Shown here: positions 1 to 64,000 of the stretch, piece after piece
Layout of the letters: every line of letters begins with the position of its first letter
How positions within the stretch are numbered: the first letter of the stretch is position 1
Source of the DNA: Sycon ciliatum
Taxonomy: Eukaryota > Porifera > Calcarea > Leucosolenida > Sycettidae
DNA: 64,000 bases
Reading direction: 5' to 3'
Assembly (NCBI RefSeq): GCF_964019385.1
Contig: NC_088654.1
Coordinates: 13,039,700-13,103,699, forward strand
Translations under genes and position numbers: made by a program
The notes under the pieces: generated by a model
Seen by the model: the letters and a program-made list of their open reading frames with translations, nothing else
Databases searched by the model: none
Told to the model about the DNA's origin: nothing

Positions 1-1189
1 AGACAGTAAACGGTACACAGTACTCGTATGCATGTACTTATACACGTTATAGCAGCACAACGAGAAAGACCATGATGCATAATGTTGCATCAATAAATTT
101 TACAGAGTTATTTTGGGAGTAGAAATGAAGATGTGTTCGAAGCAGTAAACTGCGTAAGCACTACGTTGAGCCAGAATATTGAAATACAGTTTCCTGCAGT
201 CAAAACAAGACACTCACACTTCTCTGGTCTAGTTCGCCATTCTTATCGATAAACATGACTTGATTTAATTTCTTACGATGGTTCTTGAGAATGGATCAAT
301 GATGTCTTGAATAGATGTCTTCCTGAACGACTTCAACTGAGAGGCAGTTTCAGTTTCAACAAGCTGGACATTGTTTTTCTGTGGAGTCTTCCACAAGAAA
401 GACAGAGCTACACACACGAAGGTGCTTGATGTACTCAGTACCTTCTTGGAAATGAACATATTTTCATTTCCATCTTCATTATATTTTCGTCTCTGCATCG
501 TCGACGATGTCCACTTCTGACTCCGTAATCTTGTCACCCATCCTCTCCAAAAACACAAATCGAGTGCTGCTTGCATGCTGGATCAGTTGAAGTCAGTCTC
601 TGCTCTAGCAAGATCGGCATGCAAAAATTACATGACTGAAAATATTCCGAAATAGCTTTTCTGAACGACGAAGTTTGTTCTTCAATATGATGAATAGCAC
701 AACCTACTAGCCAGAACGTCCTCTCAAAAGAGATTCTATCTGAAGCCTGCAAGATTTTCGACCACCCTTCGTTTTGGAGAGGAGCCCACACACACCAGAC
801 TCGAGCTACAAGTAAACTACGCGGAGATCGAGAGTTGATCGAAATCTTTCTTGCTCACTTCTGAAACCTGTGAAGGAAAAAAGTATGCTGAACGCGTGAA
901 TGCCTACAGTTGAGTCGTAATATTTTGACGTGGATCCTGTGACCGTTCACAGAGAAAGTCGCGGCTGTTTCTGACTGGTCATCGGGATTCAAACTGGTGT
1001 GTGACTTTATGACTGCTCTTCGGGGATTTGTGACTGTTTGATTGGTCACGGGCATCGTGATCGGTCATCGAGACGTGACTGCTCACTGAGTCCCACATAT
1101 ATATATTATATATATCAGTAGGGGTGATCCCGTCCGACGCGAATAGTGCTCAATAGTACGGGGGTACTAGAGCCAATACACACTGCACG
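1..1189. other. No recognisable gene
   Basis: Only short minus-strand reading frames of 66 to 103 codons occur here (about 265-576, 534-791 and 855-1055). None shows a domain or a homologue elsewhere in the window. A short AT dinucleotide tract lies near 1098-1122. I see nothing else that I can support. Confidence 0.5.
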
Positions 1190-1935
1190 ATCAGGTCCTC
1201 ACCAGAGATATATCATCGTTCTTTGCAAATCTGAGTTTCATGAAATGAATCAATCATCAGGCAATAGAAACAAACTGATACAGGGCAACTAGATCACTAC
1301 AGGTTATATACCCAGTCACACAGCAAGCGCGAAAGAAGGCACTAAGTTAGGGGTGAGAATATTCCGTGCTAAAAAAGCAGGCTTCAGGTGGCAATGTTTA
1401 GGGCTCTGTACTTATAACTGTACTGATAAGACCCTGGCACTGAACAAGAGGAGCGAAGTTGTCGCAAAGTGCAGGCACGCAAACAAGTTCCGACTCGTGA
1501 ACTTCCAAGGAGTCACCTAGAATGACCAATACGCCAAATGCAACGCCCTGCCTACGTATGAGCATCGCGTGAACAGCCTGCACACTCTGCCAATTCATAC
1601 ACCATACCCAACACCATATCCAACACATGCACACAGTACAAGTACAGAGCCCTAAACATTGCCACCTGAAGCCTGCTTTTTTAGCACGGAATATTCTCAC
1701 CCCTATCTTAGTGCCTTCTTTCGCGCTTGCTGTGTGACTGGGTATATAACCTGTAGTGATCTAGTTGCCCTGTATCAGTTTGTTTCTATTGCCTGATGAT
1801 TGATTCATTTCATGAAACTCAGAGTTGCAAAGAACGACGATATATCTCTGTATATATATATTATAATCAGGTCCTCACCAGAGATATATCATCGTTCTTT
1901 GCAACTCTGAGTTTCATGAAATGAATCAATCATCA
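1190..1935. repeat. Fold-back repeat with a third partial copy
   Basis: Bases 1190-1412 reappear inverted at about 1641-1848, and the first 70 bases reappear directly at 1866-1935. The spacer between the arms (about 1430-1640) is unrelated to the arms. Each copy carries a hammerhead-like core (CTGATGA and GAAAC). This outward-facing arrangement of copies matches the Penelope and ribozyme repeats at 2.5-5.1 kb and 58-59 kb. Confidence 0.75.
1788..1831 (+). ncRNA. Candidate hammerhead ribozyme, degenerate stem II
   Basis: The core CTGATGA is at 1793-1799 and GAAAC at 1814-1818. Stem I pairs TTGC (1789-1792) with GCAA (1827-1830). Stem III is ACTC/GAGT around a one-base loop. The predicted cleavage position is after T1826. 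Stem II is weak: only TGA/TCA pair, above a U-U mismatch. Copies on the minus strand at about 1217-1260 and 1892-1935 are more decayed. This is a likely relic of a Penelope or retrozyme hammerhead; activity is doubtful. Confidence 0.42.
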
Positions 1936-2433
1936 AAACACTAACATCTCTCACCGGCACTCTCACTATTTCTTCATATTTTCATCGTTTTATTGCAAAT
2001 TGTCTCCACCGTTTTACATTGCATGAATAAAGTGTACACAAATGTCGATTCAGCTTGTCTTGTTGATTGCGGTTAACAATCAACTAACTCAATCAATGTT
2101 GGAGCTTTTTGAGTAGCTTCCGGTATGATTGTTCAAATTTTGGTGTGCTTGTGTGCGATTTGTGGTAGGCCTAAGTTGAATCTTTCACACAACCTTGTTA
2201 CATCTGCCTTGAGTTTCTTTGAATCAGACTTTTTCAAATTTTCATTTTGATTTCATCGTCGAGGTTTATCCCTTGTATCTTGAATACACCGGTTTTACAA
2301 TAAACTCAATTCAAAAGGAGAAAAACCATAACAAAAAACATCGTATTATTTAATAAGAACACTGATAACAACATGCAGAGAAATCAAAAACAAAAAGGCA
2401 AACAAACCGCTTGATAGACAAATGATAACGCAG

Positions 2434-2434
<1 letters not shown>

Positions 2435-2475
<41 letters not shown>
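2435..2475. repeat. (TAA)n microsatellite at retroelement 3' end
   Basis: Pure AAT/TAA triplets abut the 3' end of the minus-strand Penelope-like copy, as expected of a simple-repeat tail. Open frames through it encode only poly-Asn or poly-Leu and are not genes. Confidence 0.9.
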
Positions 2476-2476
<1 letters not shown>

Positions 2477-3212
2477 TTTTGAAGGACGCTTCACGCAGCT
2501 TCATTATACTTGAATTGTTTGCAGGCAACCTGCCTACACTCAAGAGAGCACTGCATTTCACACAAATCCATTGGTATCGTTACAACGTTTCGGTCTTTAT
2601 GACCATCATCAGGAATGAAGTGGACATGGAAAGAACAGCAGTATAAAAGAAGGAGGCAAGCAAGCAAAGCGCGGTGCATAGTGACAGCGCGCGTAGAGAA
2701 GTGCAAAGCACGTCATGGCGGGTGTGCATTACTACATATACATGACAACACAAGCACAAACGGCGAGGAAAGTAGATACTGCGCTACAGCAGTGATAACA
2801 GCCCAGTTACAGTCTCACACCACCAGTGAGGTGTCTAGAGCCCCGCGCCACTCGCAGTAAGGTGGTGTTATAGCAGATCCCAGCCACTGTTGTTATTAAT
2901 TTCCGGGGATCGCTCCCTGATATTGATTGCCTCCCGGATCCTCCTCCTGGGGCGGTCACGCTCAGAACCGAGAACCCGGATACCTGAGAAAGCCGTTGCT
3001 CCCAATGGCAATGGGTCAGATGCATGCTTGGCCGCGAAATGCTCACCCAGCGCGGTGCCGCTCACTGTGTTGCGTGCGTCGTCGTTGTGTTCTTTTGTCC
3101 TGGTAGCGAGGCTGCGGTACGTCTCTCCGACATATTTATCACCACATTTGCACTCGAGGTGGTATACCACGTTTCGCTCTGTGCATGCTTCTGAACCGGA
3201 CATGCAGGCGAC
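2476..3212 (-). repeat. Left inverted pseudo-LTR of the Penelope-like element
   Basis: It contains the GIY-YIG coding end and the 3' UTR of the main copy. It is the reverse complement of 4438-5125. Confidence 0.88.
2568..2622 (-). ncRNA. Hammerhead-like motif in the Penelope 3' region (left copy)
   Basis: On the minus strand CTGATGA lies at 2612-2606, followed by a four-base-pair stem (GGTC/GACC) and GAAAC. It mirrors the copy at 5010-5064. Penelope-like elements are known to carry minimal hammerheads in their pseudo-LTRs. Stem III and the cleavage site do not fit cleanly here, so this may be decayed. Confidence 0.45.
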
Positions 3213-4437
3213 ACAAGCAGCCTTGGGCCGCCCCCGTTTACGGGGCTTGGACGGGTCTACATACCTGCGGCATGGTGGTTTGCGGAGGGCAGACGTGCAA
3301 ATCATAGAACTTAGACGGCGGTTCCTGTAAATCAGCTGGGCATTTATCTTGTACTTCCGGAGTAATTTATGAATTTTGTTGTGGATATACTCGGTGTGAA
3401 ACGGTAGGTTGAGGGTGACACGGTATTCATTCTGCACTCTGACACGTCGGGGGCGCATAGCTCGTTCACGTGCCGAAACTATAACTGACTCTGGGAAGTT
3501 GTTGAATTTTAGGATGTTGGTTACTTTTTCTTCACTACTTTTTAGGGTGTCGGCATCGGAGGATAGGCGGACGGCACGCAGGAACTCAGAGGAAGCAATT
3601 GCTTTCTTTTGCTGGTTGGGAACTGACGAGTTGTAGTCTGATACCAGTCCGCTGTGACATGGCTTGCGGTATAGTTCATAGGATATAGATCCATCTGGTG
3701 AGACATGGACGGTCGTGTCCATGAAATTGATTGAGCCAGTCAACTCCGTGGATTGGTGAGTGAATTTAATATTAGGATCGGCATTATTGAAGTGATCTAG
3801 GAAACTCTGCAGAAGTTCAAGGCCGAGGTTCCACACAATGAAAACATCATCGATGTAGCGCTTGTACAGAACTGGGCTGGCAGGTGCACTACGCAAGAGC
3901 GAACTCTCTAGGTCATGCATGTACAGGATGGCAAAGGGGGGCGCTAGGTTATTGCCCATAGCCACACCATCCTTCTGGTGGTACACCTGCGCTCCAAACC
4001 GGAAGTAGTTGGAGCTCAGCACATGTGCGAGGAGCTCCTTGACCTGCCCAATTCGGAAACCGAACAGATCGATGCTGCCCTCGTGTTGTCGGAGGACTCT
4101 CATGACTGCTGCAATGCCATCGTTAATCGGGATGCTAGGGTAAAGGGCCACCACATCCATAGTCACAATGATGGTGCCGGGCGGGGCCTTGAGGTTGGGA
4201 AACGCGCTCCTCATACACTGGAGTGCTTCAACAGTGTTCTCCAGGTGTGCTGGCACGAACTGGAGACATTGATTGAGGATGCGTTCGAGGACTATGGAGA
4301 TGTTTGTAACTGGGCTGCCGCAGGCCGCAACGACTGGTCTGAGAGGAATATTGGACTTGTGGTCTTTTGGAAGACCGTACATTTCAGGGAAGCTGTTGTC
4401 ACCCGGCATCACGGCTGTGGATAAATCCTTTTCCAAG
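2868..4437 (-). CDS. Penelope-like reverse transcriptase with GIY-YIG endonuclease (5'-truncated)
   Basis: The protein copies RNA into DNA at chromosomal sites opened by its own endonuclease domain. Visible motifs in order are YGLPKDHK, TMDVVALYPSIP (motif A), DGVAMGNNLAPPFA, YKRYIDDVFIVW (catalytic YIDD), and a basic linker rich in KPRKRGRPK. A Cys-rich segment (CVACMSG...ECKCG) and a GIY-YIG domain with VVYHL, KYVGET and R-x4-EH follow. The open frame continues upstream to 4742, but that part only reads the antisense of the inverted repeat and is not protein. The coding region therefore starts just before the fingers domain and is 5'-truncated; full Penelope proteins are longer. No stop interrupts the remaining about 520 codons, so the insertion looks fairly young. 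Confidence 0.9.
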
Positions 4438-4439
4438 CG

Positions 4440-4764
4440 AGAAGCATGCACAGAGCGAAACGTGGTATACCACCTCGAGTGCAAATGTGGTGATAAATAT
4501 GTCGGAGAGACGTACCGCAGCCTCGCTACCAGGACAAAAGAACACAACGACGACGCACGCAACACAGTGAGCGGCACCGCGCTGGGTGAGCATTTCGCGG
4601 CCAAGCATGCATCTGACCCATTGCCATTGGGAGCAACGGCTTTCTCAGGTATCCGGGTTCTCGGTTCTGAGCGTGACCGCCCCAGGAGGAGGATCCGGGA
4701 GGCAATCAATATCAGGGAGCGATCCCCGGAAATTAATAACAACAGTGGCTGGGATCTGCTATAA
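4440..4764 (+). pseudogene. Isolated GIY-YIG domain of the inverted Penelope copy
   Basis: This encodes the same C-terminal endonuclease domain as the minus-strand element, ending in the same residues, but has no reverse transcriptase before it. It is coding sequence carried passively in the right pseudo-LTR. Confidence 0.85.
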
Positions 4765-5009
4765 CACCACCTTACTGCGAGTGGCGCGGGGCTCTAGACA
4801 CCTCACTGGTGGTGTGAGACTGTAACTGGGCTGTTATCACTGCTGTAGCGCAGTATCTACTTTCCTCGCCGTTTGTGCTTGTGTTGTCATGTATATGTAG
4901 TAATGCACACCCGCCATGACGTGCTTTGCACTTCTCTACGCGCGCTGTCACTATGCACCGCGCTTTGCTTGCTTGCCTCCTTCTTTTATACTGCTGTTCT
5001 TTCCATGTC

Positions 5010-5064
5010 CACTTCATTCCTGATGATGGTCATAAAGACCGAAACGTTGTAACGATACCAATGG
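5010..5064 (+). ncRNA. Hammerhead-like motif in the Penelope 3' region (right copy)
   Basis: CTGATGA is at 5020-5026, the GGTC/GACC stem II spans 5028-5040 with an unpaired T before it, and GAAAC is at 5041-5045. CGTT/AACG could form stem III, with a bulged A before the possible cleavage triplet. Stem I is limited to CATT/AATG. The core is recognisable but not perfect. Confidence 0.45.
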
Positions 5065-5122
5065 ATTTGTGTGAAATGCAGTGCTCTCTTGAGTGTAGGC
5101 AGGTTGCCTGCAAACAATTCAA

Positions 5123-5123
<1 letters not shown>

Positions 5124-5192
<69 letters not shown>
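5124..5192. repeat. (AAT)n microsatellite between Penelope and LINE 3' ends
   Basis: About 23 triplets separate the right end of the Penelope-like element from the 3' end of a minus-strand LINE. Both elements could own this tail, so the exact junction cannot be placed. Confidence 0.9.
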
Positions 5193-5194
<2 letters not shown>

Positions 5195-6600
5195 CAGTTC
5201 GCATTTCACTCATTGCATGAGGTCAACGCATCTGTTAACAATTTCGAGCCAAGCAGCTCTATCAGAAGCAGATTGCACAGCATCCAAAAGCGACAGATTA
5301 ATGCATTGTAAGTCTTTCTTGACAACGTCGATCCATCTCAGACGTGGCCGTCCTCGGGGTCGTCGTATGTCTGTTGTGTTGATCGACATTAGGAGGGCTT
5401 GGAAAGAGGACGATTCTTCGCCTTCCCTCACTACATGGCCGAACCACAGCAGTCTCCGTTGCCTGCAGACTTGGGATAGTGGGGTCTGCTCGGTTCTGGC
5501 ATACAGCGCTGTGTTCGAGATTCGTTGTGGGTACGTGATACCAATGATGGTACGTAGTTTCTTCCGGTGCCATACATTGACGACGTCGGGTAATGTTTGC
5601 GATAAGGTCCAAAGCGCACAATTATACAGCAAGACAGGCAATATCAGGCAGGAAAACATACACAGCCTGGAATTCAGGTTGTGGCGTTTCCATGGAATGC
5701 CTGCAAATGCCCGATTTGCAGCAGACACTCTGGCTGCTATGTCTTCTGCTGTGCCTAGCATACTCCCCAGCAGCTTCACCGATTTCCAGGAATCATCTTC
5801 CTTGGTCACAGTGAAATATTGAGTTTTTGCCACGTTCAGCTTCAGATTGTCATCCGAGAAAACGGGTTCACACACACGGACGGTTTCTTCCACAGATGAT
5901 CGCTCGTTCTGATGGGCAGTGGTGTCGTCTGCGTATTGTGTGAAAGTTGCTGGTAGGTCTGACGCGGGTAGAGCTTGCTCTCGGATCTTACGCATGGAAC
6001 CTTCGGCGTAAGTTATAAACATTATTGGTGACATTGGGTCACCCTGGACGACGCCGATGTTTGTTGGAAATGGTTTGCTTAGTTGTTTACCAAGCTTCGT
6101 GCGGGCTGTTGTGTTTGATACTAGGACTGCAGTGGTGGACGTTGGTGCGCCAGCAGTGGCTAACCTCTCCAGAGCAACCTGACGAATGACAGTGTCAAAC
6201 GCACCGCTGAAGTCCAATAGTGCCGATGAATATGACCAGTCGCCAAGTAGTGCGCGCTCACACATCGTCCTGGCGTAAAAGACACCATCCGTGGTCGATC
6301 TGCCAGGGCGGAAACCAGCTTGGCTCTCTGCCACATATGACTGCACATGGAGTGTGTGTCGTCGAGTGAGTATTGACGTCAAGATCTTACGGACGACGGA
6401 AAGGAGCATAACGGGGCGGTAGCTTTTTTGGATGTCCTAGAGGCTTGCCGGCTTTGTAGATGGGAACGATGAGGCCGCAGCGCATGTCGTCAGGACAGTA
6501 CTCTGTAGCTTGAACAGCGTTGAAGAAATTCGTCAGCCAGGGTGCGAAAAGGTTTTTAGCTGACTTCAAAGCATCAGCGCTGATACCATCACGCAGTATA
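5193..6600 (-). pseudogene. LINE reverse transcriptase fragment (5'-truncated, one frameshift)
   Basis: The minus strand encodes reverse transcriptase from the LIVPIYKAGKP region to the C-terminus. Motifs are AGFRPGRSTTDGV, LLDFSGAFDTV (motif A), VVQGDPMSPIMF, QYADDTT (catalytic YADD) and NVAKTQYF. The C-terminal part has WHRKKLR, LLWFGHVVREG and RPRGRPRLRWID. One extra A in a run of six at about 6425-6430 shifts frame between the first about 60 codons and the remaining 399. The 3' end abuts an (ATT)n tail and the 5' end is lost near 6600, as in ordinary truncated LINE insertions. The exact clade is uncertain. Confidence 0.88.
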
Positions 6601-7312
6601 CAAGATCAGAAAATTACGTAACAAGGCCAGACGCAGCCACCACGACAGAACTATCCACAACACGTTGGACGGGGAAACCCCGACGAGCACGAGCACCACG
6701 GATACAAAGAATGCTGCATCTCAGTAACGAGAAAGATAAACGGGCACGCAGCAGGACTCATGATGCGGTTTGTTGCTAGTGCGCCTTTGCCCATGACCGC
6801 ACTAATACGTATATTTTGTTGTTTCGGAAACGTGCAAGGGCTTGTGTTCGGTGAGAATTTCAGCACCTTCCAGGGTGATGGAATTGGATTCTGTAGGGTT
6901 CTAACGGTATGCACAGCGAGTTAGGGCCAACATGGCAAAAAATAAGATTTTTGGTTTGCGTTGAATGTCCATCTCGAGTACTTCGAAATACAATAAAGGA
7001 ACACAGTTGATGAAGCAAGGGTCTGTATGTGCCACAAGTGTTTTGCGTTACAATGTGTTTTCAGCGCCATTGTGAGTGCAGACCATTGAGCCGTTTCAAA
7101 AAGAGTGAAAATGAAAATTACCCGCTTCCCCATTGCGCTATGCTATCGCGTGACATAACAGCAGAACTTTGACAAGAGGGTGCAATGGTTCAACAGCAAT
7201 CCATTTGATTTTTCGCATTTGTCGGAATTCGTTGGTTGATTTTGACTGAAGTTAAGGCCGGTAGATTGTGTTTTAATCTCACTTTGCTTAAATGTCCAAC
7301 AGGCGACGCACA

Positions 7313-7855
7313 ATGCCTCCAGTTATGCATCCAGATCCTCACCATGTAGGAAACTTGATACTGACTGTCTTTTTGACTTCGGAGATTGCCACTATGTCAG
7401 ATCCAGGATACTCTCGATCCAGTATCCACTCGCATGGTCGTTGGCAAGGAGGTTCGCCAATGTTCACTGCAGATGCAACGTGTGTTATTCAGATTCACGG
7501 GCCTAACCTATTCCGTTTTCATCGTGCTGCCTCCTTAAACGACATACAAAAGCTCATTTTGGAATCGGAGAGGGTGGATATGGACTTGCAAGACTTCTCA
7601 TACGGAACGGGAGAAAACGATGACGAACCAGATTACACAGTTCTGCGGATGCACTTCGCGGTAGCGGTTGGTGAAGACCAAACTCGTCTCGCCTTGGACT
7701 GGTTCGCAAATGTTTCGCTAATCTGGAAAAGGCTTCAAGGCGGGAGGCTAAAATTCACTGTGGAGTCGTTTCACGTAGTCATTATGTTGCCTTGCACTGT
7801 TCGTCAAAGACAAGGACCCGTTGCTTATCGTATAACTAGACAACCTGCCGCATAG
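7313..7855 (+). CDS. Unrecognised single-exon family, subfamily I, gene 1
   Basis: This 180-aa protein belongs to a family I do not recognise, with relatives at 12481, 18577, 27483 and 61068 and a fragment at 22714. Shared features are an N-terminal HPDP motif, the block YGTGEND, then DYTVLRMHF, a WFANVSLIW segment, FTVESFHVVIMLPC, and a C-terminal RQGPVAYR-TRQP. There is no signal peptide and no convincing membrane segment; a soluble protein is likely. I chose the ATG at 7313 because all copies share it in ATGCCTCCA context; an in-frame ATG at 7292 exists only in this copy. About 500 bp upstream is conserved with units B, C and E, including GCGCCATTG and GAAAATGAAAATTACC boxes, suggesting the promoter was duplicated too. 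Confidence 0.72.
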   Translation: MPPVMHPDPHHVGNLILTVFLTSEIATMSDPGYSRSSIHSHGRWQGGSPMFTADATCVIQIHGPNLFRFHRAASLNDIQKLILESERVDMDLQDFSYGTGENDDEPDYTVLRMHFAVAVGEDQTRLALDWFANVSLIWKRLQGGRLKFTVESFHVVIMLPCTVRQRQGPVAYRITRQPAA

Positions 7856-8574
7856 TCGAAGTCATAGGAAGAGGATGTTCAGTACATTTTCAGCTTGTCG
7901 ACCCGTCACCATTAGAATTTCCATGTGAAAGATAAACGTCTTCACGACTCGGCTGCTGAGCGCAGCTAGGAATAAGGGTATCCAAATCCAAGCAGGCATG
8001 TGTTGATACATCCAAGTTATGAAACTTGCACACCGACTGAAACTGGGTGCAGCAGTGCAAGATGTACCAGGAATTAAAGTGACTTTCTGAATATCGTCTT
8101 TGAATAACAGTGGTAAACTAACATTGCCGATGTGTTGTATGGGATAATTATGCTGCCGTTCTTTGCCAGCACGGTAATGTCTGTGTGGACGTATTTCCCT
8201 ACGTTTTATTTCTCTCCATTTGTGTTCCAATTGATTTTAACTTTATAATTTGTGTTCCAATTGATTTACTAGCATTTAATTTGAATTTGAATAGGATGAT
8301 GTGTGCAATTTATTGTGCCCGTACAAGAGGCTCTATCCACCATGATTTACAAGAAGAGTAGAATTCATTCAAGTAAGTGCTACTAGAAGACAACCCATGT
8401 AGTCACGTGATAGAGTCAATAATGGTTTATGACTGCCTTCAAAAGGAAAATAATAATAATAATAAAAGTCATAATATGAACAGGTCGCATATTGTCTGCA
8501 TAAACAAATCATACAGGGGTCATGCATCTGTCAATGATCGTTAAACAGAGTTGCTTGTTAGAGGCCAGGTTGAG

Positions 8575-9090
8575 GCATTACTGAATCGGCACATTCAGAG
8601 GCTTGAGGTCTTCTTTGATGTTGTCGACCCATCTCTCGCGGAGTCGTGCACCAGGGGCTTGATATACGAAGTATTTAGTGCTAGCTGCAGTGCCTTGTAA
8701 GAGTCCGCGTCTGGTCCTTCCCTGGCAACGTGCCCCAGCCACAGGAAGCCGCGCTCTTTACATGCTTGCGAGATCGGGGCTTGGTCTTTCGGTAATTCTT
8801 TTTTCTGAATATGTTTTGAGGGTGGACAAATGTTCACAATAATATCGGACCATGCGCCGATGCCATGCCTCCAGGCGATCCTCCAGCTTCTTCGGTAATG
8901 TTCGGAGGCCGCAGAGGTACAAGAGTACAGACAAAATCAAATCTTTAACCATACATAAACGAGATTCAATACTGTGATATTCCCAAGCAACAGAGCCAAA
9001 AGCACGGTTTTCTGCATTTATTCTGAAGTCTACGTCCTCAGCTGACCCTAGCAAAGAGCCCAAGACCTTCACTGATTTCCACTCTGAAAA
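8575..9090 (-). pseudogene. LINE reverse-transcriptase C-terminal fragment (unit A)
   Basis: Two overlapping minus-strand frames encode pieces such as LGSLLGSAEDVDFRINAENRAF, LEAWHRRMVRYY and LWLGHVAREG. These match in order the C-terminal half of the LINE at 5.2-6.6 kb. Frameshifts break it, and no catalytic motif remains. Confidence 0.75.
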
Positions 9091-9849
9091 AAGAAAACAG
9101 TCCTCTGAAATTCAAAATCTTGCGGATGTGATTTTGCTTTACAATGCTCACCTTATACTTGAGCATGGCATAGCCACCCGAGCCACAGTTCTACAACCAT
9201 GTACATTCACCACCATCTCATAAAATTTGAAGTATCTTGCCATGTCCCCATTAGCCTCTCACAATTGCCGTATTAAATTAAACCTTTGAGTTGTGTCTCT
9301 TTTGTTACATGCAACATTTTGTTCAGTTGTGTTCCCCTTCTCTGTGTATTGCGGTAAGTTGTTGTATACTTTATTTATAGTGGAAATTATACAGGCATAA
9401 TGCCTAATAACATTGGACCCGCTGTTAATGAAATTTTAAACGAAATTGTGGATATTTAGACATAGGAAAAAGAAAGAAGAGAAAACGGAATGTTGGATGT
9501 AACGAACAGAAACCAATCCAGTGAGCTATGGAAAATCTACGTAGCTTATACTTCTAATATTATAATACTGCGAGGCTTAAGATTGGAAATCCAAATAACA
9601 ATTTGAACTTTTTCTTGCTGATGGCAATCTATTCCACATAATGGCGTCAACGTGCGCTAGGCGCTTAGCAGAACGAGCAGTGCTAGCAGGTGGGACCACA
9701 AGCAAGTTACTTTGGCCTCCTGGAGTGCGAGTTGAGGGCATGACAGCAAAAAAAGACTAAAAATAATAAGGTGCTACATGCATCATGCAAACATCGCCAG
9801 ACGAAACGAAACATATTCAAGTACGCAAAAACCTGTAGATCACACACAT

Positions 9850-10660
9850 GCATTCGATTTTGCAGGTGATCAGTACTGGACTAGTACTGGTCCACAGTGG
9901 AGACTTGCAGACTGCCCGAGCGGCACGTTTGAACAGTTCATGTAGCCGTTGTTCCTAAGCAACTCACAAATACCGGTAGTAACTAATAGAAGCGTACATA
10001 AAATTCTGGCAAAATGATAGATCGGAAGTAGGCGAATCGGTATGAACATGGCAGCGGGGTAGCATGTCGCAGCAGGACAGAAATTTTACAGGCAACACGA
10101 CCAGCAACATGGTCCACCATTGTTGCCCAACTCATGTCCGATTCAATATGCAGGCCAAGGTATTTGGCATATGTGACTGCTGGTAGGACTTGTAAAGTGC
10201 ATATATCATTGTGGTCGAGGGTTGTCGCTCTATGGTGTGGTATGGCGTGAAGCGAGATGTCACCAGCAAACTGAATAGTGGTGACGCCATGAGGGCAAGG
10301 TCGCGAGAATCATCCTTCACATACAGGACGATGAGCAGAGGTCGGAGACCTGACCCTTGAGGAACCCCTGACTGGCTGTCATATTATGGCATGCTTCTGG
10401 TTTGTGCTGTCTCCAAGTATTTCCGGCGATACATCAAGTAGTCTGAAAACCAAACCAGAATGCTGTGCTTTACCTTGTTGAAATAATGTAATTATCAAAA
10501 AATGCCATTCCGGTGACTGATATTCTCTACAGCTACCGCTAAGGCACCTGCTGTGGAATGCTGGTGTCTCCAACTGAACTGACTGATAGGCAAGAAACTT
10601 TTTGTGTTCACGCACTGCAGAAGCTGCTTATGAACAATACATGTACGTTCAAGCACTTTC
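9850..10660 (-). pseudogene. CR1-like LINE reverse-transcriptase remnant (unit A)
   Basis: Minus-strand frames, broken by shifts, encode a SKVLER segment, a SQFSYRHQHST-like segment and GVPQGSGLRPLLIVLY. They continue with TIQFAGDISLH, AKYLGLHIESD and MSWATMVDHVAGRV. The usual FADD box reads FAGD, so the second catalytic Asp is lost. The same remnant is at 16370-17175. Confidence 0.75.
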
Positions 10661-11139
10661 GACATGAAGAAAGAACAATCATATAATTATTCTCAGTCAA
10701 ATCGATATAAAAACATCAAATCCACAGAGTATGCATCCTGCTATTGAATTCCGTGGCTGCCTGGAAAGACACCAATATGCAGTGAAACATGGCAATGCAC
10801 AAAAATGCATGAAAACAGCTTTCGTCGCAAATAAGCTTTTTAAAATTTAGTCCCTTTTTATGAGCAGAAAATCCACAGTACATCCAATTGAAATGCAGCG
10901 GTGCAAAAAGAAACAAGTAAAATGAGGTATAAAGAGAAGGAAACACATTTGAACGAGTTATGCAGCAACTATCCACGACTGTAACAAGATGATAAAGAGT
11001 GAGAACGTGCGAAAATATCTCAACTTTTCCACAGTAGTGTCATGTATGGGAGGAGTACCGTTAGATATTGGCGTCCGGTTTTGCACAATTCGTTTTCGCA
11101 AAGCCTCCCCCTTACTCCGTCTCTGATATTGCTGACCCA

Positions 11140-11360
11140 GCCAAGTTGGGTGGTGTGTTGCTTTGCTGTTTCAAATTGTAGTTAGACCGCATTGTCATGT
11201 TATTAACTGGTCTCGTCACCGTCCTGGAACAGTCGGCATTCTTAGCTGCCGTGTGTCTTAGCTTGTGCACATTTTCGCTGCGCTCACATTCTCCTCTTCG
11301 GTCCTACGTAACCATGAACCTTCCAAGTAGGAAGGTTCATGGTTACGCGCACTGGAGTGG
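11140..11360. repeat. Dispersed repeat, CCAAGTTGG family
   Basis: The block begins near CCAAGTTGGGTGG and ends in an imperfect palindrome around CCTTCCAAG/CTTGGAAGG. Similar blocks lie at 17630-17870, 59290-59560 and 62136-62400. No coding potential is shared between copies; its class is unknown. Confidence 0.65.
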
Positions 11361-11397
11361 TGTTAGAGCTAGGTCTCAGTTCGCTGAATGACATAAT

Positions 11398-11790
11398 AGG
11401 GAGGTTTAGTTCCCACGTAACGGAAACGCGTGCGTGGGTGATCCACGTAAAGTGGATGAAGGGCACCCTCGTTGCAATGTTGTGTTTAGTCACACGGAAC
11501 AAACAAAAGCATGAAGCGAAAGGCCCAAACCTGGTCAAAGACGAAGCTACCCGGGCCTAAGAAGCTCATCCAATATTTTGATTTCGTGCCTCGGAAAATT
11601 CTTCAGCTGAGCACCCCCACAGCTCGCACAATGCGCTCCATTCTGATTTTCACCCACGTTCTGGCGGAACGTGGGTGAGGCTCCATACACGGTATGTCGT
11701 GAATCAGAAAACGTCTGTACGTGGGTCACTGAATATTACGTGGTACACACACGTAAAGTACCCACGGATTACGTAGGACTAAACCTCCCT
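11398..11790. mobile_element. MITE with AGGGAGGTTTAGT terminal repeats
   Basis: The ends are AGGGAGGTTTAGT and its inverse, extending to about 20 bp of imperfect inverted repeat. AAT occurs on both sides. The matching site between units B and C (CATAATGGC at about 17880) lacks the element, so this is a real insertion of 393 bp. A 3-bp duplication suits PIF/Harbinger-type MITEs. A related element is at 25548-25959. Confidence 0.82.
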
Positions 11791-12480
11791 AATGGCAGAA
11801 CGAACAAGGCAGACCGAAACATTCCAACAGCTGTTGCGTGAATCGGCGAGATAGGCTATAATGTTGGGCAATGTTACATACTCTTCTTGCGTGTGGTATA
11901 ATGATCAAATGCTAACTTAACCTAACCATGCTGTTTGTTGCTAGTGCGCATTTTGCCCATTACCGCACTGCTGTAGTACGTACATTTTGTTGCTTCGGAA
12001 ACGTGCAAGGGTATATGTTCGATGCGAATTTCAGCACGTTCAAGAGATAGGGAGTTGGATGTACATGTATAAGGGTTCTATGCCAGAGCGAGTTAAGACG
12101 AAACATGGCAACCACGTTTTGCTGGGAATATGGTTTGGGTTGAATGTCCATCTCGAGTACCCAAAAGCAACACAATAGATTTAGCCAGGGTCTGTGCGCG
12201 CCATGAGCGTTTTGCGTTACAATGTCTTTTCAGCGCCATTGTTAGTGCAGACCATTGAGCCGTTTCAAAAAGAGTGAAAATGAAAATTACCCACTTCCCC
12301 ATCGCGCTATGCTGTCGCGTGACATGACAGCAGAAATTTCACAAGAGAGGGCAATGGTTCAACAGCAATCCATTTGTTTTTCGCATTTGTCGGAATTCGT
12401 TAGTTGATTTTGACGGAAGTTAAGGCCGGTAGATTGTGTTTTAACCTCACTTTGCTTGAGGGTACAACAGCCGACGTAGA

Positions 12481-13023
12481 ATGCCTCCAATTATGCACCC
12501 AGATCCTAATGAAGTAGGAGACTTGATAGTTACTGTGTTTCTGAGTTCGGAGATTGCCACTATATCAGATCCAGGATACTCTCGACCCGGTGTCCGCTCG
12601 CATGGTCGGTGGCAAGGAGGTCCGCCAATGTTCACTGCAGATGCAAGGTGTGTTATTCAGATTCACGAGCATAACCTATTCCATTTTCTTCGTGCTGCCT
12701 CCTTGAACGACATACAAAAGCTCTTTAGGGAATCGGTGAGATTTAGAATGGAATGGATAGACTTGTCATACGGAAGGGGGGAAAACGATGAAGAACCAGA
12801 TTACACAGTTCTGCGGATGCACTGCGCAGCAGGGATTGATGCAGACCAAACTCGTCTCGCCTTTGACTGGTTCGCGAATGTTTCGCTAATCTGGAATAGG
12901 CTTCAAGACGGGATGCTAACATTCACTGTGGAGTCGTTTCACGTAGTCATCATGTTGCCTTGCACTGTTCGTCAAAGACAAGGACCCGTTGCTTATCGTA
13001 TAACTAGACAACCTGCTGCATAG
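12481..13023 (+). CDS. Unrecognised single-exon family, subfamily I, gene 2
   Basis: This is a 180-aa protein of the same family as gene 1, without stops or frameshifts. Differences from gene 1 cluster in the middle (about residues 75-115), whereas the C-terminal 50 residues are almost unchanged. An in-frame stop lies eight codons upstream of the ATG, which supports this start unless an upstream exon joins at the AG just before. The upstream block at about 11930-12470 matches the other subfamily I genes. Function is unknown. Confidence 0.72.
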   Translation: MPPIMHPDPNEVGDLIVTVFLSSEIATISDPGYSRPGVRSHGRWQGGPPMFTADARCVIQIHEHNLFHFLRAASLNDIQKLFRESVRFRMEWIDLSYGRGENDEEPDYTVLRMHCAAGIDADQTRLAFDWFANVSLIWNRLQDGMLTFTVESFHVVIMLPCTVRQRQGPVAYRITRQPAA

Positions 13024-13769
13024 TCGAAATCATAGGAAGAGGATTTTCAGTACATTTTCAGCTTGTCGACCCGTCACCATTAGAATTTCCATGTGAAAGA
13101 TAAACGTCTTCACGACTCGGCTGCTGAGCGCAGCTAGGAATAAGGGTGTCCAAATCCAAGCAGGCATGTGTTGATACATCCAAGTTATGAAACTTGCACA
13201 CCGACTGAAACTGGGTGCAGCAGCGCAAGATGAACCAGGAATTAAAGTGACTTTCTGAATATTATCGTCTTTGAATAACAGTGGTAAACTAACCTTGCCG
13301 ATGTGTTGTATGGGATAATTATGCTGCCGTTCTTTGCCAGTACGGTAATGGCTGTGTGGACGTATTTCCCTACGTTTTATTTCTCTCCATTTGTGTTCCA
13401 ATTGATTTTAACTTTTATATTTTGTGTTCCAATTGATTTACTAGCATTTAAATTGACTTTGCATTTCAAAATATTTTTTTGAATTTGAATAGGATGATGT
13501 GTGCAATTTATTGTGCCCGTACAAGAGGCCCTATCCGCCATGATTCACAAGGAGAGTAAAATTCATTCAAGTAAGTGCTACTAGAAGACAACCCATGTAG
13601 TCACGTGATAGAGTCAATAATGGTTTATGACTGCCTTCAAAACGAAAATAATAATAATAATACAAGTCATAATATGAACAGGTCGCATATTGTCTGCATA
13701 AACAAATCATACAGGGGTCATGCATCTGTCAATGATCGTTAAACAGAGTTGCTTGTTAGTGGCCAGGTT

Positions 13770-14640
13770 GAGGCATTACTGAATCGGCCCATTCAGAGGC
13801 TTGAGGTCTTTTTTGATGTTGTCGACCCATCTCTCGCGGTGTCGTGCACCAAGGGGCTTGATATACGAAGTATTTAGTGCTAGCTGCAGTGCCTTGTAAG
13901 AGTCCGCGTCTGGTCCTTCCCTGGCAACGTGCCCCAGCCACAGGAGGCCGCGCTATAGGGCTTGAAAGTGATGACGTCAAAACGGCCAGGGAGTAGTAAG
14001 TTGACATCAGATTTCTATTTTTGGATCCACTAAGGTGTGACTTTGCTATTGCCTAAGTATGTGGGTGCATAGCAACCCACTCATGTCGCATGCAGGTGTG
14101 ACTTTTATTTCGCCACCAGTTGTAACCCCGCCCCCAGTAGCCAAATCGGTCAGTTTCACTGGCTACATCACCATGCTGTGGGTAAGACCGCTTGAAATGT
14201 GCTTGGATCCATACAAAAACTAGATCCAAGTGGATCCAATTTTTGAATTTTTGAAACTGTTGCTATGCTGTGACGTAGCACTTTCAAGCCCTATATACAT
14301 GTTTGCGAGATCGGGGCTTGGTTAGTCTTTCGGTAATTCTTTTTTCTGAATATGTTTTGAGGGTGGACAAATGTTCATAATAATATCGGACCTTGCGACG
14401 ATGCCATGCCTCCAGGCGATCCTCCAGCTTCTTCGGTAATGTTCGGAGGCCGCAGAGGTACAAGAGTACAGACAAAATCAAAACTTTAACCATACATAAA
14501 CGAGATTCAATACTGTGATATTCCCAAGCAACAGAGCCAAAAACACGGTTTTCTGCATTTATTCTGAAGTCTACGTCCTCAGCTGACCCTAGCAAAGAGC
14601 CCAAGACCTTCACTGATTTCCACTCTGAAAAAAGAAAACA
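13770..14640 (-). pseudogene. LINE reverse-transcriptase C-terminal fragment (unit B), split by a MITE
   Basis: Same fragment as 8575-9090, with the pieces separated by the 338-bp element at 13956-14293. No catalytic motif remains. Confidence 0.75.
13956..14293. mobile_element. MITE with TAGGGCTTGAAAGTG terminal repeats, TA duplication
   Basis: The inverted ends share TAGGGCTTGAAAGTG, then diverge slightly around TGACGTCA. TA dinucleotides flank both sides, and the equivalent position in unit A (near 8755) is empty. This suits a non-autonomous Tc1/mariner-type element. It contains a GGGAGTAGTA string that recurs elsewhere in the window. Confidence 0.85.
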
Positions 14641-15319
14641 GTCCTCTGAAATTCAAAATCTTGCGGATGTGATTTTGCTTTACAATGCTCACCTCCTTCT
14701 TGAGCATGGCATAACCATCCGAGCCACAGTTCTACAACCATGTACATTCACCACCATCTCATAAAATTTGAAGTATCTTGCCATGTCCCCATTAGCCTCT
14801 CACAATTGCCGTATTAAATTAAACCTTCGAGTTGTGTCTCTTTTGTTACATGCAACATTGTGTTCAGTTGTGTTCCCCTTCTCTGTGTATTGCGGTAAGG
14901 TGTTGTATACTTTTTTTATAGTGGAAATCAAAACAGGCATAATGCCTAATAACATTGGACCCACTGTTAATGAAATTTTAAACGAAAGTGTGGATAATTA
15001 GACATCGGAAAAAGAAAGAAGAGAAAAGGGAATGTTGGATGTAACGAACAGATACCAATACACTGAGCTATGGAAAATCTACGTAGCTTATACTTCTAAT
15101 ATTATAATACTGCGAGGCTTAGGATTGGAATTCCAAATAACAATTTGAAAATTTTCTTGCTGATGTCAATCTTTTCCAGATAATGGCGTCAACGTGCGTT
15201 AGGCGCTTAGCAGAACGAGCAGTGCTAGCAGGTGGGACCACAAGCAAGTTACTTTGGCCTCCTGGAGTGCGAGTTGAGGGCATGACAGCAAAAAAAGGAC
15301 TAAAAATAATAAGGTGCTA

Positions 15320-16276
15320 CTTCCTCCGTATACAAAAACTTCGTGACTTTTTTTGAAAGCTGCGCTCAGCTCTGAAATTGTTCCGTTTGACTTGGAATAA
15401 CACTCGTGGCATTGTCTAACCTGTTTACAAGCTATATACAAAGAAAAAGCAACTCAGACGAATGAGATTGAGTTTTTTCAGAGTCTTCGTCGCTCATGTC
15501 ATTGTCACCTGACGACGCTGACTCCGCATCGCCAACAGTCGCTGCTTCCGCTCGCATTTCGTTCAGATTCTTGTCACCTGCAGTGATGATCCGACGCTGG
15601 ACTTTGGCTACGTCCTCTTCATCTCTAGAGCTGTGTACGAAACGGTGTCAACTATATTCAGTTGTTCCAACCCGCGACCTCCATTATGCCGTGAAACGAG
15701 TCGTACAAGCACATCCACACGCTTCGCATTTTCTCGCCAGGATAATCCTCCCAAGCATTCTACAATGGCTTCGAGGAGGTCCCTGGGATTTCCCTTGGCG
15801 ACAAAGGAGGCGTCTGACTGGAGAGAGGCGAAGAAAGCCAGGCCATCGACATTCTCATCCTAAGTCTGCGCTGGTTGCACGACGACTGTAATGTTTCATC
15901 TTGCCGTGCGAGTGAAACAAATCTATGTTCTCACGCTGCGTAGATATGGGGCCGCGCACCGCAAGTACGAGCCTGGCCAGTTTCACGGCAGCGAGTGCCG
16001 CGTGACTCCGTGTTCCAGCCACGAGCTACACTTCGTCACTGTGTCAGTTTCATTTTCAAGCAAGTAAATGTTAGTTTTTTTTCATTTGACTCTTGAGTTT
16101 CTGTCGGCAACGTCCTCACACGCATGGCGTGCGTGGAGAATCTGTTCGGGATCAACCAAAATCACCTCGACATGGACGTGGGTTGTCGATGACAGCCTTT
16201 GGCGCCGTTCGTTGAGCAGGTTATTGCTCAAAAGCACCGTTCAAAAAAGTCACGAAGTTTTTGTATACGGAGGAAG
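15320..16276. mobile_element. 957-bp DNA transposon, CTTCCTCCGTATAC ends, TA duplication
   Basis: Perfect inverted ends begin CTTCCTCCGTATAC and continue through AAAAACTTCGTGAC. TA flanks both sides, and unit A has the uninterrupted site at about 9768. The interior has only short frames (longest about 131 codons) with no transposase motif. I read it as a non-autonomous Tc1/mariner-type element. Confidence 0.85.
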
Positions 16277-16369
16277 TACATGCATCATGCAAACATCGCC
16301 AGATGAAACGAAATATATTCAAGTACGCAAAAACCTGTAGATCACACACATGCATTCGATTTTGCAGTT

Positions 16370-17175
16370 GATCAGTACTGGACAACTGGTCCACAGTGGA
16401 GACTTGCAGACTGCCCGAGCGGCACGTTTGAACAGTTCATGTAGCCGTTGTTCCTAAGCAACTCACAAATACCGGTAGTAACCAATAGAAGCATACATAA
16501 AATTCTGGCAAAATGGTAGATCGGAAGTAGGCGAATCGGTAGGAACATGGCAGCGGGGTAGCATGTCGCAGCAGGACAGCAATTTTGCAGGCAACACGAC
16601 CAGCAACATGGTCCACCATTGTTGCCCAACTCATGTCCGATTCAATATGCAGGCCAAGGTATTTGGCATATGTGACTGCTGGTAGGACTTGTAAAGTGCA
16701 TATATCATTGTGGTCGAGGGTTGTCGCTCTATGGTGTGGTATGGCGTGAAGCGAGATGTCACCAGCAAACTGAATAGTGGTGACGCCATGAGGGCAAGGT
16801 CGCGAGAATCATCCTTCACATACAGAACGACGAGCAGAGGTCGGAGACCTGACCCTTGAGGAACCCCTGACTGGCTGTCATATTATGGCATGCTTCTGGT
16901 TTGTGCTGTCTCCAAGTATTTCCGGCGATACATCAAGTAGTCTGAAAAGCAGAATGCTGTGCTTTACCTTGTTGAAATAATATAATTATCAAAAAATGCC
17001 ATTCCGGTGACTGATATTCTTTACAGCTACCGCTAAGGCACCTGCTGTGGAATGCTGGTGTCTGTAACTGAACTGACTGATAGGCAAGAAACTGTTCGTG
17101 TTCACGCACTGCAGAAGCTGCTTATGAACAATACATGTACGTTCAAGCACTTTCGACATGAAGAAAGAACACATA
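16370..17175 (-). pseudogene. CR1-like LINE reverse-transcriptase remnant (unit B)
   Basis: This is a copy of the remnant in unit A, including the FAGD change in the catalytic box, so the damage predates the duplication. The segment SKVLERTCIVHKQLL and then SQFSYRHQHSTAGALA is best preserved here. Confidence 0.75.
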
Positions 17176-18576
17176 TTCTCAGTCACGTGATATAAAAACA
17201 TCAAATCCAACAGAGTCTGCATCCTCCTATTGAATTCCGTGGCTGCCTGGAAAGACACCAATATGCAGTGACACATGGCAATCCACAAAAATGCTAGCAT
17301 GAAAACAGCTTTCGTCGCAAATAAACTTCTTAATTAATATAGTCCCTTTTATGAGCAGAACATCCACAGTACATCCAATTGAAATGCAGCGGTGCAAAAA
17401 GAAACAAGTAAAATGAGGTATTAAGAGAAGGAAACACATTTGAACGAGTTATGCAGCAACTATCCACGACTAACAAGATGATAAAGAGTGAGAACGTGCG
17501 AAAATATCTCAACTTGACCACAGTAGTGTAATGTATGGGAGGAGTACCGTTAGATATTGGCGTCCGGTTTTGCACAATTCGTTTTCGCAAAGCCTCCCCC
17601 TTACTCCGTCTCTGATATTGCTGACCCACCCAAGTGTGGTGGTGTGTTGCTTTGCTGGTTCAAATTGTATTTAGACCGCATTGTCATGTTATTAACTGGT
17701 CTCGTCACCGTCCTGTAACAGTCGGCATTCTTTGCTGCCGTGTGTCTTAACTTGTGCACATTTTCGCTGCGCTCACCTTCCCCTCTTCGGTCCAACGTAA
17801 CCATGAACCTTCCAAGTTGGAAGGCTGTTGGTTTGTGCACTGGAGAGGTGCTACAGCTAGGTCTCAGGTCGCTGAATCACATAATGGCGGAACGAACAAG
17901 GCAGACCCAGACATTCCTACAGCTGTTGCGTGCATCGGCGAGATAGGCTATAATGTTGGGCAATGTTACATACTGTTCTTGCGTGTGGCATAATGATCAA
18001 AATAAATGATAACTTTACCTAACCATGCTCTTTGTTGCTAGTGCGGATTTTGCCCATTACCGCACTGCTGTAGTACGTATTTTTGTTGCTTCGGAAACGT
18101 GCAAGGGTATCTGTTCGATGCGAATTTCAGCACGTTCAAGAGAGAGGGAGTTTAATGTACATGTATAAGGGGTCTATGCATGAGCTAGTTAAGACGAAGC
18201 ATGGCATCCATGCTTTGCTGGGAATATGGGTTGGGTTGAATGTCCATCTCGAGTACCCAAAAGCAACACAATAGATTAAACCAGGGTCTGTGCGCGCCAT
18301 GATTGCTTTGGGCTACAATGTGTTTTCAGCGCCATTGTTAGTGCAGACCATTGAGCCGTTTCAAGAAGAGTGAAAATGAAAATTACCCGCTTCCCCATCG
18401 CGCTATCCTGTTGCGTGGCATGACAGCAGAACTTTCACAAGAGGGGGTAATGGTTCAACAGCAATCCATTTGTTTTTCGCATTTGTCGGAATTCGTTAGT
18501 TGATTTTGACTGAAAATAAGGCCGGTAGATTGTGTTTTAATCTCACTTTGCTTGAGGGTGCAACAGCCGACGTACA

Positions 18577-19116
18577 ATGCCTCCAATTATGCTCCCACAT
18601 CCTAATGAAGTAGCAGACATGATAGTTACTGTGTTTCTGAGTTCGGAGATTGCCACTATATCAGATCCAGGATACTCTCGACCCGGTATCCACTCGCATG
18701 ATTGGCAAGGAGGTCCGCCAATGTTCACTGCAGATGCAAGGTGTGTTATTCAGATTCACGAGCATAACCTATTCCATCTTCATCGTGCTGCCTCCTTGAA
18801 CGACATGCTAAAGCTCTTTAGAGAATCGGTGAGATTTGGAATGGAAAGGAAAGAATTCTCATACGGAACGGGAGAAAACGATGAAGAACCAGATTACTCA
18901 GTTCTGCGGATGCACTTCGCCGCAGCGGTTGGTGAAGACCAAACTCGTCTCGCCTTTGACTGGTTCGCAAATGTTTCGCTAATCTGGAATACGCTTCAAA
19001 ACGGGATGCTAAAATTCACTGTGGAGTCGTTTCACGTAGTCATTATGTTGCCTTGCACTGTTCGCCAAAGACAAGGACCCGTTGCTTATCGTGTAACTAG
19101 ACAACCAGCCACATAG
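18577..19116 (+). CDS. Unrecognised single-exon family, subfamily I, gene 3
   Basis: This 179-aa member is one residue shorter in the SHGRWQGG region (SHDWQGG). The frame is intact and the C-terminal block is conserved. The upstream conserved block is at about 18027-18570. Its 3' region differs from genes 1 and 2 and resembles that of genes 5 and 6. Function is unknown. Confidence 0.72.
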   Translation: MPPIMLPHPNEVADMIVTVFLSSEIATISDPGYSRPGIHSHDWQGGPPMFTADARCVIQIHEHNLFHLHRAASLNDMLKLFRESVRFGMERKEFSYGTGENDEEPDYSVLRMHFAAAVGEDQTRLAFDWFANVSLIWNTLQNGMLKFTVESFHVVIMLPCTVRQRQGPVAYRVTRQPAT

Positions 19117-19506
19117 TCGAAATCATAGGAAATGTATGTTCAATACATGCTCAGCTTGTCGACCCGTCATTATTGGAATTGACTTTTCAGGTGAAAGGTA
19201 AACGTCTCTGGTGCTTGACGCAACTAGGAAAAAGTTTGATGTGGAGTTTTTTGGTTTGGGTTTGAAAATCGATATTTTTACTCATACATAAAGGTGTTGA
19301 TTTCTTCTCCAATGTATGCTGCATTGCATTTTAATCCATTGTGTCACATTTTGCCCGTAAAAGAGGCTGGTCAGCGTCAAGGAGAACTAACTGTAAATAT
19401 AGATACGGATATCCAAATCAAAGCAAGCTTTTCTTGATACATCTCCGTTCTAAAACTTGCACAGCAACTGAAACTGGAAACAGCAGTGCAAGATGTACCA
19501 GGAATA

Positions 19507-19703
19507 GGGTCCGGCGGATTCTGCCGGCAGAAACATTGGCAGAATTCGGTACTTTTTCTAGTAAGTTTCATGCATGTTTGGTTTGTGGAAAAAATAGGAG
19601 CAGAATTCAAGGAATTGCCCGCCATTAAGTTTGTATGGTTCTGCCAATTTCACTGCTTTTCGAGCAGAATCTGTCACCTTTTCGAGCAGAATCCGCCGGT
19701 CCC
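19507..19703. mobile_element. MITE with CCGGCGGATTCTGC terminal repeats (unit C copy)
   Basis: The ends are GGGTCCGGCGGATTCTGC and its near-perfect inverse. The direct repeat ACCAGGAATA lies on both sides (19497-19506 and 19706-19715), and units A and B have a single ACCAGGAAT there. The same insertion is in unit E at 28424-28621, so it predates that duplication. Confidence 0.72.
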
Positions 19704-19851
19704 AAACCAGGAATAGCAGTGTCTTGCTGAGTAGCGTTTTTTAACAAGAGTAGTAAACTAACCTTCCAGATTTGTTGTATAGGATAATTATGGTGATGAC
19801 AAGGAGAGTATAATTCATTCAATCAAGCGGTACTAGAAGACAACTGATGTA

Positions 19852-20033
19852 CAGCAAAACCTGTAAAGGCGACCACTCGTATAAGGCGACCACCTGTCCT
19901 AGAAGACCACTAAAATCAGGACCAAGAGATGCTACTTTCCAGTCAACTGACCCTGGTTAAGGAGACCACCTGGTAACTGAGACCGTGTTTTGAAGGTCCC
20001 TTGAGCAGCGGTCGTCTTAGACAGGTTTCACTG
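19852..20033. mobile_element. MITE with CAGTGAAACCTGTCTAAG-type ends, TA duplication
   Basis: The left end reads CAGCAAAACCTGTAAAGGCG and the inverted right end CAGTGAAACCTGTCTAAGAC, with TA on both sides. It suits a non-autonomous mariner-type element. The unit E copy (30208-30597) is enlarged by about 207 bp of A-rich-tailed sequence at 30335-30541. Confidence 0.75.
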
Positions 20034-22713
20034 TATTTAAATGATAAAGGCAAGAAATGGTTTACGACTGGATCCCAATAGAAACCAACCTTCTGATATT
20101 CACAATTCTGCGGACCTGTTTTTGCTCTGCGATCCTAACCCCCCTACCTGAGCATGGCATAGTCACGCTCAGGCAGTTTTACATGTACATTTACCACCAT
20201 CCCATAGTATTTGAAGTATCTTGCCACGTCCCCATCAGCCACGCACACTTGCCGTATATTGTCCTGCTGTTGCCTTAATGCTGTAGAGTATATGGGTACC
20301 CTTGAATGTTTTCTTGTTACATTAAACCTTTGAGTCGTGTCACTTTTGTTACATGCAATATTTTGTTCAGTTGTTTTCCTCTTCTCTGTTTATTGCGATA
20401 TGAACAAAGAGCACAACTTCTGAGTCGCGTGATATAAAAACATCAAATCCAACAGAGTCTGCATCCTGCTAGCTGCTATTGAATTTCGTGGCTGCCTGGA
20501 AAGGCACCAATATGCAGTGAAACACCACACAATGTTGTACTTGCCTTTCTCTTCTCCTGCTCCCCGTTGCGTGCCATCTCCACACTTATACAAAGGGAAG
20601 ACGATAACTACACTTAAAAGACTGTTTATTAACACGACGACGAAACACAACTAGACATGACGAACGCAAGATGAAGACTGAGTTTCACACCTCAGCAACA
20701 TGCGATTGCACCAACACAACGTTCACACGACGTACACAAAATAACGTACTACAACATAACTCCCTCCCAAGAGTAGAACAGAGGAAAAAGAGGAAAAGAT
20801 CACACAAATCACTCAATCTTACCACACCAGTCACACCCATAAATAAAACACCTCTGCCTGGACTGCAGATTATTTAAAAAAAAAATCTTTCTGCACACCC
20901 GGAACACCAGCCAGGATCGCTTTCACACGTATAGGAACTGATCACCTCAAAAACTCTAAGCTACTTCACTCAACACACCACGCAAAAATTCTAAAATGTG
21001 AGAGCAGAAATCATAGGAATAACAAAAAGAACAAAATCCACTGGCTCTGTGGGGGCCTCTAGTTAACCTCATAGACGAGCAAATCAAAAAACGAACAGAG
21101 CACACGCGCTGTGCGGGCGCATCTTTACCCTCGAGGAAAGCAAATAATAAAGAACAAAATGTTGGGAGAACAGAAAATACAAAAATCACATACTCATCAC
21201 GTTCACAACAACACACGTACCCTCTCACCAACGAAACTCCCCACGCCGTCTGCCATGCCGTCCGCCATTTCAAGGAGCGCTGCTCAGCGTCGACATCCTC
21301 ACACTGCAGCCTCTTATCTTGTTTTCACCTTCCATACTTCTTTTTTTCAGCTTTTCTTCTGGGCACAGTTTTACGTCGTGTCCGGGACCACCAGTGACGA
21401 CGACTGGCAAGAGACGGGAGAGGCGAATGATGAAGGACGAGGACGACGGACGAACTTCTTCAAGACGAACAAAACTTTGACGATAGAACGACTGGAGATG
21501 ACGTCGGAAACTGGGAGCGAAGGCCACGCAGGACGAATCCAGAAGATGACGTTTACAAAATTTCCATCACCATAAGACGATGGTCTATGTTGGTGGCGCA
21601 AAAAGAATTACTTCAAAGTATTAAATTCAATTCAGAAGACTCTTGAACTATACAATGTGAACTTTATCAAGTGAAAGTAGCTAGTTCAGCAATCATATAA
21701 ATATCACAGATGTTGTTCTGAAAAATAGGGAATGAATCTGAAAAAAAGACTAAGTATGAATGGGAGTCACATCGCTGCGAGTTGTTCGTGTAGTTGACGA
21801 TATCTGCCAGCTATCACAGCCACAATCGATTGAGCATATCTGCAATTCATACTTTCATACATTCGCCAAGGCATGGGATAACGAGGCATCTCCTTCAGCT
21901 TTCTTTGTTGCTACCATTTGCAATAAAACCCAGATTGGTACCCAAAGTTTGAAACAGTGATGCCTAGTGACTGCTACCATCCTTTGCTTGTGATGTTTCA
22001 ACTAAAGTTTTGGATGGGCCAATTGGGTTAAAAACTCTTCGTAATTCCTTCTGCTATGGTCGTTGGGAGGAGGTTTCCCGTGCAACTGGGATGGATAGGG
22101 GTCATTAACCTCAACACTGACTGCCGTGTTCATTCTAGCTCCCCGTTGCTAAAACGCCAGGATCTCTCTTCTTTGCGAACAATGCAGGGAAGCAAAATAA
22201 TTATTACGACCGTAGGTTTCAGAGCGATAGCACTGGATTGTAATTAATTTTGTTCTTCAACATAGGGTTAATTAAATTTCAGAACACCGCTAATAACCGG
22301 CCAAAATAGTGCCCAGTTACGACTTTGACTTGGTTTTCCCTCGTATCATCCATTTTCGAAAGTCAATAATGAGCAAGTATTAGCAGAACAGTTCACACAG
22401 CATGGCTATGTTATTTTCCGCGAGTGTTTGGTGACAAAAAGGTGATCTCAGCGCCATTTTCAGTGCAAACCATGGAGACGCCTCGCAAGAGTGATAACAG
22501 TTGACTCAACTATTCTGCGAGGTGTAACGTGAAGTGGCCGAAATTTTCTTACAAAACGTGAGCCAAGAAAGCGACGGCAATCTATTTGTTGTCTTTTGAT
22601 GAAAGAGATTTCGTGTGCTGATTTTGTGGAATGATCAATTCTGGATACCAACTCTGCATCTGGATACCAGCTGTGAATCTCGAATTGGCTGCCGTTCAAA
22701 TCGCCTAGGACAA

Positions 22714-23058
22714 ATGGAGTATCCAGATCCTGATCGTGTAGGTGATACGATAATTGACTGCATCACGGAGTTTTCAAATTATTCACCCTTCGAGTATCCC
22801 GAATTCGGCTTTTATCAAGTGGAGGAATCAGACATTCCTTTCAAATGGGGTCTGCCCCAGTTTATGGCACTTAGCCACCCACCTCTATCTATGCATGCGC
22901 CAATGGGCAATTTCCGCTCAGGGCTGTGCCACCCGTGTGGGCAGCCAGGTCATTATGTCAAGTTCTGTCTCCAGCAGGCTAACAGAGGCCAACCAAGTCA
23001 GCAGGCCAGGCCGTGCCACATTGACATGACTGTGGGCTGGGGGGTCTCATGTTGTTAG
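22714..23058 (+). pseudogene. Subfamily II gene fragment fused to a retroviral-type zinc knuckle
   Basis: The first about 52 codons match the N-terminus of the gene at 61068 (YPDP, VGDTIID, DIPF-WG-PQFM). Similarity stops at about 22868. The frame then stays open for 62 more codons that contain one CCHC zinc knuckle (C-x2-C-x4-H-x4-C: CHPCGQPGHYVKFC) with Gln-rich flanks, as in Gag proteins. I infer that a Gag-bearing retroelement fragment interrupted the gene. The upstream region (from about 22282) still matches that of the 61-kb gene. Whether the fusion is expressed is unknown. Confidence 0.65.
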
Positions 23059-24178
23059 AATTGCTTTAGCTTAGTTGGCATCCAGTGCAATCCGCGAGAG
23101 AGTTACATTATTTATTTAATATTTATTTATTTATTTTGTTTCTGTTTATATAAGCACGTTGTGCTTCAGCTCCAGTGCCCTGAGCGGTCTAGGGCTTTGT
23201 TGTTGCGGGTTAACTGGGAGGCTTAGAGTCATTGCAACTGGGTTTAGTTGGTGTCGAGTTCATTAGTGAGATGAATCATTAATATTTAGTCGTTTAAAGT
23301 TATCGTGTGGAGAACTGCAGTGTCCGCCAGGCTTGCGATGGTACGAGAAAAGGCTCTACCGGTTGTTGTTTGCTATATTCACTTTATGTAGGAACATTTA
23401 CTGCGGTGTTGCTCTGGTGTTGTGTGGTGCGTGCTGTAGGTGGCACCTGGTGCCACGTTTTCCGGTTCCAGGATCCGAGATAGGCAACAGTTGCCATATC
23501 GCTGCCGCTGATGTCGAGGTGGTGGGCATGGCTGCGTGATGGAGGACACCAGGTGTCACGCTGAGACAGTAGGAGCCAGTATCCTAAGCGCTCCAGCTGG
23601 TAGAGGTCATGCCAGGTTTTCACAGGGACGGCTATGCTTTGTCTGTCTTGTGCAGTAAGCCTGCACACCCCGCATTTCGTTGTGTGTACAGTGGTGGATG
23701 ATGTGCATGAGCAAAATATACAAAGAACGTACAGCTATGCATATATGCTTGACCCATGCCTACGATAGTACATGTCGGTGCCATTCAAAATTCATCCATA
23801 AAAGGCATTTCTGAACGCATTTTGTCTCTAATATGAATGTTTTGTCCTCATTTTCTTCAGAATATTTGAATTACATGCTGGCTTCATTCCAATATTACCT
23901 TTGTCGCTCAATATGCCATATAATATGAACTGTCCCACAAGAATATGCGGAAATATGCGCCAGCATTTTTGGTCAATGCCTAATTCTCACCCACTACATG
24001 CATCAATTACATTGCAAAAGTTTATTTTCAAATACCGGAACACCTAGGCTCAGTTCAGTTTTAATATCTCCCGTAGTGAGAGACGCTCCAATAAAATTAT
24101 CCTCACCAAAGCCTTGACAACATCCAAATCACTCTTTTTTAGGGCTGAAACAATTATACCGATAACTCGCATCGATCG
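23059..24178. other. No gene seen; possible LTR remnant at its start
   Basis: A TATATAAGC box lies at 23145-23155, just after the Gag-like fragment, and the stretch opens with TGTTAGAATTG. It could be a solo 3' LTR, but I cannot find its matching end. The rest shows no gene. Confidence 0.35.
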
Positions 24179-25302
24179 TTAAGAGTGCAATCGATAATCG
24201 TTAGTGTTCAAAAAGTGTGCTAACGATTTTTTACGCATGCATATTAGTGATGCCTTTTCCGCTGCTGCATGGGTAGATGACACAAATCTCTCCCAGGTTT
24301 GGTCTAGCGTGGAAATATCTTCAGGCGGGGTGTTTATGTCTGGCAACGTGCTTGCTATGGCATTTTTGAAACTTTCAGCAGAGTCTTGTGTGGGTTCGTT
24401 GTACTTGATGAAACAGCGGTCGTTGGTTGCTTTAGATGTTGTACACCGCCAGAATGTTAGTCGAAAATCTGCAATAACCGGATGGTGATCGGATCTTGTT
24501 GTGAATCCACCGTATGACCTGGCATTCACAACGCGCACTGTGTTTGATCTTCGCATAATCACAAAATTAATCATGTTTCGAACAGGTTGGCCCTGTGTAC
24601 GAGCCCATCCGAGAACCATGTCGAACGATGCTGCATACGATGTTTGAACAGGGTGTTGCACAACATCAGATTTTGCTCCTCACACAGCTCAATCAGTCTC
24701 TCACCGGTCGCGTTGCTTGATACGTGCTTGGAGAAACATCCCACTGCACCTCCTGAAGCAGGTCGGGCGCTCCCTACTTTTGCATTCAGGTCTCCCAATA
24801 TCATAAAATCATCTCTTCTACTGACCTCCCGGGCAATACCTCGTAGTGTGGAGTAGAAGTCATCTGTTTCCTGAGGATGTGATGTCGAGCGTTGCAGCGT
24901 CGGAGCGTAGCAGCAGACCACCGTGAGGGAGTTGCTGTCACGTCGAGGTCCATTTCGGAGACGAACTGATATCATCCGTTCGGAGATAAATTTGTACGAC
25001 TCCACATTATTTATTAGTTTCTTGTTGATGAGAAGGCCAACTCCAGCTCTAGACGACGAGCCACCCGAACAATACAGAACATGTCCGTTGTCGTACGTGT
25101 CTACACCGGCTCCGTTCAGCCAGGTCTCCGTCAGTCCGAGGATGTCAAGCCTGTATTGTTCGAAATCTTGTATTATTGTAATTTTCTTGGTGTTGCTTTT
25201 CAAGGAACGAGCGTTGAACGTTCCTGCTCTGAGGGACGAGTCATTCCTACTGCGCTCCGTAAATATAGTAATTGTTGCCTTCGGCTTATTCAAGCCACTC
25301 AT
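24179..25302 (-). pseudogene. LINE endonuclease (EEP) domain without reverse transcriptase
   Basis: The minus strand encodes an apurinic-like endonuclease of a non-LTR retrotransposon. Motifs are TFNARSL, LGLTETWL (catalytic Glu), AGVGLLIN, VVCCYAPT, MILGDLNAKVG and, in a second frame, SDHHPVIADFR. A one-base shift near 24600-24620 separates the first 243 codons from the rest. After about 24179 there is no reverse transcriptase. LINE fragments usually lose their 5' part, so a surviving 5' part alone is unusual. Confidence 0.85.
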
Positions 25303-25349
25303 CTAGTAGCAACTCATCTGTCTGGAAACATTGTCAAGGAACAAAAGTC

Positions 25350-25485
25350 TCTCGCAAGAGCGAGAGCTGCCGGGAGCTCAACCCGACAACCCAAAAACTC
25401 TTGTGTTTATGGGAATATAAACACTGTCTATAAAACCTTGGCGTAGCCGAGGTTTTTATAGCAGTGTTTATTCTATACATAATAT
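25350..25485. repeat. Short fold-back element, apex CCTTGGCG-AGCCGAGG
   Basis: Arms around 25415-25440 and 25442-25475 pair (ATAAACACTG...CAGTGTTTAT), closing on AAACCTTGGCGTAGCCGAGG. The apex is nearly identical in the fold-backs at 26260-26370 and 60268-60395. Confidence 0.65.
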
Positions 25486-25547
25486 AACCCATATCGCCGT
25501 AATATCGACCGCTTGTATCGACCGCTTGTATCGACCACTTAGGCATT

Positions 25548-25959
25548 AGGGAGGTTCCGGAGTACGATTTTCCGTGCCAAAATCCGTATGGCCGCTACGG
25601 ATTTTTTCCAGGCGTGCTCCATACGATTTTTCGGCACGGAGAATCCGTGTGGACTGGCTTTCATACGAACCATGTTTCGTATGGAGATTTTGCGTCATCG
25701 GGTGCAGAAAGATTTTTCGCGTACAAATTTGGTACGAGAAACATCGATTTTCCGCGGGAAGTTTTGATTTCGGTACAAATTTTCAAAATAAAAAGGCATA
25801 ACGCGGGAATGTGACGTGCTTGTGATCGTAACCCAGGCAATGACGGCAAACACATAAGTTCCGTACCCCGGAACTTTTCACTGCTCGAAAACGACGTATG
25901 AAATATCCGTAGCGCCTCCACGGATTTTGGCACGAAAAATCGTACTCCGGAACCTCCCT
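25548..25959. mobile_element. MITE with about 40-bp terminal repeats (AGGGAGGTTCCGG)
   Basis: The terminal inverted repeats start AGGGAGGTTCCGGAGTACGA and continue for about 40 bp with one mismatch. The first eight bases equal those of the element at 11398, so they are likely one superfamily. No clear target duplication is visible. Confidence 0.8.
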
Positions 25960-26044
25960 GTTATCTTTCGACTTTGGAGGGACTTAGAATTTTCTCTCCA
26001 CTTCAAAAAAATATTTGAAAGAAAGAAGACAAAGGAAGAGAACA

Positions 26045-26112
26045 AGCAGGATTTGAACCCACAACAGTATGAATCTCAAGCAACCCCTTATACCACCCAG
26101 CCACTGTGCTGC
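26045..26112 (-). other. tRNA-like sequence (probable SINE head or tRNA pseudogene)
   Basis: On the minus strand, TGGCTGGGTGGT resembles an A box and GGTTCAAATCC a B box, at plausible spacing for a Leu/Ser-type tRNA. The acceptor stem does not pair, so I do not call a functional tRNA. Confidence 0.45.
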
Positions 26113-26259
26113 AGATGCTGAACCCTGTTGTTCTTACAGTCTTGTACTCAGAATAGGCAACATCCTATGTACACTATAGTACAAAATGCTATACTAAAAA
26201 GGTTAAAATAGCTCCTAAAGGTTCAAATTTGGGGTTATGGCAAAGGAATCGTGATTAAT

Positions 26260-26370
26260 AGGATATTGACTTCGACTTCGGTCTATATGGGAAATATAGG
26301 CCTCGTAAAAGACCTCGGCGGACCTCGGTATTTTACTCGGCCTATATTTTCCCATATAGACCTCGTCTTT
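26260..26370. repeat. Short fold-back element with GACTTCG arms
   Basis: GGTCTATATGGGAAATATAGGC pairs with its inverse on either side of the apex GACCTCGGCGGACCTCGG. It shares apex and arm motifs with 25350-25485 and 60268-60395. Confidence 0.6.
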
Positions 26371-27482
26371 TTTTTTGCAACAAGGGTCAGGTATGTTCCG
26401 TGGGACATATCATCATTCCATTACATCACTCCACCTTCTACTCACACCAACACCTACCATCCTACGCTCGGTCAAAACAAATTATTAAACTGTACTAAAG
26501 CACACCAACTCTCAACAATTATGCCTCAACAATCCAAACCGGAAAACCAATGATGACTGTCCTGGAAACATGGTAAATATACAGATAATTGACTTACACT
26601 AGCTACAGAATTTCAAAAGCCCCGGATAAGAAACAAGTAAACATATTGTTCAATAGGTATTCTACCTACAGGTAACAGCCGATAACTACGAACTCGAAAA
26701 AGAAAAGAAAGAAAGAAAGTATTGAGCACGTGTATAGACAATTTGCAAACAAGGTTCAGTCAGGATACACTACAATATACATGGATTACATAATGGCAGA
26801 ACAAACAAGGCAGGACCAAACATTCCAACAGCTGTTGCGTGAATCGGTGGGACATGCTATGATGTTGGGCAATGTTACATGCTATTCTCGCGTGTGGCAT
26901 AATGAAAAAAATGCTAACTTAACCTAACCATGCTGTTTGTTGCTAGTGCGCATTTTGCCCATTACCGCCCTGCTGTAGTACGTGTTTTTGTTGCTTCGGA
27001 AACGTGCAAGGGTATCTGTTCGATGCGAATTTCAGCACCTTCCAGAGTGAGGAAATTGGATTTGCATGTATAAGGGTTCTATGCAAGAGCGAGTTAAGAC
27101 GAAACATGGCATCCACGCTTTGCTGGGAATATGGTTTGGGCTGAATGTCAATCTCGAGTACCCAAAAGCAACACAATAGATTAAGCAAGGGTCTGTGCGA
27201 GCCACGAGTGTTTTGCGTTCCAATGTGTTTTCAGCGCCATTGTTAGTGCAGGCCATTGAGCCGTTTGAAAAAGAGTGAAAATGAAAATTACCCACTTCCC
27301 CATCGCGCTATGCTGTCGCGTGACATGACAGCAAAACCTTCACAAGAGGGGGCAATGGTTCAACAGCAATCCATTCGTTTTTTCGCATTTGTCGGAATTT
27401 GTTGGTTGATTTTGACTGAAGTTAAGGCCGGTGGATTGTTTTTTAATCTCATTTTGCTTGAGTGTACAACAGCCGACGCAGA

Positions 27483-28025
27483 ATGCCTCCAATTATGCAT
27501 CCAGATCCTTTTGAAGTAGGAGACTTGATAATGACTGTGTTAACGAATTCGGAGATTGCCACTATATCAGATCCAGGATACTCTCGACCCGGTACCCACT
27601 CGCATGGTCCTTGGCAAGGAGGTCCGCCAATGTTCATTGCAGATGCAACGTGTGTTGTTCAGATTCACGGGCATAATCTATTCCATCTTCATCGTGCTGC
27701 CTCCTTGAACGACATACAAGAGTTCATTGATGAATCGGAGAGGGTCGATATGAACTTGCAAGACTTCTCATACGGAACGGGAGAAAACGATGAAGAACCA
27801 GATTACACAGTTCTGCGGATGCACTTCGCGGCAGCGGTTGATGCAGACCAAACTCGTCTCGCCTTGGATTGGTTCGCAAATGTTTCGCTAATCTGGAGTA
27901 CTCTTCAAGACGGGATGCCAACATTCACTGTGGAGTCGTTTCACATAGTCATCATGTTGCCTTGCACTGTTCGTCAAAGACAAGGACCCGTTGCTTATCG
28001 TGTAACTAGACAACCAACCGCATAG
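27483..28025 (+). CDS. Unrecognised single-exon family, subfamily I, gene 5
   Basis: This 180-aa member has an intact frame, with the ATG in the same ATGCCTCCA context as its relatives. It is closest to gene 1 in the middle (SERVDM-LQDFSYGTGEND) and to gene 3 at the C-terminus and in its 3' flank, suggesting exchange between copies. The upstream conserved block is at about 26930-27480. Function is unknown. Confidence 0.72.
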   Translation: MPPIMHPDPFEVGDLIMTVLTNSEIATISDPGYSRPGTHSHGPWQGGPPMFIADATCVVQIHGHNLFHLHRAASLNDIQEFIDESERVDMNLQDFSYGTGENDEEPDYTVLRMHFAAAVDADQTRLALDWFANVSLIWSTLQDGMPTFTVESFHIVIMLPCTVRQRQGPVAYRVTRQPTA

Positions 28026-28423
28026 TCAAAATCATAGGAAGTGGATGTTTAATATGGTTTCAGCTTGTCGACCTGTCATCATTGTTTTGACTTTTCAGGT
28101 GTAAGGTAAACGTCTTCACGACTCTGGTGCTTGACGCAACTAGGAAAGAGTTTGATATGGAGTTTTTGGTTTTTGGGTTTGAAAATCTGTATTTTTACAC
28201 ATGCATAAAGAGTTTGATTTCTTCTCCAATGTATGCTGCATTGCATTTTAATCCATTGTGTAACATTTTGCCCGTAAAAGAGGATGGTCAACTTCAACGA
28301 GAACTAACTGTAAAAAGAGATACGGATATCCAAATCAAAGCAAGCTTTTCTTGATACATCTCCGTTCTATAACTTGCACAGCAACTGAAACTGGAAACAG
28401 CAGTGCAAGATAAACCAGGAATA

Positions 28424-28621
28424 GGGTCCGGCGGATTCTGCCGGCAGAAATATCGGCAGAATTCGGTACTGTTTCTAGTAAGTTTCATACATGTTTGGTT
28501 TGTAGATAAAAAATGGAGCAGAACTCAAAGAATTGCCCGCCATTAAGTTTGTATGGTTCTGCCAATTTCACTGCTTTTCGAGCAGAATCTGTCACCTTTT
28601 CGAACAGAATCCGCCGGTCCC
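28424..28621. mobile_element. MITE with CCGGCGGATTCTGC terminal repeats (unit E copy)
   Basis: Same element and position as 19507-19703 in unit C, inherited through the segmental duplication. Confidence 0.72.
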
Positions 28622-28967
28622 AAACCAGGAATAGCAGTGTCTTGCTGAGTAGCGTTTTTGAACAACAGTGGTAAACTAAACTTCTCGGTTTGTTGTATAG
28701 GATAAGCATGGTGATGGTAAGGAGAGTGTATGATAAATATGGTGGTAAAGACACACCTGGCAGTATGGCGGTAAACACACGCCTGCCCACACACGCTCGC
28801 TAGGCTGCAAAGTTCTGGCACAGAGCTCTCCTTCTCACCACCACCACCACCACCATCAGTTCTCGCCTGGCGCCTGGTCGATGCATGGCTGGCGGTATCC
28901 GGCATAGCAGGCTGGTACATCAAGTAGCGCATGGCACATAGATGATGACACAGCAACGACATAGCTC

Positions 28968-29011
28968 GATTGCGACGTACGTTTCGTCCCCGCTGGACTC
29001 ATCAGGCAATC
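28968..29011 (-). ncRNA. Hammerhead ribozyme (inverted monomer)
   Basis: On the minus strand GATTGC (29011-29006) pairs with GCAATC (28973-28968) as stem I. CTGATGA, stem II GTCC/GGAC, GAA and a short stem III ACG/CGT follow, with GTC as cleavage triplet. All core residues are intact. Confidence 0.9.
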
Positions 29012-29125
29012 TTCTTCTTGGATGTCTTCATACGGAGCTTGACTCGGGAGAATGAAGTTGAAGACATATTCATTCTCCCGAGTCAAGCCCCGAGTCAAGC
29101 TCCGTATGAAGACATCCAAGAAGAA

Positions 29126-29169
29126 GATTGCCTGATGAGTCCAGCGGGGACGAAACGTACGTCGCAATC
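29126..29169 (+). ncRNA. Hammerhead ribozyme, monomer 1
   Basis: Stem I is GATTGC (29126-29131) with GCAATC (29164-29169). CTGATGA is at 29132-29138, stem II is GTCC/GGAC with an AGCGG loop, and GAAAC is at 29152-29156. Stem III is ACG/CGT with a two-base loop. Cleavage is predicted after C29163 (GTC). Such a tiny stem III is typical of retrozyme and Penelope hammerheads, thought to work best as dimers. Confidence 0.93.
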
Positions 29170-29480
29170 GAGCTATGTCGTTGCTGTGTCATCATCTATG
29201 TGCCATGCGCTACTTGATGTACCAGCCTGCTATGCCAGATACCGCCAGCCATGCATCGACCAGGCGCCAGGCGCGAACTGATGGTGGTGGTGGTGGTGAG
29301 AAGGAGATCTCTGTGCCAGAACTTTGCAGCCTAGAGAGCGTGTGTGGGCAGGCGTGTGTTTACCGCCATACTGCCAGGTGTGTCTTTACCACCATATTTA
29401 TCAACCATAAGTACAGCTGCAGTGGTGTCTTCAACTTCATTCTCCCGAGTCAAGCTCCGTATGAAGACATCCAAGAAGAA

Positions 29481-29524
29481 GATTGCCTGATGAGTCTAGC
29501 GGGGACGAAACGTACGTCGAAATC
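29481..29524 (+). ncRNA. Hammerhead ribozyme, monomer 2 (weakened)
   Basis: The core is intact (CTGATGA 29487-29493, GAAAC 29507-29511, GTC ending 29518). Stem II has a G-U pair (GTCT/GGAC) and stem I one mismatch (GATTGC against GAAATC). It is expected to be slower than its neighbours. Confidence 0.88.
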
Positions 29525-29835
29525 GAGCTATGTCGTTGCTGTGTCATCATCTATGTGCCATGCGCTACTTGATGTACCAGCCTGCTATGCCGGATACCGC
29601 CAGCCATGCATCGACCAGGCGCCAGGCGCGAACTGATGGTGGTGGTGGTGGTGAGAAGGAGAGCTCTGTGCCAGAACTTTGCAGCCTAGAGAGCGTGTGT
29701 GGGCAGGCGTGTGTTTACCGCCATACTGCCAGGTGTGTCTTTACCACCATATTTATCAACCATAAGTACAGCTGCAGTGGTGTCTTCAACTTCATTCTCC
29801 CGAGTCAAGCTCCGTATGAAGACATCCAAGAAGAA

Positions 29836-29879
29836 GATTGCCTGATGAGTCCGGCGGGGACGAAACGTACGTCGCAATC
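29836..29879 (+). ncRNA. Hammerhead ribozyme, monomer 3
   Basis: CTGATGA is at 29842-29848, GAAAC at 29862-29866, cleavage after C29873, and stem I GATTGC/GCAATC is perfect. The stem II loop differs from monomer 1 by one base. Confidence 0.93.
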
Positions 29880-32800
29880 GAGCTATGTCGTTGCTGTGTC
29901 ATCATCTATGTGCCATGCGCTACTTGATGTACCAGCCTGCTATGCCGGATACCGCCAGCCATGCATCGACCAGGCGCCAGGCGAGAACTGATGGTGGTGG
30001 TGGTGGTGAGAAGGAGAGCTCTGTGCCAGAACTTTGCAGCCTAGAGAGCGTGTGTGGGCAGGCGTGTGTTTACCGCCATACTGCCAGGTGTGTCTTTACC
30101 ACCATAATTATCAACCATAAGTACAGCTGCAGTGGTGTCTTCAACTTCATTCTCATAAGGAGAGTGTAATTCATTCCATGAAGTGGTACTAGAAGACAAC
30201 CCATGTTCAGCAAAACCTGTCAAGGCCACCACTCGGATAAGGCGACCACCTGTCCTAGAAGATCACTAAAATCAGCACCATGAGATGCTACTTTCCAGTC
30301 AACTGATCCTGGATAAGGAGACCACCTGGTAACAAAAAAAAACTCCCTCCCTAGCTGCATTCCTATCGATGCCTGGTCGTCGGCTATGATTCCGAGACCT
30401 CCGGTCGGATGAGCCTCGCCAACCACATCGGCACATCGCACCTACTCCCCTTGGTCTTGTTGTCCAGTGTCATTTCAGTTGTCCTCTTCCCCTGATTATT
30501 TGTAGGGCTGTGTTTTTTAGTATAAAAAAATAATAAATAGGTGAGACCGTGTTTTGAAAGTCCCTTGAGCGGTGGTCGTCTTAGACAGGTTTCACTGTAA
30601 TCACATGATAAAGGCAAGAAATGGTTTACGACTGGATCCCAATAGAAACTAACCTTCTGATATTCACAATTCTGCGGACCTGTTTTTGCTCTGCGATCCT
30701 AACCCCCTACCTGAGCATAGCAATGTCACGCTCAGGCAGTTTTACATGTGCATTTACCACCATCTCATAGTATTTGATGTATCTGGCCACGTCCCCATCA
30801 GCCACGCACACTTGCCGTTTATTGTCCTGCTGTTGCCTTAATGCTGTAGAGTATATTGCTACCCTTCAACGTTTTCTTGTTACAATAAACCTTTGAGTCG
30901 TGTCTCTTTTGTTACATGCAATATTTTGTTCAGTTATTTTCCTCTTCTCTGTTTATTGCGATATGAAGAAAGAGCACAACTCCTGAGTAACGTGATATAA
31001 AAGAACATCAAATCCAACAGAGTCTGCATCCTGCTAATTGCTATTGAATTTCGTGGCTGCCTGGAAAGGCACCAATATGCAGTGTAACACTGCACAATTT
31101 GTAACTGCCTTTCTCTTCTCCTGCTCCCCGTTGCGTGCCATCTCCACACTTAAACAAAGGGACGACGATAACTACACTTAAAAGACTGTTTATTAACACG
31201 ACGACGAAACACAACTAGACATGACAAACTCAAGACGAAGACTGCTTTTCACACCACAGCAACATGCGCATGCACCAACATGACGTATACATGACGTACA
31301 CAAAATAACGTACTACAACATAACTCCCTCCCAAGAGTAGAATCGTCCTCGATTCTAATAATAAAACAGAGGAAAAAGAGGAAAAAATCACACAAATCAC
31401 TCAATCATACCACACCAGTCACACCCATAAATAAAACACCTCTGCTTGGACTGCAGACTATTAAACAAAACTCTTTCCGCCACCCGGAACACCTGCCACG
31501 GTCGCTTTAACACGTGTAGGAACTGATAACCTCAAAAAATCTAAGCTACTTCACTCAACACACCACCTCACGATCACGAAAAAAAAAATGTGAGAGCAAA
31601 AATCATATGAATAACAAAAAGAACAACATCCACTGGCTCTGGGGGGGGGGCCTCTAGTTAACCTCATTGACGAGCAAATCATAAACCGAATAGAACATAC
31701 GCGCTGTGTGGGCGCCTCTTTACCCTCGAGGAAAGCAAATAATAAGGAACAAATTATTGGGAGAACAGACAATTCAAAACTCACATACTCATTATGTTCA
31801 CAACAACACACGTACCCTCTCGCCAACGAGACCCCTCACGCCATCTGCCATCCCGTCCGCCATCTCAAGGAGCGCTGCTCAGCGTCGACATCCTCACACT
31901 GCAGCCTCTTATGTTGTTTTCACCTTCCATACTTCTTTTTTCAGCTTTTCTTCTGGGCACAGTTTTACGTCATGTCCGGGACCACCAGCGACGACGACTG
32001 CCAAGAGACGGGAGAGGCGAATGATGAAGGACGAGGACGACGGACGAACTTCTTCAAGACGGACAAAACTGTGACGATAGGACGACTGGAGATGACGTCG
32101 GAAACTGGGAGCGAAGGCCACGCAGGACGAATCCAGAAGTTGACGTTTACAAAATTTCCATCAACATAAGACGATGGTCTATGTTGGTGTTGCAAAAAGA
32201 ATTACTTTAAAGTATTAAATTCAATTCAGAAGACTCTTGAACTATACAATGTGAACGTGATCAAGTGGAAGCAGCTAGTTCAGCAATCATATAAATATCA
32301 CAGATGTTGTTCTGAAAAATAGGGAATGAATTAAAAAAAATTAGTATGAATGGGAGTCACATCGCTGCGAGTTGGTCGTGTAGTTGACGATATCTGCCAG
32401 CTATCACAGCCACAATGGATTGAGCATATCTGCAATTCATACTTTAATACATTCGCCAAGGCATGGGATAACGAGACATCTCCTTCAGCCTCGTTTGTTG
32501 CTACCATTTGCAATAAAAAACCAGATAAGTACCTGAAGTTTAGAACGCTGATGCCTAGTGACTGCTATCACCTTTTGCTTGTGATGCTTTAACTAAAGTT
32601 TTGGATGGGCCTATTGGGTTACAAACTCTTCGTAATTCCTTCTGCTATGGTCGTTGGGAGGACATTTCCCCTGCAACTGGGATGGATAGGGGGTTTCCCG
32701 TGCAACTGGGATGGATAGGGGGTTTCCCGTGCAACTGGGATGGATAGGGGTCCATTACCAAAACACTGACTGCCGTGTTCATTATAGCTTCCTCGTTGCT

Positions 32801-33459
32801 ACAACCTTCAGGATTTCTCTCGTTGGCAAACAATGTAGGGAAGCAAAATAATTATTACGACCGTAGGTTTCAGAGCGATGGCACTGGATTGTAATTAATT
32901 TTGTTCCTCAACATAAGGTTAATTAAATTACAATATTGTTATATTACCGACGAGGAAACAGTCATAAAATAGCAACGAAAAATATCAACTGTGCACTCCT
33001 AACCATGTAAAAAAACGATTAAAATGAAACAATTCCAGAATGTTCTCTTGTGGCTATTATCAGTGAAACATCGTAACATAGTAAGAATCATTAAAACAAC
33101 CAGTTATATTGCTAGAATAATATGAAAATAGAGGTGATAGTGCAGCAGCTCGCAGTTATGCATAACGCGTGTAAAGTAAAAAAAGTATCTTATCGTTTCC
33201 GTTCCCAAAGGGAACTCACGACGGCCGCGTAAGGCCGCGGTCACACATGCACTTTTTTTGGCTGCGCCGCCAAAGCGTAACTTACGCTTCCGCCGTTGCC
33301 TCGGCAAAGGCGGAGGCGTAAGTTACGCTTTGGTGGAAAGCTTGGATTTCGCTCCGCCAGAAAAATGCGAGCGGAACCTACGCGTTCGCGGATCCGCTTT
33401 GGCGGAACCTGCATAATATTCTGCAAAGTGAAGGCTACTGTCACTGAGTCTGTGTTTGT

Positions 33460-35098
33460 GTGTCGCTACTGTTGTTGCTTGGTTGTCGTTTGGTACTCTC
33501 TTTGCGTGTAGACTGCCTGGGGATCTTCCCTGCATGTACTAGGGCCGTGAAGTGGACTCTAGAGCTGGAAGAACTATTGCTGTCCATGTGTTTCGAAGTA
33601 AAAACCCGGTTTGATAAAAAGATGAAGAAGGATATTGATAAGTTCAAGTGAATTGCACAGAAATTGAAAGAGGAGCAGGATGTTGACGTGAGTTATAAAC
33701 AAATAAAGGATAAGATAACATCTGTGAAGAAGACTGGAAACTCCAAGATGAAGACCTCTGTCCTGCCTCTTGTCCGAGATAGAGAAAAGGAGCGGACAGG
33801 AGCAGCTGTGGACGAGGACGACGACAATGATCTGGACTGGGAGGATATTGTAAAGCGTGCCAAGTGGCCTCTTCTCAAGCGCTATTATGATCTGTTCAAT
33901 GCTCACCCCACCATGGGAATAGCCCTGGGCACGGACACCGCTAGCAGTAGCGAGGAGGAGGATTGTGACACCGGTGCTGATAGGAGTGCTGCTGCTGCTG
34001 ATGCGAATGCTGGTGCAGCTGGTTTAGGGCTCCAAGTTCAAGTGGAAGACGATGAAGTAGATGAAGCACTGCCCGTTCTAGTGGATGAAGACTACGGGGT
34101 AGGTGATGACCTGCAAGCGAGCGCGATGTGCCACCCAGGAGCAGCGACAACGAAGATAACGAACAGGCCGTGGCTGAACAACCAGCAAGGGGTGCTCAAG
34201 CACAGGTAGCAGTCGAGTGACGCACAGCAACACCCAACACCCAACACCCAACACAACACACCACCTACAAGAATTGTGCGTGGACGTACCCAAACAGTAA
34301 CACCCAACACACCACCTACAGGAATTGTGCGTGGACGTACCCAAACAGTAACACCACCCCAGCAGGAGCAACAGCGGCAGTTCCTTGACGGAATGGGTGC
34401 AATTCTAGACGGTCAAGCGCAGCAAACTTTAGCCATCCAGGTGAGTTTAAATTTTGAAAATGTGCCCACGAATAAATCTTTTTTTTAATCCACTGCAGTA
34501 ACTACAAGTAGGTAAATGTTTGGAATGTTTCATTGAAAACCGAACAGTTCTCTACTCCCCAGTGTCCTGAATTTCTGTGTACCGTATTTTACGGCGTAAA
34601 GAGCACACTGGAGCATAAGCCCGACCCAGATTTTTATAACGAAATATAGACGAATTCCATACATTTCACGGTTCATTTCATCATAAAGCCGCACCAACCT
34701 TTTTTCGTTGATGACCAGCGTTTAAAGCGCGGCTTTTACGCTGGAAATAGGGTACTTAATGTATAACTCCGTTTTGTAATGTTCTTCGTCACCGTTAGGC
34801 GCTGCATCTGTATTATTGGGTGTTAGCGGCCGTCATGAGTTCCCTCGGGAACGGACACGACAATTTGCTTTCTTCTTCTTCTTTTTTAGATTGACTGCAG
34901 GCCCAGCTCCAGCAACAGCAACAGCTGTTTGAGGAGCGGATGAGACAACAGGATGAAGACAAGGATGCCAGGGCACAGGAGCGCCATCAGCAGTTTGTTA
35001 TGACTATGCAGCAATCCATGATGACATTTCAAGGCACGCTGATGCAGAACCTCTTTGGAAGGAGGAGACGACATGCCAGCAGCAGCGACTCTGATTAA
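33460..35098 (+). pseudogene. Myb/SANT-like DNA-binding protein of the Harbinger element (two nonsense codons)
   Basis: Harbinger transposons carry a Myb-like partner that brings the transposase to the ends or the nucleus. The frame opens before VKWTLELEELLLSMC, a SANT-type first helix with the key Trp. A TGA at 33649-33651 falls where the domain's second Trp is expected (before IAQKLKEE). Acidic stretches and a tandem 17-residue RIVRGRTQTVTP repeat follow. A second stop, TAG, is at 34207-34209. Coding resumes in the same frame to a GT splice donor at 34441. An acceptor AG at 34899-34900 leads into a phase-0 exon encoding a Gln-rich coiled coil (LQQQQQLFEERM) and a basic tail, ending at 35098. 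The consistent frame with just two stops suggests recent inactivation. Confidence 0.75.
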
Positions 35099-35620
35099 TG
35101 TGTTGGTCAAGTAAGTGACGTATTTCAGAATAATCTCTCTGCGTTCATTACATTCTTGCTGATATGGCTGTACAATAATTATACACGATAGGATGTACGA
35201 CTAGCTGATTGTACATAAAATGTCCGAATGCAGCTCTTTCAATGCCTATGCAGTGGACCCTCAACATCTTCGGCACGCATATGATTCTTTCTAATTCCTA
35301 AGCTCCAGCTGTTTGTTGTTGCTGCCGCGCCTGTCTGTAATAGTAGCTGCCGGTGGTAATGGTGTGGTAATTGCGTTTCTCAGCGTTTCTCAACAGTGAC
35401 TCTGATTGATGTATTGGTCAAATCAGTGACTTATTTCCGAATAATCTTTCTGCATTAATTACATTCTTCATGACATGGCTGTACAATATACACGATGGGA
35501 TGTACGACTAGCTGATTGTACATACAATGTCCGAATGCAGCTCTTTCAATGCCTATGCAGTGGACCCTCAACATCTTCGGCACGCATATTATTCTTTCTA
35601 ATTCCAAAGCTCAAGCTGTT
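35087..35620. repeat. Direct duplication of about 310-bp unit
   Basis: Bases 35087-35318, beginning in the last codons of the Myb/SANT exon, recur at 35397-35620 with several substitutions. The second copy leads into an (ATT)n tract at 35621-35651. Confidence 0.8.
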
Positions 35621-35621
35621 T

Positions 35622-35654
<33 letters not shown>

Positions 35655-35659
35655 CACAG

Positions 35660-35735
35660 GCAGGCATAGTGGGATGGTCTAAGACCATGATTGAGAAACA
35701 GAGGGTACCAGGTTCAAGTCCTGCTTGGAAGCGGA
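35660..35735 (+). other. tRNA-like sequence (probable SINE remnant)
   Basis: GGTTCAAGTCC resembles a Pol III B box and an A-box-like TGGTCTAAGACC lies about 40 bp before it. No cloverleaf with a paired acceptor stem forms. It follows an (ATT)n tract. Confidence 0.4.
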
Positions 35736-36834
35736 TTTTTTCCAGCCGTGCTGCGACCCACAGTTAATTGGGAACTCGTGGCCTGGCACGAGGGAAACAT
35801 GGATGCAGTGAATGGGATTTCGGTCTTTGACCACTTTGTGGTGGGTCTGATCTACTCACCTCCCACCGCTTAGGAGCTGCATCTGCGCCTTGATCCAAGA
35901 GGGTGGTGGCGTTCCTGCGGATGCGGAAAACTGGGCCTTTGGCCGAGTCTCACGCGAACCGTGAAATTTTTATTTTATTTTATTTTTTTTATTCCACAAT
36001 CACGATGACATAGTGCCAATAAACATGTGATGCAGGGGATTTTAACCAGCCATGGTGGGGAAACTGAGAATAAACAGGAGAAAAGAGAACACTGAAAACA
36101 AAACAAAAGGAGTACTAAAGGAACCTGGAGAAAGCAGTATGAAGATTAGGCTAGCAATGAAAAACAACGAAACTGTTGTCAATTCAACTTAGGTAGGCGT
36201 GTGCAGAATGGAACAAAATGCAGCCTACGTGTCGCAAGACTGCCTCCTGCGGAAGCCGAGACCAATGAAAATAGGACTTGAAGATATGGGATTATAAAAG
36301 GATTGATGATCCGGAAAATGGGAACTGGAGAGAACATCTAGTAGGCGAGCTATTATTGAACCAGCTTTTTAAATGTGCAAGTGCATGCGGAGGAGCAAGT
36401 TTTAGCTTAATGCAGAGAATGAATTTGTATGTCGAGTGGGGAAAGCGTTCCGAGAGAGGGGAAGAGGAGGCGTGTTGCTGTCTCGCCTGTCTGTACTGGT
36501 AGCTGCCTGTGGTAATGGTGTAAAGAAAGATGAACTAACAAAGCAACATGATTGCCTCAAAAGGAAGTATTCGTCGTGGATTTCTATATGCGTTAGCTGG
36601 TTTAACTACTGCGAACATGCAGTGATAACATTGTAGTACCATGATGCATGGAGTGCATGGATGAGCTAGGGTTTACAATGGAATGTACATGATGTGTGCA
36701 CTAAAGACAAAACTCCTCTATTTTATAAGTATCAACTAGCATGTTCATTGTAGGTATTATTGACATCATCACAATGAGTACCAATGATGGAGTACGGCTG
36801 GCTCATAAATGGAAGCTTTGGATCACTGTAATAG
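35736..36834. other. Harbinger interior without a recognised gene
   Basis: This lies between the Myb/SANT exon and the palindrome. It contains an A/T-rich tract at about 35966-36000. A second short copy of CCTGTCTGTA...GGTAATGGTG at about 36488-36523 echoes 35332-35368. I see no gene. Confidence 0.5.
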
Positions 36835-36840
36835 CATTCT
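36835..36840. repeat. Left 6-bp target duplication (CATTCT) of the palindromic element
   Basis: CATTCT sits immediately outside the left end and again at 54971-54976 immediately outside the right end. The boundary was set independently, by where the inverted-repeat match stops. Confidence 0.8.
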
Positions 36841-36867
36841 AGTAGTAAGTGCGGGGCAGGTTCTGGC

Positions 36868-37050
36868 CCACTTTTTGACCTTTGACCTTTGGGCCAAATA
36901 AGGCACACTGCATCGGTCGTGCTTGGTCTGGCTCGGGGACTCCTCCAGGGTTTGACCTTTGACCTTTGGGTTAAATAAGGCACACTGTGTCGGGGGCGCT
37001 TGGTCTGGCCCCGGGACTCCCCCAGGGTTTGCCCTTTGACCCTGTCATGC
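36868..37050. repeat. Subterminal tandem repeat with TGACCTTTGACCT motifs
   Basis: Two copies of an about 95-bp unit contain TGACCTTTGACCTTTGGG, followed by AAATAAGGCACACTG. The motif is a direct repeat of AGGTCA spaced by one base, the classical DR1 nuclear-receptor site. The same block is mirrored at about 54765-54945 in the right arm. Confidence 0.7.
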
Positions 37051-37154
37051 CATAAACGTGCCATAAAGGTTCTTTTCCGTGGCGAACGTGCACTGTGCAC
37101 GTTCGGTGCGTTCATTGAGTTCGCACCAATGAGTAGTAAAATACGTACTCCACC

Positions 37155-37411
37155 CTGATTCGCACATCGTCGTCGTAGATGTGCATTGCATGCAGTGAAT
37201 GACATAATTATTGCACATGCGCGCATACGCACACGGAGCGTGCGACCTTCAGTGCCCCTGCGTGTGGAAAAGAAGGCAGTGCAACACAACTTCACAAGGT
37301 GGACTAGTACACGTGTCATTATACTACTTCCTGATTCGCACTTCGTAGATGTGCAGCAAACAAGTTCACGTTCCGTGCATTCGTTTTATTCGCACATCGT
37401 AGATGTGCACT
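37155..37411. repeat. Three GCACATC/GATGTGC hairpins
   Basis: Sequences of the form TTCGCACATCG-TAGATGTGCA occur at about 37161-37184, 37337-37356 and 37390-37410, each able to form a seven- to eight-base-pair hairpin. They are mirrored at about 54400-54655. Confidence 0.7.
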
Positions 37412-38021
37412 GATTGACAAGTTGCCCATACAGAGCATGCCTAATCGGTTTTTCGATCGGTTAAGAGAATGTTCAAAATCGGCCATATTATGAGCCCCAA
37501 GATCAGAATTCGGCTCAACGTAGTACTTGAAGTCCCATTACGTCATGTACATTTACACACAAGCACACTCTGTTGAAGCACTGAAACATCGATTTTCGGC
37601 GAATTCAACATGCGAAATTTGAAAATTCGGCGAAAAGATGGGTGATTTCTTCAAAACCACTTTTTTCGGCGAATTTGTCGGCCAGCCGATTTGGGAAATG
37701 CCTACTGTCCATGCAGGTGCATTAGATGCATATTTCTATTTTGATCGGGATACAGTTAGAATCAACCGGCTACGCCCGGAGTATCATGCATCAAAACAAT
37801 TATTGAAGGGGTGTCACAGTGAAGCAGCGTTGCTACGCACCACAAATCCCCTCTGCACTGCATCGAATCTATACTGGAGAATCCAGAGTGACCAGCAAAG
37901 AGTCACAACCCGCGGGTATCCAGTCACACTAAGGCATATCCACCATTCCCCACATATTCACTGTAACAAAACACAATACTGTTCACTATAATACACTTTT
38001 ATTTAAATGGACTTGGATGAG

Positions 38022-38904
38022 TCTGTAGAAGAGAACACAATGCACGCACACGCACGCATGCGCGGACACACACACACACACACACACACACGCGCGCGCG
38101 CGCACACACATCTAGGTTATAGTGCTATACACGTATCTAGGGTTTAGGAAGCACGAGAATATGTCGAAGCACCCACACATATCCCTTCATGCAGTGTACT
38201 TCAGTAGCCCAACACATTACGACCGCTATAGCACAGGACCATCACAAAACACATTACGACTGCTATAGCACAGGACCATCACAAAACACTACACACTGTT
38301 ACTACACTGCACACACAGTTACTACACTACGCCTGTTACAAGTACTTACAAACACTATTAGTGTCACGAATACGAAAGCAGGGTAAGACAAGAGGATACG
38401 AAAAAAGTAAGTATCGCTATAACGAGGGGGTAAGTATACATGTAAACAGAGCAGTGCTTACTTACAGGGTCCTAATACGCTCTACGGCGTCCTGGTAGTC
38501 GGACTGCAACAGCAGGCCGACTTGCCGACCCTCCCAGTAACGGGTTAGATGGGCCGCACCCGCCAGGTGGGCGACCACGGCTGGGCCTCCCACCAGCCTT
38601 TCTCCACTGTAAACACGAAAGAAACCGCAGAAAGCACAGTGTCATAGAGCTCTTTTGTTGGGGGAGAGAGCTAGGAGCACTGCACACTTACCAAGTATCA
38701 CAATATATGATAAGAAAGAGGCGGCGCTTGACGCACCGCCTCAGGTGCTGAAACAGGGGTATTACCCCTGTAAGGCGAACACCGCAGTGACACGTGAACG
38801 TCATTTCTACAGACTGTTTTCAGGATAATGATACTGAAGTGAAGGTGTGAACCGCAAAGCAAGACCTTTACCTTCTTCCTGTCGAATTCGCTCCCCAGCT
38901 GCAT
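38022..38904 (-). CDS. Small spliced gene of the palindrome (left copy)
   Basis: Mirror of the gene at 52913-53825. Exons on the minus strand are 38904-38872, 38747-38692, 38606-38466 and a last exon starting at 38022. All splice sites are the same as in the right arm. Product unknown. Confidence 0.6.
38066..38109. repeat. (CA)n(CG)n alternating purine-pyrimidine tract
   Basis: About 23 bp of CA repeats followed by CG repeats, a Z-DNA-prone tract, lies inside the small spliced gene's last intron. It is mirrored near 53711-53746. Confidence 0.85.
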
Positions 38905-39079
38905 ACCGACATCATCCGCTAAAACCCAATCATACCAAGTAACGCAAAGGTCATCAGTTGACCTTTTGGACTTTTCAACTCTTATCCAAAACCACCAGGA
39001 GGAAAAAACCAGGATGAAGAAGACGTCAGTTGTAGAAGCGTTTGTGGAGGAGTTGTTACATTATTCTCAGTAAATAGAT

Positions 39080-39838
39080 ATGGCTGATACATTCGGTGTA
39101 GACTTGGACGACCGGTCGTGGTCTCTCACCACGGATCCTTTACTAATAGAAAGGCGGACGCCAATAAGAACTGTTGTGGAGTTGGCAGATCAAAACGCGC
39201 AGCAAGAAATTTGGCACGTCGATGGTAGACTCCATCGGGAGGACGGACCAGCTCTTGTTGATAGTAGGGGAGTGTCCGCCTGGTGCTATGGAGGTCGCCT
39301 TCATCGCGTTAATGAACCTGCTTGGATAGGACGGGGTAGCATTGAGTACTACCTCAACGGTATCCGTCATAGAGCCGGCGGTCCTGCAGTCAGTTATTGT
39401 GACGCCACATGCTGTATTCTACGGTGGTATCACCACGGAAGGCTCCACAGGGAGAATGCGCCAGCGGTGATACGCAGGGAAGGTAACAATCGTGTACGGG
39501 AGTGGTACCGATACAACCTTCGGCATAGGGAAGATGGACCTGCTTTCATCTCTCGGGTGGAGGAGGGTATCTATCAGTGGTACGTCAACGGGGTGTATTA
39601 CGGTAGCCACCATCAAGACCAGGCAATACACCCCATGGAGCTGCAGTACATCAATGTAGTGCCTACTAAGGTAGACTCGTCAGCAATAAGTCATGAGCCC
39701 ATTTGTGTGATTTGTCAGGATACCCTGGATCGTCCTCTATCCAAGTTGGAGTGCGGTCATGAATTTCACTTCCACTGTATGAAGGAGTGGATCAGTTCTG
39801 CCCCAGCCCAACTTGCCCAACCTGCCGCTACTCCATGA
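39080..39838 (+). CDS. MORN-like-repeat protein with C-terminal RING-H2 (left copy)
   Basis: The 252-aa frame has about six repeats of the form W-x3-G-x-x-HR-x3-PA between residues 45 and 172 (for example GRLHREDGPA). Such repeats are common in giant viruses and phages. A RING-H2 finger follows: C209, C212, C225, H227, H230, C233. The last two metal ligands are missing in this frame: after residue 240 the expected CPTC lies one frame over, open to a stop at 39865-39867. A RING would make it an E3 ubiquitin ligase. The frame break is identical in both arms, so it predates the palindrome or reflects one source error. Start: ATG at 39080 after an in-frame TAG (39071-39073). The small spliced gene lies head-to-head about 175 bp away. 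Confidence 0.75.
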   Translation: MADTFGVDLDDRSWSLTTDPLLIERRTPIRTVVELADQNAQQEIWHVDGRLHREDGPALVDSRGVSAWCYGGRLHRVNEPAWIGRGSIEYYLNGIRHRAGGPAVSYCDATCCILRWYHHGRLHRENAPAVIRREGNNRVREWYRYNLRHREDGPAFISRVEEGIYQWYVNGVYYGSHHQDQAIHPMELQYINVVPTKVDSSAISHEPICVICQDTLDRPLSKLECGHEFHFHCMKEWISSAPAQLAQPAATP

Positions 39839-40329
39839 CTGCTGAGGACTTGGTTGAGTTCTTGTAGTAATACATTACACAGTTGCATGTGGGCGACTAC
39901 GAATGACCAGTCATGTGTTACAGATGGACACGGACACGCCACCCTAAGTAGCCATGAGCGGCTATTTGGACAAGGACAACAAAGCACCTCGTGGGCGGCC
40001 AAGGTTGACACTAGCCACAAGTCTGGTCGCTCAGTTGAATAAGCTGGGTGTGCCCATGAAGACCATGGAAGACCTTTCCAGGTGCCGGCAACATGCAGAG
40101 GACAAGACAGACTGGAAGAAACTGTGCAGCTCGACACTCGAGGACAAATCAGTATCAGCAGCTACTACACCTTGCTGATGATACTCACAAGACAGAAGTG
40201 GGAAAAAAACACTGAATTTCTTTATTTAGTGCTCAACTACGCGAAATGTGTTTTATTATTATTATTATTATTATACATGTTCAACTGTACACAGACTGGC
40301 TGACTGCCATTCTCTACCACACATTACCG

Positions 40330-41232
40330 GACACTGTTGTGGTTGTCGTCGTTATCGTCGTCGTCATTGTTGATGTTGTTGTCGGTTGTTGTCGTCGTTA
40401 TCGTCGTCGTTGTTGATGTTGTTATTGGTTGTTGCAGTCGGTTGTTGGTTGTTATTGGTTGTTGCTGTCGGTTGTTGGTTGTTATTGTTGATTGTTGTCG
40501 GTTGTTGTTGGCTGTTGGATGTTGTTGTCGGTTGTTGTCGGTTGTTGTTGGTTATTGTTGGTTGTTGTTGGTTGTTGTTGGGCGTTGTTGGTTGTTGTCG
40601 GTTGTTGTCGGTTGTTGTCAGGTGTTGTTGGCTGTTGTTGGTTGTTGTTGTCGGTTGTTGTCGGTTGTTGGGTGTTGTTGTCGGTTGTTGGGTGTTGTTG
40701 TCGGTTGTTGGGTGTTGTTGTTGGTTAGTGTTGGTTGGTGTTGGTTGTTGTTGGTTGTTGTCGGTTGTTGTCCGTTGTTGTTGGTTGTTGTTGGTTGTTG
40801 TTGGTTGTTGTTGGCTGTTGTTGGTTGTTGTTGTTTGTTGTTGTCGGTTGTTGGTTGTTGTTGTTTGTTGTTGCTGGTTGTAGTTGGTTGTTGTCAGTTG
40901 TTGTTGTTTGTTGGATGTTGTTGTCGGTTGTTGTCTGTTGTTGTCGGTTGTTGTCGGTTGTTGTTGGTTGTTGTTGGTTGTTGTTGGCTGTTGTTGGTTG
41001 TTGTTTGTTGTTGTTGGTTGTTGTTGTTTGTTGTTGTCGGTTGTTGGTTGTTGTTGTTTGTTGTTGTTGGTTGTAGTTGTTTGTTGTCAGTTGTTGTTTG
41101 TTGTTGGATGTTGTTGTCGGTTGTTGTCGGTTGTTGTCGGTTGTTGTCGGTTGTTGTTGGTTGTTGTTGCCTGTTGTTGGTTGTTTTTGGTTGTTGTTGG
41201 TTGTTGTCGGTTGTTGTCGGTTGTTGTGTTTT
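40330..41232. repeat. Decanucleotide minisatellite GGTTGTTGTY (left arm)
   Basis: About 90 variants of a 10-bp unit (GGTTGTTGTC or GGTTGTTGTT) fill 0.9 kb. All frames stay open and give low-complexity VVGCC or TTTDNN peptides, which are not genes. The mirrored copy at 50570-51482 has the same order of variants. Confidence 0.92.
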
Positions 41233-41658
41233 AATCGTTATTTTGTTAATTATCCAGGAGGATGTTGCTATGATCCAGTACCATTTTTTCGCATATATGA
41301 GACAAGTTTGTGTAACGTTAGTGTGACGTGGGGTATGCTGATTGGATGTGAGGTGGTGAGAGTATGCTGATTGGCCGATAAAAATTAGTGGAAGGGATAA
41401 AGTAATGCGCTGCTTGTGCAGCGTAACCAAACACATGGTCTGTGGGAAACACCCTAGTAAAACAAAATAAAATAATAATAACATGAATTGCCCCCGGCAC
41501 TTGAGAGACTCGAGCCCCGCCACCTTGTTCAAATCGGACTTGGTAGCTTCATACTGGAACTTAATCTTCTTCTTTTTGAGGTATGACCGTACAAAACGCG
41601 CTTGGATTTTTTCATTTTATTTTATTTTTTTTATTTTTGTTTTTTCATTGCAACTTTT

Positions 41659-42018
41659 TTAGCAGATAGCAACCTTTTTAGCAGACTCGTGAAACAACGG
41701 TGAATCTGGAACGAATAAATGGTCCATGTCAAAGGCATGACGAGTCTCGAAGTCTTCACATTCATGATGGAACCTTGTCATGATTGACGCATTCCTTGAT
41801 GGTGCGCACATGAAATCACCCTGGCTCATCTTTTCCAATTCCATTCTTTTCACATCCTGCAACCCATACCCTACTAGTATCAGTGGGGATGCTAGAATCA
41901 GAAGAGGCAAGGCAGCACTCTTCCGTGGATGTATTACTCGACACAACACCACCCATACTTGTTTTCTAGAAGTTTTGACTATAATGATATATTGCAGCAG
42001 GAAGTAGTATACAGTCAA
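41659..42018 (-). CDS. Hypothetical hydrophobic ORF of the palindrome (left copy)
   Basis: The 119-codon frame contains one strongly hydrophobic stretch (ALPLLILASPLILVGYG) followed by a charged C-terminus. It lacks a good ATG near its 5' end, so it may be the last exon of a spliced gene or begin at an internal Met. It lies about 60 bp after the 256-aa gene. Kept in both arms with three or four amino-acid changes. Confidence 0.45.
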   Translation of the reverse strand: MTVYYFLLQYIIIVKTSRKQVWVVLCRVIHPRKSAALPLLILASPLILVGYGLQDVKRMELEKMSQGDFMCAPSRNASIMTRFHHECEDFETRHAFDMDHLFVPDSPLFHESAKKVAIC

Positions 42019-42374
42019 ATAGGATAGGATAAGAATGAATGATCAACTGTCTGATAAAGAATGCAGTTCATTAAAGACTTATTGGAAGGTCTCTACCAGC
42101 TGATCGTCATGTTGGACGGCGACACTGCATAATGATATGAAGCTCTCAGTTAGCTGTTTCAGTTCCGTGGTAGAAAGTGTCATGTGTGCGTCCAGAGAAC
42201 GATGAAAACATCTGGGGTCCACGTTGATGCAGACGATTGGGGCAACAGCAAGACGTACCTTCAACGCTTGCTCGTCAATGTCGAGGGAGACTTCCCCGGG
42301 GTAGATGAAAACATCTTGTTCCACATCCAGTTCGAAACAGCTGGTCGGGACTAGCTTGCTTTCACCGTTGATAT

Positions 42375-42815
42375 TATAGCAATAAAAACTGCTTTATGGC
42401 AGTTTTCTAAAAAAAGTTATTGTGTTCTAGTCCATGGACCTCGTCTAAAAAGTAAGAAATTAACGAAATGTGATAGCTGAAAATTAAAATTTCACACAAA
42501 ACCTCACAATAATCACATCACTTGAAATGCTGCTTTCAACCAGGGAGTAGTACAATACTACTCCCTGCTTTGAACACTAAACTTATACTGCACCAACAAT
42601 TGGCAACATGCATGCATAGGAAAGAGGATCGCGAGGGGAAAAGGTCTTCTGCATGTAGCTTTTCATTCTGTGTGTGATTATTGTGAGGTTTTGTGTGAAA
42701 TTTTAATTTTCAGCTATCACATTTCGTTAATTTCTTACTTTTTAGACGGGGTCCATGGACTAGAACACAATAACTTTTTTTAGAAAACTGCCATAAAGCA
42801 GTTTTTATTGCTATA
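42375..42815. mobile_element. Fold-back MITE with about 140-bp inverted arms
   Basis: The ends are TATAGCAATAAAAACTGC and its inverse, and the arms remain almost identical for about 140 bp. In the loop lies a perfect palindrome, GGGAGTAGTA-CAA-TACTACTCCC (42546-42568). Confidence 0.85.
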
Positions 42816-43690
42816 ATTTCTTTTGTTTTTTCTGTCACCAATCAATGGAATGCCCTATATCAATATGTAAATGATGGCCTTCACATCATATCAATACCAT
42901 ATTATACGCATTGATGTGCAAGCCTTTTCTTGCAGAAAATGGCACTAGCATAATGCATGTTCTTCTGCGGGGAAACATGTGAGCAGTGGTGGTGATACTT
43001 TTTTTATACGGAGGTCATTCTGTGCATGTTGCTGTTGCAGAATTTCATGACTCTGTCATAAAATTGTCTTGCCTTTCAGATATTTCAGATTACTCCACCC
43101 TCAATCAGATTTATTTGAGAAATGTAGCCATGCGGCAGGTGCGTGTCGCAGATGTTTTTGTTGATTCTGTGTTTATAATGGTTTATAGTCATGGGTATCG
43201 TGATAAGGTCATCCAGCATCATATTGAAACTGAAATCGTAATCCTGTTGATGTCGATACAACTTTTGGAAGTAGTTCAATGACTTCAAACTGTTAGTCCA
43301 CGATTGTCTAAAACAACACAGCAAAGGAGGAACAATAAACATGTATGAAAATGTAAACGAATACATTGCTGAGTCCAAAACCTCGTTCCAACAACTACAC
43401 TGATCCTGAGGAGAAAAGGGGCAAGGCTATGGTTGGAGGTACTGAGAGATAAACAAGGCACTCCACAATAATAAAATCTTACACATCTTTTGGTGAGTAT
43501 GAATGATATCCAGTCGAACCTCTTTAGGACGAACACCAAGGGACCGATGGTATTTATTCTGTGAGCTTAACCTATTTTATAACCAGAGAATACAATTATA
43601 TCTCCAATAGACATACGAATAGATTTCTTCTACAGCGAAAGATTCTAAGCCACACCGACTCATCGTCTCGTATGAAACAATTGAGTCACT

Positions 43691-43936
43691 AGAGAGATTC
43701 TGCAAAACGAAAATGCGTACAAACCTTCGCTCTACATCATGAAGTGCGAAACTTGCAGGGAACGCGAAATGAACTGTCGTAGGAAATTTCGTGAGATCGG
43801 GTCATGGCGTAAGTGCACTTGGCCCGCGCAAACTACGAAAATGTGCAGAACGCAAAGTTCGTGCAAAAATTCGCACACACTTTCGCAAGGACTGTCGCGA
43901 AACTTCGTTCGAATTTTCGTTTTGCAGAACCTCTCT
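43691..43936. mobile_element. MITE with AGAGAGRTTCTGCAAAACG ends
   Basis: The terminal repeats are about 24 bp with one mismatch, and ACT flanks both sides (43688-43690, 43937-43939). The ends resemble the AGGGAGGTT elements at 11398 and 25548. Confidence 0.82.
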
Positions 43937-45857
43937 ACTGAACCTTTCTTTAGCAACATGACGGCAACTGAAACAACAACAGAGAAAATACGATACATGT
44001 ACAGCACATTCTTGCAGGTACTAGAAACAGATTGCAGATCGTAATTCTTGCTCTACCGGCACGAAACTTTATTTGAGGCAGTGCAATCTCGGCGGTACTC
44101 ACAAATCAAACAGCCCAGACTTGAGTAAACAAATCCAATCATACAAGTACGAGATTTTCACGAGACGAGACTGTACCCATTGGCTTGTTTCGTATGAAAC
44201 AAACAAGTTACTGAACCTCTCAACAATAGAGATTTCCCCTGATATACGAATTTATTATTTTTGCAAACTCGGTCAATTGGTACTTGAACCTTTCCCTCCA
44301 GATTGGGAACTGTCAACGATAGTATGCCACTGACCAGTGCCTTACTTGTAACGTACCAATGTACAATGAATATGAGTATTTCGATAACACATCTAACATA
44401 AGCCTTACCGTCAAGAAGTTGAACTCGCGTTCTTCGCACACTGTAGACAAGGGCAAAGAGATAAAAATGGATCTAAATCCGAATAAAATCAGCACACGTT
44501 TCCGTTAATGAAAGGTGAACATAAGCAAATGAATCGAAGGAAACCGGTCAACTTAGAGATCACCTGTCATCGAGTATTCCGTAAAAGGAGGCCTCGCAGC
44601 TCGGCAGCAGAAAAGCAAAATTTAGAAAAGAGATCCTGTCAACTTTTCCATTATTTATTGCATTCCGCCCCAAAATCAGCACACTTTTCCTGAATGAAAG
44701 AGTCAACACAAGCAAATGAATCAAAGGCAACTGGTCAACTCACCTGTCATTGAGTAATATTCCGCGAAAGGAGGTCTCAGCAGCGCCGAAAAAGCCATGA
44801 GACGAAATATCCGAAACAGCTCATGCAAGAAGCAGTTCCAAAGAAGGAAGTTCCTCGCGCATGCACATCCGAACACGGATCCGCGGACTGCATGCACTGA
44901 ACACACTGTCTGCCGTGCACGTGCACAGCACACGGCTACCACCCGTTGGTAGATCTAATACCGAGCACCTTACGTAGAGACTTACGTAGCCTAAGTGAAA
45001 TACCGAGCACCTTACGTAGAAACTTACGTAGCATAGCGATGTCGTTTTTTCTGCCATGTGAACACAATAATAGAAAAGCTGACAGGATCGCTTTTCTAAA
45101 TACACCCGACATTGACCGTAGGACGAACGTGATGGGTAGAAGTTGGTCTTGATCTTCTCCACACGTCCTCTTCGGAGAGTGTCACGGAGCGATGGACAAG
45201 TCTTGATCAAGTTCGTAATGATGAACTCAGTGGACTCATTCAGTTCGATGTAAACCTGTCCTTGAGCATCTTTGCGAGCTGTTGCCGTACTACCACAGGC
45301 TGGTAGAGCTCCTGAAGGGAAGTACATCTTATAACCAGGCTTGTAGAAGGATCTACCTGATGACTTGTAGGACAGTTGCATGTCCTCCTGAAACCCATCT
45401 ACCACAATCTCTTTGTGGAGCTTGGTAGGAGCAGGTGACACATAGCGACGCTTAGCCGGTACTGCCTTCGAAGAGAGCACAACTTGAGGAGGGTCAGCAG
45501 GAAGAGCGGAATTCTTCCTCACCCGCCGCTCGTATAGGTTATCCATCTTCCAGAAAGCGAAGGGAGAACAACTCATCAGCACTGTATTCGATGAACGAAT
45601 GACTCGACTACAGGACAACCACCCGTATTTATACAAGGCAGAGACGGAGGCGGGTTGAAGTGATAAAATATGTGTCAGCTAGGTCAACCAATCACCATCA
45701 AGCCCGCCAAAAACATTTGACCACTCAGCATTGAGCCCACCAAAAACATTTGACCAACCAGCATCAAACCCGCCAAAAGCATTTTGTCCAATCAGCGGCA
45801 TGCCCACCAAAATCATATCTCATCTTAAAGATTCCTTACATGATACCGCCACTTTAG

Positions 45858-46419
45858 GGAGCATCTCATAAGTTCGCATTTATTTTCCAAACGTAACGCA
45901 TTTCGAATAGACTTTACCCCCCTACCTCCCCCCTCTATTCGAAAGTCTTATCGCACATTTTCTGTGTTTATCTACATGTTCTGCACACATCCATGCCCCA
46001 TGCTATGGTATGCTTATGTACATGTACATGGATATGAATGTTTTGCTAGTGTGGTAGTGAATGGCATACAGTAGTACCGCATCTACTGAGTACAAGTACA
46101 ATCAATGACATGTACACGTACATAAACACAGTTCCTCCACAACAACTAAAAAGTCTGTACTGCTGTAAAAGCTGACCAGGTACACGGTTTGATCAGGCTG
46201 GTGTGACATTTGACACCTCTGAGTAGCCTACATGCATGTAGTACAGGGTTAGCTGATCTGCAAACACAGGTAGATCTACACCTAAACACACTAATTTGCT
46301 GAAGTGATCTAGAAAATGTGCGAACTGTCATTTTTCTATTCGAAAAGGGCGCTACCCCCCTACCCCCGTTTCGAAATGCGTTACGTTTAGAAACAAAATG
46401 CGAACTTATGAGATGCTCC
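45858..46419. mobile_element. MITE in the left arm, GGAGCATCTCATAAG ends, TTTAG duplication
   Basis: The inverted ends extend about 50 bp (GGAGCATCTCATAAGTTCGC onward). TTTAG is duplicated (45853-45857, 46420-46424), and the right arm shows the uninterrupted site near 48671. It replaces the last ten codons of the left TFIIB-like gene with ten from the MITE. Confidence 0.9.
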
Positions 46420-47160
46420 TTTAGTGAACTGATACAGTATGGAAATAAGATCAGAGTCAAACGTGTGCAAGTTCTGAATCACGTAATCAAGTGAATAGGT
46501 TTCCCAACAATAGGTATCAATCAATGATGCCATAAGAGATGTATCAGATGGAGATAAAATCAGCAAATTCGTACGCAACGTGGACAGTTGAGAAGAAGAC
46601 ACCATCCTGGTCAACTCCATGAGATGCAGTACATATAGGAGTGGAAAATGCTGAGGAAGAGGTTTCATGATTCGACTGAACCTCAACCATGATACATTGC
46701 TACGAGGTAAGTAGGAACGCAGTTTACGTAGTACATCCACATTCGTATCGTATACTTTGCAGGATAATGCTATAGCATAGTTTATACTCTTGTACAAACA
46801 GGATTTTTTCATCGCAAGTATCTGCTCCCGAAGAGGGTGTACGCAAAGCTGATCGGATAAGAGTTCAGTTTGCGAAAGAAAATGCAAAAGATGACGATCC
46901 ACACCGCTTAACCGCTCATGTACCGCGTAAGGCTTCTTCATCAAACTACATCTCCTATGCACATCATCTTCAGGGAAGTAAATCACCGCCATGACAAGTC
47001 CACACGAAGAACACACGTATCTTACTTCATGTAAAACATGATCAAGATGTTGACACTGTTTTTCCTCCCCGTATTGCTCTTTTTCTTCTTCTTCTTCATC
47101 CTTCTCATGAAGTCTCCTTTCACGTACATAAGCAGGTAAGATCTTAAATTCAGAATCCAT
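46387..47160 (-). CDS. TFIIB-like protein of the palindrome (left copy, MITE-altered C-terminus)
   Basis: An N-terminal zinc ribbon (C-x-H-x11-C-x2-C, with YVCSSCGLV as in TFIIB) follows a very acidic Glu-rich segment. A helical region of about 170 residues with cyclin-like character comes next (CLYKSINYAIALSCKVY, then a second helical half). TFIIB-type factors bring RNA polymerase to promoters, and virus-like elements of the giant-virus kind often carry their own. Frame intact from ATG 47160, with a TATATAAAG box about 55 bp upstream. The last ten residues come from the MITE at 45858-46419. Assignment rests on motif and layout only. Confidence 0.55.
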   Translation of the reverse strand: MDSEFKILPAYVRERRLHEKDEEEEEKEQYGEEKQCQHLDHVLHEVRYVCSSCGLVMAVIYFPEDDVHRRCSLMKKPYAVHERLSGVDRHLLHFLSQTELLSDQLCVHPLREQILAMKKSCLYKSINYAIALSCKVYDTNVDVLRKLRSYLPRSNVSWLRFSRIMKPLPQHFPLLYVLHLMELTRMVSSSQLSTLRTNLLILSPSDTSLMASLIDTYCWETYSLDYVIQNLHTFDSDLISILYQFTKGASHKFAFCF

Positions 47161-47272
47161 CTTCACCCCTCACCAACATCCTCATTATGACACTATATCC
47201 AGCATGATATCTACTTTATATAACCAATCCTATCCAGGGCAATTATCAGGTACAACCATTGGGGTAGATGAC

Positions 47273-47303
47273 CTCATACCCTCTCCGACGGAGAGGGTAT
47301 GAG
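47273..47303. promoter_or_regulatory. Palindrome centre with divergent TATA promoters on each side
   Basis: CTCTCCG and CGGAGAG flank a single A at 47288, and the symmetry continues without spacer through both arms. About 65 bp out on each side a TATATAAAG-type box (right: 47352-47361) precedes the TFIIB-like start codon by about 55 bp. The centre therefore acts as a symmetrical bidirectional promoter region. Confidence 0.7.
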
Positions 47304-47415
47304 GTCATCTACCCCAATGGTTGTACCTGATAATTGCCCTGGATAGGATTGGTTATATAAAGTAGATATCATGCTGGATATAGTGTCATAATGAGGATGT
47401 TGGTGAGGGGTGAAG

Positions 47416-48708
47416 ATGGATTCTGAATTTAAGATCTTACCTGCTTATGTACGTGAAAGGAGACTTCATGAGAAGGATGAAGAAGAAGAAGAAAAAGAGC
47501 AATACGGGGAGGAAAAACAGTGTCAACATCTTGATCATGTTTTACATGAAGTAAGATACGTGTGTTCTTCGTGTGGACTTGTCATGGCGGTGATTTACTT
47601 CCCTGAAGATGATGTGCATAGGAGATGTAGTTTGATGAAGAAGCCTTAGGGCCGATTACCACTACGGTACCGTGAGTGCCGTGCCGTGAGTACCCATGGT
47701 GATTTGCTCACGTGAGGGGCAGTTTTGGCGCGAGTTCATTCCGTGGCTCCTGCCGTACCGCGCCGTGGACATTCCGGTGCCGAGGGCCTCTGGGGGGTGG
47801 AAATGGCATGCCGTGGTATTCCGCGAGGTCGAATGCAGTGAGTAGTAGGTATTTTACTACTCCCTGAAAGGAAGTTTTTTCTTTCTTTTGTATTTGTGGC
47901 ACGAAGTTTTTTCTTGGCTTTTGGCTTTTCGATTGGTTGATTCTTGAGCTTTCTCCAGTCATCTCCCCGGCCCCCGCTATTTTCCCTCATTACCAAAGTC
48001 AGAAATTGATTAAAAAAAATGGTGATCCGGCCTGCCGACGGAATGCACGGAATGACCGTGCGCAGGTGTAAATCACTCTCAGCTTCAAGCTCGTACCGTG
48101 GGGTACACGTGACCTACCCAAATCGACGGCACGGCACTCACGGTACCATAGTGGGAATCGGCCCTTACGCGGTACATGAGCGGTTAAGCGGTGTGGATCG
48201 TCATCTTTTGCATTTTCTTTCGCAAACTGAACTCTTATCCGATCAGCTTTGCGTACACCCTCTTCGGGAGCAGATACTTGCGATGAAAAAATCCTGTTTG
48301 TACAAGAGTATAAACTATGCTATAGCATTATCCTGCAAAGTATACGATACGAATGTGGATGTACTACGTAAACTGCGTTCCTACTTACCTCGTAGCAATG
48401 TATCATGGTTGAGGTTCAGTCGAATCATGAAACCTCTTCCTCAGCATTTTCCACTCCTATATGTACTGCATCTCATGGAGTTGACCAGGATGGTGTCTTC
48501 TTCTCAACTGTCCACGTTGCGTACGAATTTGCTGATTTTATCTCCATCTGATACATCTCTTATGGCATCATTGATTGATACCTATTGTTGGGAAACCTAT
48601 TCACTTGATTACGTGATTCAGAACTTGCACACGTTTGACTCTGATCTTATTTCCATACTGTATCAGTTCACTAAAGTGGCGGTATCATGTAAGGAATCTT
48701 TAAGATGA
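47416..48708 (+). pseudogene. TFIIB-like gene of the palindrome (right copy), interrupted by a MITE
   Basis: The first 77 codons (ribbon region) are intact, then a 516-bp MITE with a TTA duplication interrupts codon 78. The remainder continues from about 48165 to its natural stop at 48708. This arm therefore preserves the original C-terminus but not a continuous frame. Confidence 0.8.
47649..48164. mobile_element. Harbinger-type MITE in the right arm, TTA duplication
   Basis: The ends are GGGCCGATTACCACTACGGT and the inverse GGGCCGATTCCCACTATGGT, with about 35 bp of inverted repeat. TTA flanks both sides (47646-47648, 48165-48167), and the left arm gives the empty site. Terminal GGGCC and a 3-bp TWA duplication are typical of PIF/Harbinger MITEs. 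Confidence 0.92.
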
Positions 48709-48893
48709 GATATGATTTTGGTGGGCATGCCGCTGATTGGACAAAATGCTTTTGGCGGGTTTGATGCTGGTTGGTCAAATGTTTTTGGTGGGCTCAATGC
48801 TGAGTGGTCAAATGTTTTTGGCGGGCTTGATGGTGATTGGTTGACCTAGCTGACACATATTTTATCACTTCAACCCGCCTCCGTCTCTGCCTT

Positions 48894-48901
48894 GTATAAA
48901 T
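48894..48901 (+). promoter_or_regulatory. TATA box of the 256-aa gene
   Basis: TATAAATA lies 51 bp upstream of the chosen start codon. It is mirrored in the left arm at about 45627-45634. Confidence 0.65.
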
Positions 48902-48951
48902 ACGGGTGGTTGTCCTGTAGTCGAGTCATTCGTTCATCGAATACAGTGCTG

Positions 48952-49722
48952 ATGAGTTGTTCTCCCTTCGCTTTCTGGAAGATGGATAACCTATACGAGC
49001 GGCGGGTGAGGAAGAATTCCGCTCTTCCTGCTGACCTTCCTCAAGTTGTGCTCTCTTCGAAGGCAGTACCGGCTAAGCGTCGCTATGTGTCACCTGCTCC
49101 TACCAAGCTCCACAAAGAGATTGTGGTAGATGGGTTTCAGGAGGACATGCAACTGTCCTACAAGTCATCAGGTAGATCCTTCTACAAGCCTGGTTATAAG
49201 ATGTACTTCCCTTCAGGAGCTCTACCAGCCTGTGGTAGTACGGCAACAGCTCGCAAAGATGCTCAAGGACAGGTTTACATCGAACTGAATGAGTCCACTG
49301 AGTTCATCATTACGAACTTGATCAAGACTTGTCCATCGCTCCGTGACACTCTCCGAAGAGGACGTGTGGAGAAGATCAAGACCAACTTCTACCCATCACG
49401 TTCGTCCTACGGTCAATGTCGGGTGTATATCAACGGTGAAAGCAAGCTAGTCCCGACCAGCTGTTTCGAACTGGATGTGAAACAAGATGTTTTCATCTAC
49501 CCCGGGGAAGTCTCCCTCGACATTGACGAGCAAGCGTTGAAGGTACGTCTTGCTGTTGCCCCAATCGTCTGCATCAACGTGGACCCCAGATGTTTTCATC
49601 GTTCTCTGGACGCACACATGACACTTTCTACCACGGAACTGAAACAGCTAACTGAGAGCTTCATATCATTATGCAGTGTCGCCGTCCAACATGACGATCA
49701 GCTGGTAGAGACCTTCCAATAA
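48952..49722 (+). CDS. Unknown 256-aa protein of the palindrome (right, intact copy)
   Basis: I do not recognise this protein. The N-terminal 60 residues are basic and Pro/Ala-containing (likely disordered). A compact mixed region follows (about residues 75-256) with a FYKPGYKMYFPSG segment and a C-terminal DIDEQALKVRLAVAP stretch. There is no signal peptide or membrane segment. The ATG at 48952 follows a TATA box; the next in-frame ATG is at 48982. It lies between the TFIIB-like gene and the hydrophobic ORF on the same strand. The other copy is broken, so this is the only functional candidate. Confidence 0.7.
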   Translation: MSCSPFAFWKMDNLYERRVRKNSALPADLPQVVLSSKAVPAKRRYVSPAPTKLHKEIVVDGFQEDMQLSYKSSGRSFYKPGYKMYFPSGALPACGSTATARKDAQGQVYIELNESTEFIITNLIKTCPSLRDTLRRGRVEKIKTNFYPSRSSYGQCRVYINGESKLVPTSCFELDVKQDVFIYPGEVSLDIDEQALKVRLAVAPIVCINVDPRCFHRSLDAHMTLSTTELKQLTESFISLCSVAVQHDDQLVETFQ

Positions 49723-49782
49723 GTCTTTAATGAACTGCATTCTTTATCAGACAGTTGATCATTCATTCTTATCCTATCCTAT

Positions 49783-50142
49783 TTGACTGTATACTACTTC
49801 CTGCTGCAATATATCATTATAGTCAAAACGTCTAGAAAACAAGTATGGTTGGTGTTGTGTCGAGTAATACATACACGGAAGAGTGCTGCCTTGCCTCTTC
49901 TGATTCTAGCATCCCCACTGATACTAGTAGGGTATGGGTTGCAGGATGTGAAAAGAATGGAATTGGAAAAGATGAGCCAGGGTGATTTCATGTGCGCACC
50001 ATCAAGGAATGCGTCAATCATGACAAGGTTCCATCATGAATGTGAAGACTTCGAGACTCGTCATGCCTTTGACATGGACCATTTATTCGTTCCAGATTCA
50101 CCGTTGTTTCACGAGTCTGCTAAAAAGGTTGCTATCTGCTAA
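49783..50142 (+). CDS. Hypothetical hydrophobic ORF of the palindrome (right copy)
   Basis: Mirror of 42018-41659: one membrane-like stretch followed by a charged tail ending in KKVAIC. It begins without an ATG; an AG acceptor-like site precedes it at about 49824. Possibly a terminal exon. Confidence 0.45.
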   Translation: MTVYYFLLQYIIIVKTSRKQVWLVLCRVIHTRKSAALPLLILASPLILVGYGLQDVKRMELEKMSQGDFMCAPSRNASIMTRFHHECEDFETRHAFDMDHLFVPDSPLFHESAKKVAIC

Positions 50143-50569
50143 AAAAGTTGCAATGAAAGAACAAAAATAAAAAAAATAAAATAAAATGAAAAAATCCAAG
50201 CGCGTTTTGTACGGTCATACCTCAAAAAGAAGAAGATTAAGTTCCAGTATGAAGCTACCAAGTCCGATTTGAACAAGGTGGCGGGGCTCGAGTCTCTCAA
50301 GTGCCGGGGGCAATTCATGTTATTATTATTTTATTTTGTTTTACTAGGGTGTTTCCCACAGACCATGTGTTTGGTTACGCTGCACAAGCAGCGCATTACT
50401 TTATCCCTTCCACTAATTGTTATCGGCCAATCAGCATACTCTCACCACCTCACATCCAATCAGCATACCCCACGTCACACTAACGTTACACAAACTTGTC
50501 TCATATATGCGAAAAAATGGTACTGGATCATAGCAACATCCTCCTGGATAATTAACAAAATAACGATTA

Positions 50570-51482
50570 AAACACAACAACCGACAACAACCGACAACAA
50601 CCAACAACAACCAAAAACAACCAACAACAGGCAACAACAACCAACAACAACCGACAACAACCGACAACAACCGACAACAACCGACAACAACATCCAACAA
50701 CAAACAACAACTGACAACAAACAACTACAACCAACAACAACAAACAACAACAACCAACAACCGACAACAACAAACAACAACAACCAACAACAACAAACAA
50801 CAACCAACAACAGCCAACAACAACCAACAACAACCAACAACAACCGACAACAACCGACAACAACCGACAACAACCGACAACAACCGACAACAACATCCAA
50901 CAACCAACAACAACTGACAACAACCAACTACAACCAGCAACAACAAACAACAACAACCAACAACCGATAACAACAAACAACAACAACCAACAACAGCCAA
51001 CAACAACCAACAACAACGAACAACAACCAACAACAACGGACAACAACCGACAACAACCAACAACAACCAACACCAACCAACACTAACCAACAACAACACC
51101 CAACAACCGACAACAACACCCAACAACCGACAACAACACCCAACAACCGACAACAACCGACAACAACAACCAACAACAGCCAACAACACCTGACAACAAC
51201 CGACAACAACCGACAACAACCGACAACAACCAACAACGCCCAACAACAACCAACAACAACCAACAATAACCAACAACAACCGACAACAACCGACAACAAC
51301 ATCCAACAGCCAACAACAACCGACAACAATCAACAATAACAACCAACAACCGACAGCAACAACCAATAACAACCAACAACCGACAGCAACAACCAATAAC
51401 AACATCAACAACGACGACGATAACGACGACAACAACCGACAACAACATCAACAATGACGACGACGATAACGACGACAACCAC
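50570..51482. repeat. Decanucleotide minisatellite (right arm)
   Basis: Inverse of the tract at 40330-41232, with a few unit differences. It lies between the hydrophobic ORF and the RING gene. Confidence 0.92.
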
Positions 51483-51978
51483 AACAGTGTCCGGTAATGT
51501 GTGGTAGAGAATGGCAGTCAGCCAGTCTGTGTACAGTTGAACATGTATAATAATAATAATAATAAAACACATTTCGCGTAGTTGAGCACTAAATAAAGAA
51601 ATTCAGTGTTTTTTCCCACTTCTGTCTTGTGAGTATCATCAGCAAGGTGTAGTAGCTGCTGATACTGATTTGTCCTCAAGTGTCGAGCTGCACAGTTTCT
51701 TCCAGTCTGTCTTGTCCTCTGCATGTTGCCGGCACCTGGAAAGGTCTTCCATGGTCTTCATGGGCACACCCAGCTTATTCAACTGAGCGACCAGACTTGT
51801 GGCTAGTGTCAACCTTGGCCGCCCACGAGGTGCTTTGTTGTCCCTGTCCAAATAGCCGCTCATGGCTACTTAGGGTGACGTGTCCGTGTCCATCTGTAAC
51901 ACATGACTGGTCATTCGTAGTCGCCCACATGCAACTGTGTCATGTATTACTACAAGAACTCAACCAAGTCCTCAGCAG

Positions 51979-52737
51979 TCATGGAGTAGCGGCAGGTTGG
52001 GCAAGTTGGGCTGGGGCAGAACTGATCCACTCCTTCATACAGTGGAAGTGAAATTCATGACCGCACTCCAACTTGGATAGAGGACGATCCAGGGTATCCT
52101 GACAAATCACACAAATGGGCTCATGACTTATTGCTGACGAGTCTACCTTAGTAGGCACTACATTGATGTACTGCAGCTCCATGGGGTGTATTGCCTGGTC
52201 TTGATGGTGGCTACCGTAATACACCCCGTTGACGTACCACTGATAGATACCCTCCTCCTCCCGAGAGATGAAAGCAGGTCCATCTTCCCTATGCCGAAGG
52301 TTGTATCGGTACCACTCCCGTACACGATTGTTACCTTCCCTGCGTATCACCGCTGGCGCATTCTCCCTGTGGAGCCTTCCGTGGTGATACCACCGTAGAA
52401 TACAGCATGTGGCGTCACAATAACTGACTGCAGGACCGCCGGCTCTATGACGGATACCGTTGAGGTAGTACTCGATGCTACCCCGTCCTATCCAAGCAGG
52501 TTCATTAACGCGATGAAGGCGACCTCCATAGCACCAGGCGGACACTCCCCTACTATCAACAAGAGCTGGTCCGTCCTCCCGATGGAGTCTACCATCGACG
52601 TGCCAAATTTCTTGCTGCGCGTTTTGATCTGCCAACTCCACAACAGTTCTTATTGGCGTCCGCCTTTCTATTAGTAAAGGATCCGTGGTGAGAGACCACG
52701 ACCGGTCGTCCAAGTCTACACCGAATGTATCAGCCAT
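51979..52737 (-). CDS. MORN-like-repeat protein with C-terminal RING-H2 (right copy)
   Basis: It has the same 252-aa frame as 39080-39838, differing by one residue (Glu for Val at position 160). It carries the identical frame break before the last two RING cysteines. In the alternative frame the finger completes and ends at about 51950. Confidence 0.75.
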   Translation of the reverse strand: MADTFGVDLDDRSWSLTTDPLLIERRTPIRTVVELADQNAQQEIWHVDGRLHREDGPALVDSRGVSAWCYGGRLHRVNEPAWIGRGSIEYYLNGIRHRAGGPAVSYCDATCCILRWYHHGRLHRENAPAVIRREGNNRVREWYRYNLRHREDGPAFISREEEGIYQWYVNGVYYGSHHQDQAIHPMELQYINVVPTKVDSSAISHEPICVICQDTLDRPLSKLECGHEFHFHCMKEWISSAPAQLAQPAATP

Positions 52738-52912
52738 ATCTATTTACTGAGAATAATGTAACAACTCCTCCACAAACGCTTCTACAACTGACGTCTTCTT
52801 CATCCTGGTTTTTTCCTCCTGGTGGTTTTGGATAAGAGTTGAAAAGTCCAAAAGGTCAACTGATGACCTTTGCGTTACTTGGTATGATTGGGTTTTAGCG
52901 GATGATGTCGGT

Positions 52913-53825
52913 ATGCAGCTGGGGAGCGAATTCGACAGGAAGAAGGTAAAGGTCTTGCTTTGCGGTTCACACCTTCACTTCAGTATCATTATCCTGAAAA
53001 CAGTCTGTAGAAATGACGTTCACGTGTCACTGCGGTGTTCGCCTTACAGGGGTAATACCCCTGTTTCAGCACCTGAGGCGGTGCGTCAAGCGCCGCCTCT
53101 TTCTTATCATATATTGTGATACTTGGTAAGTGTGCAGTGCTCCTAGCTCTCTCCCCCAACAAAAGAGCTCTATGACACTGTGCTTTCTGCGGTTTCTTTC
53201 GTGTTTACAGTGGAGAAAGGCTGGTGGGAGGCCCAGCCGTGGTCGCCCACCTGGCGGGTGCGGCCCATCTAACCCGTTACTGGGAGGGTCGGCAAGTCGG
53301 CCTGCTGTTGCAGTCCGACTACCAGGACGCCGTAGAGCGTATTAGGACCCTGTAAGTAAGCACTGCTCTGTTTACATGTATACTTACCCCCTCGTTATAG
53401 CGATACTTACTTTTTTCGTATCCTCTTGTCTTACCCTGCTTTCGTATTCGTGACACTAATAGTGTTTGTAAGTACTTGTAACAGGCGTAGTGTAGTAACT
53501 GTGTGTGCAGTGTAGTAACAGTGTGTAGTGTTTTGTGATGGTCCTGTGCTATAGCAGTCGTAATGTGTTTTGTGATGGTCCTGTGCTATAGCGGTCGTAA
53601 TGTGTTGGGCTACTGAAGTACACTGCATGAAGGGATATGTGTGGGTGCTTCGACATATTCTCGTGCTTCCTAAACCCTAGATACGTGTATAGCACTATAA
53701 CCTAGATGTGTGTGCGCGCGCGCGTGTGTGTGTGTGTGTGTGTGTCCGCGCATGCGTGCGTGTGCGTGCATTGTGTTCTCTTCTACAGACTCATCCAAGT
53801 CCATTTAAATAAAAGTGTATTATAG
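52913..53825 (+). CDS. Small spliced gene of the palindrome (right copy)
   Basis: Splice signals define exons 52913-52945 (donor GTAAAG), 53070-53125 (acceptor TTTCAG, donor GTAAGT), 53211-53351 (acceptor TTTACAG, donor GTAAGTAAG) and one starting at 53789 (acceptor TTCTACAG). The last carries a stop at 53823-53825 and an AATAAA at 53808. Joined frames stay open and give about 88 residues. There is a basic start, a Cys in each of the second and third exons, and an Ala/Leu-rich helix with RYWEGRQVG. An acceptor-like TTTTAG at 52893-52898 suggests a further 5' exon. If the third donor is not used, translation ends at a TAA right after it. Product unknown; transcript data would settle it. Confidence 0.6.
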
Positions 53826-54173
53826 TGAACAGTATTGTGTTTTGTTACAGTGAATATGTGGGGAATGGTGGATATGCCTTAGTGTGACTGGATACCCGCG
53901 GGTTGTGACTCTTTGCTGGTCACTCTGGATTCTCCAGTATAGATTCGATGCAGTGCAGAGGGGATTTGTGGTGCGTAGCAACGCTGCTTCACTGTGACAC
54001 CCCTTCAATAATTGTTTTGATGCATGATACTCCGGGCGTAGCCGGTTGATTCTAACTGTATCCCGATCAAAATAGAAATATGCATCTAATGCACCTGCAT
54101 GGACAGTAGGCATTTCCCAAATCGGCTGGCCGACAAATTCGCCGAAAAAAGTGGTTTTGAAGAAATCACCCAT
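53820..54173 (-). other. 117-codon open frame, probably non-coding
   Basis: An ATG-started frame exists here and in the left arm (37638-37991). It overlaps the last exon of the spliced gene and begins in a GGCGAA/TTCGCC inverted-repeat stretch, with composition unlike the other genes. Listed because both arms keep it. Confidence 0.25.
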
Positions 54174-55010
54174 CTTTTCGCCGAATTTTCAAATTTCGCA
54201 TGTTGAATTCGCCGAAAATCGATGTTTCAGTGCTTCAACAGAGTGTGCTTGTGTGTAAATGTACATGACGTAATGGGACTTCAAGTACTACGTTGAGCCG
54301 AATTCTGATCTTGGGGCTCATAATATGGCCGATTTTGAACATTCTCTTAACCGATCGAAAAACCGATTAGGCATGCTCTGTATGGGCAACTTGTCAATCA
54401 GTGCACATCTACGATGTGCGAATAAAACGAATGCACGGAACGTGAACTTGTTTGCTGCACATCTACGAAGTGCGAATCAGGAAGTAGTATAATGACACGT
54501 GTACTAGTCCACCTTGTGAAGTTGTGTTGCACTGCCTTCTTTTCCACACGCAGGGGCACTGAAGGTCGCACGCTCCGTGTGCGTATGCGCGCATGTGCAA
54601 TAATTATGTCATTCACTGCATGCAATGCACATCTACGACGACGATGTGCGAATCAGGGTGGAGTACGTATTTTACTACTCATTGGTGCGAACTCAATGAA
54701 CGCACCGAACGTGCACAGTGCACGTTCGCCACGGAAAAGAACCTTTATGGCACGTTTATGGCATGACAGGGTCAAAGGGCAAACCCTGGGGGAGTCCCGG
54801 GGCCAGACCAAGCGCCCCCGACACAGTGTGCCTTATTTAACCCAAAGGTCAAAGGTCAAACCCTGGAGGAGTCCCCGAGCCAGACCAAGCACGACCGATG
54901 CAGTGTGCCTTATTTGGCCCAAAGGTCAAAGGTCAAAAAGTGGGCCAGAACCTGCCCCGCACTTACTACTCATTCTTCCATGCTGTGGACTTGCACAAAG
55001 CCAAGTTTGC

Positions 55011-56358
55011 TCATGCGATGGGATGTTGCTGATGGGTGTACTGAGCTAGCTTGTTGCGAATACTCAAGTCAGCCTGATCAAACTCCGCATTGGGCTGATC
55101 GTTCGGCCCAGGATGGTACTTGTCGTATGTCGCATCGTCGATGAGCCATGTTGCTTCCACTGGACATCTCCAGCGCTCGCATACATTGTGAATGGCAGAG
55201 CAGACAATAGCTACACGACTGGCAAACTCTGAGTCATTCAAGTTATTGTGCACCAGGACCCTAAATCGCCCTTTCAGCCTCCCAAACGCCTGCTCTACCA
55301 CTCGCCTGGTACGGATTAGTCGATAGTTGAATGTCCGCTGCCAGGAAAGCAGGGCCGCATTGTCATCATAGCACTTCATGAGCGTGGCAGACAAAGGAAA
55401 CGCAGAATCGCCAACAAGATACGGACGAATGTACGAGCCTTGGATCGTGAACTTTTCAGTTCCAGTCTCCTTGATCGTAAGCCACTTCCGCTCACCAATC
55501 TTGCGTGCCAGCCGAGATGAAGCGTAAACACTAGCGTCACCGGCCGACCCAGCATGCTCAGCATTCACATTCAGGAACAAGCCGCATGCATCAACTGTGC
55601 CTAGGATGATGATGGCAGAGTACTTCTTATAACACCAGAAGCAGTCGGGGAATTGCACCTGCAGCTTTTTGATTTTCATAAAAGTTCCGTCCACAGCTCC
55701 TCTGCATCTCTCAAGCTTTGCTAAATCTTTAAATTTTTGCATGGTTTTCTTCAGCTCTTTCCCTTCTGGGAAGCGGATTGACCGTGCTGCCATGTCTTTA
55801 AACAAGATATCTACGGTTGAATGAACCCTTTTTTTTTTTTTTTTTTTTTTTTACCCTGTGGACGGCGGTGGACTTGCTGATTGCGTACTGTCTCGCCAGT
55901 TCCCGGAAGGTAGGCCCATGAGCCAGCCAGTGCAACGTGATGGCCAGTCGCTTGTGGCTAGGAATAGACGCTCTCCATTTTGTGTCCTTTCTTGCCAGCA
56001 ATCGTCCGAACTCCTCGTGAAATCGCCAAAATTCATCCTTGCCCATGCGCAAATGATCAATATACTTCGCGTTTTCGAAATCCGGAACACGATACTGCAT
56101 AGTCATGAGCGGGTAGTTACGGAGGAAATCAGTCTCCGAGACTCCTTGACCCCTCAGCGCGGACCAGAAGCGACGGCGTTTCTTTCTTCCCAGAAGTGCG
56201 TCTGCATACGTACGAACTCCGAGGATGGCAACTATGGGTATCCATGCTGGAATCGATGATGGAATATGCAGTGAACCACTACCTCGCTGGACGGTCGTAG
56301 TGGAAGTGCCCATGTCGCACACGTCCATCAGGCTGTTTGACAGGACATTCAGTGCCAT
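55011..56358 (-). pseudogene. Harbinger transposase (HARBI1-like), broken by a poly(A) insertion
   Basis: The N-terminal part (56358 to 55853) has a helix-turn-helix with RLAITLHWLAHG, FRELARQYAISKSTAVHR. The C-terminal part (55824 to 55011) is a DDE_4-type nuclease with GAVDGT (Asp), AGSAGDASVY, LVGDSAFPL (Asp) and RRVVEQAFGRLKGRF (Glu). All three catalytic residues are present. A 24-base A tract on the coding strand, flanked by duplicated AGGGT, separates the two and shifts frame; the flanking codons join in frame without it. The stop is 35 bp from the palindromic element's right target duplication. Transcription converges on the Myb/SANT gene. Confidence 0.9.
55825..55857. repeat. Poly(T) tract flanked by ACCCT duplicates
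   Basis: ACCCT at 55825-55829 and 55853-55857 bracket the run of 24 T (55829-55852). The 28-bp addition is one more than a multiple of three, which explains the frame change. Confidence 0.8.
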
Positions 56359-57741
56359 AAAGGCAGTAACAATTTTAACCTGTCTTCAGCGTTCACGATC
56401 CATGATTACTTCTACACAAACTTCGCTTCTTTGAACTATTCAACGGTGAAACTAGTTCACTCCGGGCTATCCAAGTGTCAACTCAAAGTTCTTTTCAAGA
56501 TTGGTGAACACTAGATAACTGAAGACAATCGGGAACAAGTGTTGGTTTATATAGGCTCGAGAGAATAATAGAAGAGCATGCAAGGCAGTGTTTTGTTCTC
56601 TTGGTTATCTGACGTTTGTTGTTTGGCAGGAGTGTTTGGATGCAAAAATAACAAAAGGAAGGATGAGTAAAGGCTACATGGTGACCTTGGAGTTGTGTGT
56701 GAGAGATATCTAACATCAAAAGGTCATGGTAATGATGTGTATTGAACTAAACTACCTGCCTCACCTAGGCTTCCCAAACAAACTTGGCTACTTGTAGGTT
56801 GATGTGTGGTGTTTGCCTATTGTCGATAGGCAAACACCGTACAGTACACATCACCCCCTCCTAGTTTGCGTTGGGAAACCGTGACCTACATGCAGGTGTG
56901 GGTAGGCAAATACTACACATCTTCCTAGTTTGTTTTCGGAAACACCTAGGTGACGATAGGTACTAGTAACAGTAAGAAGTATGTGAATGCATTGTATTTT
57001 ACCCCTAGAAGACGCTCGTGATAGTAGGTGCATGCAAGTAAGTCAAAATAGGGTTTGTGACGCATCAAGGTGTGATAGCATGATGTGTGCGTGCAAACAA
57101 ATGTCATCATTGTCGTCAAAAAATAATACGTGAGCAGCAGAGATTAGGGGTGAAATAATCATGCGGATACTTAGGTTATGGTCGCACTCGATACTTCCAA
57201 GCCGTGCTTATCAAGTGCTGGGAAATCTTTTCAGGCAGTGCAAATGCTGGAAAACAGGCACTCCAAGCCACTCGCAACCATAATCATGATATCTACGATG
57301 GAGAATCGGCAATTGAGATTCCAAGTGGTCTGGTATCTGTGGCCTCATTATTCTGATGTGCTTCATTGTATTACTTCTCACAAAAGAGAGGGAGGTCGCA
57401 GCCATTCAGGTGAAGATATTCGCTATAACCAACAACTCGGTCGAACAAATAATAATAATAATAGGTAACAGATAGCTGATCTTCAGTGATCGTTTCACCC
57501 CGAGTAGAGAGGCTAGCGCAGATATCTGGCTACAAAAATCAAATGATGCTGCAAATTTGCATGATTTTATTCTTCACAGGTATCCCGTGGCGAAGCGGGC
57601 GACGAACCACGGCTTTGGCGAGTCTTGAGAGGATCACTGCATGTGTGACCGCTGCATCATCCGTTCCGCAAAAGCGGCAGCGGAACTTACACTTTTCGCC
57701 TCCGCAAAAGCGGTGGACACTTCTCATGTGTGACCGCGGTC
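56359..57741. other. Harbinger 5' flank of the transposase gene
   Basis: No gene is visible. A perfect palindrome GGTGTTTGCCTAT/ATAGGCAAACACC lies at about 56808-56839. Toward the end, GCGGTCACACATG-type repeats (57642-57656 inverted and the terminus) form the subterminal region. Confidence 0.6.
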
Positions 57742-58158
57742 TAACACCTGGTTAACCCTAACGCGTGTAGTGTGAACTTATGCAGTGGATCTGAGAATGT
57801 GGTTTTGTGTTATTTATTGCGCACGTTTCTTTAAGCAGTTGCAGGTTTTGGAAGCTGTTTATATTTTTACACGTGATCCTGTGCTATTATTAGTATTATT
57901 ATCATTATTATTCATGAAGTTGATTGTTCCAACTAGAAACACACGCTTCTTCATGACTATGACCGCCGAAGTCGCAACTTCTAAGTTGTTATTATTATTA
58001 TTATTATTATTATTTAGGAATGGGTTTGCTCCCACACTGGAGCTCGCGCTATTCCGCCGACGACTTGACACTTGACTGACTCACGACTGCCATCCAGAGA
58101 ACACGAGAAGTCCATCGAACTTTCGACTCGGCAAACCTGCAAGAAAGCACCACTCCCT

Positions 58159-58204
58159 GCTCAATACACAGTGTTTCGGGGAATTCACCCCTCATCAGTT
58201 GAGC
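58159..58204 (-). ncRNA. Hammerhead ribozyme, second family (minus copy)
   Basis: GCTCAA/TTGAGC forms stem I, followed by CTGATGA, a GGGG/CCCC stem II with a six-base loop, GAAAC, and a short ACAC/GTGT stem III. Cleavage is predicted after GTA. Same sequence as the plus copy at 58848-58893. A third copy at about 58640-58660 is cut off inside the core. Confidence 0.88.
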
Positions 58205-58847
58205 TTGAGTAGGCTGAGGAAGATTGTGCCTGAAGAGCACCACTTATATAGTGCTGTCCAGGCACAAACATCACCAGGGATACAAACTTACAGAGACACT
58301 CCGTTTCCAGCGCGACAAACAACTCGTGAACACCAGATAGCAGCGTGAGTCAGTTATCGCTCCTGGACGGTGAAAACAGACGAAGAGGACCCTCGGTCAT
58401 TCACAACGCTGTCACCTCCAAACCACCTAGTCGCACGCCCGCGCTGGGCACAACAGTACGAAATAGAGGTTGCGACTTCGGCGATGATTTTGTTTAGGAA
58501 TGGGTTTGCTCCCACACTGGAGCTCGCGCTATTCCGCCGACGACTTGACACTTGACTGACTCACGACTACCATCCAGAGAACACGAGAAGTCCATCGAAC
58601 TTTCGACTCGGCAAACCTGCAAGAAAGCACCACTCCCTGCTCAATACACAGTGTTTCGAGGGTCCTCTTCGTCTGTTTTCACCGTCCAGGAGCGATAACT
58701 GACTCACGCTGCTATCTGGTGTTCACGAGTTGTTTGTCGCGCTGGAAACGGAGTGTCTCTGTAAGTTTGTATCCCTGGTGATGTTTGTGCCTGGACAGCA
58801 CTATATAAGTGGTGCTCTTCAGGCACAATCTTCCTCAGCCTACTCAA

Positions 58848-58893
58848 GCTCAACTGATGAGGGGTGAATTCCCCGAAACACTGTGTATTGAGC
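58848..58893 (+). ncRNA. Hammerhead ribozyme, second family (plus copy)
   Basis: Stem I is GCTCAA (58848-58853) with TTGAGC (58888-58893). CTGATGA is at 58854-58860, stem II GGGG/CCCC at 58861-58874, and GAAAC at 58875-58879. Stem III ACAC/GTGT has a one-base loop. Cleavage is expected after A58887. All core bases are conserved; type I layout with a minimal stem III. Confidence 0.9.
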
Positions 58894-59102
58894 AGGGAGT
58901 GGTGCTATCTTGCAGGTTTGCCGAGTCGAAAGTTCGATGGACTTCTCGTGTTCTCTGGATGGCAGTCGTGAGTCAGTCAAGTGTCAAGTCGTCGGCGGAA
59001 TAGCGCGAGCTCCAGTGTGGGAGCAAACCCATTCCTAAACAAAAATCATCGCCGAAGTCGCAACCTCTATTTCGTATTATTATTATTATTATTATTATTA
59101 TT

Positions 59103-60165
59103 TGAAACTCGGGTATTGAGCCAATAATAAAAGTAGAAAGGAAAAGGACATATGGAAACGAGTTAAGAGTAACTCTCAACCACTGTAACTAGATACTATA
59201 TACAGTCAGAAAGTGCAACAACTACGCACAAAAACCGACGAAGTACTGAGACATTCGACGACCTGACACCTAGCTTCAAAACATCAAAGTAGCGCTAACC
59301 GACAGCCTTCCAAATTGGAAGGTTCAAGGTTATGGAAAGACCAAAGAGGTCCACGGAACAAAGAATGTCGATTGTCACTGGACCTACTGGTCTCGTCATC
59401 CGGTCCAGTGACAATCGACAGTCTTTGTTCCGTTGGGACTGTAGCTTGTGCTCGTTTTCGTTGCGCTTGCCTTCCCCTCGTTGGTCTTTCCATAACCTTG
59501 AACCTTCCAAGTTGGAAGGCTGTTGGTTAGCGCTACGGAGATGTGTTGAAGCTAGGCGTCAAGACGTCGAATGTCTCAGTACTCTGTCCGTTTTGTGCCT
59601 AGTTGTTGCACTTTCTGACTGTATATAGTATCTAGTTACAGTGGTGGAGAGTTACTCTTAACTCGTTTCCATTATGTCTTTTTCCTCTCTACTATTATTA
59701 TTTGAAACTCGGATGTTGAGCCATAAATAAATGTAGAAGAGAAAAGGACATATGGATACAATTTGTGCCTAGTTATCGCACTTTCTGACTGTATATAGTA
59801 TCATGTTACAGTGATGGAGAGTTACTCTTAACTCATATCCATATATCCTTTTCTCTTCTACTATTATTATTATGAGTCTTTATTCCACTCCAAATTGAAA
59901 ATAAAAATAAAAATTGGGGGTACAGTATTACACTAACTCACCGGACTTATCATAGCCAAAGGTAAGGAGCACGGAATAATTATATAGAAAAAAGTAAGGT
60001 AGAGAGAGAGAGGAAGGGAGAAAGGCGCATGTACCATCACATGCATTAACGCTCAGAGGTATATTATTATTATTATTACAATGTATTACTACGATCACCA
60101 GGCAACTTTATTATTATTTTAGCTATATAACCGGTTGTTGTAGTGATTCTTACTATGTGACGATG
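59103..60165. repeat. Nested fold-back repeats, no gene
   Basis: Sequence around GAAACTCGG-TTGAGCC and GAGTTACTCTTAACTC recurs in both orientations at 59103-59200, 59640-59770 and 59815-59860. Within it lies a fold-back of the CCTTCCAA-TTGGAAGG repeat (59297-59530). (ATT)n tracts punctuate the region. Confidence 0.65.
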
Positions 60166-60201
60166 TTCCACTGATGATAGCCACGAGAAAACGTTATGGA
60201 A
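60166..60201 (+). ncRNA. Hammerhead relic
   Basis: TTCCA (60166-60170) pairs with TGGAA (60197-60201) as stem I around CTGATGA and a GAAAAC core. AACGTT could give a minimal stem III ending GTTA. Stem II does not pair. A more decayed inverted relative is at about 33035-33065. Confidence 0.3.
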
Positions 60202-60267
60202 TTGTTTCATTTTACATAGTTTCGAGTGCACAAGTGATATTTTTCATTGCTTAATTTCAATACGTAT

Positions 60268-60395
60268 CTAATATTGACTGAGTACGAGGTCAATATAGGA
60301 AATAAAAGCCGAGTAAAAGACCTTGGCGAAGCCGAGGTCTTTTACGATGATTTATTTCCTATACTGACCAAGTACGAAGTCAATATTAGATTTAT
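60268..60395. repeat. Short fold-back element with GACTTCG arms (third copy)
   Basis: TAATATTGACT...GGTCAATATAGGAAATAAA pairs with its inverse around the apex GACCTTGGCGAAGCCGAGGTC. Related to 25350-25485 and 26260-26370. Confidence 0.65.
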
Positions 60396-61067
60396 CACGA
60401 CAAACAGTCCGTATTTCAAATTCCAAAACGATAACCTCATGAATCCCGGTTTTATGATTGCACAACCGTTGCACCACCACCTAGTCATGCAGTGACAATG
60501 CTGCACTAGGCACCGTTCAACTGCGCAACCCCTAAGGAGTCAAATATAAGCAGTCAATATAGCCCTAAGGAGTGAAATATGCAGGAATATTTTACTGCTT
60601 AGGTATAGCGAAAATCAATGGGAGTCAATACTAAGGGAGTGATAAACCGCTAATAACCGGCAAAAATATTGCGCAGCTACGACTTGGACTTGGTTTTCCA
60701 GCGAATTATCTAGTTTCCAAAGCCAATCTTGACATAGCAGAGCAGTTTATAGAACATAGCTATGTATTTTCCGCGAGTGTTTGGTGACAAAAAGTGATCT
60801 CAGCGGCATTTTCAGTGCAAACCATGGAGACGCTTCGCAATAGTGATAACAGTTGAATCAACTATTCTGCGAGATGTAGCGTGAAATGGCGGTAATTCTC
60901 TTACAAAACGTGAGCTAAAAAAGCAACAGCAATCTACTTGTTGCCTTTTGATGAAAGAGATTTCGTGTGCTGATTTTGTGGATTTGATCGATTCGTGATA
61001 CCAACTCTGCATCTGGATACCAGCAGTGAATCTCGAATTGGCTTGCCGTTCAAATCGCCTAGGACAA

Positions 61068-61640
61068 ATGGAGTATCCAAATCCTAGAGCTGTAGGTGAT
61101 ACGATAATTGACAGCATTGCTGGACATTATCATACTGATATACCCTTCAATAGTTCCGAGTACGGCTTTCATGGAAGGAATAGCTCAGACATTCCTTACG
61201 AATGGGGTCCGCCGCAGTTTATGGAAAATGCATCACTTGTTATGCAGATTCACACGCCTAACGAATTCTACTTCAGTCGTTCATCTAATGTGCATGGTAT
61301 CTTCAGGTTCCTCTATGACGATGTGTTTCATAGTGAAATATTTGACTTGGAATATGAAACCCACAAGTACGCATCCGGAGAAAACCATGAAGGGACGGAT
61401 TACACAGTTCTGCGGGTCAACTTGAAGGCATTGTCTCCTGACCATGAAGGTGAAACCTTGTTCAACTGGTACTCCATTTTTTCACTAGTATGGAACACAA
61501 ATGAGGACGGAAAGATGATATTCTCTGTGGAGTCGGTGCATATAGTTATATTGCTACCTTGCTCTGTTCAGCAACGACCAAGATCTGTTACTTATCGTGT
61601 GACTCGGCACCCGACAGTCGGAATACCTGATGAGAACTGA
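61068..61640 (+). CDS. Unrecognised single-exon family, subfamily II, intact gene
   Basis: This 190-aa protein is clearly related to subfamily I over its whole length. It has YPNP for HPDP, GENHEGTDYTVLRVNL for GENDEEPDYTVLRMHF, FTVESFH as FSVESVH, VVIMLPC as IVILLPC, and RSVTYRVTRHP at the end. Identity is low enough that the shared blocks probably mark structural or functional constraint. I chose the ATG at 61068, which aligns with the fragment at 22714. Upstream (from about 60648) matches the region before that fragment; the 3' flank resembles that of genes 3 and 5. Function is unknown. Confidence 0.72.
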   Translation: MEYPNPRAVGDTIIDSIAGHYHTDIPFNSSEYGFHGRNSSDIPYEWGPPQFMENASLVMQIHTPNEFYFSRSSNVHGIFRFLYDDVFHSEIFDLEYETHKYASGENHEGTDYTVLRVNLKALSPDHEGETLFNWYSIFSLVWNTNEDGKMIFSVESVHIVILLPCSVQQRPRSVTYRVTRHPTVGIPDEN

Positions 61641-62135
61641 TTGAGTTTCCGTTGGTCGGCCAGACGCCATTTGCTTTCTGCGATCACCTTCTTCCATCTT
61701 TGGGACGGAGTACAAGACGGAATGAGAAGCAAGCAAGAAGCAATCAGGCATGCAGGAATGGATATCGGGGAGAGATTCAAGTATCAAGTGTTATAATCTA
61801 TACAATGACAGTAAACAAGAAGGCATTGTGCAAAAATATGACAAATGGCAAGCAGAACAGTATCCTCATCCACCACTATAGCCGAAATCACCAGCACGAT
61901 TTTTACCGGATGTGGTGACGGAAGGCGACTAGTAGCCAATATTGGTAAAAGAATTTGCTTAGAAGTTTTTTTGTTTGAGTTTGAAAAAAATAATCATTTT
62001 TTACACATGCATTTTTCTGATTTCTTCTCCATGATCCAGTGTATGGTTTATTGCATTTAAATCTATTTTGTGTTTTTTGCTAGTAAAAGAAACTTGAATA
62101 CTAACAAAATTAAAAGTTTGAACTCGGATGGAACT

Positions 62136-62400
62136 AGAGCCTCCCAAGTTGGGTGGTCTGTTGCTTTGCGTCGTCGAGTTGTAGTAAGGCCGGTCTGTCC
62201 TATAGTCTTCCTAATTTCGTCATCTTCCAGTAACTTTCGATATTCTTTGTTGCCGTGATGCGTAGTTCATGCTCTTCTTCGTTGCGCTTTCCTTCCCCTC
62301 TTGGACCTTTCCGGACCTGAGGCTTCCAAGTTGGAAGGTTGTTGGTTTGCGCCTTGGAGAAGTGTTGGAGCTAGGTGTCAGGTCGCTGAATGTCTCAGTA
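62136..62400. repeat. Dispersed repeat, CCAAGTTGG family
   Basis: Matches 11140-11360 and 17630-17870 in its CCAAGTTGGGTGG start and its CTTCCAAGTTGGAAGG core. No gene is visible in 61641-62637 otherwise. Confidence 0.6.
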
Positions 62401-62637
62401 CTCCTTGTCAGTTTTGTGCCATTTTGTCGCACTTGCTGAGTGTATACGATCTGGTTACGTTGGTGCACAGTTTGTCATAACTCGTAACATTTTTGTCCTT
62501 TACCTTTCTTTATCCAAAATGAAGAGTAGTAGCCATTTATATACGCAGTACTAGACGTGAGGCATTGTACTCACATGACAGTCTCAAGGACCGCTCCACA
62601 ACTGCATCCAAATCTAAAAGAATCCCTTTGAATCTAA

Positions 62638-62981
62638 AGCGCGATGAACAGCATCACTTCTGCAATGAGATGACCAAAAGCGAAAGTCTTTTGGTACCGC
62701 ACCAGGAGTATTCGATGCACAATGCACTGCCCATCGCGCATCGTTGCAGGCCATGCAGAGTCCAAACTGCACGCGAGCTGTCAGTTGCGCCCGCCCTGTA
62801 GAAAGTGATGCACATCGCTCGTGGCCCGTCGCAGAAGTTGAACAAGGCTCAGCTTCCCGCGATGAGACCTGCGACGGAGCTGCGACTGACTGAAATTCAA
62901 AAATTTCCCAAAAAATAGCTGTCGATCCCATTGCTCGTCGCGCGCTCATCGCGTCGCAGAAGTGATATTGTTCATCGCGCT
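62638..62981. mobile_element. MITE with AGCGCGATGAACA ends, TAA duplication
   Basis: The terminal repeats AGCGCGATGAACA-(2)-ATCACTTCTGC match over about 26 bp, and TAA flanks both sides (62635-62637, 62982-62984). Likely a PIF/Harbinger-type MITE of 344 bp. Confidence 0.85.
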
Positions 62982-63040
62982 TAACCCTGTCTGGAACTTT
63001 TTCTTCCTCACGGAACTAGCAGAACATAATACATGCCAAA

Positions 63041-64000
63041 GTGTGTTACACGAATACGAATGTCCGTGTTGTTTTCTCCCGCCTAGTGCATGAGATTTCC
63101 GCCAGCCGAGATGCCGGTCAGGCAGTGTCAGGATGCTTCTTTGACTTATCAAAGGCTTTTGACCGAGTCTGGCATGCTGGCCTCCTGGCCAAACTCGAGC
63201 ACCTTGGTGTCCGTGGCATTGCCCTGGCTCACAAGCTACCTGACTCGCCGCCGACAACGCGTCAAGGTTGGCTCCGCCTTGTCATCATGGAAACCCATTC
63301 CAGCTGGAGTACCCCAGGGCTCTGTCCTGGGGCCTCTTCTTTTCCTGGTGTACACGATCGACCTCCCCCCAGCATGTACAAACTCCCACACCAAATGCAG
63401 CCAGTTCGCCGATGACACGGCACTCATCGCGACGCATTACACCAGGGATTTGTCAGCTGCATTCCTCCAACGTGCCGTGGACGCAGCAGGACGATGGTTG
63501 AAGGATTGGCATCTCCTCGTCAACACCACAAAAACCGTCGTCCTTTCCTTCCAACCCCAACACACCATCCACATCACGCTCCACTCGACTCAGGTGCAGC
63601 AGGTCCACCAACACAGACACCTTGGTGTTACACTCCAAGACGATAATTATGCGATGGACCCAACACATCATAGAAACCACCAACAAAGCCAAAAAACTAC
63701 TACAACAACTCCACAAGACACGTGGCACAATGAATGCTTCCAGCCTATTGTTAATATACACGACCTACATCCGACACGTTCTCGAATATGGCAGCCTTGC
63801 CCCCTCCAACACCACATAGCAACAGCGGGATACACTGGAGAGAATTCAACGCCGTGCTATACGCATCTGCCTTCAGATTCCCCTCTTTGCACCAGTTCAC
63901 CACAGTTCTCTCCTCCATCATGTAAAGCTCCCGACCCTTATTAGCTCACGACTCCTTGTTAAACAAGTCCTACTAGCACCGGACATCCACCACCAAACCT
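63041..64000 (+). pseudogene. LINE reverse transcriptase (CR1/L2-like), frameshifted, runs off the window
   Basis: FFDLSKAFDRVWH (motif A) and GLLAKLEHLGV are in one frame. RRRQRVKVG, AGVPQGSVLGPLLFLVY and FADDTALIA (catalytic FADD intact) are in a second, followed by LKDWHLLVNTTKT and HRHLGVTLQDD. A third frame continues with TNKAKKLLQQLHKTRGTMNAS and a LLLIYTTYIRHVLEYG segment. At least two frameshifts (about 63240 and 63650) break it. The 5' portion is missing and the 3' end lies beyond 64000. Confidence 0.88.

Follow-up and report, generated by a model that had tools for sequence, protein, structure and literature searches.

The palindromic element and its genes

The window, that is the whole stretch of 64,000 nucleotides of Sycon ciliatum DNA analyzed here, contains an element in which every gene is present twice, in inverted orientation. 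Its inverted match runs from position 36841 (AGTAGTAAGT) to 54970 (ACTTACTACT), closes on base 47288 and is flanked by CATTCT directly outside both ends. The end-to-end palindrome with a one-base centre and CATTCT on both sides, as described in the first-pass annotation, was confirmed, with 7,125 of 7,144 aligned columns (99.73%) identical between the arms. The 19 differences comprise 18 substitutions and the centre base; small indels lie within simple repeats. The left arm measures 10,448 nt and the right arm 7,683 nt (the centre base being counted in both), a difference made up by three insertions, each found in one arm only. Once these are subtracted, the element amounts to about 14.3 kb. 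Its features are as follows:

36835..36840, left target-site duplication CATTCT
36841..47287, + strand, left arm, 10.4 kb including two insertions
36841..36850, + strand, terminal motif AGTAGTAAGT, Maverick (AGT)2 type
36874..37041, + strand, subterminal 77-bp tandem repeat (mirror copy 54770-54937)
37638..37991, + strand, 117-aa ORF, no family above cut-off (mirror 53820-54173, - strand)
39080..39838, + strand, LHREDGPA-repeat and RING-finger ORF, left; C-terminal frame shifted relative to database relatives
40367..41227, + strand, TTGTTGTTGG decamer array, left (right copy 50574-51412)
41659..42018, - strand, 119-aa ORF, left copy
42374..45099, insertion of about 2.73 kb, left arm only; TA on both sides, duplication not demonstrable; interrupts left ORF2
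44821..45636, - strand, left ORF2, 5' part, broken by the 2.73-kb insertion
45858..46419, insertion confined to the left arm, with TIR GGAGCATCTC and duplication TTTAG; truncates the left TFIIB-like gene at its 3' end
46387..47166, - strand, gene for a TFIIB-like zinc-ribbon protein, left; 3' end replaced by insertion
47288..47288, one-base centre, CTCTCCG-A-CGGAGAG; 8-nt loop at the same place in several other copies
47289..54970, - strand, right arm, 7.7 kb including one insertion
47407..47646, + strand, right TFIIB-like gene, zinc-ribbon part; TATATAAAG box at 47354
47649..48164, insertion, right arm only; TIR GGGCCGATT, duplication TTA; splits the right TFIIB-like gene
48165..48708, + strand, right TFIIB-like gene, remainder; the listed ORF begins at 48019, inside the insertion
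48892..49722, + strand, uninterrupted right ORF2, 256 codons long if counted from the internal ATG that its database relative uses; TATAAA-type box at 48895
49783..50142, + strand, 119-aa ORF, right copy
51979..52737, - strand, LHREDGPA-repeat and RING-finger ORF, right; frame shift as in the left copy
54961..54970, - strand, inverted terminal motif ACTTACTACT
54971..54976, right target-site duplication CATTCT

The flanks of the element are not mirrored, with 9 of the next 39 outward positions pairing, which is about chance level. None of the six other inverted-repeat pairs of the window carries a duplication of 2-12 bp at its exact ends. The chance of 1 in 4,096 initially given for the 6-bp match is the right figure, and such a match recurs in all 12 inverted pairs listed genome-wide. 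The possibility that the element had interrupted a transposon at its target was discarded, the flanks sharing only simple-repeat and short matches.

A Pfam scan of 37 ORFs and frame pieces, mostly from the right arm and without most of the 2.73-kb insertion and pieces below about 60 residues, yielded no match for a Maverick polymerase, integrase, capsid, ATPase or protease, although distant capsids could escape such a scan. This is in accordance with the initial statement that the usual Maverick genes are absent. Database relatives exist for the repeat-RING protein (876) and for two other arm proteins (7 and 5). A sequence search of the PDB gave no matches, the predicted structure of ORF2 had a pLDDT of 35 and was set aside, and no loci related to the element were found in the viral contigs, phage records or GTDB contigs searched. 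Pooled pN/pS was 0.66 for ORF2 (36 pairs from 9 sequences, excluding copy C8 and the window left copy) and 0.57 for the TFIIB-like gene (15 pairs from 6 sequences, excluding C10a, C13b, C8 and the window). Two of the nine ORF2 sequences, from the left arms of C12 and C10b, contain a stop codon. The pooled values are counted in favor of the explanation preferred below; that they are not low counts against it.

Other copies in the genome

To what extent the layout recurs in the genome was assessed by scoring 40 of 472 candidate termini. All 12 listed inverted pairs of the window terminus, the window copy included, start with AGTAGT, end with ACTACT and are bounded by exact 6-bp duplications, which all differ from one another. 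Ten of these pairs were read through; except for loops and one-sided losses or insertions, they are mirrored. When the nine other copies were read as two halves, mirror coverage reached 97-100% of each arm in eight, at 98.3-99.96% identity. The ninth, C13b, carries extra left-arm DNA beyond the offset limit of the coverage script, and its main segments mirror each other at 99.3-99.5%. C10a is not fully symmetric, a short stretch being missing on one side beside the centre. Since the ends and duplications agree in 12 of 12 pairs and ten are mirrored to the centre region, there is strong support for the proposal of the first-pass annotation that the element was a ready-made palindrome with Maverick-type ends when it inserted.

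A unique core past the centre was found neither in the ten copies read through nor in a partly read eleventh, so the alternative idea of a derivative of a larger element that retained only its terminal inverted repeats was not borne out. At the partly read unpaired locus C3:2938494, a single TFIIB-like gene beside the loop had to be considered as a possible core; it reflects a one-sided loss starting inside the loop. The piece read at another unpaired locus, C3:36951064, is still arm sequence. In total, 15 of 41 terminal matches are unpaired in the list. Twelve of these have AGTAG at the boundary, one of them offset by three bases. The expectation of the first-pass annotation that other copies would share the ends held for all 12 pairs, motif and 6-bp duplication alike; three unpaired matches lack the motif at the boundary.

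Over the first 1.8 kb, the arms within a copy diverge by 0-0.22% (nine of ten copies, C13b being left out for its insertion), and the same nine copies diverge from one another by 0.44-6.33%. C2 shows mosaic affinities: near the end it is nearest to C1 by distance and is grouped with the window copy on a tree of the terminal sequence (in which L016 and L018, two of four unpaired loci, were disregarded), and in ORF2 it is nearest to C12. Recombination between copies therefore happens.

Centres of the palindromes

The turning point lies at one common site in seven of the ten copies and at new sites in the other three (C8, C10a and C13b). An identical 8-nt loop is present in four of the ten, as GACGTGTT in C1 and C2 and as its reverse complement AACACGTC in C3 and C12, and the loop of C7, GACACGTC, is a one-base variant of it. 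The two loop forms are no proof that a closed hairpin end flip-flops, because an element lying in either direction yields both, and no such claim is made. In C10b the centre, AACACGTCGACGTGTT, is made of the loop and, attached to it, the loop's complement, the product expected if a hairpin opens and is filled in.

All three displaced centres lie inside genes. That of C13b is a 20-nt loop between ATCTT and AAGAT, which are spaced likewise in the native arm; in C8 the loop measures about 130 nt and the two alignments overlap by 13 nt; and the centre of C10a is a single base. Loops are thus present in C1, C2, C3, C12, C7, C13b and C8, and a clear short native inverted repeat at the turn in C13b only. 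The one-base centres of C10a and the window copy are tighter than a simple snap-back loop needs.

Polymerase-bearing relatives

A PF03175 DNA polymerase was detected in a palindromic relative at 5.4e-22. Four inverted pairs with a polymerase were examined, two over long stretches and two only at the ends; all of them are mirrored, and three have a 6-bp duplication. Those read at length are located on C1 (6022135-6039787, duplication GTCGAT) and C5 (20216004-20230556, duplication ATAAAG), the latter with an unmirrored centre of 0.6 kb and nested inverted duplications. Read at the ends only were an element on C2 (9345866-9377310, duplication CATGAT), in which a polymerase domain lies at 3,394 bp from either end, and a pair on C3 that lacks the right 91 nt and has no duplication. 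The ends of the polymerase elements are AGTAGA or AGTAGTAGT.

The TFIIB-like genes of the C1 and C5 elements are 46% and 38% identical, respectively, to P0001, the database relative nearest to the TFIIB-like protein of the window. This gene connects the window element with palindromes of the same genome that bear a polymerase and have AGTAG ends. At the DNA level, apart from repeats of the decamer type and 52 nt within the TFIIB-like gene, the window arm shares nothing with the C1 polymerase element.

Two unpaired polymerase loci, C11:3559499 and C14:7215556, speak against all polymerase-bearing relatives being palindromic, as neither has a mirror polymerase at the distance predicted from the C1 polymerase element. 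Over the 20 kb read at the best polymerase match, C12:25925488, no inverted repeat was found, and the match is adjoined by broken polymerase-like frames, so that a helper was not identified.

Origin of the palindromes

Taken together, the window element is probably a non-autonomous member of a Maverick/Polinton-like lineage that inserts as an end-to-end palindrome and is remade by fold-back synthesis. The window copy itself is best read as a decayed member, no polymerase, integrase or capsid genes having been detected in it. The genetic unit would be one arm. A stopped or broken strand might fold back on a short inverted repeat and copy itself into a hairpin duplex, whose small loop would mark the later centre. 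If synthesis then continued through this loop, the product would be a linear palindrome bearing the same Maverick end on both sides, which a Maverick-type integrase from elsewhere could insert, duplicating 6 bp of the target. Neither an integrase nor a capsid gene was identified among the scanned pieces. Each fold-back would re-equalize the two arms, and one-arm insertions and mutations would be later than the insertion. Both the mode of replication and the source of the integrase we infer. Gene conversion between the arms after insertion could also keep them alike. Further observations that weigh against the fold-back reading are the tight one-base centres, the asymmetry of C10a, the one-sided loss at C3:2938494, the unpaired terminal matches and polymerase loci, the incomplete polymerase pair on C3, and the unmirrored centre and nested duplications of the C5 element.

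In a wider and more tentative reading, about which our belief and doubt are close to balanced, a protein-primed Maverick-like animal lineage may exist without an ordinary one-copy genome. It would consist of self-complementary palindromes, polymerase-bearing and polymerase-less, that carry their genes twice and are re-symmetrized by fold-back in each round, and their symmetry point could move with transposition being kept. The TFIIB-like gene links the two kinds, which may together make up a multi-component system, with the polymerase-bearing palindrome serving the rest.

Alternatively, the terminal inverted repeats of an ordinary Maverick might have grown inwards by recombination or end duplication until the core was gone, with the product then being copied as ordinary double-stranded DNA. 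The mosaic affinities of C2, and hence recombination between copies, would suit this scenario, as would the inverted repeats of 46-1,447 bp that excerpts of PMC8097293 give for vertebrate Mavericks. We nevertheless regard it as unlikely, because arms match their own partner far better than they match other copies, new centres inside genes are unexpected from simple copying of one master palindrome, and no copy with a unique Maverick core was seen among those read.

Closed hairpin ends with a resolving enzyme, of the rolling-hairpin type, are known from poxvirus-type telomeres. A lifestyle with such a dedicated end, in which the palindrome is an unresolved dimer junction, could account for the 8-nt loop of four copies, for the variant in C7 that differs from it by one base, and for the centre of C10b, where loop and complement are joined. 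It appears slightly less probable still than inward growth of the repeats: element direction explains the two loop forms, inserted copies have their centres elsewhere (C8, C10a, C13b) and the pieces scanned showed nothing resembling a resolvase gene.

Foldback-type transposons have very long inverted repeats. That the family is a cut-and-paste DNA transposon of this type, unrelated to Mavericks and with AGT ends and 6-bp duplications by coincidence, would agree with the lack of any detected Maverick core gene in the window copy and with the little DNA shared with the C1 polymerase element. It seems very improbable, as the end motif and duplication length fit Mavericks (excerpts of PMC8097293) and the TFIIB-like gene links the element to AGTAG-ended polymerase-bearing palindromes. 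An assembly or amplification artefact, or a chromosomal inversion-duplication after insertion, is hardly conceivable and was rejected: artificial palindromes occur in long reads after whole-genome amplification (excerpt of PMC6218980), but here the flanks are not mirrored and carry an exact 6-bp duplication, insertions sit in one arm, the arms have diverged and the same layout is found at many loci.

Comparison with known systems and implications

Vertebrate Mavericks most often end in (AGT)2//(ACT)2 with 6-bp duplications, according to excerpts of PMC8097293. The window family resembles Mavericks/Polintons in its AGTAGT//ACTACT ends, 6-bp duplications, size range and possession of inverted repeats, and it has relatives with a PF03175 DNA polymerase in the same genome. 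In contrast to the repeats of 46-1,447 bp in those excerpts, the inverted repeats of the window element make up the whole element at about 7 kb each. Mavericks/Polintons have a unique core between their terminal repeats, whereas in the window family the repeats meet at the centre, and integrase, capsid, ATPase and protease genes were not detected in the 37 pieces scanned from the window copy. No description of palindromic Polintons or Mavericks was found in the titles and abstract beginnings of the literature searched.

Snap-back subgenomes of AAV are also symmetric or loop-bearing self-complementary DNA, occur with head-to-head dimers and, like these, keep replicating with helper functions, as excerpts of PMC8235507 describe. 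They are, however, defective particles in a parvovirus population, while the window family consists of chromosomal multi-copy palindromes with Maverick ends. A fold-back origin has likewise been proposed for chromosomal inverted duplications, whose junctions look similar to those of C13b and C8; these are chromosomal rearrangements, whereas the window family is mobile and has fixed ends (excerpts of PMC3907307 and PMC10622511). Foldback-type transposons differ in that the window family has Maverick-type ends, a 6-bp duplication, protein-coding arms and polymerase-bearing relatives.

Long near-perfect palindromes are usually unstable in chromosomes, yet a mobile family that has at least 12 paired copies in this single genome inserts in just this form. 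If fold-back synthesis indeed takes place, protein-primed elements can live as self-complementary molecules, which would remove the need to copy two different ends and keep both gene copies identical. The identity of the arms within a copy provides a built-in clock, comparable to the long terminal repeats of retroviruses. The common loop, the loop-plus-complement centre and the displaced centres form a chromosomal record of the way in which the palindromes may arise. With the TFIIB-like gene as a marker, the same layout can be sought in other animals.

The palindrome in the window and its gene content

In the first-pass annotation, the element at 36841 to 54970 of the window had been described as a palindrome from end to end. 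This description holds, as both ends are mirrored up to a one-base centre at 47288, with CATTCT directly outside each end. The arms are identical in 7,125 of 7,144 aligned columns, and the length difference between them is filled by three insertions, each in one arm only, for two of which a duplication is clear (TTTAG and TTA). Since the opposite arm holds an intact empty site for each of them, these insertions postdate the palindrome.

Features of the arms of the window copy
TFIIB-like gene, one per arm; the right-arm gene has a TATA box some 66 bases away from the centre
ORF2, one per arm, 250-290 residues
119-residue ORF, one per arm
Decamer array, one per arm
ORF with LHREDGPA repeats and a RING finger, one per arm
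117-residue ORF, one per arm
Subterminal 77-bp repeats, in each arm

Interruptions affect the TFIIB-like gene of both arms and ORF2 of the left arm. Judged against database relatives, the two RING frames have the same shift, which thus either arose before there was a second arm or passed by copying from one arm to the other. P0002, a TFIIB-like protein cluster comprising 19 sequences, begins MDSDFDT and then joins at YAAHERL, without the zinc ribbon; the join residue is the position of the right-arm insertion in the TFIIB-like gene of the window copy. Adjoining the element on the right, transposase frames were found at 55011-56358 (DDE_Tnp_4, 2e-22), which we take to be of the Harbinger type. 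Comparison of the flanks yielded no convincing matching end for them to the left of the element.

Further copies in the host genome

The source name of one protein match (P0010) suggests that the host is the calcareous sponge Sycon ciliatum. The host genome (538,412,230 bases in 313 contigs, with the window at C13:13039700-13103699) was searched using the first 601 bases of the element, and 40 of 472 candidates were scored. At least 41 terminal matches were obtained, of which 24 form 12 inverted pairs (window copy included), 15 are unpaired and the other two lie within one of the pairs, as an additional start and a fragment. Nine pairs beyond the window copy were read, each as two halves, and two more at their ends only. 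The Maverick-type ends and 6-bp duplication noted earlier for the window copy recur in all 12 listed pairs. Each of the nine pairs read in halves starts with AGTAGT, ends with ACTACT and has an exact 6-bp duplication (CACGTG, GTCGCC, GTGGAC, GATCAC, ACCTTA, AACTTG, AACCAG, TAGGCG and GTGGAG); the pairs read at their ends have GATGCG and GGTGTC. For the unpaired matches, AGTAG was present at the boundary in 12 of 15 (one offset by three bases) and absent in three.

Ten of the 12 pairs were checked for mirroring up to the centre. Eight of the nine other copies show a mirror for 97-100% of either arm, at an identity of 98.3-99.96%; in C10a, a short stretch next to the centre is missing from one side. 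Extra DNA in the left arm places C13b outside the offset limit of the mirror computation (31-32% counted), its main segments of 6.0 and 1.5 kb being mirrored at 99.3 and 99.5%. In this left arm, the terminal 549 bp are present a second time, about 1491-2039 from the element start (L033). At G000:C5:27740478-27747243, the terminal matches L048 and L049 share one direction and lie 6.3 kb apart; what looks like internal element sequence immediately adjoins the end on its outer side, which may indicate a truncated tandem array.

According to a study on vertebrate Mavericks, intact elements have 6-bp duplications, are 12.7-24.6 kb long, carry inverted repeats of 46-1,447 bp and most commonly have the ends 5'-(AGT)2//(ACT)2-3' (PMC8097293). 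The sponge palindromes resemble Mavericks in ends, duplication and size, but differ in the extent of the inverted repeats and in gene content. Among the literature matches listed, there was no description of palindromic Polintons/Mavericks.

Arm identity and centres of the palindromes

A comparison of the first 1.8 kb showed 0 to 4 differences (0-0.22%) between the two arms in nine of ten copies, C13b being excluded because of an extra insertion in this region (162 differences), whereas the left arms of the nine copies diverge from each other by 0.44-6.33%. In a tree, both arms of a copy adjoin each other in every copy except C1, the right arm of which clusters with the nearly identical C10a. 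The arms of a copy were thus alike at insertion or have been kept alike, and they are distinct from the arms of other copies. When C2 and C12 were compared with C1 and the window copy, the nearest relative changed between the end region and ORF2; the copies look like mosaics.

A common turning site is used in seven of ten copies. The centre loop is GACGTGTT in C1 and C2 and its reverse complement in C3 and C12, which would follow from the opposite orientation of the element; C7 has GACACGTC. The centre of C10b, AACACGTCGACGTGTT, consists of the loop and its own complement, as hairpin opening at the loop edge and fill-in would give. In the window copy the centre is GAC, symmetric around a single base. 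In the three remaining copies the turn lies elsewhere. That of C13b falls in the 5' part of the TFIIB-like gene, where ATCTT and AAGAT, which lie the same distance apart in the native arm, enclose a loop of 20 nt; that of C8 is in ORF2, the loop measuring about 130 nt and the two alignments overlapping by 13 nt; and that of C10a is a one-base centre within the TFIIB-like gene. Since a 6-bp duplication flanks these copies as well, new palindromes seem to arise first and to be inserted afterwards. Of the ten copies read through, none runs on into unique DNA beyond the centre. At the unpaired, partly read C3:2938494, the break lies inside the loop and one TFIIB-like gene is missing.

Polymerase-bearing relatives

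A search of the host genome with the DNA polymerase family PF03175, in which 91 of 166 candidates were scored, yielded at least 52 matches, with 12 of those listed forming six inverted pairs within 25 kb; none of 14 control genomes was positive. Four of these pairs were inspected.

Inverted pairs with polymerase genes
C1 6022135-6039787: 6.66 kb of arm at 99.66% identity, along with an outer repeat region; about 50 nt of the centre unmirrored; duplication GTCGAT; ends AGTAGA; in each arm a polymerase ORF (1,178 or 1,175 residues; left one PF03175 5.4e-22) and a TFIIB-like gene with 46% identity to P0001, the nearest database relative of the window protein
C5 20216004-20230556: arms 98.9% identical over 7.0 kb; unmirrored centre of about 0.6 kb; duplication ATAAAG; nested inverted duplications; part of the polymerase and a TFIIB-like gene present
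C2 9345866-9377310 (ends read): 1.1 kb mirrored at 99.9%; CATGAT duplicated; a polymerase domain 3,394 bp in from either end
C3 2879744 to about 2895066 (ends read): 1,365 bp identical between the ends; on the right, 91 nt are missing; no duplication

At two unpaired polymerase loci, no mirror polymerase was found at the position predicted from the C1 layout (0 of 2), which counts against all polymerase-bearing relatives being palindromic. The polymerase of one palindromic relative (L054:4457-7993) has a weak endonuclease VII-like match before the polymerase domain (2e-4, just under the Pfam cut-off).

Probable origin of the palindromes

Maverick-type ends and duplications flank whole palindromes, the arms match within copies, and the turns lie at several sites. 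Most probably, fold-back synthesis yields a duplex hairpin whose small loop is then copied through to give a linear palindrome, which would be inserted by an integrase supplied from another source. AAV snap-back genomes are reported to show that self-complementary forms of a viral genome arise naturally and can be replicated with helper functions (PMC8235507). In the pieces scanned, no integrase was identified in either the polymerase-bearing or the polymerase-less palindromes; the former may serve the latter.

Other features in the window

At 2503-5129, inverted repeats of 690 nt (99.9%), 1.25 kb apart, flank a reverse-transcriptase-like ORF of 624 aa, an arrangement that looks like a Penelope-like element. 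Five apparently related ORFs of 179-204 aa (7292-7855, 12481-13023, 18577-19116, 27462-28025 and 61026-61640) were also noted, four of them in repeated blocks; the one scanned, at 61026-61640, matched no Pfam family. At 28731-30154, a self-palindrome (28731-29403, 94.5%) overlaps three tandem copies of 355 bp (29089-30154).
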